Of a stretch of 35,732 bases of DNA, positions 1 to 35,732 are shown in pieces. The stretch is taken from IMG/VR virus record IMGVR_UViG_3300034111_000256, positions 1 to 35,732 of that record, one strand, 5' to 3'. Under the pieces are notes generated by a model. The model was not told the origin of the DNA, searched no databases, and saw nothing but the letters and a program-made list of their open reading frames with translations. Each line of letters starts with the position of its first letter. Position 1 is the stretch's first letter. The translations under genes and the position numbers were made by a program. Source of the stretch: a virus.

Positions 1-460
1 GGCGTTGCGGGCTATGCGCTAAGTAAGCGCCGCGTAAAAGATCGCGGCCAAGTTTTGACTCTTCAACGCCAGCTTTAGCGGTAGCTTCGCGGCCTTCGGC
101 GGTCACTTTTTGCACTCGCGGATCCATTAATGCGCGTTCAGTAGCTGTCTGTGCCTGCGAATAGCCGGTGCTGGCTTTCTCAGCTTGGCCTCTGAGGCGC
201 GCTAAATATAGATTTCTTGCATAGTCAGGATCATATTGAAATGCCTGTTGCGCAAATCTTGGATCGTCAAAATTTGGCGTTATACCCCGCAATGCTTGCT
301 CTGCTTGCGCCTTGCGAGCATACTCATCCATCTGCATCTGCGCTAACTGTTGCTGTTGAGCGCGAGCGCCCATCATCTGGTATTGCGCCAGCATGTTCGT
401 AAAGTCAGTGGGCGTGTTCGCTAAAGCGTTGCGCGAAGCTATTGTGTAATCTACTGGCAT
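1..460 (-). CDS. N-terminal part of a large ejection-type virion protein (runs off the left edge)
   Basis: The frame starts with ATG two bases after the stop of the upstream gene and stays open to the window edge, giving 153 visible residues beginning MPVDYTIASRNALANTP. The segment is rich in Gln, Ala and Met (a QQQQ run near residues 36-40) and looks helical, as in proteins packed inside podovirus heads. If the window is a closed circle, the split last codon is completed by the first two minus-strand bases at the right edge (CTG). The frame then continues into the large ORF at 33256-35732 for about 978 residues in total. It follows the ejection-like gene at 463-1704, which suits an internal virion protein. 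No catalytic domain is recognised. The alternative is two unrelated partial genes in a window cut from a longer genome. Confidence 0.8.
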   Translation of the reverse strand, partial: MPVDYTIASRNALANTPTDFTNMLAQYQMMGARAQQQQLAQMQMDEYARKAQAEQALRGITPNFDDPRFAQQAFQYDPDYARNLYLARLRGQAEKASTGYSQAQTATERALMDPRVQKVTAEGREATAKAGVEESKLGRDLLRGAYLAHSPQR

Positions 461-462
461 AT

Positions 463-1704
463 TTAAGTCCTATAGGCTGTTGGCGCGCCTTGAAAACCAG
501 GGCTAAACCCAGCGGCATAAGATGGCATACCGTTTAGATAACCTGCTTGGTTAGCGTATATGGAAGATCTGCCTTGAGGCGCAAAACGATCAGCCATGCC
601 ATATGCCATCATAGCATTAACTGGCGTGTTAAGCGCGCTCTGTAACGCTGACGCGCCGCCCATGTAACCTGAAGCGCGGGCTTGGCCTACATTCTCAATA
701 GCCGAAGCATATGGGTTAGCTGCCGATAAAGCCGTCATTTGAGGACTTGCAAGCCCTGTATACGCGCCAGATATTGTGCCGCCAGCATTAGAAGCTAGAT
801 TACCGAGATTAGCTCCAGCCGTCGTTGCAGCCTGTCCTAAATTAGCGCCAGTATTAAATGCGCCTTGTCCAATGTTACCGCCTGTGGTCAGTGCAGCCTG
901 TCCTAGATTGGCTCCAGTCGTAAATCTATTACCGGCTAATTGATTGCCTGTAGTTCCTGCAAGTTGGGATACTGTGCCAGCGGCCCCTGCGCCTACGCCA
1001 GCAAGATTCTGAAGTCCTTGCGTCGCAGCGGCGCGATTAGCCATAAAGCGGTTGTATGCGTTACTGTATTCTTGGCTTGCTTCGCCTGCCCCAAAACGTG
1101 TGGCTGCTTTTAACGCTGCGCCCGACCCTGCTAATCCGCCCGACCGCGCAGCATTAAGCATTTGCTGTCGGCCTTGTTCCATACGAAACGCATAACCGGG
1201 ATCCATCTGAAGTTCTTGAAGCGTCGGTTGTTGCGTATATTCACCACCTTGACCAAAAAGCGATGCTAAACGATTAGTAGCCCCAGCGCCCGTAGTCGTA
1301 TAAGGCTCTTGAGCTGCTACGCCACGCCCATAAAACTCTCGACCTATATCTTCGCCTTGTTGGGCTTGGCCCAAAAGATCCGCGCGGCCCCTACCATAAT
1401 AATCTGTAAGCGCGCTCTCGCCGCGGCCATAATAATCTTGTATGTCCTGACGGCCTTTGCCATAAAACTCTCTTACGTCGCCAGTGCCTTTATCATAAAA
1501 TTCACGGCTTGCCGCTGCGCCTTTCTCGGCCATCTGGCGCGCTTGCTCAAGCGCTTGTTGTTGAGCGATATAACCCAACATGCCGCTTTGTTGAGCGGCT
1601 TGGGCCTGTGTGCCAGCCGCACGTTGTGAAGCCGCATAGCCAGCCCCGCTACTAAGCGCGCTTGCTGCGGTGCTTCCTAAAAGGGCTAGTGTGAACGGAT
1701 CCAT
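463..1704 (-). CDS. DNA-ejection/transfer-type internal virion protein
   Basis: A 413-residue Ala/Gly/Gln-rich protein. The central segment around residues 168-220 (DPGYAFRMEQGRQQML ... GGLAGSGAALKAA ... QEYSNAYNRF) is typical of phage proteins annotated as DNA transfer or injection proteins, which leave the capsid ahead of the genome. It carries two sets of 11-residue tandem repeats. One set starts REFY/QDYYGRG (residues 67-110, with another copy at 122-132). The other has the form TTGANLGQAAL (residues 262-305). An 11-residue period suits amphipathic helices that touch membrane. It lies directly before the large ejection-like gene, as gp7/gp20/gp16 cluster in P22. The exact equivalence to one of those proteins cannot be assigned from sequence alone. 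Confidence 0.75.
   Translation of the reverse strand: MDPFTLALLGSTAASALSSGAGYAASQRAAGTQAQAAQQSGMLGYIAQQQALEQARQMAEKGAAASREFYDKGTGDVREFYGKGRQDIQDYYGRGESALTDYYGRGRADLLGQAQQGEDIGREFYGRGVAAQEPYTTTGAGATNRLASLFGQGGEYTQQPTLQELQMDPGYAFRMEQGRQQMLNAARSGGLAGSGAALKAATRFGAGEASQEYSNAYNRFMANRAAATQGLQNLAGVGAGAAGTVSQLAGTTGNQLAGNRFTTGANLGQAALTTGGNIGQGAFNTGANLGQAATTAGANLGNLASNAGGTISGAYTGLASPQMTALSAANPYASAIENVGQARASGYMGGASALQSALNTPVNAMMAYGMADRFAPQGRSSIYANQAGYLNGMPSYAAGFSPGFQGAPTAYRT
790..921 (-). repeat. Four in-frame 33-bp repeats in the ejection-type gene
   Basis: Residues 262-305 form four 11-residue units: TTGANLGQAAL, TTGGNIGQGAF, NTGANLGQAAT and TAGANLGNLAS. They are degenerate at the DNA level, so they reflect protein periodicity rather than recent slippage. 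Confidence 0.8.
1375..1506 (-). repeat. Four in-frame 33-bp repeats (REFY/DYYGRG units)
   Basis: Residues 67-110 form four 11-residue units: REFYDKGTGDV, REFYGKGRQDI, QDYYGRGESAL and TDYYGRGRADL. A fifth copy (REFYGRGVAAQ) occurs 11 residues further on. The period matches the second repeat block of the same protein. Confidence 0.8.
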
Positions 1705-1718
1705 AATGCCTCTTTATA

Positions 1719-1985
1719 TCACGAGTTACTTAAAAATCTAACTGTTGGTGCCTGTGCTACCCCGACGACCTCATTACGGAAGGACTCAGTTGCCGCTGCG
1801 CCCTGCCGAACTTCTTTGGCGACCTCGATCTGAAGCATAGGTAGCGCTGCCACAGCGCAAACCCATTCGTCTACTTCTTTGCCCGTGTTGGGGTTTGTGC
1901 CCCGTAACAATGTGAACCACGCGCATTTTAACTGCACGCAGTCTTTCTTAATCAAAGGGCAAAAAGTTCCGTTTTTCAGTTCCAT
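1719..1985 (-). CDS. Small conserved phage protein with four cysteines
   Basis: An 88-residue protein of a type commonly seen next to phage tail genes; its function is not known. Cysteines at positions 9, 16, 21 and 43 could bind a metal, although a reducing-cytosol protein with free cysteines is equally possible. The ATG lies one base past the stop of the upstream fibre gene, behind a weak GAAGAA ribosome-binding site. It sits between the second fibre and the ejection proteins, so a minor virion or assembly role is plausible but unproven. Confidence 0.7.
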   Translation of the reverse strand: MELKNGTFCPLIKKDCVQLKCAWFTLLRGTNPNTGKEVDEWVCAVAALPMLQIEVAKEVRQGAAATESFRNEVVGVAQAPTVRFLSNS

Positions 1986-1986
1986 G

Positions 1987-3147
1987 TTAATTCTTCGTTG
2001 CGATGATTACGTCTACATACTGAACAGCAAGATTGATACTTGGTGCGCTGAAGCCGTGGCTGTGACCGCCGCTGCTGCCGGTATTGCCAATAGAAGTTGA
2101 TGCGCTCAAATTAGCATTTCCTGTGCCTGTGGTGCCTGTCTGATTACCAGTATATGAAGCGCCAACAGCAAGACCACCTGAACCACCAGCGACAATAACG
2201 CCGCCGAATGTATGAGTATGTCCGCTGTCTGATACCGATGTAGACGCGCTATGGTTATGTGAAGGTATATCAGCGGTCGTCAGTGTATAGCTGGCAACAG
2301 TGCCAGTGACAGCTTGAGACGCAAAAGCCGTTGTGAAAGCTACCGAACCGCCTGACGACGCTGCGCCAGATACGACGCGGAGCGCTTTGTTGTCGTGCGT
2401 GGTTGATTTCGTCCAGCCTGTCGGAGCGGTCGTTTGAGCAAACAACATCGCCGTGCCGGACGGTATATTCGCCCATGCGCCGGTAAAGCTAGTCGCCGTA
2501 ACAGATCCAGTAAAGGTAGATCCGCTAGAGTTAATAGTAAGCCGCGTTCCGGCGTTAGTCTTAACCGTAAAATTACGGTCGTCGCTTACATCAAATATAG
2601 AGTCTGTAGAATCCGCAGACATAACTGTTCGAGCCGTGCCGCCAGATGTCGAGATCTGAATAGCGCCGCCAGCTACGTCAATAGCGTTTGCGGGTGTTGC
2701 GGTGCCAATACCTACCTGACCTGTCGTGTCAACGACGAATGGCGATGAGTCAGGATCGGCTGAATCTTGAACTCTGATTGCAGCGCCAGCGCCCGTCTGC
2801 GTAACAAGAAGCGCAGGGCCGGAAGTGTTGGCCGAGATGGTGACGTTACTGGAAAAGACTGGCGACAGAGCCGTCGATGGCGCGGCGATATTATCGACCG
2901 TCCAGATTTCAGTGCCATTGGCGTCGGTTAGTTTAAACTTATAGTTGGCTGATGACAGCCAGATATTAGCTTCGCCACGGGAATCCAAAACAATAGGATT
3001 ACTGTTCGCCGTCGCTGCGGTCGAATCCGTATAGGTCGCTTGCGGCGTGGTCGTGCCAGCTTCATAAGTATAAAGAAAACCGCCAGCAAGCGGTATGCCT
3101 GCGGCGTCAATAAACTGAGCTTTTGCGGTTGGCGTTACGACGGCCAT
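1987..3147 (-). CDS. Tail fibre protein with collar-type C-terminus
   Basis: A 386-residue fibre. The N-terminal 90 residues (AQFIDAAGIPLAGGFLYTYEAGTTTP, quoted in part) match the conserved virion-attachment domain of many podovirus fibres. The middle (residues about 100-215) contains the short beta-helix-like pattern GQVGIGTATP seen in trimeric fibres. The C-terminal part is the phage collar/fibre-tip type: it begins PSGTAMLFAQTTAPTGWTKS and continues with a His-rich HNHSAS/GHTHTF segment, which in related tips coordinates metal along the trimer axis. It likely contacts the host surface. The start abuts the preceding stop, and AGGTG upstream of the ATG acts as ribosome-binding site. A second, larger fibre is encoded at 9891-13100. 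Confidence 0.85.
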   Translation of the reverse strand: MAVVTPTAKAQFIDAAGIPLAGGFLYTYEAGTTTPQATYTDSTAATANSNPIVLDSRGEANIWLSSANYKFKLTDANGTEIWTVDNIAAPSTALSPVFSSNVTISANTSGPALLVTQTGAGAAIRVQDSADPDSSPFVVDTTGQVGIGTATPANAIDVAGGAIQISTSGGTARTVMSADSTDSIFDVSDDRNFTVKTNAGTRLTINSSGSTFTGSVTATSFTGAWANIPSGTAMLFAQTTAPTGWTKSTTHDNKALRVVSGAASSGGSVAFTTAFASQAVTGTVASYTLTTADIPSHNHSASTSVSDSGHTHTFGGVIVAGGSGGLAVGASYTGNQTGTTGTGNANLSASTSIGNTGSSGGHSHGFSAPSINLAVQYVDVIIATKN

Positions 3148-3732
3148 TTAGACACCTACAGAACTTGTTACGGTCAGATTGACCGAGGGGATGGCGGGAA
3201 CAGGACTGGATGCGGCAACTGCGGACAATCTAACACCTGTGTTGTCCGTTGACCACATAATCTCAAAGTAATCGCCTGCGGTGAGGTTTATCACGAAATT
3301 TCGCGCAGCGACAGCGGCAGCGGTAGAACTTGCCGCAACCAGAATTTTAGCGGCTGAAGTAGAAGTAGTGCCATTAACGCGAAGCCAGGTATAAATGTTC
3401 TGCGCCGTGACGGCAGTATTGCTAAGTTGCGCTGTGAACTGGATGTTATAGGTAGCTGTATTATCTACAAAAATCTGTGACGTTGTTGTGCCAACATAAA
3501 CACCATAATTAGATACTGTAGTGTCAAACGTCATGCCGTAGCCGGTATTAATCGCCGCTGCCGTTTGCGTTGCAGAGCTAGAAAAAGAGCCATATCGCCG
3601 CCCCGCTTCGAGGGCAATGTAGGTATTAAAGAACCAACGATACCACGGGCGATTAACGAATCCCGTATTGTCGTCGTTCATTTTAACGCGCGCCGCAGGG
3701 ACTTGTGTGTTGTTATCGACCAGATTAGGCAT
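3148..3732 (-). CDS. Virion protein with a predicted C1q/TNF-like jelly-roll C-terminus
   Basis: A 194-residue protein. The first 40 residues (NRPWYRWFFNTYIALEAG) resemble a short virion-anchoring region. The rest is beta-rich, with the order TQTAA...TFDTT, YNIQFTAQLSN, WLRVNGTTS, NFVINLTAGDYFEIMWS, IPSVNLTVT. That pattern is typical of C1q-like jelly rolls found in phage virion proteins. Such domains form trimers and often decorate tails or bind ligands. It overlaps the gp10-like gene by 8 bases and abuts the fibre gene, so it belongs to the tail group. The fold is inferred from pattern only. Confidence 0.7.
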   Translation of the reverse strand: MPNLVDNNTQVPAARVKMNDDNTGFVNRPWYRWFFNTYIALEAGRRYGSFSSSATQTAAAINTGYGMTFDTTVSNYGVYVGTTTSQIFVDNTATYNIQFTAQLSNTAVTAQNIYTWLRVNGTTSTSAAKILVAASSTAAAVAARNFVINLTAGDYFEIMWSTDNTGVRLSAVAASSPVPAIPSVNLTVTSSVGV

Positions 3733-5506
3733 TGGTCGGACTCGCGTGCAACTCAGCGCCCATGATCGCTATCTGCACAGGATCCGTGCCGGAGATCTCA
3801 TAAACTCTATCGCGCAACTTGAGCGTCATGCCGAGCCGACGCCAGATCGTGCGGTAGCCCGTTTGGCCGATCTGACCCATAGACTTCCAGTGCTCATTCG
3901 ACCATGTGTGACCGCCATCATCAGACCAGCGCAGCATGACCTGCGGATCAGCGCCGATGGTGATCGTGTATTGAGCGTAGTCGCGGATCTTTAAAGCAGA
4001 CCCAGCGCGGTCAAGAATAAAATCGTGTGCGCGATCATAAATATAAATAATATCATTGACTTCCGCCTGACTATACCCTGAAATCCCCACACCGGCCTGA
4101 CAATCAAGCTGAAGACTATGTTGCGCCGAACGGTTTAAATCGTTCTGACCTGTTGGCAGAGCACGCCATGAGCGCAACCATTTTTGCGTCGTGCCAGCCT
4201 CAGAGTAGACAGTCGGATCATAGGCAAATATCTCGCCTGTGCGGTAGTCGCCGATAACGATCTCGTTGTTGTAGTTCATCTGACAATTACCGCGAGTGCG
4301 GGTAAATGCGTTATTTTCCCAACCAGCGCGCTCATGCCATGCGCCAGTCGCCACGTCATAGACCCATGTCGTGTTAGCGTTCGGGAAGTTCAAAACGTAA
4401 AAACTATGGCCGTCTTGCTGATAGGTATATCCTACAGCGTCGGCTAGTGTTGAGTATTGTTGGATCTGCCACTCAACCGCATGGGTCGAGACGCGCTCGC
4501 CAGAGTAGCCTTTTGAACGGTAGACGATACCATTACCGCGCGCGTCAGTGCCAAGCCAGAATAGGCCGTTGTCGAGCTTGGCGACTGAATAAGCCGCAAG
4601 ACAACCTATTTCGTTAAATGCGCCTTGGATACGCGCTAACGGAAAATCGGGCAAACCGGCGTCATACCAGACTTCGACTGAGTTTGTTCCAAATAGCCAT
4701 ACTTCGCGATGGTCTACGATTAGCGTAACAAGATTGTCTGGCGAACCTTCAGCGCTGGCGAAGTAAAGTGGATCGACCGTCGTGCTTGTTGAATCCAAAA
4801 CCCAGAAAATCTGACTGTCTGGTTGGTTATAGACAAACCAACCATCCAGAAATCCGCATCCGACAGCGCCTGCGAAGGGCGAAGTAAGCTGCGTTAAGAA
4901 AGGTGTAAAGGTCAGCGTGACGCCAGTATTGGTAGCCGTAGCTGCGGCAGACAACACGAATGTCGTGGGGTTGGTTACGCTGGCTACCGTTGCGCCGGTT
5001 GGGATACCTGTGCCGGACACTGGCTGACCAGGGTAAAGATATGTTGTATCGCCGCCCGATACGGTCGTGCTTGCGTTCGTGGTATTAAAGGGCAGCTCTT
5101 GATAGGTGCTATTATAAATGTAGCCGTTCGTTCCGGCGGCAATAAACATCTGCCGACCATTGTCGGTCATGTTGACTTGACTTGATCCTGAGACGGTTCC
5201 TATCGCGGTATAGTTCCAGTCAGAATCAATACGGTATAGGGTCGTGGCTGATACCGCATAGCCATAGGATGTCGTTGCTGATTCGCCTGGGGCTGGGTCT
5301 ATCGTGTCGCTTGTAAACGTCCAAAGTCCACGAACCGGCCCTGCGCCTAATGTCTGAAGAAAGCGCAGTCCTGGCGCGCGTTGTAACCAAGCAGCCTGCT
5401 TACCGCCTTCAGGCACAACTTCAGGGAACAGGTTAACCATGCGGTTGTCAGCCGCATTTGGGCTGCGGGTGACATAACTAGAGCCAAGAATAGGCGTTGC
5501 GACCAT
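3725..5506 (-). CDS. P22 gp10-like tail hub / packaged-DNA stabilisation protein
   Basis: A 593-residue protein of the P22 gp10 family, which closes the portal vertex after packaging and holds the spikes. The N-terminus (residues 11-60, RSPNAADNRMVNLFPEVVPE then APGLRFLQTLG), the central FGTNSVEVWYDAG and the C-terminal VMLRWSDDGGHTWSNEHW followed by a GYRTIWRRLG segment all fit this beta-propeller family. P22 gp10 has 472 residues. Part of the extra length is an inserted segment near residues 141-201 with the phage Ig-like or adhesive pattern VSGTGIPTGATVASV. Its start overlaps the gp4-like stop as TGATG, so the two are probably coupled. Confidence in the family is high. Confidence 0.88.
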   Translation of the reverse strand: MVATPILGSSYVTRSPNAADNRMVNLFPEVVPEGGKQAAWLQRAPGLRFLQTLGAGPVRGLWTFTSDTIDPAPGESATTSYGYAVSATTLYRIDSDWNYTAIGTVSGSSQVNMTDNGRQMFIAAGTNGYIYNSTYQELPFNTTNASTTVSGGDTTYLYPGQPVSGTGIPTGATVASVTNPTTFVLSAAATATNTGVTLTFTPFLTQLTSPFAGAVGCGFLDGWFVYNQPDSQIFWVLDSTSTTVDPLYFASAEGSPDNLVTLIVDHREVWLFGTNSVEVWYDAGLPDFPLARIQGAFNEIGCLAAYSVAKLDNGLFWLGTDARGNGIVYRSKGYSGERVSTHAVEWQIQQYSTLADAVGYTYQQDGHSFYVLNFPNANTTWVYDVATGAWHERAGWENNAFTRTRGNCQMNYNNEIVIGDYRTGEIFAYDPTVYSEAGTTQKWLRSWRALPTGQNDLNRSAQHSLQLDCQAGVGISGYSQAEVNDIIYIYDRAHDFILDRAGSALKIRDYAQYTITIGADPQVMLRWSDDGGHTWSNEHWKSMGQIGQTGYRTIWRRLGMTLKLRDRVYEISGTDPVQIAIMGAELHASPTNA

Positions 5507-6222
5507 CAGTAGTTGCCCGCATAGATGTTATAGCGCTGACGTGTGCCGACAATGCTGTAAGGCAGAGCCATGATGTCGTCAGGGTTATTGATGCGCTTCA
5601 GATTGCGCTTGCTATACATGGCGATCCGGCTGACCGTAGGCGATGGCTCGACGCCAAACTCAGGGGCCAGCTCGCAAGCCAGATTGTAGCGGAACGCCCG
5701 CAGATACCCAGGCGGGAAAAGGATCGCCGTTGCTAGATTAGCAGGCTGCGATAGCTTTTCGACTGAAATGAAATGCCATTCTAACAGTCTTAAAGGGACT
5801 GGATAGATGACCATATCAATGTTTGGATAGGTCATATTGGTGAATATGACCTGTGGGTAAGTAGACGTTACGGTCTTAACCGCAATGCCGTCATACTGTT
5901 GCTGATTGATAAATTTAATGCCGTAAGAGACGTTAGTCTGTGGATCGCGGAAGTAAGTCGCGTCATCCAGCAATACAGGACGTAAACCCACAAAGTCGCC
6001 GGTCGGCCCCAGCGTGCGGTTGCGCTCGCCTGACGGCCAATTGAATACTTGATCTTGAGTTGAGAACACCGACAATCGTTCGGTATTCCAACTGTCGATC
6101 ATCTGGTTCAGAGCAAATAGCGCGTCATTCGCTGTCTCGGACGAGGGCGTTTCGCCTTCGGCTAACACTCCGAGGAGCCTCAACGCTCCCACTATCTGAT
6201 CGTAGCAACTGTATGTCGTCAT
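5506..6222 (-). CDS. P22 gp4-like head-tail adaptor protein
   Basis: This 238-residue protein sits before the gp10-like gene, as in P22, where gp4 binds the portal ring and receives gp10. The stretch AYDQ-like YDQIVGALRLLGVLAEGE, then DALFALNQMIDSWNTERL, is the helical core of this family; a beta-rich middle and YLRAFRYNLACELAPEFG follow. I place the start at the ATG encoding MTTYSCYDQ because GGGAGAGG lies 10 bases upstream. A longer in-frame version would start 30 bases earlier, inside the preceding gene. Even with the shorter start, the first 98 bases overlap the upstream small gene in another frame. Confidence 0.85.
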   Translation of the reverse strand: MTTYSCYDQIVGALRLLGVLAEGETPSSETANDALFALNQMIDSWNTERLSVFSTQDQVFNWPSGERNRTLGPTGDFVGLRPVLLDDATYFRDPQTNVSYGIKFINQQQYDGIAVKTVTSTYPQVIFTNMTYPNIDMVIYPVPLRLLEWHFISVEKLSQPANLATAILFPPGYLRAFRYNLACELAPEFGVEPSPTVSRIAMYSKRNLKRINNPDDIMALPYSIVGTRQRYNIYAGNY

Positions 6223-6328
6223 TTGGGTCGAACCTCTCCCAGCCGTTCTCAATATCGGCTTCGGCCTCTAGGTCGAGACACGCCACTTTAACCCCATGTT
6301 CGGGGTGTTTCAAATAAATAACAGCCAT
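6125..6328 (-). CDS. Small conserved phage protein overlapping the gp4-like gene
   Basis: A 67-residue protein. Its first 38 residues (MAVIYLKHPEHGVKVACLDL, then EAEADIENGWERFDP) are of a type common in phage head modules: a short beta-alpha unit ending in NGW and a hydrophobic strand. The last 29 residues lie entirely over the start of the gp4-like gene in another frame and look like read-through sequence, so the functional part is probably the N-terminal half. No function is known. It follows a hairpin that separates it from the decoration-like gene. Confidence 0.65.
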   Translation of the reverse strand: MAVIYLKHPEHGVKVACLDLEAEADIENGWERFDPNDDIQLLRSDSGSVEAPRSVSRRRNALVRDSE

Positions 6329-6350
6329 TGGTTACTTTCTAAAGAAATAC

Positions 6351-6368
6351 AGCGGCCCGTAGGCCGCT
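6351..6368 (-). terminator. Hairpin with cUACGg tetraloop, terminator-like
   Basis: Read on the minus strand, a perfect 7-bp stem AGCGGCC/GGCCGCT encloses the loop TACG closed by C-G, the classic UNCG super-stable tetraloop. GTATTTCTTT follows. The weak U tract suggests partial termination or an mRNA-stabilising end between the gene at 6374-6913 and its downstream neighbour. Confidence 0.65.
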
Positions 6369-6373
6369 ATATA

Positions 6374-6913
6374 TTAAGATACCGAAAATTCCAGATTATA
6401 AACAGGGAATGTAACGGTGTTAGCAAGCGTTCCAGAAACCGTCGCGCGGATACGCAAACGATCACCATCAGCAACAACCAGATTGGCTGCGGTGCCGTTG
6501 AGCGTCAGTGTGCGTTTGCCATTAGCAACAATCGCTGAACCGCCCGTTGCTTTGGTCGTGTTAGCGTCAGTAGCCGCCAACATAGCCGCTGAACCAGCGC
6601 CAGCCTGACCAAGATTGGTAATGCTGAACGTGATGTAGTTCGTGTCACTAGTAGCCAGAGCGTCTACGCCAGAAAAGAGCGCCGTAGTAAGAACACCCGC
6701 AGAGGCCACGATGACAAAAACATCGTTGGTTCCGCCGGTGGTCGTAGCAATCGTCGCGCCTTGCTGACTCTCAGAATAGCCGCTGTAGATATTAGAGAGA
6801 ACTTTGGTTGTAGAGTCCAGCGTCGCTCCAGTGATCGTCGCGCCCGTAATGGTTGTGCCAGCTACGAGTTCAGGATCAGAAAAAGCAACACCAACTGCTT
6901 TGGTGTTTGGCAT
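6374..6913 (-). CDS. Beta-rich head protein, possible decoration protein
   Basis: A 179-residue protein dominated by Thr, Ala, Gly and Val with regular short strands (TTITGATITGATLDSTTKV, then ITFSITNLGQAGAGSAAML). There are no Cys or Trp residues. It is the second of two similar-sized beta-rich genes after the capsid gene, both bounded by hairpins, a place where head decoration or other abundant virion proteins are usually encoded. No specific family is recognised, so decoration is an inference from position and composition. Confidence 0.65.
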   Translation of the reverse strand: MPNTKAVGVAFSDPELVAGTTITGATITGATLDSTTKVLSNIYSGYSESQQGATIATTTGGTNDVFVIVASAGVLTTALFSGVDALATSDTNYITFSITNLGQAGAGSAAMLAATDANTTKATGGSAIVANGKRTLTLNGTAANLVVADGDRLRIRATVSGTLANTVTFPVYNLEFSVS

Positions 6914-6926
6914 GGAGATGTCCTCT

Positions 6927-6950
6927 AAAAAAGAGTGGGCTTGCGCCCAC
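6927..6950 (-). terminator. Intrinsic terminator with GNRA loop
   Basis: On the minus strand a perfect 6-bp stem GTGGGC/GCCCAC encloses GCAA, a GNRA tetraloop closed by C-G, and is followed by TCTTTTTT. This is a convincing rho-independent terminator just past the gene at 6956-7441. Incomplete termination would give a step in expression, since the next gene on the same strand starts only 14 bases further on. Confidence 0.8.
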
Positions 6951-6955
6951 CCTAG

Positions 6956-7441
6956 TTATGCGATGCGGTAGATCGAGTATGCAGCCGTGCCGGTTTTACG
7001 GAAGCGGAACGTAGCCGATGCTGGGTTTGTTGGGGCCGCAGCGGCTGCGTCAACAACAATAGCCTGACCAACAATCGAATTGCCCGTGCCAGCGCCGAAC
7101 GTCACATCATTCGCGGCGTTGTCGCCAAGATTGATGATATGAACGTCAAAGCCTGAATTGACTTTGAGGCTAGGGAAAGCCGCATCAATCAACGCGCCTG
7201 TTGGGAACGTGTAGGTGCCAGCGTCCGTGCCGCCAGAATCAACGGTAATGATGCCGTTGGCAAGGTTGTCAACGGTAACCGTGACCGTAGCGCCCGTAAG
7301 AGCGGAAGGCGCAGGCTGCGCGAAGATAAGAGGCTCAGTTAGATTGCCTGCCGAAAACTGATAGCCGCCTGTGCCCTGCGGAATAGCGCCGTAAGGGCCA
7401 AACGTCTCAAGCGGATAAGCCGCGTTCTGAGTAGTTGTCAT
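6956..7441 (-). CDS. Beta-rich head protein downstream of capsid
   Basis: A 161-residue protein immediately downstream of the capsid gene. It has an extended N-terminal arm (residues 1-35, TFGPYGAIPQGTGGYQFSAG), then alternating hydrophobic strands with Thr, Val, Asn and Gly (GATVTVTVDNLANGIITVDS). A C-terminal strand pair follows (ATFRFRKTGTAAYSIYRIA). This resembles small head-fibre or decoration proteins, but no defined family is recognised. Hairpins lie on both sides of the gene, so it probably forms its own abundant transcript segment. Confidence 0.65.
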   Translation of the reverse strand: MTTTQNAAYPLETFGPYGAIPQGTGGYQFSAGNLTEPLIFAQPAPSALTGATVTVTVDNLANGIITVDSGGTDAGTYTFPTGALIDAAFPSLKVNSGFDVHIINLGDNAANDVTFGAGTGNSIVGQAIVVDAAAAAPTNPASATFRFRKTGTAAYSIYRIA

Positions 7442-7463
7442 GGGTTAAACTCCAAGAATGATG

Positions 7464-7487
7464 AGAAAAGGACGGCCCCGTAGGGCC
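7464..7487 (-). terminator. Hairpin with cUACGg tetraloop after the capsid gene
   Basis: On the minus strand the stem GGCCC/GGGCC encloses TACG, again a C-G-closed UNCG-type loop, followed by GTCCTTTTCTC. The stem is short and the U tract imperfect, so partial termination or 3' protection of the capsid mRNA is more likely than full termination. Confidence 0.55.
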
Positions 7488-7495
7488 ATCGCTTA

Positions 7496-8692
7496 TTAGC
7501 CCCAAAGGCGAACGGCCATCTGCGGACGAATCACGCTGTAGCCATAAAGCACGTCAATACGGCAAGGCAGACGGTCGTTGTTGATGTCATACTGACGAAC
7601 AACGCGGAGCGAAATGCCATTGTGAACCTGACGGCTAGCCATATCGACACCCTGCGGAAGCAGAAGGTCGGCGGTGGCGAAGCTGATTGCGTCACGATGA
7701 TAGATCAAGTTCTGTGGATACTGCGTAGAAGCAGCGCCGAGGAACGTGACAGCCGCGCCGGAAGCAGGCAGAGCGTCAACTGTAGCGAGAGCCTGAGTAG
7801 CCGAATACATCGCAGGAACAGTGACCGTAGCGGTTGTTGACGCCGTAACGTCAGCAAGAGCAACGAACTGATACAGCGAGCCGGTTGACTCACGGGTCTG
7901 TGGGTTGACAGCGTAGACGTTAGCAATGGTGAACACGTCGCCAGCTTTGATCGTTGTGGTCGTAAGACCAGTCAGAACAACGGTCGTTGAACCTTCAGCC
8001 GTGACAGTCGCGTTAACCGTAACAGTGCCTGCACGCGAGCCAGTCGTAAACTGCTTGATTGACTGAGACATATTCAGCTCGTCGTAGCCGAGGATGCCTT
8101 CACCAAACATGCCGTTCTTAAACTGCTTCGAGATAGCTGAAACAGGGTTGAACAGACCTTTCATGCCTTCGATCAACGCAGCGTTAGCGGCTGGGTTAAC
8201 AGTGGCATAACGAGGCGACATGACCGCAGCGTTCTCGTTGAGCTTTTGCTGGGCTTGCAACAGAACGAGCGACGTAGCAGGCGTGGTGCCTGGCGTGCCG
8301 ACTGAGTTGCCGATGTATTTGAAGCTGTTTGCAACGTCGGCGTCGATAGAAGACGCAAGCTGCGAAATACGAGGCTTCAGAACACGTTCAGCGAAGTCGT
8401 CCAACTGCATCGTGAGTTCGGCGGTCGTGAAGTTCACGCCGATGTGCTTCTGGCTGGAGACAGTGAGCGTGGTGTATTGCTCGTTGTCGTCCTGAACCTG
8501 AAGGGCAGCGCCGTCCGTGACCAACGCGCGGTCGGGAAGACGGATGCGGAGTGTCGAGCCAATCTTAGCGCCTTCTACAGCGAAAGAGTCGTCATATTGG
8601 CGGTTGACAGTACGCGTCAAGACTAAGGAGTTTTCGAGGATTTCCAAAGCCTTGCGGGTAATCATGTCAATAGTGAGAATTGAGTTTGACAT
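7496..8692 (-). CDS. Major capsid protein, P22 coat (gp5) family
   Basis: A 398-residue protein that forms the icosahedral shell. The start MSNSILTIDMITRKALEILENS, followed by LVLTRTVNRQYDDSF (each quoted in part), is characteristic of P22-type HK97-fold coat proteins. So are LRIRLPDRALVTDG, the spine-helix region TTAELTMQLDDFAERVLKP, and the late LPQGVDMASRQVHNGISLRV. Residues 215-320 are Thr/Val-rich and correspond in position to the insertion domain of P22 coat (430 residues). Scaffold precedes it by seven bases, giving the normal portal-scaffold-coat order apart from the inserted fibre cassette. Confidence 0.9.
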   Translation of the reverse strand: MSNSILTIDMITRKALEILENSLVLTRTVNRQYDDSFAVEGAKIGSTLRIRLPDRALVTDGAALQVQDDNEQYTTLTVSSQKHIGVNFTTAELTMQLDDFAERVLKPRISQLASSIDADVANSFKYIGNSVGTPGTTPATSLVLLQAQQKLNENAAVMSPRYATVNPAANAALIEGMKGLFNPVSAISKQFKNGMFGEGILGYDELNMSQSIKQFTTGSRAGTVTVNATVTAEGSTTVVLTGLTTTTIKAGDVFTIANVYAVNPQTRESTGSLYQFVALADVTASTTATVTVPAMYSATQALATVDALPASGAAVTFLGAASTQYPQNLIYHRDAISFATADLLLPQGVDMASRQVHNGISLRVVRQYDINNDRLPCRIDVLYGYSVIRPQMAVRLWG

Positions 8693-8699
8693 AACCTAA

Positions 8700-9479
8700 T
8701 TACCTACGGTTTTGCGCTTCCCATTTCTTGATCTGTCGCAACCGTTCGGCTTCAATCCATTCTGACGTTGACATCGACTTTGTAGACCGTGGGTCTGTCG
8801 TATCAAATCTAGGGCCGGAGCTTGACCGAGTAGCCGTGACAGGAGCAAGAGGAGCTGGCGCAGTTGAAGTGCGTTTTGTCGGCGGATCTGCGACCAGTTT
8901 GGCCTCAAGTCTACCGATCTCCTTTGCCTGCAAAATTGGCGGCAAATTGGCGATCCGTTGAGCCTCTTTCGGATTGGAGCCTAAGTGATAGATCACTTCG
9001 GGGCCAATGTCTGAAGCCTGGATAGCTTGAGCCATATAGTCCGTTACTGGGAGGTTCGGATTATACGCGACTTGTTCAAAGTCATCGTATCTATCGCGGG
9101 CTTCCTCTTCACGATCCTTATATGAGTCAAGCAGAGCTGCCTGTTGTCTTGCGGACTCTCGTCGTGCCAGAAGCTCTTGAGCTTTTTGCTCCGCTAATGC
9201 TTCCGCATAGGCTTGAGCGTTCTCAAAATCATCTGGCGCGGGTGGAGGTGCGACCGGCTGTCTAGCCTGTTGCTCCGCAAGCCGTTGGGCTTGATCTCTT
9301 TCCCATTTGCGCTGTTCTCTTGCGAGGCGTTTGCCTACAATAGCGTCCAACTCTTCTTGAGAGAACGATTTTGTAGACTGTTGTTCCTCCGGCGTCGTCT
9401 CAACAGATTCAGGTGCCGCCGTGGCTTCCTGTTCCGGCGCGGGGCTGATCTCCGCTACAGCCTGTTCTTCGTCGCTCAA
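8700..9479 (-). CDS. Scaffolding protein
   Basis: A 259-residue, highly charged, Glu/Gln/Ala/Arg-rich protein with long predicted helices and coiled coil (residues 40-135, AIVGKRLAREQRKWERDQAQ onward) and a flexible Pro-rich linker. The C-terminus is basic (IEAERLRQIKKWEAQNRR). Basic helical C-termini bind coat in P22-type scaffolds. It lies directly upstream of the capsid gene. The start codon is TTG, supported by AGGAAG five bases upstream; no in-frame ATG comes earlier. The assignment rests on composition and position. Confidence 0.85.
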   Translation of the reverse strand: MSDEEQAVAEISPAPEQEATAAPESVETTPEEQQSTKSFSQEELDAIVGKRLAREQRKWERDQAQRLAEQQARQPVAPPPAPDDFENAQAYAEALAEQKAQELLARRESARQQAALLDSYKDREEEARDRYDDFEQVAYNPNLPVTDYMAQAIQASDIGPEVIYHLGSNPKEAQRIANLPPILQAKEIGRLEAKLVADPPTKRTSTAPAPLAPVTATRSSSGPRFDTTDPRSTKSMSTSEWIEAERLRQIKKWEAQNRR

Positions 9480-9529
9480 GGCAACTTCCTTTCTGACCTA
9501 GCTATCCGGCTAGTCGGTAAATCGTATTA

Positions 9530-9664
9530 TTACTCTTTAGGCGTCTGATCGTCAACGGCCTGTTTCTGTATCTCTGCAATCAATTCAATTACTTCAACGT
9601 AAGGCCGCTGACTTAAAACGTTGAGGATGTAAGTCCATTGCTGCGGTGTCAGTTCTATTTTCAT
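9530..9664 (-). CDS. Small conserved phage protein (44 residues)
   Basis: A short gene reading MKIELTPQQWTYILNVLSQR, then PYVEVIELIAEIQKQ. Its ATG overlaps the TGA of the preceding gene as ATGA. It is two amphipathic helices, of a type often found beside phage structural genes and left without a function. Its overlap and sensible amino-acid pattern argue for a real gene. It ends 50 bases before the scaffold start. Confidence 0.65.
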   Translation of the reverse strand: MKIELTPQQWTYILNVLSQRPYVEVIELIAEIQKQAVDDQTPKE

Positions 9665-9891
9665 ATACCTAATAGCTCTTTCAATTCGTCAACCGTTAAA
9701 CCAGCAGCCTCAAGTTTTTCTTGCGGCGTTAGCGGAGCGGGTTCTGGTGGCGGGACGTATGGGTTAGGCGTGTTGCCGTCAGCAAGCCAAGCTAGATAGG
9801 CTTGGTAGTCGCCGTTGGCTTTGTCGGCGGGAATAGCTGCACCGTCGGCATCGCGTGAAACTGAGCTATTCAATGTAAGTGTATAGGTCAT
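9661..9891 (-). CDS. Small fibre-accessory protein
   Basis: A 76-residue protein. It contains DGAAIPADKANGDYQAYLAW, a pattern seen in phage proteins encoded just after tail-fibre genes, then a Pro-rich linker (PNPYVPPPEPAPL) and a short helical end (LTPQEKLEAAGLTVDELKEL). Its ATG overlaps the fibre stop as TAATG, so it is likely translated with the fibre. A fibre-assembly or attachment role is inferred from position; no fold is recognised. Confidence 0.65.
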   Translation of the reverse strand: MTYTLTLNSSVSRDADGAAIPADKANGDYQAYLAWLADGNTPNPYVPPPEPAPLTPQEKLEAAGLTVDELKELLGI

Positions 9892-12800
9892 TATGACAGT
9901 TCCGCAGACATTGTTATGTAATTTGAGTTACTTCCTGGGACAGCTAAGGTTCCGGGTCTTGATGTAGTAAGACCAGCAAAATTAGGTACTCCTAGAAGAA
10001 GTATTGCATATGCGGTGGAGAAATTTGACCCTAGCCCCGTAGCTGATTGATTTGCGTTATTAGTGCCATCACCTTGAAAATTTAAAACTCCTGTTTGCCC
10101 AAGTGTGGGCGCAACCCTCATGGTTGGTGATATTGTCCCCCAAGCATTCACAGTTGTTGCTGAAGGAGTTGCGCCAGAAAGTTGAGCTGTTATCTGATAA
10201 TAGCGTTGACACTGTGCCAATTGGTCGGAATATATCTGCCGCTCATACGGCGTTGATATTGAACCGACTTCTAGCTGCACATTATTCACGTCCCAAGTGC
10301 CGCTTGTCTGAGCGCCGACAGTGAACAGGATTTCGATGCCGGTAGTAGCCGCAGCGGGGATGGTAATATTCGTGGTATAGCGTGTAAGCGTGCTAGTTAC
10401 CGTGAAAGTGCCGGTTGCTATCTGTGTTTTAGTTGGCGTGCCGATAGTGCCGAATGTGTCGGCTGTTGTGGCATAACTGGCTGTCCACGTAACAGTTGTC
10501 AAAAGGGAATTGGCAAGTTCGACAGAAAGTGTGGCCGTCTGACCTGCTAAATCATAACTGTTAAGCTGTTCGATCCGTTGACCAACGCCAACTGCCGTAA
10601 CAGAAGCCGCACCTGTAATTTGAAGAAGGTTTTTATTACTACCTGTTCCTGCTACTTGAGCCGCTGTGACGTTTGCGCCAGTGCTATAAACAAACCATCT
10701 ATCGACGCAAGGATACCCCGTAGAAGCTGTCGGAACAGCCGTTCCCGCCGTAACTGTAGCTGATGTAGCTCTCTGAGCTATATACATATTGCCGTTTATC
10801 AGTCGGTTTCTCTTGAAGCTGCTACCCATCGCCAACGTGCCAGTCATCGCCATATTTCCGGCGGTAATAGGCGTGGTCGGCGAGAAGGTCGCGCTGTTTA
10901 GCGTCACGTTGTTTTGCGGCGTGAAGCGCATGTCTTCCGTGCCGTTAGTGGTGACAGCTATTGTGTCAGCGGCAGGAAAATAAATACCCGTATTAGTATC
11001 GCCAGTCGTCGTAATGCCCGGCGCGCTGACTGTGCCAGCCGGGAAAATAGCCGAGGTCGTGAACGTAGGCGACGTGCCAAACACAAGCGCGCCCGTGCCA
11101 GTCTCGTCTGTTACAGCAGCGGCTAAATTGGCTGAAGACGGCGTGCCAAGGAATGTTAGGATTCCAGAAGCAGTTGTTGTTGTAGAAGGCGCTACTCCTG
11201 CGCCGCCGCCAACAACTAAAGCATTAGCTGCTAAGGCTGATGATGACGCTAATGTGCCTGTAGCACTGTAATAAAGAACGCCGCCTGACGTGCCGGACGT
11301 TAGACCTGTGCCGCCACGATTTACAGCAACCGCAACACCGTTCCACGTTGCAGAGGTAATTGAGCCTGGATAATCTAATGTATTTGTTGACCAGCTTACA
11401 TTAGCTGGCGCTTGGAAATGAGGTTCCCACGTTCCCGAAGATGTCCCGTTAGCAATTAATACAATTGTTCCGTAAGCGCCCGATTGGAACGTCGCAATTG
11501 TCGTTGCGCTAGTATTCTTTACAACGATAGTTCCGCTAGTCTGATTATTATTGAATGAAAATATTGCGCCTAATGGCAATGTGGTTGCATCGGGAAGCGT
11601 GAATGTTTCACCACCAGACCCCGTAACGACATTAACTGGTGTAGAAGCTGCGGTTAATGTTATTGTTCCACCAGTAGCCGCTGTGCTTGTTGTTCCTGCA
11701 AAAAAAGCATTTGATGTTATGTTAACATTAGCGTCTCTTAATACAACGCTACTTGCAACAGTCGTTGCGCTTGTTGGATATTCACCTAAGACGCCAGCAT
11801 TATCGTAAAGAACGCGGCCAGACGTGCCGCCGGAAATAGCTGTTGAGCCAACAGTTAAGCCAGACGCTATTGTCGTCCAAGATGTGTTGCCCGACCCATC
11901 AGTTGTCAGAGCTTGACCGTTAGTTCCCGCCGATGTTGGCAGCGTCAGCGACCAAGCGGCGCTGTTATTGCCTGACTTTAAACTGACCGCATTAGCGCTG
12001 GCTGAATTATACAGTTTAAATGTGCCGGTCGTTGTAGAGGCGACGCCAAGACCGAGCGTGTAGGTTGTTTTGTCGTAGGTAAACGCCGCCGCGCCGCCAA
12101 AAGTAGCGGAATCATTAAACTGAACCTGCGTGTTAGAGCCACCAGGCGAGCCGCCACCACCACCGCCACCTGCCGCCCATGACAGAACGCCGTTCGTGTC
12201 AGTCTGGAGATAGTAACCGTTGACAGGCGCAGCCGCTGGGAAGGTCAGCGTGTAATTAGCTGCGGTAGAGTTAGACGATTGCAGCGTAACAGTATTGGCG
12301 CTTGTATTAGCAAGAACCAGTGTGCCGCGTGTCGAACTGGCCGTGCCAAATGTGACCTGAGACGTAAAGGTTGGGCTGGTAGCAAATACTAGAGGCCCAG
12401 ATCCCGTCTCATCCGTGACAGCCGATGCGAGATTCGCCGATGATGGCGTCGCCAAGAACGTCGCAATACCTGTCCCAAGGCCGCTAACGCCTGTGCTAAT
12501 AGGTAATCCCGTCGCATTTGTCAGAGTTCCTGACGATGGCGTGCCTAACGCGCCGCCATTAACAACGAAAGCGCCCGCAGAGCCAACATTAACAGCCAGG
12601 GCCGTCGAGACGCCTGTGCCAAGACCACTTACACCCGTGGAGATCGGCAAACCAGTAGCATTTGTCAGCGTAGCCGACGACGGTGTGCCAAGCGCAGGGG
12701 TGATAAGCGTCGGTGAGGACGCCAATACGATAGCGCCAGAGCCAGTTGTCGTGTTGCCGAGCGCTGTGACCGTGCCACTCGTTGGGAACGTCAGCGTGGT

Positions 12801-13100
12801 CGTGCCGGTGAACGTGAAGGTGCTCGAATAAGCGCCAGAAGTAATGAATGTTGAGTTGTCCGCCAGCGTTAGCGTCGCGCCAGTGGCCGGAGCCGTCATC
12901 GTAATCTTATTGACAGTGCCGTTTAGGGCTAAATTACCGCTTTTATCAACGACAAAAGAGGCCGTTGTGGCCCCTGTAACCGTCAGATTCAGCAAATTAG
13001 ATGACGCACTGGACGCCGTGTTGGTAACGGCTAATTTAATGCCGTTCCATGTAGTTGCAGCATCATTCCATGTGTCACTAAGATTATAAATAAAGGCCAT
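9891..13100 (-). CDS. Large tail fibre / receptor-binding protein
   Basis: A 1069-residue fibre. Residues about 1-110 are a virion-proximal part, with a WNDAATTWNGIKLAVTNTAS start typical of phage fibres. The shaft (about 110-780) consists of degenerate Thr/Ser/Gly repeats with units such as ATLTNATGLPISTGVSGLGT (copies near residues 136-163 and 184-211). Paired FLATPSSANLASAVTDETG-type blocks and a Gly7 linker (GGGGGGGSPGGSN) also occur. From about residue 775 (KRNRLINGNMYIAQR) a distinct domain begins with a carbohydrate-binding-like beta pattern (CVDRWFVYS, LEVGSISTPYERQ, QCQRYYQI), probably the receptor-binding tip. It is placed between portal-side genes and scaffold rather than with the other tail genes. 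Confidence 0.87.
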   Translation of the reverse strand: MAFIYNLSDTWNDAATTWNGIKLAVTNTASSASSNLLNLTVTGATTASFVVDKSGNLALNGTVNKITMTAPATGATLTLADNSTFITSGAYSSTFTFTGTTTLTFPTSGTVTALGNTTTGSGAIVLASSPTLITPALGTPSSATLTNATGLPISTGVSGLGTGVSTALAVNVGSAGAFVVNGGALGTPSSGTLTNATGLPISTGVSGLGTGIATFLATPSSANLASAVTDETGSGPLVFATSPTFTSQVTFGTASSTRGTLVLANTSANTVTLQSSNSTAANYTLTFPAAAPVNGYYLQTDTNGVLSWAAGGGGGGGSPGGSNTQVQFNDSATFGGAAAFTYDKTTYTLGLGVASTTTGTFKLYNSASANAVSLKSGNNSAAWSLTLPTSAGTNGQALTTDGSGNTSWTTIASGLTVGSTAISGGTSGRVLYDNAGVLGEYPTSATTVASSVVLRDANVNITSNAFFAGTTSTAATGGTITLTAASTPVNVVTGSGGETFTLPDATTLPLGAIFSFNNNQTSGTIVVKNTSATTIATFQSGAYGTIVLIANGTSSGTWEPHFQAPANVSWSTNTLDYPGSITSATWNGVAVAVNRGGTGLTSGTSGGVLYYSATGTLASSSALAANALVVGGGAGVAPSTTTTASGILTFLGTPSSANLAAAVTDETGTGALVFGTSPTFTTSAIFPAGTVSAPGITTTGDTNTGIYFPAADTIAVTTNGTEDMRFTPQNNVTLNSATFSPTTPITAGNMAMTGTLAMGSSFKRNRLINGNMYIAQRATSATVTAGTAVPTASTGYPCVDRWFVYSTGANVTAAQVAGTGSNKNLLQITGAASVTAVGVGQRIEQLNSYDLAGQTATLSVELANSLLTTVTWTASYATTADTFGTIGTPTKTQIATGTFTVTSTLTRYTTNITIPAAATTGIEILFTVGAQTSGTWDVNNVQLEVGSISTPYERQIYSDQLAQCQRYYQITAQLSGATPSATTVNAWGTISPTMRVAPTLGQTGVLNFQGDGTNNANQSATGLGSNFSTAYAILLLGVPNFAGLTTSRPGTLAVPGSNSNYITMSAELS
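12468..12695 (-). repeat. Duplicated shaft unit in the large fibre
   Basis: The segment covers two near-identical protein units 48 residues apart, each reading LGTPSS(A/G)TLTNATGLPI followed by STGVSGLGTG. The DNA of the two copies differs at many third positions, so the duplication is old or selection keeps only the protein pattern. Confidence 0.75.
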
Positions 13101-13105
13101 TTAGG

Positions 13106-13375
13106 TCACTCGTAGAAGATCGTCACATTCGGATTTGTGCCGCCTAAGACAACATAAAGACCCTTGCTTAACGTGACACCTTCAGGCGCAAACAGATAAT
13201 TGTTTGGAACTGCGCTCGTAAAAGTCGAGATAACAACAGGATCTGAAGTCGAAGCCGTCGCTGAATCGTAAACTGCGATGGTTGGCGATGAGCCGGAGCT
13301 AACAAAAACGCCTTTAACCTTGGCAAGCCCTATTTTAACTTGCGAAGTGGCCGTAAGATTTAGAGCATATGCCAT
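13106..13375 (-). CDS. Small beta-rich virion-type protein
   Basis: An 89-residue, strand-rich protein (LNLTATSQVKIGLAKVKGVF, then PTIAVYDSATAS, GVTLSKGLYVVLGGTNPNVT). It is a small beta-sandwich-like unit as found beside phage fibre or decoration genes. It precedes the large fibre by 5 bases and probably belongs to the same cassette. No family can be named. Confidence 0.65.
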   Translation of the reverse strand: MAYALNLTATSQVKIGLAKVKGVFVSSGSSPTIAVYDSATASTSDPVVISTFTSAVPNNYLFAPEGVTLSKGLYVVLGGTNPNVTIFYE

Positions 13376-13382
13376 GATTTCC

Positions 13383-13745
13383 TCACGCTAGGAATTTCAA
13401 TTTATACAGTGTTGATAGGTATAAGTCTACGATACCGTCGATAATGTTCTGAATCGCCGTATCGTCCTTGTCACAGACCTTATACCGCATATCTTCAACG
13501 TCTTTTAGCGAATCTTCAAGAAACTCAACGACATTGTTGGTTTTTTTGGCTGAATGAAGCGTAATTGGCCCGATTAGGCCGTGTCTGCCTTGATAGGCTT
13601 CGGCTAAATCGTCGGCTAGACCGATGATATTCTCATAAAACTTACCCAGAGCTTTATGTTTCGCATATGATCGCGTGTTTAAATGCACGCTATGCGTCAC
13701 ATCGCGGGCTAAAAACAGGTGTCCTATTAGATCCGCGCAGCTCAT
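13383..13745 (-). CDS. DUF5856-like helical protein
   Basis: A 120-residue, almost entirely helical protein. MSCADLIGHLFLARDVTHSV, a KALGKFYENIIGLADDLAEA segment and IQNIIDGIVDLYLSTLYKL match a phage family annotated as DUF5856, which has a ferritin/Dps-like four-helix pattern. Conserved His and Glu residues (H17, H21, E38) may be metal ligands, but activity is unknown. Its start overlaps the portal stop as TAATG, so it is coupled to the portal gene. Confidence 0.75.
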   Translation of the reverse strand: MSCADLIGHLFLARDVTHSVHLNTRSYAKHKALGKFYENIIGLADDLAEAYQGRHGLIGPITLHSAKKTNNVVEFLEDSLKDVEDMRYKVCDKDDTAIQNIIDGIVDLYLSTLYKLKFLA

Positions 13746-15874
13746 TATTCTAATCCTGGTAATTGAGGTTGCATAGGCGTCGATCTAGGCACGATGTCGC
13801 CTGTGTCCATTGCCGCCGCAACAGTTCCCATCACAATGTCTTGGATCTGTTCAGGTGACAGGCCGCTTTGCATGGCTTGAAGACGTTTTGTCTCAGCGTC
13901 ATACGCCTTGATCTGCGTGTTCTGCTCATCAATCGCCAGCTTCTGCATATCGTAACTTTGCTGCAACTGTTGCACGAGCGCCGCAGTCTGCTCCATCTGG
14001 TTCGCCATGTCGTTCATTTGAGCGCGCATCATCTGCGCTTCTGGCGACTCATCTGTGTTATCCAGAACCTTCGGATCGAGCGTTTTAGCAAAACGAGCCG
14101 CCATCTCCTGCGCTCCAGGCCAGTCCATGTTCTTAATGAACAAGTCGCCCGCCACAGCCCAAAGCTGCGGGTTGGTCTGCAAGATCATCTGCATCGCTTC
14201 CATCGCCTCTTGGCGCTTGGTTGCGTAGCTTGGGCCTGTCGTGACTACTACGTCGTAAATGCCGATACTTGGGTTGTAGATCTTCTCAATGTCCAGACCT
14301 GTGATCGGATCCTTGATGACGCGCACAGGTTCTGGCTGGTTTGGATTGATCTTCACCATATCCACTTCGCCGTCTAAGCCCACAATACGGGCGACGCGCT
14401 CAGTGTCATAAATCTTAGGGATCAGATCGACTAGCTGTCTTGTCGTATATCGAACCGCTCGCGCGAGATTGTCCACGTAGTGATATGTGGATGTATCGCC
14501 CTGGTTTTGCCGAGCCAGAATCGCACGACCCGTCCTCTCGTTACTGGTCGCACCAATCGAACTGTCGTATTGACCCGTGGTGGCTTTGATATCTTCCCCA
14601 GCGCCCATTTTGGCCTGGATAAGGCCGGTTTGCGCCATAGGTGGCTGCGCGCGTTCAGGTAATGGCAGAGGAGATCCTGCGCCGTCAGTGACATCTGGGT
14701 TGACTTCGAGGTAAGGCCAGTTGTTCGTATTGGCGGTTTTCCAGTTTGTTTCGTATCCTTCAAACTGGCCTCCATATCCGATAAATGGCGCTTTCGGAGC
14801 CAGCGCCAGCATCTCTGCTTCCTGGCTGACCCAATAGTTATACATGCGCTGCGCGTCTTTCGCGTTACGCACTAGACCGCTGATGTAGAGCTGTCCGTCT
14901 ACTTCAAATTCATTACCCACCACGCGGATGACCGGTATATAATTACCCGCCCAGTCGCGTTCCTCTAACACCTCAAAGCCGTTCGTCTTCAGCCACTTGA
15001 CCTGACGGTGCTCGCTCGTGCGTGACTTCAGCGGCTTGCCAAACATCGCCTTGAGCTGCTTGTCCTGCGGCGAGCCGTCAAAGGCGGTGATATTGTCGGG
15101 ATAAAGGTTTAGTTTTTTCTTCTGATGGTCGATGTAAAAATACTCAGCAATACGGACGGTTTCCTGGCTCATCCACATGCTAAGAGACTGATCGCCAACG
15201 CCTTGCGACATCATTACAGAGATCGGCAGCGCGTCTGGATACAGGCGCTCATACTCTTCTTTAGGGATGTCTTCGGTGATAAAGCACCATTCCGCGTCTG
15301 ATCCGCATGGGTCATGAATCATTGGATCCATATAGACGCTGAAGCTGTTACGGACGCGACCGATCTTCAGGTCTTGGTCAAACGAATCTTCGCGGCAATA
15401 TTCCGTAAGGATTCGGATATAACCTTCTCCGTAGGTAACTTGATTGTCGCACGCGGTATCATATGCAACGTCCGCGTCGGATAGGTATTCGATGTGTCTA
15501 ACGATACCTTGAAAGATCTCTGCGACCGCAACGTCGGCTTTATCGTCCGCTGGGATGACCTTGCCGGAGGGTCTGTTTTGTCGCTGTTCATTGGTTACTA
15601 ACCTGACATGCTGTGGCAGCTTGTTAATCGTCAGGCAGGGACGTGCGTTGATCGTCTGCCCCTGCACCGCGCCTCTGGTCGCCAACACGTCAGCGGGCCA
15701 TTGCCAAGCATTATCTGGAGAGCCTGCCATAAAACGCAAGTCATCCAGCTCATCTTCGCGGGAGTCAGAATAGGCTGTGCTCGCCACCGTAAAGCGGTGA
15801 CGCATCGTTGCCAGACGGTCGCCGTCTGGGTTGTCAGATACTTCGCCTGCGCCTACTACATCACTTGCAGCCAC
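13745..15874 (-). CDS. Portal protein, P22 gp1-like
   Basis: A 709-residue protein (P22 portal is 725) forming the dodecameric DNA channel at the packaging vertex. Family features include the N-terminal LRFMAGSPDNAWQWP, the RPCLTINKLPQHVRLVTNEQ segment, NSFSVYMDPMIHDPCGSDAEW, the central GYGGQFEGYETNWKTAN and RTGRAILARQNQGDTSTYHY. The C-terminus is a long Gln-rich helix (residues 630-690), fitting the barrel helix of P22-type portals. The start is GTG, overlapping the preceding small gene by 14 bases, with AAGGG 11 bases upstream. Confidence 0.92.
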   Translation of the reverse strand: MAASDVVGAGEVSDNPDGDRLATMRHRFTVASTAYSDSREDELDDLRFMAGSPDNAWQWPADVLATRGAVQGQTINARPCLTINKLPQHVRLVTNEQRQNRPSGKVIPADDKADVAVAEIFQGIVRHIEYLSDADVAYDTACDNQVTYGEGYIRILTEYCREDSFDQDLKIGRVRNSFSVYMDPMIHDPCGSDAEWCFITEDIPKEEYERLYPDALPISVMMSQGVGDQSLSMWMSQETVRIAEYFYIDHQKKKLNLYPDNITAFDGSPQDKQLKAMFGKPLKSRTSEHRQVKWLKTNGFEVLEERDWAGNYIPVIRVVGNEFEVDGQLYISGLVRNAKDAQRMYNYWVSQEAEMLALAPKAPFIGYGGQFEGYETNWKTANTNNWPYLEVNPDVTDGAGSPLPLPERAQPPMAQTGLIQAKMGAGEDIKATTGQYDSSIGATSNERTGRAILARQNQGDTSTYHYVDNLARAVRYTTRQLVDLIPKIYDTERVARIVGLDGEVDMVKINPNQPEPVRVIKDPITGLDIEKIYNPSIGIYDVVVTTGPSYATKRQEAMEAMQMILQTNPQLWAVAGDLFIKNMDWPGAQEMAARFAKTLDPKVLDNTDESPEAQMMRAQMNDMANQMEQTAALVQQLQQSYDMQKLAIDEQNTQIKAYDAETKRLQAMQSGLSPEQIQDIVMGTVAAAMDTGDIVPRSTPMQPQLPGLE

Positions 15875-16016
15875 TTGATTTCATACCCTTCTTAGAGGCC
15901 GCACGTTTTGTGGCGTAGGCGATTGCAACGGCCTGCTTCTGGGGCTTGCCAGCCTTCATTTCAGCCTTGATGTTCTTACGCATGGCGTTCTTAGATGATG
16001 ACTTAACTAACGGCAT
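15861..16016 (-). CDS. Lysine-rich small phage protein (51 residues), DUF6496-like
   Basis: A short basic protein beginning MPLVKSSSKNAMRKNIKAEM, with KAGKPQKQAVAIAYATKRAA following. This pattern is common in phage genomes and is annotated, to my recollection, as DUF6496. Its function is unknown; the high Lys content suggests nucleic-acid contact. The ATG overlaps the preceding stop as TAATG, and its end overlaps the portal start. Confidence 0.75.
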   Translation of the reverse strand: MPLVKSSSKNAMRKNIKAEMKAGKPQKQAVAIAYATKRAASKKGMKSSGCK

Positions 16017-16165
16017 TATTTCTTCCTCGTCTTAGCGGACTCTTTGAACGCCTTAGCTGTCGGTGCGCCTTTAGCCCCAACCTTCCGCATCTTCTCGCCC
16101 GATCCGGCTGCGATGCGCGCTTTTTTGGCGTGTATGTTGGCGTATAGCCCAGGCTTACTTGCCAC
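16016..16165 (-). CDS. Lysine-rich small phage protein (49 residues)
   Basis: A short basic protein with a GTG start that overlaps the end of the gene before it. It reads VASKPGLYANIHAKKARIAA, then GSGEKMRKVGAKGAPTAKAF. The GSGEKMRKxGxKGAPTA motif is familiar from many phage small proteins of unknown function located near terminase and portal genes. Its stop overlaps the next ATG by one base. Confidence 0.75.
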   Translation of the reverse strand: MASKPGLYANIHAKKARIAAGSGEKMRKVGAKGAPTAKAFKESAKTRKK

Positions 16166-16406
16166 AGTTCCACCTCTTCATACTAGCTTTAGCGCGTTCA
16201 GCGTTCTTTGATTTAGCTACGACGCCGCCCATACGGGCGCAGAAACTAGCTTTGCGGCCCTTGTCGGCCTCAGACTTAGGATTAGGTGCAGGTGCCTTTA
16301 ACTTGCTACCCGTGGCCTTGTTATACTTAGCACGACCTTTAGCCGTCAGACCAGCGCCCGCTTTTGTCGATAGCTTCTCGCCACGACCTACCGATAACGA
16401 TACCAT
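16155..16406 (-). CDS. Basic small phage protein, DUF6321-like
   Basis: An 83-residue protein from the ATG that overlaps the terminase stop as TAATG. A longer frame would start 15 bases inside the terminase gene and is less likely. The core SVGRGEKLSTKAGAGLTAKG, then RAKYNKATGSKLKAPAPNP and ASFCARMGGV with a final RWNC, is a conserved phage pattern also found in large myoviruses and annotated as DUF6321. Cysteines near both ends of the C-terminal half and many lysines suggest a structural metal or nucleic-acid contact; no function is established. Confidence 0.75.
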   Translation of the reverse strand: MVSLSVGRGEKLSTKAGAGLTAKGRAKYNKATGSKLKAPAPNPKSEADKGRKASFCARMGGVVAKSKNAERAKASMKRWNCGK

Positions 16407-17932
16407 TATGAGGCCATCCATCCAGACGATGCGGAGCCTTGACCATAGCTGACGCGGCGCTGGTTGTCTACTCGTTGCTCGCGTCTGGCGACAGGAAATG
16501 CGAACGTCACCGCTATAGCATCCGCCGCGTCAGGTGAGGCCAGACCTCTCGACTTCATGTCTTTCTTGGACTCTAAGAATATCGTTCCCTTAGAGTCCGG
16601 CTTCATCATAGGCCCGATGAGGTCTGACTTCAAATACCTGTCCTTCGGTATGCTCGCGTCCTTCAGCCAGTCCTTCATCGCGCCCCACATCTCCGCGCGC
16701 TTGTTGCCATACATTCCTGGCCGACTTGATTTGTTTCCAAAATTTACTCCGCGCACTTTGTAGCGCTGCTCCTTCAGCCGATCCACGACGCCTGCGCCTA
16801 GTCCGCCTTCGTCGATGACCACAAGCGCAGGCTTATACTCTTCGATCACGTCGATCACCCGCCCTACGACCTCCATCGTGTCGTCACCACGGTGTCGTCG
16901 GATGCTCAGTATGTCGCGGCCCTGCCTTATGGCGATGACGGTAGCGTCGGCACCAAAGCGTGCTGGATCCACTCCGACCACGATGGGCGCGGACTGGTCG
17001 GATATAGCGGGACGTTCCATTGCCTCGTCAACCAACGCGTTCCCGATGAACTGGTCGTCGCTCGCGTTGGGGAACTGACCGTAGACTTCGACGTGCGCGG
17101 CGCTGGAGTCGGGGCCATACTCGTCAATGATCTGCTGGTAGACGGCTTTATCCGTGCCTTCGACAGATCTGGCATCGACAATTTTATTTCGCCAAAAGTC
17201 TCGCTTGGAGTTAAAACACTCATAAAAGTAACCAGAGTTACGACGGGGGTTGCTGAAGCACAACCAAAAGCGATTAGGGGTATTTTCCGTAAAAAAGCCC
17301 GCTGCAACTGACCAGATAGAATCATCAATTCCGCTTGCCTCATCGAATACCAGCATGACACCCGCGAAGTTATGCACGCCAGCATATGCGTCAGGATTTT
17401 CTGCACTCCACAACCGCCCTTCTACGCCCCAATAGCGCGTTCCCATTTTAAGATCTCGTTCGACCAGCTCCGCAATCCACTTCGCCGGTAGCACCCGCGT
17501 TGCGGACACCTCAAACCAGTGGCTGTGTATAGACATACTCAGCCACTTGGTGATCTCAGCCCAAGTCACTGACCTTAGCTGGGCTTCGCTATTTGCGGAC
17601 ACGATGGTCGTCGAGCCTATCCGCGTGGTCAGCATCCAGATTGTCAGCCATGACACAAGGGCAGACTTACCAATACCGCGCCCCGATGACACCGCCATCC
17701 GCAGCGTCTCGAAGTCTATCTTGCCGTTGTTAGCTTTGATATGTTCGCGTAATTCTGTCAGAATGTCACGCTGCCATTTACGCGGGCCTTCAAAGTGCTC
17801 AAGGGGCGTATTCGGTTTCTTCCACGGGAACGCTAATCTGACGAAGGCCAGCGGGTCGTTCTTCAGCGTCGGATTCCACAGCGTCGCCATCAAGCGCTGT
17901 TCTTCCTCCGGGCTGTATATAGTCGTCTGCAT
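16406..17932 (-). CDS. terL: Terminase large subunit
   Basis: A 508-residue DNA-packaging motor. The ATPase domain has Walker A SSGRGIGKS at residues 82-90 and Walker B VMLVFDE at 192-198. The C-terminal RNase H-like nuclease shows GVDPARFG (D322), VVIDEGGLG (D374) and SPDAADA (D468/D471) as likely metal ligands. The length equals the P22 protein (499). The chosen ATG has AAGGG 10 bases upstream. A second ATG 42 bases inside (MATLWNP) has GGAGG about 14 bases upstream and is a possible alternative. The gene overlaps the end of the small-subunit gene by 134 bases or 92 bases, depending on that choice. Confidence 0.93.
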   Translation of the reverse strand: MQTTIYSPEEEQRLMATLWNPTLKNDPLAFVRLAFPWKKPNTPLEHFEGPRKWQRDILTELREHIKANNGKIDFETLRMAVSSGRGIGKSALVSWLTIWMLTTRIGSTTIVSANSEAQLRSVTWAEITKWLSMSIHSHWFEVSATRVLPAKWIAELVERDLKMGTRYWGVEGRLWSAENPDAYAGVHNFAGVMLVFDEASGIDDSIWSVAAGFFTENTPNRFWLCFSNPRRNSGYFYECFNSKRDFWRNKIVDARSVEGTDKAVYQQIIDEYGPDSSAAHVEVYGQFPNASDDQFIGNALVDEAMERPAISDQSAPIVVGVDPARFGADATVIAIRQGRDILSIRRHRGDDTMEVVGRVIDVIEEYKPALVVIDEGGLGAGVVDRLKEQRYKVRGVNFGNKSSRPGMYGNKRAEMWGAMKDWLKDASIPKDRYLKSDLIGPMMKPDSKGTIFLESKKDMKSRGLASPDAADAIAVTFAFPVARREQRVDNQRRVSYGQGSASSGWMAS

Positions 17933-18344
17933 CTATGATCTGCCCTTCGATCACGCGCTGTTGCGCTTCTTGTAGCGCCGCCGTGATGCTGATCGTCTGG
18001 TTAACTTCTACGCTGACAGCCTGTTTGGCTACCCAGTTGTGAACATGCTTCAATACATCTAACGCCGCTTTGGTGTCGCCAGCCATCGCCGCTTTACGCA
18101 ACACGTCAGCCATTTCCATCTCGCCTTCAGCGCGGCCTTTGATCTCTGCATACTCCGCTATCGGGTCGAGCTGTATCAATCGCCGATACTCAGTCGGCAA
18201 CATCCCAGAAGCTAACGCCAGTGCGTCGCCTTTGAGTCCGCGTTTAGCGGCTTCGTAAATCTTTTCTAGCCGTGCTTCGGTCGCCCGTATTTCGCGCGGC
18301 TCATGGGGGATGGAACTAAAGCCACCATCTGCATAGAAAGCCAT
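17799..18344 (-). CDS. terS: Terminase small subunit
   Basis: A 181-residue protein. The start is placed at MAFYADGGFSS because the preceding in-frame residues are hydrophobic read-through of the intergenic region. Residues about 15-60 (ARLEKIYEAAKRGLKGDALA) form a helix-turn-helix-like DNA-recognition region. A helical middle (RKAAMAGDTKAALDVLKHVH) is followed by an acidic tail that overlaps the large-subunit gene. Small subunits bind the packaging site and load the large subunit. No clear ribosome-binding site precedes the chosen ATG (an A/T-rich run is present), so the start is uncertain. Confidence 0.82.
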   Translation of the reverse strand: MAFYADGGFSSIPHEPREIRATEARLEKIYEAAKRGLKGDALALASGMLPTEYRRLIQLDPIAEYAEIKGRAEGEMEMADVLRKAAMAGDTKAALDVLKHVHNWVAKQAVSVEVNQTISITAALQEAQQRVIEGQIIDADDYIQPGGRTALDGDAVESDAEERPAGLRQISVPVEETEYAP

Positions 18345-18436
18345 AAAAAGTTTTATAGCACACAAAAATAAAAAATAAAAAAGTTTGTGCAGTCCCTGCG
18401 TAGATATTCCCAGACTGCTCAAGGCCCAGCCCCCCT

Positions 18437-18483
18437 GTCTACAATCTCCAGTCTACAATTATGTTTACATAAACTAAGTAGAC
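18437..18483. promoter_or_regulatory. Operator-like cluster: GTCTAC boxes and a palindrome
   Basis: GTCTACAAT occurs twice, 14 bases apart, and its core recurs inverted as GTAGAC at 18478. Between them lies GTTTA-CA-TAAAC (18463-18474), a 5-bp inverted repeat with a two-base spacer. The cluster is 100 bases upstream of the small terminase start, a sensible place for a repressor or activator of the late operon. Confidence 0.4.
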
Positions 18484-18490
18484 ATTTAGT

Positions 18491-18723
18491 TTAGGGCAAT
18501 TAGGGCAATCGCATTTCAAGTCTCAACCGCATCACTGGGGAATTCCCAGGGGAAGTTTGCAAGTTTGCGTCGGCGGGGCGGCTAGGGCAATTTAGGGCGG
18601 TTAGGGCAATCTTTTTCTGCCCTTTTAGGTTTACTAGGAGTAATGCAATACTGTTCTACCAAACTGATATACTATTAGAAGGTAACAATTAAATTCTTTT
18701 TAATATTGCCCTAACCGCCCTAA
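18491..18723. repeat. TTAGGGC iteron-like repeats
   Basis: TTAGGGC occurs at 18491, 18500, 18592 and 18601 on the plus strand and at 18708 and 18717 on the minus strand. A variant, CTAGGGC, is at 18582. They form three two-heptamer units with exactly nine bases from start to start, close to one helical turn. This is the layout expected of binding sites for a dimeric or cooperative DNA-binding protein. Confidence 0.75.
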
Positions 18724-18724
18724 A
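18591..18724. repeat. 20-bp perfect inverted repeat around an A/T-rich segment
   Basis: The arms are 18591-18610 (TTTAGGGCGGTTAGGGCAAT) and 18705-18724, its exact complement, separated by 94 bases. Each arm contains one two-heptamer TTAGGGC unit, so the structure places two protein-binding sites face to face across an A/T-rich centre. Confidence 0.85.
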
Positions 18725-18865
18725 AATAAACGGGCGTAAGAATTACAATTAGTTAAGCAATTTTAAAACCCGCCCTGACAAACGAAACCCACCGCCTAAT
18801 TCAGGGCAAACCCTACATTTTTCATTTACCCTAAAACAACACCAAATAAAAAACATCTTTACAAC

Positions 18866-18874
18866 TTATCCACA
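18866..18874 (+). promoter_or_regulatory. Perfect DnaA box TTATCCACA
   Basis: The sequence is the high-affinity DnaA-box consensus. It lies 140 bases from the inverted repeat and 38 bases before the first early gene. Related boxes follow: AAATCCACA at 19015 and 19328, and TTATCCACT at 19301. The operon encodes its own DnaA domain-IV-like protein, so either host DnaA or the phage protein could bind. Confidence 0.65.
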
Positions 18875-18911
18875 CCGTGCTATTTGTAACAAATCAACCG
18901 GAGCAAATCAC

Positions 18912-19013
18912 ATGCGAACCATTCAGATCATCGAAACTATCGTGTTCACAATCGCCGCCACGTTATTCGTGCCAATGATGGCGCTGGCGGTTCTTTATTT
19001 TTGCTATGCGTAA
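18912..19013 (+). CDS. Small single-pass membrane protein (33 residues)
   Basis: A short gene reading MRTIQIIETIVFTIAATLFV, then PMMALAVLYFCYA. Residues 6-31 form one transmembrane helix. GGAG lies 8 bases before the ATG, a good ribosome-binding site. It is the first gene of the early operon. Small early membrane proteins can act in takeover or superinfection exclusion, but nothing here specifies a role. Confidence 0.6.
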   Translation: MRTIQIIETIVFTIAATLFVPMMALAVLYFCYA

Positions 19014-19035
19014 TAAATCCACAGGGGAAAAGACA

Positions 19036-19320
19036 ATGAATACTTACAACATCGAATATACTGATACCTTTGGCGGCGAGTCTAATTATTCGTGGGTGAG
19101 GCGCGCAACTGTTACCATGCCGGAGCTAACTCACTACGGCTATGACGGCTCGACCAACTATTGCAAGGCCAACAAGATATATCGGCGCGAGCTGATGAAG
19201 AAAGCCAAGGCAGCCGTAGGCATCACCGGCTTGCGTGGTAAGACTGAAAACTATGGAGACATGATAGACTTTCGACCATATGGCTGCTGCACCGTATTAT
19301 TTATCCACTACGCCGATTAA
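19036..19320 (+). CDS. Conserved small early protein
   Basis: A 94-residue protein from the ATG that follows GGGGAAAAGACA. An upstream in-frame ATG would lie inside the previous gene and lacks such a site. MNTYNIEYTDTFGGESNYSW, TMPELTHYGYDGSTNY and FRPYGCCTVLFIHYAD are patterns found in small phage and prophage proteins of unknown function. It has beta-rich ends with a basic helical centre (RRELMKKAKAAVG). Its leader is nearly repeated before the next gene. Confidence 0.7.
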   Translation: MNTYNIEYTDTFGGESNYSWVRRATVTMPELTHYGYDGSTNYCKANKIYRRELMKKAKAAVGITGLRGKTENYGDMIDFRPYGCCTVLFIHYAD

Positions 19321-19351
19321 TTGTAATAAATCCACATAGGGGAACAAGACA

Positions 19352-19624
19352 ATGGAAAAGTATAACGGCTGGACGAATTACGCCACGTGGCGCGTCAATT
19401 TAGAGATCTTTGATGGATTTGATCCCCGCGAATGGTGGCAAGGATCCTTTGACAGCGCTTATGATCTTGGAAAGGCGTTGCAACATCATGCAAGCGACAT
19501 CTTAGAGCACGAAACAGGCAACGCTGAAGGCTTGGCATATAGCTATGCCATGGCGTTTTTGTCTGATGTTAACTGGACTGAAATAGCTCAACACATGATT
19601 GATGAATATTCGGAGGCGGCATGA
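19352..19624 (+). CDS. NGWTNYATW-type small phage protein
   Basis: A 90-residue protein. The opening NGWTNYATWRVNLEIFDGF is a recognisable motif of a widespread phage and plasmid family of unknown function, sometimes listed as DUF7249. The rest is helical (YDLGKALQHHASDILEHETG and a final helix). The leader GTAATAAATCCACATAGGGG repeats that of the gene before. Its TGA overlaps the next ATG. Confidence 0.72.
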   Translation: MEKYNGWTNYATWRVNLEIFDGFDPREWWQGSFDSAYDLGKALQHHASDILEHETGNAEGLAYSYAMAFLSDVNWTEIAQHMIDEYSEAA

Positions 19625-19812
19625 TGTTAGAGCTTGAACTAGAGATAGAAGCAATTGACGCGCTAATAAAACTAATTGACGCGCAACCCGCGCCGCTTCC
19701 GTGGCATTTCATCTCAGCGTTAGATGCAATGCAAGACGCGCTTGATAATGAGATCGAGCGCCGCGCGGATGCTTACTTTAGCTATGAAGGCCCACGGGCT
19801 GAAAACGATTAA
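19621..19812 (+). CDS. Small acidic helical protein
   Basis: A 63-residue acidic protein (MMLELELEIEAIDALIKLID, then PWHFISALDAMQDALDNEIE) that should form two amphipathic helices. It starts with ATGATG inside the preceding stop, so either Met is possible and translation is coupled. No family is recognised. Confidence 0.6.
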   Translation: MMLELELEIEAIDALIKLIDAQPAPLPWHFISALDAMQDALDNEIERRADAYFSYEGPRAEND

Positions 19813-19822
19813 GGGGGATAAG

Positions 19823-20128
19823 ATGAAATTTACGTATTACTTCGACGAACTAGAACTAATCAAGGGATATGCCGTCATGGCGGCTGGCGAGATTGACGTA
19901 GACTATAACATCGCGGATGCCGAACCTGATGTAGGAATTTTTGAACCCTGGATTACTGATATCGATATCACGTCGATAACATTAAACAGCAATAAAAAAG
20001 ACGTGCCAGCGCTTAACCTGTCGCAAGATCATTGGCTTTATAAGCTCATACATGATGCGCTAATTGATAGCGATGATCTATTAGAGGCGTGTGAGGAAGA
20101 TGCTGGCGAAGATAAGAGGGATTACTAA
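19823..20128 (+). CDS. Acidic early protein, possible paralogue of the gene at 20268
   Basis: A 101-residue protein. The start is fixed by GGGGG five bases before the ATG; an apparent longer frame overlaps the previous gene and lacks a site. It is strongly acidic, with an N-terminal strand-rich half (YYFDELELIKGY ... EPWITDIDITSITLN) and a helical, Asp/Glu-rich end. The order of strands and the P-(W/F)-I-T-(D/N)-I-(D/N)-I motif recur in the protein encoded 140 bases downstream. Acidic early proteins sometimes mimic DNA, but that is speculation here. Confidence 0.65.
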   Translation: MKFTYYFDELELIKGYAVMAAGEIDVDYNIADAEPDVGIFEPWITDIDITSITLNSNKKDVPALNLSQDHWLYKLIHDALIDSDDLLEACEEDAGEDKRDY

Positions 20129-20130
20129 CC

Positions 20131-20271
20131 ATGTCTAAGATGAAAGACTACTACGAATTTTTGCAGATGTTGTATCGCCTCGACACCGACGCCTTGCGCG
20201 TCATGCTGGAATACGAGTGCGATGACTTCAAACGCAAATTGATCGAAGGCGAGATAGGGGCGCGATCATGA
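20131..20271 (+). CDS. Small helical protein (46 residues)
   Basis: A short gene reading MSKMKDYYEFLQMLYRLDTD, then ALRVMLEYECDDFKRKLIEG. It starts two bases after the preceding stop and ends in an ATGA overlap with the next gene. The coding pattern (amphipathic helices, biased third positions) and tight spacing support it. No function is known. Confidence 0.6.
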   Translation: MSKMKDYYEFLQMLYRLDTDALRVMLEYECDDFKRKLIEGEIGARS

Positions 20272-20546
20272 GATACGAATTTGAATTTGACACTATCGGC
20301 GAACATTGGATTACATTTCGCGGCGTCGTGACATACGACATTGAAATGACGAAAGACGAATGGCCTAAGCCATTCATCACGAATATTAATATCGAGGAAT
20401 GTAAAATTCTATATTCTCAAATCTTACCCGATGAAGACGACAACCCAGGATGGCGCGACGCCAGCCCAAAAGAGCTGGAATATATAGCGGCGCACAAGGA
20501 TTTTATACGCGAATTAGATCGCCATTGGGGGGAAGATGCGCCATGA
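20268..20546 (+). CDS. Acidic early protein, possible paralogue of the gene at 19823
   Basis: A 92-residue acidic protein. EFEFDTIGEHWITFRGVVTY, the PFITNINIEECKILY strand segment and the helical acidic tail parallel the protein from 19823. Both ends overlap neighbours as ATGA. The similarity is weak and needs profile comparison; no named family is known to me. Confidence 0.65.
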   Translation: MRYEFEFDTIGEHWITFRGVVTYDIEMTKDEWPKPFITNINIEECKILYSQILPDEDDNPGWRDASPKELEYIAAHKDFIRELDRHWGEDAP

Positions 20547-20749
20547 GCACATATGATGATGAATATATAAGACGACTAGAACGTGAAGTGAAATCGTTAA
20601 AAAAACAATTAGAAGCCGCGCGCGATAGCATAGGAATATATGACAACTATAGAACCGCGCTGTTTTCTTTTGTTCAAGACCCGCCAAAAATGACGCTAGA
20701 AACAGCAATTAAGCAAGCAAAAAGAGCGTTAAGAGGATTAGAAATATGA
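20543..20749 (+). CDS. Small coiled-coil protein
   Basis: A 68-residue protein. The ATG overlaps the preceding stop as ATGA and GGGGGGAAG lies upstream, so this start is preferred over a longer frame inside the previous gene. Residues 8-30 (YIRRLEREVKSLKKQLEAAR) form a coiled coil, followed by a short basic helix. Its partner is unknown. Confidence 0.65.
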   Translation: MSTYDDEYIRRLEREVKSLKKQLEAARDSIGIYDNYRTALFSFVQDPPKMTLETAIKQAKRALRGLEI

Positions 20750-20949
20750 AAACAGGCGCACAAAGACAACTCAAAGACCCCAGCGCGCTCACCCCATACG
20801 AGCAGCGCATATGGGAGTTACGCCAGCAAGGGTTAGACAATCATCAGATCGGCGCGGCTATGGAGCAATTACCGGCAAGCGTAGCCTCGCGCATGAAAGC
20901 CATAAAAGAGAAATTGGAATTGCAAGATGCGCTACGCATGGTGGGATAG
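20746..20949 (+). CDS. Small solo helix-turn-helix protein
   Basis: A 67-residue protein consisting almost only of a helix-turn-helix of LuxR/sigma-region-4 type (residues 15-57: LTPYEQRIWELRQQGLDNHQ, IGAAMEQLPASVASRMKAIK). No sensor or activation domain is attached. It likely binds DNA as a small regulator of phage transcription. It overlaps both neighbours. A second such protein is encoded at 27746-27931. Confidence 0.68.
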   Translation: MKTGAQRQLKDPSALTPYEQRIWELRQQGLDNHQIGAAMEQLPASVASRMKAIKEKLELQDALRMVG

Positions 20950-21271
20950 AGCGACAGAAAAAGAGGGTGATGTGTTCATACGCGACATAATCGCGGAAGT
21001 AGCTGATGAATTTCAGCTATTCCCGTCAGATATTGTAAGCCACAAAAGGCGAAGCAAGATCGTCAGCGCGCGGCATAAGGCTATGTATCGCGCACGACAA
21101 GAAACAGACGCGAGCTACCTAAAACTAGCGCGCATATTCAAACGCGATCATACAACCGTTATCCACGGTGTTAGATGCTGGAAGGCAAAGTTAGATGGCA
21201 CACAATACAAAAGAACAAAGCGCCCTAGCGGTGCTGATAACAGTAATAATCGAAGTTCTACTGGGGCTTAA
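20927..21271 (+). CDS. Stand-alone DnaA domain IV-like DNA-binding protein
   Basis: A 114-residue protein without the AAA+ ATPase of DnaA. Residues 18-87 match the DnaA C-terminal domain: RDIIAEVADEFQLFPSDIVS, KIVSARHKAMYRARQETDAS, then the signature KRDHTTVIHG (72-81), which reads DNA bases in DnaA boxes. Basic residues R42, R49 and R73-H75 fall at the usual contact positions. The tail after residue 90 is basic and probably disordered. A perfect DnaA box lies upstream of this operon. The ATG overlaps the previous gene by 23 bases with a weak site. A GTG at 20972, preceded by GAGGGTGAT, starts exactly at the domain and is a good alternative. Confidence 0.85.
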   Translation: MRYAWWDRATEKEGDVFIRDIIAEVADEFQLFPSDIVSHKRRSKIVSARHKAMYRARQETDASYLKLARIFKRDHTTVIHGVRCWKAKLDGTQYKRTKRPSGADNSNNRSSTGA

Positions 21272-21337
21272 ATGATGTTTACATACCAGCTAATCGACCC
21301 CGCCCTGCTATACGATGGGCTAGGTATCTGCTATTAA
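21272..21337 (+). CDS. Possible 21-residue peptide
   Basis: ATGATG directly follows the stop of the DnaA-like gene, and the frame reads MMFTYQLIDPALLYDGLGIC before a TAA. GGGG lies seven bases upstream. It could be a coupled peptide or merely trailing sequence before the terminator. Confidence 0.25.
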   Translation: MMFTYQLIDPALLYDGLGICY

Positions 21338-21368
21338 TTGGGGACGTGTTGACCTCCCCTAGACTTGG

Positions 21369-21398
21369 CCCTGCGCTTAACGGCGCGGGGTTATTTTT
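21369..21398 (+). terminator. Intrinsic terminator of the early plus-strand operon
   Basis: CCCTGCGC pairs with GCGCGGGG (8 bp, one G-U), with a six-base loop, followed by TTATTTTT. The stop codon of the opposing gene at 21377 lies inside the hairpin. On the minus strand no T run follows, so it acts on plus-strand transcripts only. Confidence 0.85.
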
Positions 21399-21673
21399 AC
21401 GAACTCATTGGCTGGCAAGATGTCCTGACCAAAAGGTTTTCGCGGCTCCTGCATTTGATAGAAGTTATAATCGAGCAAATATGGTAAGATGCGCGGCATC
21501 AGCCATTCACGCATAGCATTTGTTGATGCGGCCACTGGCGCGGGCTGATAAGGGGCCGTGCGGCCATAGGTAGCTGCATCATGGGGGAGAGTAGCTTGGA
21601 ACGCCCGAATCCTATCCCAAAAGTCTTTATTGGCGCGCTGATCGCCACCTAGATACCCAGAGATCTCATCCAT
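21377..21673 (-). CDS. Small protein convergent with the early operon
   Basis: A 98-residue protein from the ATG reading MDEISGYLGGDQRANKDFWD; a GTG nine bases upstream is possible. It has a Pro/Tyr-rich middle (TAPYQPAPVAAS) and REWLMPRILPYLLDYNFYQM near the end. No strong ribosome-binding site is seen. The start overlaps the divergent gene at 21672, so the two cannot both have long leaders. No family is recognised. Confidence 0.5.
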   Translation of the reverse strand: MDEISGYLGGDQRANKDFWDRIRAFQATLPHDAATYGRTAPYQPAPVAASTNAMREWLMPRILPYLLDYNFYQMQEPRKPFGQDILPANEFVKITPRR

Positions 21674-21893
21674 GACAGACACCGAATTCGAGCGGCGCTT
21701 GAAAGCGCTGCAACAGGAAGTAAGCAGCGCCTATCTTAAAGGATACGAGGAAGCTAGGCAACGCTCACAATGGACGATCAGCGCCGCCGTTGACGAAAGC
21801 AACCGCCTTCGCTTGGCGCTCGAAGAGGCGCTGGTTGGTGCGGACGAAACAACAAAAATAAAAATTCTTGAAACATTGCGAAGAAAATCATAG
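21672..21893 (+). CDS. Small coiled-coil protein
   Basis: A 73-residue helical protein (EFERRLKALQQEVSSAYLKG, then LRLALEEALVGADETTKIKI) with coiled-coil character. It starts two bases before the divergent ATG on the other strand and has no strong ribosome-binding site. The function is unknown. Confidence 0.55.
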   Translation: MTDTEFERRLKALQQEVSSAYLKGYEEARQRSQWTISAAVDESNRLRLALEEALVGADETTKIKILETLRRKS

Positions 21894-21917
21894 CCAAACC
21901 CTCCAAAGGGTCAGACC

Positions 21918-21986
21918 ATGATCCCACCGTTTCTCATAAATGTCAACGGCATAGCCCCTCTTTGCAGGTGTGATAGACGATTTTAG
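21918..21986 (+). CDS. Possible 22-residue peptide with strong ribosome-binding site
   Basis: AAAGGG seven bases before the ATG is a good site, and the frame reads MIPPFLINVNGIAPLCRCDR before TAG. The CRC motif and convergent location are notable, but 22 residues can occur by chance. Confidence 0.3.
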   Translation: MIPPFLINVNGIAPLCRCDRRF

Positions 21987-21991
21987 TTAGC

Positions 21992-24382
21992 TCACACCCA
22001 CTTAGGCTTAGACTTAGGCATAGGGACAACATTATTGTCTTTAGGCTTCTCATCGTCTTTAGGCTTCTCATCGTATTTAACCTTATTCTCTAACATTTCC
22101 CTGAGTTTAGATTTTTTATAATCGGCTAACATGTGCGGCGCGCAGAATATGTGCTTCTTGGTCTGATATTCCGGCGTTCCTACAGAGCCGCAATCAATCC
22201 AGCCTGCTTCCTTGAGCGCCTGAAACAGCGCCGCTGGCGGTATCTTCATTTTAGTAGCTGGCGCTTTAGTTGATACAGCTAGATCTTGACAAATCTTATG
22301 GAATGGACTGCCAATAACTTCACGATCAAATGGCGGCTCTTTGTTTCTTATCGCGTCTAAGATGTAACTCTCAGCCAGCGACATGCCGCTTTCGATCAGC
22401 GATGCCTTATAATCGGTAAGCGGCGGCATCATGCCAGGATTAAACTTAGCCACGTCGCGGTCGTGTAACCACTGAGCGATAGCGTTGAAGCCCTCGCGCT
22501 GATACCATGCCGCCATAGCCGCGCCATCGCGTGGGTGCATACGCGGCGCAGTAGACCACACGCAGAACCAGCGACGGTCGGTTGACTCAAGCGTGATCGG
22601 CAGACGATGATTTGTAAACGCTAGAACGAATAAACGGTTGAGCATGTAATAGGGATGCAAGCCCTTACGGTTGATCGAGATTAGATCCGGCGGCGCAGCG
22701 ATAAGCGGCTTGAGTTGGTTAGCCAATGCGCGGCGTTCAACGGCCTCGCCTTCCTTTAACTCGTTAAGAACAACGATCTCGCTTTCTAAGAGATAACCCC
22801 ACTGATTGTTGATTAGCTCGTTCTTTATCAAGCCATAGTTACGATGGAACGGCCCGCATATGCTCCAGATAAACGGTGCCCACATGAGATCCTTACCAGC
22901 GCCTTCATCGCCGCCGTGTAAGACCGCATGGTTTATTTTAATCTTAGGCTTTTGCAGCTTGAACGCCATCATATCAAAAATATGTTCACGCTCGCCAGTC
23001 TCAGGGACAAGCAGCTCACAATGCTTGTGCCAGCGGTCTATACTCGCGGTTGACGGAACGATAGCTGGGCGCGCTTCAAGCCATTTATTGCCATAGACAA
23101 GACCATCGCGCGTAATCGTCGCATTCTCACCCGATGCGTAAGTGATCTCATCGACAATCTCTGCTCCTTTGGCTTGTCTGTTTTCATCATAAAAAGTCGC
23201 TGCCTCAACTTTGCGCCCTGTGTGAACTGATATGCACTTAGTCCCACGGTAGATGGCGTTAAACGAAGGACGCGACACCTCACGCCGCGTCACCTTATTA
23301 AAATAACCATCATCAGTTACAACATAAGCCCACTCATCAAACCAAGTCGCGCGGTCTTCTATAGCCTCAGTGCGTCGTTCTGCATCTTCTTGACGAACCT
23401 TAGCGTCGTCGGGAAATATATCGTTAGGTTCGTTATTGGCGCGCAGCTTTTGACCAAGCTCTGATATAAGCTCACTACGTAGCCCTTGCTTCTCAGATGG
23501 GCCACCATTATCAGCGACCCATTTTAAAAAATAATTGCTGTCGATCTTATCTCTGCAATGACCGTGAAAACAAAAATAAGATCTCGTCGCAGCGTGATAG
23601 CGTCCTTCAATGCCTTCGCTGTGTTCTTCATGGTTAGGACAGATAACGCTGCGCCAGCCTTCATTGTTGATACTCGTTAAGATTAAATTATTATCGTTCA
23701 ACCATGCGGTGATGTTATCATTACCTGTATCTTTAATCTTTATAGGACGACCGCTCGTTGTATTGGCTTCACCTGGCGTTACATTAAGCGCGGTGCAGAT
23801 CTGTTCAAGCGTAAACAAACGATCTGGATTAAACTCAAGTAATTTAGCTGCAAAATTGTTGCGGCCACGCTTTAAATTAACACTGCCTGGCATACGGAAA
23901 TTACGAACTGGATTATTTGCGCCTTTGTCAGTGTAAAGCGCATCAGCTATGGCGTTAATCGCTGCGCTGAACTCATTCGTTGTCGGTTGGTTATCTGGAT
24001 CAAAAGCATAGCCCCACTGAATAGATCCTTCAGATGTTTCCATCTTCCAAGTAGGTTCAAGCGGCGGTATGATTAACTGACCATAATCTTTCAATGATCC
24101 AATGTCGTCTAACATCATAACAAGAACGTAGTCGCAGTTAGCGGCTGATGCGCTTACTTTACCGTCAACGAAACGCTCTTTTATATAACAGCCTGTGTTA
24201 CCATACCAAGAGTCGCCTTCTTTAATGCGCGCTTGTTCAGGTAAAAACGCAGGATAAGTAGACTCCGGCGTTCCGTCGGGGAAGTAATGCACTTCACCGT
24301 CACGTTTCTTTAATATCTGTTTAGTAAAAAGCGCTGTCTCACCATCGAATGAAAGGCTTTTAAGAAAGTCAACAAAAGTCAT
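21992..24382 (-). CDS. Primase-helicase (RepB/AEP-like primase plus DUF5906-type helicase)
   Basis: A 796-residue protein counted from the ATG that overlaps the polymerase stop as ATGA. Residues about 60-200 resemble archaeo-eukaryotic/RepB-type primases: YVLVMMLDDIGS (acidic pair D92-D93), WKMETSEGSIQWGYAF and NFRMPGSVNLK. A Cys/His cluster (C248, H251, C271, H273, C276) may bind zinc. Residues about 440-620 are the D5/NrS-1-like helicase: a P-loop GGDEGAGKD (490-498, with Asp where Ser/Thr is usual), EIVVLNE (535-541), FTNHRLPI and an ESTDRRW arginine finger (R603/R604). It should make primers and unwind DNA for the polymerase encoded just before it. The C-terminal tail carries a duplicated DEKPKD. 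Confidence 0.85.
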   Translation of the reverse strand: MTFVDFLKSLSFDGETALFTKQILKKRDGEVHYFPDGTPESTYPAFLPEQARIKEGDSWYGNTGCYIKERFVDGKVSASAANCDYVLVMMLDDIGSLKDYGQLIIPPLEPTWKMETSEGSIQWGYAFDPDNQPTTNEFSAAINAIADALYTDKGANNPVRNFRMPGSVNLKRGRNNFAAKLLEFNPDRLFTLEQICTALNVTPGEANTTSGRPIKIKDTGNDNITAWLNDNNLILTSINNEGWRSVICPNHEEHSEGIEGRYHAATRSYFCFHGHCRDKIDSNYFLKWVADNGGPSEKQGLRSELISELGQKLRANNEPNDIFPDDAKVRQEDAERRTEAIEDRATWFDEWAYVVTDDGYFNKVTRREVSRPSFNAIYRGTKCISVHTGRKVEAATFYDENRQAKGAEIVDEITYASGENATITRDGLVYGNKWLEARPAIVPSTASIDRWHKHCELLVPETGEREHIFDMMAFKLQKPKIKINHAVLHGGDEGAGKDLMWAPFIWSICGPFHRNYGLIKNELINNQWGYLLESEIVVLNELKEGEAVERRALANQLKPLIAAPPDLISINRKGLHPYYMLNRLFVLAFTNHRLPITLESTDRRWFCVWSTAPRMHPRDGAAMAAWYQREGFNAIAQWLHDRDVAKFNPGMMPPLTDYKASLIESGMSLAESYILDAIRNKEPPFDREVIGSPFHKICQDLAVSTKAPATKMKIPPAALFQALKEAGWIDCGSVGTPEYQTKKHIFCAPHMLADYKKSKLREMLENKVKYDEKPKDDEKPKDNNVVPMPKSKPKWV
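22037..22072 (-). repeat. 18-bp perfect tandem duplication
   Basis: GTCTTTAGGCTTCTCATC occurs twice in direct succession near the 3' end of the primase-helicase gene, duplicating DEKPKD in a disordered tail. It is a recent in-frame slippage event with probably no functional cost. Confidence 0.9.
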
Positions 24383-26301
24383 TTGCCATACCGCCCCATA
24401 ACGGAAACTTCTATATTTAATGGTAAACCTTCCGCCCATGACGGCGGCGTTTTCATTATTCGTTCTAATGCTTTTTGTGCTTTGTCTGGATTATCTGTTT
24501 CAATAACAATTTCATCGTGAACGTGTAGAACAGTATCAAAACCTTCATCATCAAGGCAGCGTAAAGCATGGCGTAAAATATCTGCGGCGGTAGCTTGTGT
24601 AATATTTTCACAAGCTAATCCTTTCCATAGTCTTGCACGCGGCCATTGTTTAGCGTCGGCGCTAGGCTTAAATGACGCTTTAGCGTATGTTACCTCTTCT
24701 TTGGCGCTATTAAAATCGGCATACGGATAGCACAGCCTGCGACCCGAAGGGAGAATATACCAAAGGTGTCTATTCTGCCGCAAGTATTTTACGCGGCCTG
24801 CTTCAAACTCCGTGTCGTCATTTCGCATAGCGCTTGTGTAGGCTTCTTGTAACGCAGACCAAAAGTCAGCGGCCCAATCATTAGCCTTTCGCCAACCGAT
24901 GACCATCTGGTTTGCTTCAGTTTCAGGCAAATCAACGCCGTAGATGCGCCCCATCGCAGCGAACGCGCCAATACCGCCAGCAAATCCACACGCAAGCTCT
25001 TGAACTTTACCGATCTGTCGCTGATCTTTTGTTACTTGATCTTCTGTTATATTAAATGTTTTAGCCGCGTTTACTTTATAAACATCAGCGCCCGTCTCAA
25101 ACAAAGTTAGTTTGGCTTGACCGTTATTGGACAACCACGGAGTTATACGGGCTTCAATGGACGCCCAGTCTGCTACTACAAACTTTTTGTTAGTGGCTGG
25201 TATTAACGCGGGGCGTAACATACCCTTGAGCACATCTGTGACGCGCTTACCATGTATAGGCACTATCGGTTTACGACGCACCATATCTTGACGAACTGAG
25301 TCTGGTTTGTCTGCACACTTACGTGCGAAGTTATGCACTTGCGCGCCGTATGATGACGCTCTGCCCGTGGCGCTGCCACCTGCGAATACAAACGCGCCGC
25401 GCACACGGTCGTCATCTCCGGCGAGTTGTTCAAGCCGTTTGAACTTAGCGACCGAGGACGCCCACATATCATCGGCGCATTGTATGACCTCAAGGACATC
25501 GGGCGGCACTTGGTCAGGGTCGCCCATTGACAACAGCGCGGCCCGCACGCTCTTGTCGATAGACGGCTTGTCGTTCTTGACCGCCAGCGCACGCGCATCT
25601 GGCCCTAGCCGCGCTAACACCCACTCGCGCATCTTAGGACTGCGGACAGATGTGATCGCGCCTTTGGTTATATCAACCACGCGTTTTTGAATATCAACAA
25701 TCTCTGCATCAGAATAAAGCAGCGCGGCTTTGCACAGCTTGACATCTACGCGCACGCCTCTGTCGTTGATGCGTTCGTTGACGTGATAATCGGTTAGCTG
25801 TTCTTCACTCAACGGTTCGATGCGTTGGCTGAAGTCTCGCATAGCGCGAACGTCCTGCGCGCAGTATCTAATTAGACCTTTCATATCTTCGTCAGTGCCT
25901 TTAAACGGTGGTGTGCAGAGCTTCTTAACAAGCGCGCCGCCTTTGTGATCTTTACGCATTGACGCGCCCATGAAGCGCCCGACATCTTCTAACGATCCTG
26001 GCATACAGTTAGCGCGTGCCTGTGCAGAGGTGCAGTAAAAGCGATCTATTGGCATCGGCATACCAAGCACATGCTCTATGATTAGTCGCTCGAAGGCTGC
26101 GTTATGCGCGCAGATTTGATGGTCTGGAGCGTTAGCGAATATCTTACGCATCTCCGACACGTTCGTCGTGACGTTGACGCTCTCATCATTAAAAGCAAAG
26201 GCCATGCACAACACTTGCGTCGAAGGATGACGAGCGTAGTTATATACGCCCGCCACCTTCAGATCGCACTCGCTCCGCGTTTCAAAGTCTAACCAGATCA
26301 T
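24379..26301 (-). CDS. Family A DNA polymerase with 3'-5' exonuclease
   Basis: A 640-residue replicative polymerase. Its DnaQ-like exonuclease has motif I at D5-E7 (WLDFET), motif II near HNAAFE (66-71) and motif III YCAQD (D150). The polymerase domain has motif A ADWASIEAR (D378), motif B around RQIGKVQELACGFAGG (429-443) and motif C LHVHDEIVIE (D596). All catalytic acids are present, so it should copy and proofread the phage genome. The 5'-3' exonuclease of bacterial Pol I is absent, as usual in phages. Its start and stop both overlap neighbours as ATGA, linking it to the primase-helicase. Confidence 0.93.
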   Translation of the reverse strand: MIWLDFETRSECDLKVAGVYNYARHPSTQVLCMAFAFNDESVNVTTNVSEMRKIFANAPDHQICAHNAAFERLIIEHVLGMPMPIDRFYCTSAQARANCMPGSLEDVGRFMGASMRKDHKGGALVKKLCTPPFKGTDEDMKGLIRYCAQDVRAMRDFSQRIEPLSEEQLTDYHVNERINDRGVRVDVKLCKAALLYSDAEIVDIQKRVVDITKGAITSVRSPKMREWVLARLGPDARALAVKNDKPSIDKSVRAALLSMGDPDQVPPDVLEVIQCADDMWASSVAKFKRLEQLAGDDDRVRGAFVFAGGSATGRASSYGAQVHNFARKCADKPDSVRQDMVRRKPIVPIHGKRVTDVLKGMLRPALIPATNKKFVVADWASIEARITPWLSNNGQAKLTLFETGADVYKVNAAKTFNITEDQVTKDQRQIGKVQELACGFAGGIGAFAAMGRIYGVDLPETEANQMVIGWRKANDWAADFWSALQEAYTSAMRNDDTEFEAGRVKYLRQNRHLWYILPSGRRLCYPYADFNSAKEEVTYAKASFKPSADAKQWPRARLWKGLACENITQATAADILRHALRCLDDEGFDTVLHVHDEIVIETDNPDKAQKALERIMKTPPSWAEGLPLNIEVSVMGRYGK

Positions 26302-26531
26302 TTTGGCGCATCATATCTTGTGCCGATAGTCTGGCCGTAACGGTTGCTGTAATACATGCCATACTCATCGCCTACGCCCGCCGCGACCATGCGCCCATTG
26401 CGGTCATAGATGAAAGTTTGCTCGCCGTAGTTCATCTCAGTGAACCTCTCCACCTCCTGTGCGTTCAAAGGCTGTGCGATAAGCGTCAACGATGCGGTCA
26501 AGAACAAAAAGTATCTCATCTGGTTTCTCAT
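26298..26531 (-). CDS. Small exported protein with signal peptide (start uncertain)
   Basis: A 77-residue frame. From Met5, MRYFLFLTASLTLIAQPLNA is a convincing signal peptide with cleavage before QE. The mature part has YDRNGRMVAAG and YYSNRYGQTIG units, typical of small periplasmic beta proteins. However, the first 95 bases overlap the 56-residue gene at 26437 in another frame. An ATG at 26435, preceded by GGAGGTGGAGAGG at nine bases, would give a 45-residue cytosolic form without the signal. Both versions cannot be separated by eye. Export is likely if the long form is used. Confidence 0.6.
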   Translation of the reverse strand: MRNQMRYFLFLTASLTLIAQPLNAQEVERFTEMNYGEQTFIYDRNGRMVAAGVGDEYGMYYSNRYGQTIGTRYDAPK

Positions 26532-26607
26532 GTTTGTCAGAGTATTCTTTAATGGTGAATAGTAGATCGCCCATCAGTTGCTTTAGTCGTGTTTCTTCGT
26601 CACTCAT
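26437..26607 (-). CDS. Small helical protein overlapping the exported-protein gene
   Basis: A 56-residue protein: MSDEETRLKQLMGDLLFTIK, EYSDKHEKPDEILFVLDRIV, then a short tail. The ATG follows AGAGTGGGG and overlaps the preceding gene by 8 bases. The sequence has clear amphipathic helices and resembles small proteins in other phage replication modules. It shares 95 bases with the signal-peptide frame at 26298-26531. Confidence 0.6.
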   Translation of the reverse strand: MSDEETRLKQLMGDLLFTIKEYSDKHEKPDEILFVLDRIVDAYRTAFERTGGGEVH

Positions 26608-26989
26608 CCCCACTCTCCCGAATAGCGGCGCGGACGTCGCCGCACACTGTTTGTAATCCTTGCCAAATTTCGTCTAATCTTTCTCGCAACATCTTATTCT
26701 CAGCGCGGAGACTTGCGTTTTCAGTTAGCAGCCGAGCGTTCATCTCAGCCTGCGCGTAAAACTTCGCAATCTCGCGCTTTACATCCCGCAATTCTGCGCT
26801 GTCACCCATAACCGCTGTCTTTACGTCGCGGCGCAGCGTTTCATTCTCATCGTAGAGTTGTTCAATTTGATGCGCTGCGTCATAATAAAGGTTTGGCTTT
26901 TCTTTTATAATCTCAGCATTTACCGCGCGATTTAACAGACGTTTAATAATATCTCTTACCCGTTCACGGTCGTTATCTTCGCTTCCCAT
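26600..26989 (-). CDS. Coiled-coil protein of unknown function
   Basis: A 129-residue, Glu/Arg/Leu-rich helical protein with long heptad patterns (residues 35-110: HQIEQLYDENETLRRDVKTA, LLTENASLRAENKMLRERLD). GAGGAG eight bases before the ATG supports this start even though it lies 34 bases inside the previous gene. No family is known. Confidence 0.68.
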   Translation of the reverse strand: MGSEDNDRERVRDIIKRLLNRAVNAEIIKEKPNLYYDAAHQIEQLYDENETLRRDVKTAVMGDSAELRDVKREIAKFYAQAEMNARLLTENASLRAENKMLRERLDEIWQGLQTVCGDVRAAIRESGDE

Positions 26990-27558
26990 ACGACTGACTC
27001 CTCTATCTTCGTTGGATCTTTTGCGTCTTGCGTTAAGAACTGCGTCTTGATAGGCCCAACGCCAAGCGCCATCCAGTAACGCGCGCCTGTTGCGGGCTTG
27101 CCGTTCCAGTTCTGTAGATAAGTGAACTGGATCACGTCTTGGTAATACACGCCCATCACATTGATCTGTGAGATGTGTTCTTCAAAATGCACGATCTGCA
27201 CACCGTTGCTTGCGGCGGGCGGCCAACATTTAAAGAAGTCGAACTTAGGGTAATCAATGTAATCAGACCCAACGTCCTGAAATTCACCCCAGCCAATCGG
27301 CGGATTGAGCACAACCTTCTTATTGCCAGGATAGTCATCGCGCCATTCAGCAACGCCAAAGCCAGGGTTGTAACGGTAATACCATTTGTTCAGCCACGCC
27401 CCGGCGCTGTCGTAGTTGTTATACAACATGCTATCGCTGCCTTTGTCATAACTAAACACAGACGTGAACGACGGCGTATCTGGCGCGGTGTAATCGAAGC
27501 GGCGTAACTCGCCTGACTTAAAGAACGGCCAATAGGCCGGGACAAATAATTTGCTCAT
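26956..27558 (-). CDS. Aromatic-rich protein of unknown function
   Basis: A 200-residue protein from the ATG that overlaps the preceding stop as ATGA. It is unusually rich in Trp, Tyr, Phe and Pro (VPAYWPFFKSGELRRFDYTA, AGAWLNKWYYRYNPGFGVAE, IGWGEFQDVGSDYIDYPKFD) and probably beta-rich. There is no signal peptide, membrane segment or catalytic motif visible. It sits inside the replication operon between a small conserved protein and a coiled-coil protein, but nothing in it suggests a replication role. Carbohydrate or protein binding is possible. Confidence 0.65.
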   Translation of the reverse strand: MSKLFVPAYWPFFKSGELRRFDYTAPDTPSFTSVFSYDKGSDSMLYNNYDSAGAWLNKWYYRYNPGFGVAEWRDDYPGNKKVVLNPPIGWGEFQDVGSDYIDYPKFDFFKCWPPAASNGVQIVHFEEHISQINVMGVYYQDVIQFTYLQNWNGKPATGARYWMALGVGPIKTQFLTQDAKDPTKIEESVVWEAKITTVNG

Positions 27559-27749
27559 GTCATTCTTCCTAGCGTGATATTTTTCTGTGCGCGTATGTCC
27601 ATGTTTGTGTATGTCCAACACTCGCCGGTCGTATCTATGAACACAACCCAAAGCAAATTGTGTTCTGGGCCATAGTCAATAACCATATGTGCGACGCCTG
27701 CGCCTTTCGGCGTAACTACAGGCAACGGCGGATTTAACTGAACAATCAT
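27555..27749 (-). CDS. Small conserved phage protein
   Basis: A 64-residue protein from the ATG that overlaps the HTH gene stop as ATGA; the five extra codons upstream are read-through. MIVQLNPPLPVVTPKGAGVA, HMVIDYGPEHNLLWVVFIDT, then GECWTYTN and VRAQ-like IRAQKNITLGR form a compact beta pattern that I recognise from many phage genomes without a known function. Confidence 0.7.
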   Translation of the reverse strand: MIVQLNPPLPVVTPKGAGVAHMVIDYGPEHNLLWVVFIDTTGECWTYTNMDIRAQKNITLGRMT

Positions 27750-27931
27750 ATTAACCCACCACAACGCACTTTATCTTTTGCAAGTGCCAGTCTTGTTCGC
27801 GCTGCGCTTGGCGTAATGCTAAGAATCACAGCGATGTCTTTAACTCTAAAGCCCTTTTGAAAGAGTTTATATACCTCTTGTTCTTTGGACGTTAGACGTG
27901 TTGCATCATTCCAAACTTTACGTTCGGTCAT
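27746..27931 (-). CDS. Small solo helix-turn-helix regulator
   Basis: A 61-residue protein with a LuxR/sigma-4-type helix-turn-helix across residues 13-53 (LTSKEQEVYKLFQKGFRVKD, IAVILSITPSAARTRLALAK). AGGAAG precedes the ATG. It is the first gene after a terminator, so it may open its own transcript and regulate the following replication genes. It resembles the HTH protein at 20746 in size and layout, though the two sequences are divergent. Confidence 0.72.
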   Translation of the reverse strand: MTERKVWNDATRLTSKEQEVYKLFQKGFRVKDIAVILSITPSAARTRLALAKDKVRCGGLI

Positions 27932-27949
27932 CTTCTTATCTTCCTGTTT

Positions 27950-27993
27950 AGAAAATAATGGGGCGGCACGGTGTCACGCGAACGCCGCCCCAT
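27950..27993 (-). terminator. Terminator after the DNA-binding-type gene
   Basis: A perfect 10-bp stem, ATGGGGCGGC with GCCGCCCCAT, spans a 16-base loop. On the minus strand it is followed by TATTTTCT. It separates the nuclease/210-residue gene pair from the HTH-led remainder of the operon. Confidence 0.7.
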
Positions 27994-28026
27994 CACCCAA
28001 CCTAGACGGTATTACTAGGCAGGGTA

Positions 28027-28659
28027 TTAGCTACGGCGGCGACGCACCGTGCTTGCTGCTTCAGGCATCACATCTTGACCGTCACTGCCGTCTAAGCCGA
28101 TCCATTTAACGATCTTGAATACAGGAGTGTAAACACGACCATAAACCTTATGTGCGTAATATTCACTACCAAGTTCTACCAGCGGCACAATCTCTTCAGG
28201 AGCTGAGTCAGACTTATCCGCTACTTGGTGCATAAGCGCTGTTAAGGCGCGCTTCCCACCAACGGACGTTGTTGAGAAACGCGCGTTTAACTCTTCATCA
28301 GAGCCTTGCACACATTTCACAGCCATGCCCAGTTGGTTCTCCCAACCACGCGCAGCGCCACTGGGAGGTGGCCCAAGATCTACCGAATCAAGATCAACAT
28401 TTATCGGATACATCTTTTCAGCCAATACTTCGCCTTGGCCCCAAGCAATAAAGCCGTGGACAAAAGAGAAAGGATTGACCGCCCATATGCTAGTCTTCTC
28501 AATTTCAGTCTGGTCAGCGCCGACGACCCAGTGGCCGGTCTTGTCCATCTTGATAATTGCTGAGTTCAAAGGCGCAAAGTCGGTTTTCACCGAACGCAAC
28601 ACCTGTGAAAGATTAGCTATTACGTTATGTTCAACATTGAACTTTACTATATCAGACAT
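28027..28659 (-). CDS. Conserved phage replication-module protein, possible ssDNA-binding protein
   Basis: A 210-residue protein of a type found next to DUF2800 nucleases in phage replication cassettes. The block IWAVNPFSFVHGFIAWGQGE, then ARGWENQLGMAVKCV, FSTTSVGGKRALTAL and VYGRVYTPVFKIVKWIGLDG is conserved in my recollection of such proteins. The beta-rich middle and basic C-terminus (VRRRRS) suit DNA binding. In many phages this slot holds the ssDNA-binding DUF2815 protein; this sequence is not obviously DUF2815. Its start overlaps the nuclease stop by one base. Confidence 0.68.
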   Translation of the reverse strand: MSDIVKFNVEHNVIANLSQVLRSVKTDFAPLNSAIIKMDKTGHWVVGADQTEIEKTSIWAVNPFSFVHGFIAWGQGEVLAEKMYPINVDLDSVDLGPPPSGAARGWENQLGMAVKCVQGSDEELNARFSTTSVGGKRALTALMHQVADKSDSAPEEIVPLVELGSEYYAHKVYGRVYTPVFKIVKWIGLDGSDGQDVMPEAASTVRRRRS

Positions 28660-29765
28660 TACTTCACCTGTAGTTTAAGTGTGGCAGCACGGATGTGCTT
28701 ACCGAGTTGCAACACGGCTGGGCGCGGATCTGACTCCGGCGCAATCGTGTTACCCGTTGAAACAGCAACGACGTGATCTTTTGGCAACTCTAGCTTGTGT
28801 TTCTTCAACACCTTCTCTAGCTGCGCTGGCGATCTCAACTTCGTCTCTGTTAATTCATCAGATTCAAGTCCCATTTCTCTAAGAGCTTCCAATGCGCCTT
28901 CGTCGTTGACCCACTGACGTGTGGCGCGCTTTGGCACAAGTTTGAAACCAGGGATTGTGATGTTGTTTTCAAGCGCCTGTTGCGCCATCTCACGCACAGA
29001 TTTGATCCAGTCTTCAAGACGATCTGCGATAACAAGCGCATTGCTGTATCCCTCTGGAGATATGCTGTTAAGTTGTATCCGTAACGCGCGCTCAGTCTCG
29101 CCCGTCATAGCAGGACATATTGGCTTGGCTGGACACCACTTGCAATGATCGCCAATCTTAACAGGCGCGTTAGGACGCAGCGCTGTTGTAACGGCGTCGT
29201 AAAGATCACGCTCGAACGCTTTGACGCGACCTGGCGTAGTAGCCCAACGCTTTACATATGGCGGTTGGACAATGATGCACTCTATTTCAGTGACGCCCTC
29301 GAACGCCCAACGGGCTTCGTCAGTCCGCATAGCCGCAGCGGCATAAAACAAAAGCTGATGGTTCTCGACAGCATCCACCGCCACCCCATCACCAAACTTC
29401 CAATCGAGAACAACTGCACGATTGCCAATACGACCAATGAGGTCACATGATCCGAATACGCCAGCTAGATACCCTCCAAAGGAGACGGAGATCTCAGTCT
29501 GAAATTCCATCTGTGAATTAGGATCAATCTCATTCAGCGCGTCAAGGGCAGGGCGTAGTTTACGCTCAATGAGATCATCGCCAAGACCGAAATCATCAAC
29601 AGATGCACCATGAGATAAGATCTTGTGTATCGCATCATGTAAGAGTGATCCTTCCTCTGCATATTTTGATGATGGTCTTGGGGGAACGGATTGCGCGAGC
29701 TTAACAGAGCCAGGGCAGTTCATTACGCGCTTTGCAGTTGAGCCGCCGACTATATCCGAGTGCAT
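28659..29765 (-). CDS. Cas4/RecB-like nuclease, DUF2800 family
   Basis: A 368-residue PD-(D/E)XK nuclease. Catalytic-type residues are H43 (EEGSLLHDAI), D108 (GSCDLIGRIG), D121 and K123 (VVLDWKFGDG) and Q137. Cysteines C17, C208, C211 and C217 (RVMNCPGS; CKWCPAKPICPA) form the four-cysteine arrangement that holds an iron-sulphur cluster in Cas4 and AddB-type nucleases. It probably processes DNA ends during phage replication or recombination. It leads the minus-strand replication operon, with AAAGG nine bases before the ATG and a good -35 upstream. Confidence 0.87.
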   Translation of the reverse strand: MHSDIVGGSTAKRVMNCPGSVKLAQSVPPRPSSKYAEEGSLLHDAIHKILSHGASVDDFGLGDDLIERKLRPALDALNEIDPNSQMEFQTEISVSFGGYLAGVFGSCDLIGRIGNRAVVLDWKFGDGVAVDAVENHQLLFYAAAAMRTDEARWAFEGVTEIECIIVQPPYVKRWATTPGRVKAFERDLYDAVTTALRPNAPVKIGDHCKWCPAKPICPAMTGETERALRIQLNSISPEGYSNALVIADRLEDWIKSVREMAQQALENNITIPGFKLVPKRATRQWVNDEGALEALREMGLESDELTETKLRSPAQLEKVLKKHKLELPKDHVVAVSTGNTIAPESDPRPAVLQLGKHIRAATLKLQVK

Positions 29766-29790
29766 TGTATATTACCTTTCTGTGATTTGC

Positions 29791-29820
29791 ATACTAGACA
29801 ATTTATTACGGATGTGTCAA
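29791..29820 (-). promoter_or_regulatory. Promoter of the replication operon
   Basis: On the minus strand a perfect -35 TTGACA (29815-29820) lies 18 bases from TAGTAT (29791-29796), a four-of-six match to the -10 consensus. It sits 26 bases upstream of the nuclease ATG, in the divergent gap. Confidence 0.55.
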
Positions 29821-29830
29821 ATAGTTTTTT

Positions 29831-30154
29831 ATGACTGATTTGGAAAAAGATATTGAACGCTACTTTGTAAAGTCCGTTCAATCACTTAACGGTGTCGCGC
29901 TTAAATTTAACAGCCTGTCCAATCGTGGCGTTTCTGACAGAATTGTCTGTTTACCAAACGGCGAAACATGGTTTGTAGAGTTAAAACAAGATGGCGGCAA
30001 GCTATCGGCGTTGCAAAAGATATTTGCCGAAGACATGAAAAAGTTGAATCAGCGTTATGCGTGCCTCTGGAATCGTGAACAGGTAGATAGATGGACTTAC
30101 GACCGTATCAACATGAAGCCGCAGACTTCCTCTTTTGTAAAGACAGAGCCATGA
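29831..30154 (+). CDS. VRR-NUC nuclease
   Basis: A 107-residue stand-alone VRR-NUC domain. The motif SNRGVSDRIVCLPNGETWFV (D36), then ELKQDGG (E50, K52) and the helix around Q62 make up the PD-(D/E)XK active site. Such proteins cleave branched or flapped DNA and in phages are commonly paired with an SNF2-type helicase. The ATG is preceded by a T run and no ribosome-binding site, so the mRNA may be leaderless. The last 64 bases overlap the helicase gene. Confidence 0.87.
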   Translation: MTDLEKDIERYFVKSVQSLNGVALKFNSLSNRGVSDRIVCLPNGETWFVELKQDGGKLSALQKIFAEDMKKLNQRYACLWNREQVDRWTYDRINMKPQTSSFVKTEP

Positions 30155-31371
30155 TCCTAGCGCCCGTTGGCGCTGGTAAGACTGCGATCACGTTAACTGC
30201 AATGACAGAAATGTTAGCAAACGGCCATGTTGGCCGATGGTTAGTGCTTGCACCCAAACGAGTTTGCACTGATGTTTGGAAGCAAGAGGGTCAAAAGTGG
30301 TGTCCTGAGTTTGACATAAGCATAGCCGTTGGGACGCCAGCGCAGCGCAAAGCCGCTTTTGATTCCGACGCTGACATTGTGGTGACGAACTATGACAATA
30401 TACCTAGCATTGATCCCACTGGTTTTGACGGTGTGGTTTTTGATGAGCTTACGCGACTAAAGAATCCTAGTGGAAAACGCTTTAAATACTTACTGAAAAT
30501 ACTTGACAAGTTCCACATACGCTGGGGCTTGACCGGATCGTTTACGTCTAACGGTCTTGAAGACGTGTTCGGCCAGTGCAAGGTCATTGACCAGAAGCTA
30601 TTAGGCCGCAGCAAGGGCGCGTTTTTACAACAATACTTCTACTGCATCAACCGCGAGTATCAGCAATGGGAGCCGCTGCCTGGCGCGCTCAACCACGTAA
30701 TGACCGCGATCAAACCAGCGACGTATGTGTTAGAGGCTGGCGAATATAAGGACAAGCTGCCGCCGCTCAACGTCGTCGAGTTGCGCTGCGACATGGATTT
30801 AGCGCCATATAATAAAATGAAGAAGGATTTTGTCCTTGAGTTAGGACAGACCATCACAGCGCCGACAGCGGCTGTTGTCACTCAGAAATTACAACAGCTC
30901 GCGGGCGGCTTTATTTACGGCGCTAACGGCGCGGAGTGGTTAGCTTCGCATAAGTTTGATCTATTAAGAGAAGTGCTAGAAGAAAACCAACACGCCAACA
31001 CAATTATTGTCTACAATTATAAAGAAGAACTAGCAGAATTAAAAAGACAATATCCACAACTCTCTACTATGGACGATGAAAATGTTGTTGACAAGTGGAA
31101 CAAAGGTGAACTTGAGCTTTTGGCCCTGCATCCAAAGAGCGCAGGGCACGGGCTGAACTTACAGTTCGGCGGCAACAAGATCATCTTTCTATCGCTGCCG
31201 TGGTCGCTTGAACTTTACGAACAGACCATCGGACGCTTGCACCGCAGCGGCCAGACAAAAGAAGTGTGGTGTTATGTTCTGATCTGTAATAAGACTATTG
31301 ACGAGCGCATCTACGCAAGTCTGCACGACAAGCGTTCGTTAGCGGAGTTAGCCTTAAATGAACTGGCGTGA
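30091..31371 (+). CDS. SNF2-like superfamily 2 helicase
   Basis: A 426-residue helicase. The motifs are: Q-like LRPYQHEA (3-10), Walker A PVGAGKT (25-31), DELT (118-121) in place of DEAH, LTGS (147-150), motif V HPKSAGHGLNL (347-357) and motif VI QTIGRLHRSGQ (378-388). All are present and in order, so it should use ATP to move on double-stranded DNA. The gene starts within the nuclease gene, with AGG upstream of the ATG. The compact size and VRR-NUC partner match phage replication or recombination cassettes. A role in removing bound proteins or restarting forks is an inference. Confidence 0.9.
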   Translation: MDLRPYQHEAADFLFCKDRAMILAPVGAGKTAITLTAMTEMLANGHVGRWLVLAPKRVCTDVWKQEGQKWCPEFDISIAVGTPAQRKAAFDSDADIVVTNYDNIPSIDPTGFDGVVFDELTRLKNPSGKRFKYLLKILDKFHIRWGLTGSFTSNGLEDVFGQCKVIDQKLLGRSKGAFLQQYFYCINREYQQWEPLPGALNHVMTAIKPATYVLEAGEYKDKLPPLNVVELRCDMDLAPYNKMKKDFVLELGQTITAPTAAVVTQKLQQLAGGFIYGANGAEWLASHKFDLLREVLEENQHANTIIVYNYKEELAELKRQYPQLSTMDDENVVDKWNKGELELLALHPKSAGHGLNLQFGGNKIIFLSLPWSLELYEQTIGRLHRSGQTKEVWCYVLICNKTIDERIYASLHDKRSLAELALNELA

Positions 31372-31591
31372 ATTGAATGAAGTCCTGACGGACTACACGG
31401 AACAAGAGGTATTGGATCTCTTGGAAGACGAGCGCAAGAACGCTCGGCGGTCTACGGTCATTATACGTTTGCATCAGCGTTACACGACGCTGCGGATGTT
31501 GCGTGAGCGAGCCGAACTAATAGGGGAAATAGATGAATCCGCACGATCTACTACAACAAGCCAGCGAAATTATCGGAGAGCGCGGGGCTGA
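31358..31591 (+). CDS. Small protein coupled to the helicase
   Basis: A 77-residue protein (MNWRELNEVLTDYTEQEVLD, then LLEDERKNARRSTVIIRLHQ). It starts within the last codons of the helicase gene, and its last 59 bases overlap the next gene. Helical and basic, it is of a type seen after SNF2 genes in phages. The function is unknown. The final 20 residues look like low-complexity read-through. Confidence 0.7.
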   Translation: MNWRELNEVLTDYTEQEVLDLLEDERKNARRSTVIIRLHQRYTTLRMLRERAELIGEIDESARSTTTSQRNYRRARG

Positions 31592-31982
31592 CTACGGTGG
31601 AATTGAAGATAATTTTCAGCTTATTGCTGATCTGGCATCTCTGCGTCTGGGCCGCGATATTCACCCCTTTGAGGTAGCGATTATCATGGTCTGCGTTAAG
31701 AACGCTCGCGCGTTTAGCAGCCCGACGCATATCGACAGCCGCCTTGACGCGATGAACTATGAAGCATTTGCGGCGATGTTTGCTAATGATTATGCAAATC
31801 AGAAGGCCGCGACTGGCGCTAACATCGGATACAAAAAGCGCGCGGATTTAAAACCCGCTAAGATTGAGCCGCTAAAGCCGACACGCCGCGCGGAGCTTGC
31901 CGTAATCGATGATAAACTGAGCCGTTTCGGTTCCGCGGAGCCGCCGCAGTTCAGCGGCAACAGCGCGTTGTTGAGCGACTGA
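31533..31982 (+). CDS. DUF6378-like phage protein
   Basis: A 149-residue protein. The N-terminal 85 residues (LQQASEIIGERGADYGGIED, FEVAIIMVCVKNARAFSSPT, HIDSRLDAMNYEAFAAM) match a widespread phage helical domain annotated as DUF6378, with conserved ERGADYG and D-x-x-x-Y motifs. The family is all-helical and may be related to nucleotide pyrophosphohydrolases, but activity is not shown. GGGGAAATAG precedes the ATG. The C-terminal 37 codons overlap the opposing lipoprotein gene. Confidence 0.78.
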   Translation: MNPHDLLQQASEIIGERGADYGGIEDNFQLIADLASLRLGRDIHPFEVAIIMVCVKNARAFSSPTHIDSRLDAMNYEAFAAMFANDYANQKAATGANIGYKKRADLKPAKIEPLKPTRRAELAVIDDKLSRFGSAEPPQFSGNSALLSD

Positions 31983-32093
31983 ATACTGAGTCAGGGGAGG
32001 ACAAGATCCTTCCCTGACTGTCTGGCAGCTAGAAAGTGCCGTTGTCGAGATCAGTAGCAGTATCGTCCACGGTTTTAGGGGCCATGACAACAT
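31872..32093 (-). CDS. Outer-membrane spanin-type lipoprotein (Rz1-like)
   Basis: A 73-residue protein with a signal peptide (TILLLISTTALSS) ending at the lipobox LSSC (C23). The mature part has CPPLTQYSVAQQRAVAAELR and FIIDYGKLRAAC, patterns common in phage outer-membrane spanins. It starts inside the membrane protein at 32029-32241 in another frame, the classic nested Rz/Rz1 arrangement. Together the pair should bridge inner and outer membrane and fuse them in the last step of lysis. Its 3' end lies over the opposing DUF6378-like gene for 111 bases. Confidence 0.75.
   Translation of the reverse strand: MLSWPLKPWTILLLISTTALSSCQTVREGSCPPLTQYSVAQQRAVAAELRRLRGTETAQFIIDYGKLRAACRL
31989..32019. 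terminator. Strong hairpin between convergent operons
   Basis: AGTCAGGGGAGG pairs with CCTTCCCTGACT (12 bp, one G-U in the plus-strand RNA) around a seven-base loop, starting seven bases after the plus-strand operon stop. Neither strand has a T run after it, so it may stabilise ends or stop transcription only partly. It also lies within the lipoprotein coding sequence. Confidence 0.45.
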
Positions 32094-32241
32094 TGGTTTG
32101 TTGCGCTTTCAGTTTAGCTTGCAGGTCTGCACGGCGTAGGACTTCCTCGCGCCGCCCGCGATCATAAGCGTCGGCGGTCAACATCTTAACCGCTGCGTAA
32201 AGAACAACTAAGAGTATGCCGACTAGAATAGCAGTCGTCAT
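32029..32241 (-). CDS. Inner-membrane spanin-type protein (Rz-like)
   Basis: A 70-residue protein with one N-terminal transmembrane helix (residues 4-19, AILVGILLVVLYAAVK) and a charged helical periplasmic part (RGRREEVLRRADLQAKLKAQ). It is shorter than lambda Rz (153), but the topology and the overlapping lipoprotein gene fit an inner-membrane spanin. The ATG overlaps the holin-like stop as ATGA. Confidence 0.65.
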   Translation of the reverse strand: MTTAILVGILLVVLYAAVKMLTADAYDRGRREEVLRRADLQAKLKAQQTNVVMAPKTVDDTATDLDNGTF

Positions 32242-32402
32242 GCGCCGCCAGTCACGTTAAAATCTTTAGCGCCGATAAGACCGATGGCAACAAGCGCTGC
32301 TTGCAACGAAGACCAGTCGAGCGTTTTGGTTTGCCAAGCGTTGAAGAGGACGCCGATAAGAGTAATGACGCCAGGGATCGTGGTTTTCCAATTCTTAATC
32401 AT
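32238..32402 (-). CDS. Holin-like small membrane protein
   Basis: A 54-residue protein: MIKNWKTTIPGVITLIGVLF, NAWQTKTLDWSSLQAALVAI, GLIGAKDF. It has two hydrophobic segments (about 9-22 and 31-45) separated by a short polar turn, as in many small class II-like phage holins. AGGAGG lies upstream of the ATG. Placed between endolysin and spanins, it is the best holin candidate. Confidence 0.7.
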   Translation of the reverse strand: MIKNWKTTIPGVITLIGVLFNAWQTKTLDWSSLQAALVAIGLIGAKDFNVTGGA

Positions 32403-32503
32403 TCGAGTGTCCTCCTAAAATAAATGCCAAGCATAAATGCTAGTTTTGCACCGTATGAAATCGAAGCGGCAAACGCGACGATATATACAATTCTATCCAA
32501 CAA
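32399..32503 (-). CDS. Possible small membrane protein between endolysin and holin
   Basis: A 34-residue frame beginning at TTG (or a second TTG three bases on) at the end of the endolysin gene: LLDRIVYIVAFAASISYGAK, then LAFMLGIYFRRTLE. One transmembrane helix with a positively charged end is predicted. Its TGA overlaps the holin ATG. The TTG start has no obvious ribosome-binding site and would rely on coupling. It could be an antiholin or simply a coupling sequence. Confidence 0.4.
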   Translation of the reverse strand: MLDRIVYIVAFAASISYGAKLAFMLGIYFRRTLE

Positions 32504-32996
32504 GCGAGAGTATCTGCGCTTTAACGTCAGCGATACGTGCAGACCAGCCTTTGCCAAACGTAGACCAGATCGACAACGACTGCATGAACGCCAACCGCTT
32601 GTTCGTGACGGTCATCGCCACATAGGTCTTGGTAGCTTGGATGGTTGCAGGGCCGATCACGCCGTCTTGCGTAACGCCGACAACGGCCTGTAGTGTCTTA
32701 GCTGCACGGCTTACGCCGGAATTGACAGCAAAGTCGAACACAGCAAAATCAACGCCAGCGGGCAAAAGATCTCCAGAAATACGATCCCAGTATAGGTTCT
32801 TGTAAATCGCCGCAACTTCCGAATCAGCAATAGCGCGCACGCTTTGCGTTGGGAGATTCTGCGATTTGCGCCAATTATCATAGACCGCTTGCGTAACGCC
32901 CTTATTCGTCGGGCCGCCTGGATCTTTTGGATGGTCAACGTAGCCGCCCTCGTATTTGAGAACCTGCTTTAGCGCCTGTGGATAGTTCTCTTTCAT
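32493..32996 (-). CDS. Endolysin, glycoside hydrolase family 108
   Basis: A 167-residue muramidase. The N-terminal motif EGGYVDHPKDPGGPTNKGVT (residues 16-35) carries the catalytic Glu16 of this family. The GVTQDGVIGPATIQ segment (107-120) is the peptidoglycan-binding-like C-terminal part. It has no signal peptide, so it should need the holin to reach the cell wall. It overlaps both neighbours and is coupled to the upstream membrane protein by ATGA. Confidence 0.92.
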   Translation of the reverse strand: MKENYPQALKQVLKYEGGYVDHPKDPGGPTNKGVTQAVYDNWRKSQNLPTQSVRAIADSEVAAIYKNLYWDRISGDLLPAGVDFAVFDFAVNSGVSRAAKTLQAVVGVTQDGVIGPATIQATKTYVAMTVTNKRLAFMQSLSIWSTFGKGWSARIADVKAQILSLVG

Positions 32997-33259
32997 CTGT
33001 CTGCTTTCTGGCTCACAAGATCTCGAATCGTATCGAGTTTTGCAAACACTTGATTGAGCACGGTATTAAATTCTTCGCGTGTAATGTAACGACCAGCGAC
33101 AAGCACCTCGATCTCACCAACCTTCTCGGCTAGTTCTTTATCCGCTGCTTGCAAGTCTTTGACAGCGCCCCAGACGGTATTCAATACCCATCCGCCTAGG
33201 ACGCCGATGATTCCAACGGCCACGTCAAAAAACACTTGATATTCAGCCATTGGTGTCAT
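32993..33259 (-). CDS. Membrane-anchored coiled-coil protein
   Basis: An 88-residue protein with an N-terminal transmembrane helix (residues about 10-31, FFDVAVGIIGVLGGWVLNTV) followed by a coiled coil (DLQAADKELAEKVGEIEVLV, then KLDTIRDLVSQKADR). This topology is common in phage lysis modules, where such proteins serve as holins, holin regulators or accessory spanins. A second ATG (MAEYQ) three codons on is possible. It immediately precedes the endolysin gene. Confidence 0.65.
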   Translation of the reverse strand: MTPMAEYQVFFDVAVGIIGVLGGWVLNTVWGAVKDLQAADKELAEKVGEIEVLVAGRYITREEFNTVLNQVFAKLDTIRDLVSQKADR

Positions 33260-35732
33260 CTCGCCATCGCATTTCGGTTTTCGGGGTATAACGCATTTTG
33301 TGTTGTTACTGCCCCCGTAATGGCGGCGCGACCTAAAGTCCGTCGAGTTGATTCAGGTGGTTTAGGTATAGCCTTTTGTGCGGCGCGTTTAGCTGCGCGA
33401 TCAATCATATCAGCAAATCTATCGGGGTTTTTTATCATCGCATCGGCGATAATCGCTGATGTCTTACGGTCAGCAAAATTCTGATACGCGGAGTAAAATT
33501 TTTCCATAAACGTAGCTTTACGATCTAAAAATCCTTTAAATGCTGATCTAGGAATACCGGCTTCTTCGGCTTCTTCAGTTACCGCTTTAAACGCGGTAGG
33601 TGCTGGACGCACTTGAGCAAGTCTTTCAGCTTTATCTAACCGAGCTAATTCATCCGCTACTACTTTAAGATCGGTAAGTTGTTCCTGTGGAAAAGTGTCG
33701 GCTAGTTTAATAACCATTTTACCATCAGGCACAGGTGCGGCTTTAGCTACTTCCTCCAGCGCTTTTTGATTAGCAGCTAAATTTGTCAAACGCATGTAAT
33801 CATCGCGCCCAATCGCCATGCGGATTGTATCGTTATTATTACGTAAATATTCTAGCGCAGCGTCAGGCTTCTTGGTTCCAATAAAGCTAATAGCGCGGTC
33901 TATTATCTCTTTATTGAACGCTTCGCGGGCTGGGCCTTCCAGCCGCTGCGTTAACTCGCCCATAAGTCGCTTATCGTCAAGCGCTGCCGTCGTAAGCGCC
34001 TTTGCGTCCGCGAAACCGCGAACTTTTGCGGCACTGTTGGTAAGTTCATCTAAACCAGTCATCAGCCGCTGCGCTTCGGCACGGACAGGGCCGAACACTT
34101 CGTTAGCGTCTATACCCATGATCTCTAATTGACGGGCGCGCTTACCAACAAAACTATCAATCTTGCTAGGATCTATCGCGCCAGTCGTAAAATCAATCGC
34201 ATCTGCGCGGGCAATATCCTGAAGGCCGCTTGTCATGGCTTGACGCGCTACGGCGTCGTTACCAAATGTTGCCGCAAACTGCGCGGCATTATCTTCATTG
34301 GCCAAAAATGTATCGACAGTCTTACTAGGTAAAAGACCGCTTTGATTTTTCTTTGTCGTGCGTAAGATATCAGTAACGATACCCTGTCTGTAACGCGGGA
34401 CAAATTCTTGACGATAAGTGTTCAGCGCGTTCTCATACTGAAATTTAGCTTGTTCAGGTATGGCGCGGGTGTATCTGATGGTTGTGTCAATAGCGTCGTG
34501 CAGCTCATGTAGATCGCCCATTGGCCTACCAGCGGATTGCGCGGCAGCAATGTCTTTATTCACAGACTTACGAACGCGGTCTAGCTCACGCAAAGTAGCG
34601 CCGCGTTGTAGATTGTTAAGATCTCTAACAGTTCTTGTTGCAACGCCTAACGGCACATCAGCTAACCGACCGCCAAGAATATTTTCAGCCGTTTGTATAA
34701 CACCGCGCGTATCAATCCGTCTGTTACCGGCGGTTCTAAAAGCGGTTTCATATAAAGGCGTAATGCGCTGCTCACGGAAAGCATCGCGTGTCTCACCAAG
34801 ACGCTGACTTAACGCCTCTCCTGGCGCGAGCTGACCTGTAGCGGGCAGCATCTCACCTGTAGCGCCGAGCGCCTGACGACCCGCAGCCTCTTCAGTCGCG
34901 TATTGACGCAACAACTGATTGCGCGTCTCGCTTAACTGCGCGCGAGCTTGCGGCGACATCGCCATGCCTTGTTGCTGTATCTGCGCGTCAATTCGTGCAA
35001 GCTGATCTTGAATAGCCTGCAACCGCGTCTGTTGTGCAATTAACGCTTCTCGCCCCGCTGGCGTAGATACAGAGGAAAGACTTGCTTCGCGGGCGGCTAA
35101 TCTAGGCTCATACCGTTCAGCTTCAGCTAATCGCTGGCCCACTGTAGCTGTTGGAGCGCCCGGAGTTACAGGAACATTAGCCCGAACCGCAGCCGAAACT
35201 GCATTAGGGTCAGTCATTATGTCGCCGTATAACTGATTCTCTACAACTCGTTCAGCCGCGCGCTGACTAAATGGCGCGAGCACAGAAGGCCCAGCGCGCT
35301 CCATTATAGCGCCAACGCCACGCACACCCAATTCAGGTATGGCCGCAGGGCTTGTCATACGCGACATTGTTGACAGCGCACCGCTACCAGATAAACCCCC
35401 GATACCGCCTGTAAGAGCCGACACGCCAGCCAACGCACCAAAAGGATCTTGTTTAGCAAATGTCGCGCCGCGTTCAATAGCCTCAACGGGACTCATAACA
35501 GCGCGGTTTATTTCACGCGATACGGCTGAAGGAATTTGTTGTATTCCTTTCAACGCGGCTGCGCGGCCCTCCGGCGTTGTAAGGCCAATAAGCCCTTCAG
35601 CTATGTCATATCCTTTTGCACCAAGTCCTACGGCGCTTTCAGGTATATTTTCTATAGCTTCGCCCATACCACCGACAAATTCTTCGGGAGAAATGGCTAG
35701 TCTTTCAGCAACATTAACAAGTTTCTTACCCA
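33256..35732 (-). CDS. Large ejection-type internal virion protein (runs off the right edge)
   Basis: The frame is open from the right edge and encodes 824 complete residues to its stop. The first internal ATG gives an 803-residue product, but upstream in-frame sequence (GKKLVNVAERLAISPEEFVG) continues without a stop to the edge, so the true start is likely further upstream. It has a Gly/Ala-rich, weakly hydrophobic segment (residues 60-110 of the internal-ATG form, AGVSALTGGIGGLSGSGALS), then long helical coiled-coil-like regions rich in Ala, Arg and Gln. Size, composition and position between ejection-type and lysis genes fit a podovirus internal protein released with the DNA. On a circular map it joins the frame at 1-460. 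No enzymatic motif is seen. Confidence 0.82.
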   Translation of the reverse strand, partial: GKKLVNVAERLAISPEEFVGGMGEAIENIPESAVGLGAKGYDIAEGLIGLTTPEGRAAALKGIQQIPSAVSREINRAVMSPVEAIERGATFAKQDPFGALAGVSALTGGIGGLSGSGALSTMSRMTSPAAIPELGVRGVGAIMERAGPSVLAPFSQRAAERVVENQLYGDIMTDPNAVSAAVRANVPVTPGAPTATVGQRLAEAERYEPRLAAREASLSSVSTPAGREALIAQQTRLQAIQDQLARIDAQIQQQGMAMSPQARAQLSETRNQLLRQYATEEAAGRQALGATGEMLPATGQLAPGEALSQRLGETRDAFREQRITPLYETAFRTAGNRRIDTRGVIQTAENILGGRLADVPLGVATRTVRDLNNLQRGATLRELDRVRKSVNKDIAAAQSAGRPMGDLHELHDAIDTTIRYTRAIPEQAKFQYENALNTYRQEFVPRYRQGIVTDILRTTKKNQSGLLPSKTVDTFLANEDNAAQFAATFGNDAVARQAMTSGLQDIARADAIDFTTGAIDPSKIDSFVGKRARQLEIMGIDANEVFGPVRAEAQRLMTGLDELTNSAAKVRGFADAKALTTAALDDKRLMGELTQRLEGPAREAFNKEIIDRAISFIGTKKPDAALEYLRNNNDTIRMAIGRDDYMRLTNLAANQKALEEVAKAAPVPDGKMVIKLADTFPQEQLTDLKVVADELARLDKAERLAQVRPAPTAFKAVTEEAEEAGIPRSAFKGFLDRKATFMEKFYSAYQNFADRKTSAIIADAMIKNPDRFADMIDRAAKRAAQKAIPKPPESTRRTLGRAAITGAVTTQNALYPENRNAMAR

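Follow-up and report, generated by a model that had tools for sequence, protein, structure and literature searches.

Tetraloop hairpins at three successive gene boundaries behind the coat gene of a P22-coat podovirus and its relatives

Introduction

The three hairpins that stand behind the coat gene and the two next genes of a P22-coat podovirus are real, conserved elements operating at the level of RNA. The window analysed here, a stretch of 35,732 bases from an IMG/VR virus record, was classed as a P22-coat podovirus, and its minus strand carries structural genes of the P22 type (terminase, portal, scaffold, coat, adaptor and head closure). The kind of element is already known, since phage P22 has an annotated stem-loop at the boundary behind its coat gene; what is added is the array of three boundaries, the preference for UNCG loops shared by a large set of uncultured phages and the link with accessory-gene cassettes. 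No paper identifiable as describing a three-boundary array was found in the literature searched, with subscription papers mostly outside it.

As a kind of element the hairpin is ordinary. The relatives of the window vary the stem, loop, spacing and U-tract of a single RNA element in 135 distinct natural versions, spread over three fixed boundaries. This large set can be used to ask how phages make capsid and tail proteins in very different quantities from one late transcript, and whether the distance from the stop codon tunes terminator strength. Through the comparison, the stem-loop of P22, which is only sparsely annotated, is also connected with an element that is widely conserved.

Genes around the hairpins

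Downstream (3') of the coat gene, the window encodes gene A, gene B, a doubtful small ORF and the head-tail adaptor, in this order. The features are listed below in the direction of transcription.

7496-8692, minus strand: major capsid (P22-type coat) gene, 398 aa; Pfam PF11651 P22_CoatProtein, 1.4e-44
7471-7490, minus strand: hairpin T1, 5 nt 3' of the coat stop; 8 bp; C(UACG)G loop; tail CTTTTCTC
6956-7441, minus strand: gene A, 161 aa, beta-rich, probable capsid spike or decoration protein from a predicted fold match
6932-6953, minus strand: hairpin T2, 2 nt 3' of the gene A stop; 9 bp; C(GCAA)G loop
6374-6913, minus strand: gene B, 179 aa, accessory protein; alignment of 32 relatives
6347-6372, minus strand: hairpin T3, 1 nt 3' of the gene B stop; 11 bp; C(UACG)G loop
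6125-6328, minus strand: small ORF, 67 aa, 3' of T3, of uncertain reality since it overlaps the adaptor gene
5506-6222, minus strand: head-tail adaptor gene, 238 aa from an internal ATG; PHROG matches of the longer ORF

An earlier note on this DNA, made from the letters alone, had taken the gene ahead of the first hairpin for a capsid gene, and the Pfam match to P22_CoatProtein (1.4e-44) together with a match to phrog_283, major head protein (3.3e-79), bears this out. It had also called the two following genes beta-rich. For gene A this is supported by a fold match to a phage capsid spike, whereas for gene B it amounts to a low-confidence prediction only.

The AlphaFold2 model of gene A has a mean pLDDT of 82.9 and is confident from residue 41 on, except for residues 131-140. 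In Foldseek it hit a capsid spike, that of Pseudomonas phage Pa223 (E 8.9e-5; TM-scores only 0.38/0.23), for which VIA gave Z 9.3 over 92 residues at 2.2 A; one domain of a phage tailspike was also matched (Z 8.8). Because of these matches to spike and tailspike, the gene A product is probably a virion surface protein. Searches of gene A against PHROG and Pfam matched no family, and a blastp relative of it is present in 76/77 loci, the window itself included, among the matches listed. The gene A model (6956-7441, minus strand) also matches predicted proteins of giant viruses in BFVD (Marseillevirus LCMAC102/103 and Hyperionvirus, 20-31% identity), hinting at a virion-surface domain of wide distribution.

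Gene B matched no family in PHROG and is predicted to be beta-rich in a model of low confidence (mean pLDDT 63.8). Its N-terminus (MPNTKAVGVAFSDPEL, the first ~17 residues) is nearly invariant across 32 relatives and the remainder falls into several unlike types, an arrangement that suggests an anchored protein with an exchangeable outer part. Small ORFs of a size like that of the doubtful one occupy the position behind T3 in many relatives. The longer adaptor ORF (5506-6252) matches phrog_12985 (5.4e-43) and phrog_637 Ad3 (1.1e-7).

Three hairpins in the window

Read on the mRNA strand, T1 (7490-7471) is GATGGCCC(UACG)GGGCCGUC; T2 (6953-6932) is AGGGUGGGC(GCAA)GCCCACUCU, then UUUUU, its U-tract extending to the ribosome-binding site of gene B; and T3 (6372-6347) is AUAUAGCGGCC(UACG)GGCCGCUGUAU, with the tail TTCTTTAG behind the full stem. 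On that strand, all three are extra-stable tetraloop hairpins whose 4-nt loop, of the UNCG or GNRA class, is closed by a C-G pair. The earlier note had reported exactly such hairpins after the capsid gene and the two next genes, two with C(UACG)G loops (T1 and T3) and one with C(GCAA)G (T2), on the coding strand, here the minus strand; the span that it outlined, 6351-7487, is the right region although it cuts a few bases off T1 and T3.

Their presence, well above chance, is confirmed. T1-T3 are the sole UNCG/GNRA hairpins with at least 7 bp and at least 5 G-C pairs on either strand of the whole 35.7 kb, against a mean of 0.46 (maximum 4) in 400 dinucleotide shuffles of the window; with a stricter threshold of 8 bp and 6 G-C pairs, the shuffles average 0.095 (maximum 2). 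Ranked by pairs and G-C pairs, they are also the top three terminator-like sites on the minus strand of window positions 1-18000. The number of terminator-like sites on both strands of this same part is not above chance (22 vs 18.4, sd 4.7), and Rfam 15, at the gathering score, gave 0 matches in the window. Elsewhere, the plus strand carries a strong terminator-like hairpin at 21366-21393 (12 pairs, TAAC loop, TTTTT) behind the ORF 20927-21271 of that strand.

Conservation among relatives

Relatives were gathered as 83 loci, comprising the best 80 of at least 600 IMG/VR coat-protein matches, MW202483, the lake phage DSL-LC05 (OR003940) and the window; being the best 80 of at least 600 matches, the IMG/VR loci are biased to close relatives. 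The main text of the DSL-LC05 paper mentions no terminator, hairpin or stem-loop (PMC10611076). Four boundaries were considered, coat/A (B1), A/B (B2), B/next gene (B3) and the following one (B4). Among these best 80 of at least 600 matches and the 3 added loci, repeats included, a hairpin is found at B1 in 68/79 loci, at B2 in 59/75 and at B3 in 64/71, and at B4 in only 4/69. The window itself has none at B4, behind the head-tail adaptor gene. Among the matches listed, 71 loci present all three boundaries: a hairpin occupies every boundary in 42 of these, two boundaries in 25 and one in 4, and no locus lacks hairpins altogether.

A few loci needed separate treatment. B1 was not callable in four of the 83 (L034, L055, L057, L076); by eye, the first two have a hairpin there, L057 has none and L076 has unlike sequence. 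L079, whose G-U-containing stem falls below threshold, was counted as lacking the B1 hairpin in the figure of 68/79 and scored as present in the tree count described below. Gene starts in the relatives were set by a simple rule and may be wrong in places, hence the stem-to-start distances of 79-130 nt at B3. Repeats were kept in the counts 68/79, 59/75, 64/71, 4/69, 141/156 and 123/140 and were collapsed within each boundary for the counts of loops, covariation and terminator scores.

Once repeats are collapsed, the matches listed contain 46 (B1), 45 (B2) and 44 (B3) distinct hairpins, making 135. Loops of the UNCG class cap 35, 30 and 27 of them, respectively (92/135), and GNRA loops 2, 4 and 0 (6/135). 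Among the same matches, UNCG loops are closed by C-G in 123/140 cases, repeats included. The claim that the stablest RNA tetraloops are used thus holds as a preference, and not for the 37/135 distinct boundary hairpins with loops other than UNCG or GNRA. A second recurring loop, the 7-nt CUAAUCA, replaces UNCG at B3 in eight loci (L026, L028, L043, L053, L072, L073, L077, L079), and L052 carries a 7-nt CUAAACA loop at both B2 and B3. Found in several outer relatives, this 7-nt class could be a U-turn loop.

A sigma-70-like site at the end of gene B (CTAACA-17-TATAAT, 6423-6395, minus strand; 10-of-12, 22 nt upstream of T3) was rejected as a general part of the T3 region. Of the 64 B3 hairpins, it precedes only those of the window, L002 (100% identical), L007, L009 and L018, all with a gene B of the same type as the window; an identical T3 is found without it in L003, L006 and L082, and L060 and L064 have a different 10-of-12 sigma-70-like site before their B3 hairpin.

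Orientation, stability and covariation

With a threshold of at least 6 bp and at least 5 G-C pairs, the 705 kb of loci among the matches listed contain 156 UNCG/GNRA hairpins on the coding strand, of which 141 are located at B1-B3; two of the 15 counted elsewhere (L010, L055) sit at uncalled boundaries. Reverse-facing hairpins of this type number none at B1-B3 and 9 elsewhere in the same 705 kb. The folding energies of T1, T2 and T3 are -13.9, -16.2 and -17.6 kcal/mol on the coding strand and -10.2, -11.4 and -13.6 kcal/mol on its complement. The P22 stem is not more stable on the coding strand (-10.9 vs -11.4 kcal/mol).

Covariation was examined in alignments of 47, 42 and 30 distinct 22-mers at B1, B2 and B3 among the matches listed. 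Paired cells amount to 95.7, 97.6 and 97.9%, vs 62.6, 63.7 and 67.7% after re-dealing of the 3' letters, in alignments that contain only hairpins with 4-nt loops taken from the stem search, so that pairing is favoured by construction. The informative part is the variety of pair types at most positions. The covariation scores of 0.795, 0.876 and 0.756 (B1-B3) compare with 0.187, 0.203 and 0.175 in shuffles, 0/500 of which reached them, and slid pairings give at most 0.332. Simply counting the pairs in which both partners have changed (8, 8 and 6 of 8) says less, since 100, 81 and 16 of 500 shuffles reach that count. The checks put forward with the first description, conservation of loops and covariation of stems in relatives, have thus turned out in its favour: position, loop class, orientation and stem pairing are kept, and covariation is strong (0.756-0.876 vs 0.175-0.203). 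Stems being rewritten in a compensatory fashion while UNCG loops mostly persist and face the coding strand, the comparison points to selection acting on the mRNA.

Terminator-like features and spacing from the stop codon

Each of T1-T3 combines a G-C-rich stem and a short loop on the transcribed strand behind a gene, as an intrinsic terminator does. The U-tract behind the stem is clear for T2 (TTTTTT, at the best-scoring stem), fair for T3 (TTTCTTT) and weak for T1 (CTTTTCTC). A terminator score d was computed with a formula of the d'Aubenton-Carafa type, using the best stem truncation for test and control stems alike. With values of +30.4 and +13.4, T2 and T3 score as good intrinsic terminators; T1, at -10.1, scores as a poor one. 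Among the matches listed, d is positive for 15/46 (B1), 30/45 (B2) and 17/44 (B3) distinct hairpins, that is 62/135 vs 0/346 intragenic control stems, and 73/135 lie below the threshold.

The 8 nt behind the last G-C pair contain 3.0-5.8 T, five of six groups having at least 4.1, when 2.6 of 8 would be expected from the gap background of 32% T. The low value belongs to the inner-clade B3 hairpins (3.0 of 8, n=13), near background, with some tails like GCCCTTACCA. Four genomes (L029, L046, L049, L062) have 11-12 bp G-C stems at B2 and no U-tract, so termination is not the whole story everywhere. Leaky terminators of varied strength fit these data better than uniformly strong ones, and a stabilising role is also possible.

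The stem starts 1-9 nt past the coat stop (median 5) at B1, 0-16 nt past the stop at B2 and 1-28 nt at B3 (median 4 at both) among the matches listed. Measurements in E. coli found almost complete repression of a terminator placed only a few bp past a gene under translation (PMC4824070). With so short a spacing from stop to stem, translating ribosomes are expected, on that E. coli precedent, to suppress termination at T1-T3; if the host resembles E. coli, a ribosome that closely follows the polymerase would keep these hairpins open. In another study, strong terminators yielded 2.2 times the transcript of weak ones (PMC11696848).

Spacing and score appear to vary together among more distant phages. 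Stems 11-20 nt from the stop have positive d in BA3, D478, VvAW1, PBR31, PAE2 and EBPR podovirus 1, with CV-1-33 (16 nt) and phiAX1 (12 nt, a weak hairpin) as exceptions; stems at 2-5 nt have negative d in MW202674, MW202557, MW202573 and P26218, P22 (5 nt) being positive. This link is a lead, short of a result. Within the relatives of the window, the correlation between B1 spacing and U-tract (Spearman -0.59, 46 distinct hairpins) ignores kinship and is suggestive only.

Proposed role and alternatives

In our estimation, T1-T3 probably function as leaky terminators and 3'-end caps that lower expression from the coat and spike genes to the low-copy tail genes. Our inferences extend to a single transcript, to partial termination that ribosomes would gate, to protection of the ends from decay, and to copy numbers and an effect on ratios. 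One late transcript would run through scaffold, coat, A, B and the tail genes, each hairpin being an intercistronic 3'-end element that would form in the mRNA just past a stop codon. RNA polymerase would stop in a fraction of its passes at the U-rich stretch, clear at T2 and T3 and weak at T1, and the transcript end left behind, with the extra-stable tetraloop stem as a cap, would resist 3'-to-5' decay. The remaining polymerases would continue into the next gene. In this way more transcripts would contain coat, then A (the probable capsid spike), then B than would reach the head-tail adaptor and the tail genes behind it, whose products would be needed in few copies. Because the stem starts only 1-5 nt past the stop, read-through is expected to depend on ribosomes: the one finishing the upstream gene would cover the stem base, and read-through would rise if translation keeps pace with the polymerase.

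The suggestion that the hairpins are mRNA ends setting protein ratios therefore fares unevenly. The terminator-like T2 and T3 and the conservation of the array favour it, but T1 makes a poor terminator by score; this, the dispensable identity of the loop and the short stop-to-stem spacing leave the suggestion plausible with other readings remaining. The score of T1 and those of the 73/135 distinct hairpins under the threshold speak against leaky termination, as do the low T content of inner-clade B3 hairpins, the B2 stems lacking a U-tract, the repression described in E. coli, the 3/9 strong B1 hairpins in contig relatives of 68-82% coat identity, the ease with which shuffles reach the count of doubly changed pairs and the P22 stem, which gains no stability on its coding strand. 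The annotated stem-loop of P22, the T7 terminator Tphi behind the capsid gene and the higher transcript yield of strong terminators speak for it.

There is a lesser but real chance that the hairpins are pure mRNA stabilisers: transcription would not stop, a long transcript would be cut elsewhere, and the stems would block 3'-to-5' exonucleases and give the coat and spike segments a longer life than the remainder. The U-tract is indeed less strictly conserved than stem, loop class and position, G-C-rich stems with no U-tract behind them occur at B1 or B2 in several relatives, and a stem close to the stop codon (median 4-5 nt) leaves a short unprotected 3' tail. However, this leaves aside the enrichment of T behind the stems in five of six groups and the 62/135 distinct hairpins scoring as terminators vs 0/346 intragenic controls.

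Leaky termination could also be extended. On a more speculative view, which we hold to be rather doubtful, accessory capsid genes of this uncultured P22-coat group would travel as units of a gene plus its 3' tetraloop hairpin, and the hairpin would be a portable ribosome-gated valve as well as a seam for exchange. A finishing ribosome would keep the hairpin open while translation of coat and spike keeps pace; the hairpin would close when translation lags, sparing the tail genes.

Possible exchange of accessory genes and rejected alternatives

When identity to the window was inspected by eye at 50-nt intervals, 8/13 relatives (L003, L004, L005, L006, L007, L011, L018, L082) showed a sharp change at T2 or T3 or next to one of them. 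On this basis, exchange of accessory genes seems to occur, with joints close to the hairpins or at the N-terminus of gene B. It is nevertheless quite unlikely that marking, or helping to recombine, exchangeable accessory-head genes is what the hairpins are for, with effects on expression being secondary.

Several observations besides these joints would suit such a function. B1 gaps without a hairpin measure 26-31 nt in 10/11 cases, the eleventh being L079, vs a median of 54 nt with a hairpin, and B2 gaps without one 10-15 nt vs a median of 42 nt; hairpin and spacer are therefore gained and lost together, as a unit of ~25 nt, at B1 and B2. On a quick coat-protein tree of 78 rows, 23/75 of whose inner branches are poorly supported, the hairpin is gained or lost at least 5 times at B1, 7 at B2 and 4 at B3, and the inner 5 bp of the first stem show 20 sequence states and at least 21 changes. 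In the outer relatives, stems are more alike within a genome than between genomes (0.643 vs 0.534 for B1/B2, 0.607 vs 0.517 for B2/B3, 0.511 vs 0.501 for B1/B3), in comparisons that ignore relatedness.

Other findings weigh against it. The inner clade has no such likeness of stems within genomes, and the sharing of loops between boundaries (21/44, 13/43 and 16/50; p 0.37-0.50) is at the level of shuffles. Homogenisation of the hairpins within a genome was rejected, the likeness being restricted to outer relatives, absent in the inner clade and computed with kinship ignored. Moreover, the left joint of gene B is often the conserved N-terminal coding stretch and not a hairpin, and recombination explains neither the facing of the loops on one strand nor the compensatory changes of the stems.

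Stem-loops located a few nucleotides past a stop codon can stimulate recoding in other viruses, and those behind the coat gene might by analogy promote read-through or frameshifting into an extended coat protein. We regard this as highly improbable, and it was rejected on the shortness of the runs past the coat stop: in the 79 loci among the matches listed, the median run to the next stop is 13, 14 and 16 codons in the three frames (minima 0, 2 and 1; maxima 171, 89 and 94), too short and variable for any extension length to be kept, and the window has an immediate second stop, TAATAA.

A structure at the level of DNA, such as a cruciform or a binding or packaging site, for which the inverted repeats are suitably symmetric, has a negligible likelihood and was rejected on loop orientation, since about half of the loops should point the opposite way if only DNA mattered, whereas every boundary site with a UNCG/GNRA loop among the matches listed has it on the coding strand. 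T1-T3 (unlike the P22 stem) are also more stable on that strand and, according to PMC2864571, UUCG loops stabilise RNA when TTCG has no particular stabilising effect on DNA.

Distant relatives and known systems

In P22 (NC_002371), a putative stem-loop is annotated after coat gene 5 at 6102-6119, with the remark that its location is similar to that of stem-loops of phage HK97 and phage lambda. It reads GGGGC(UGCG)GCCCC followed by TTTCTTTA, with d +10.3, and like T1 it lies at the B1 boundary, 5 nt past the stop, as a short G-C stem with a UNCG loop and a T-rich tail. The two coat proteins belong to one Pfam family, of which P22 is the namesake. In P22, however, the coat gene is followed by one small ORF (orf69) and the adaptor gene, with one annotated hairpin there, whereas the window has two extra genes, A and B, each with its own hairpin behind it.

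Fourteen distant annotated P22-coat phages were hand-picked for variety out of 39 farther records. Reading of the folds reveals a post-coat hairpin in 12/14, four with UUCG loops, and an unbroken stem of -10 kcal/mol or lower is present in 11/14. By its position directly behind the coat gene, T1 fits the post-coat stem-loop class of lambdoid and P22-type phages.

Bacterial genome contigs provided 57 further loci, 51 of which were counted after removal of 5 incomplete matches and 1 repeat. Where coat identity is 39-48%, 29/42 relatives have a hairpin within 75 nt of the stop that reaches -10 kcal/mol or lower, and in 28/42 it beats the best of every control window inside the coat gene; their loops include only 7 UNCG and 2 GNRA. 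Nine contig relatives with 68-82% coat identity have a strong B1 hairpin in only 3/9 and a hairpin at some boundary in 6/9, one of the three without (L109) ending before its second gap is visible. Post-coat hairpins are thus common among P22-coat phages and, with few UNCG loops in the distant relatives, the strong UNCG preference is a trait of the window's wider clade.

Comparable elements are found outside the P22-coat phages. Phage T7 (NC_001604) has an annotated terminator, Tphi, between capsid gene 10 and the tail genes, a placement resembling that of the window's hairpins. Tphi is leaky and acts on the phage's own RNA polymerase; unlike the window's array, it is a single, differently built stem, and no phage RNA polymerase was found among 19 window proteins scanned against PHROGs. 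Tuerk et al. are said to have described, in 1988, C(UUCG)G hairpins in the intercistronic regions of phage T4 and in bacterial terminators, which would resemble those of the window as extra-stable tetraloops on the mRNA strand between genes.

Two of the loci deserve mention. Rhizorhabdus histidinilytica UM2 harbours, in a 769-kb contig (L102, NZ_FUYM01000001.1), a relative whose coat is 81% identical and which has a hairpin after gene A; the element is a probable prophage and a possible culturable model. The coat gene of MW202674.1 (L087, 3001-4516) is split in the annotation into two parts that flank a small ORF, possibly reflecting an insertion, an intron or an assembly error.
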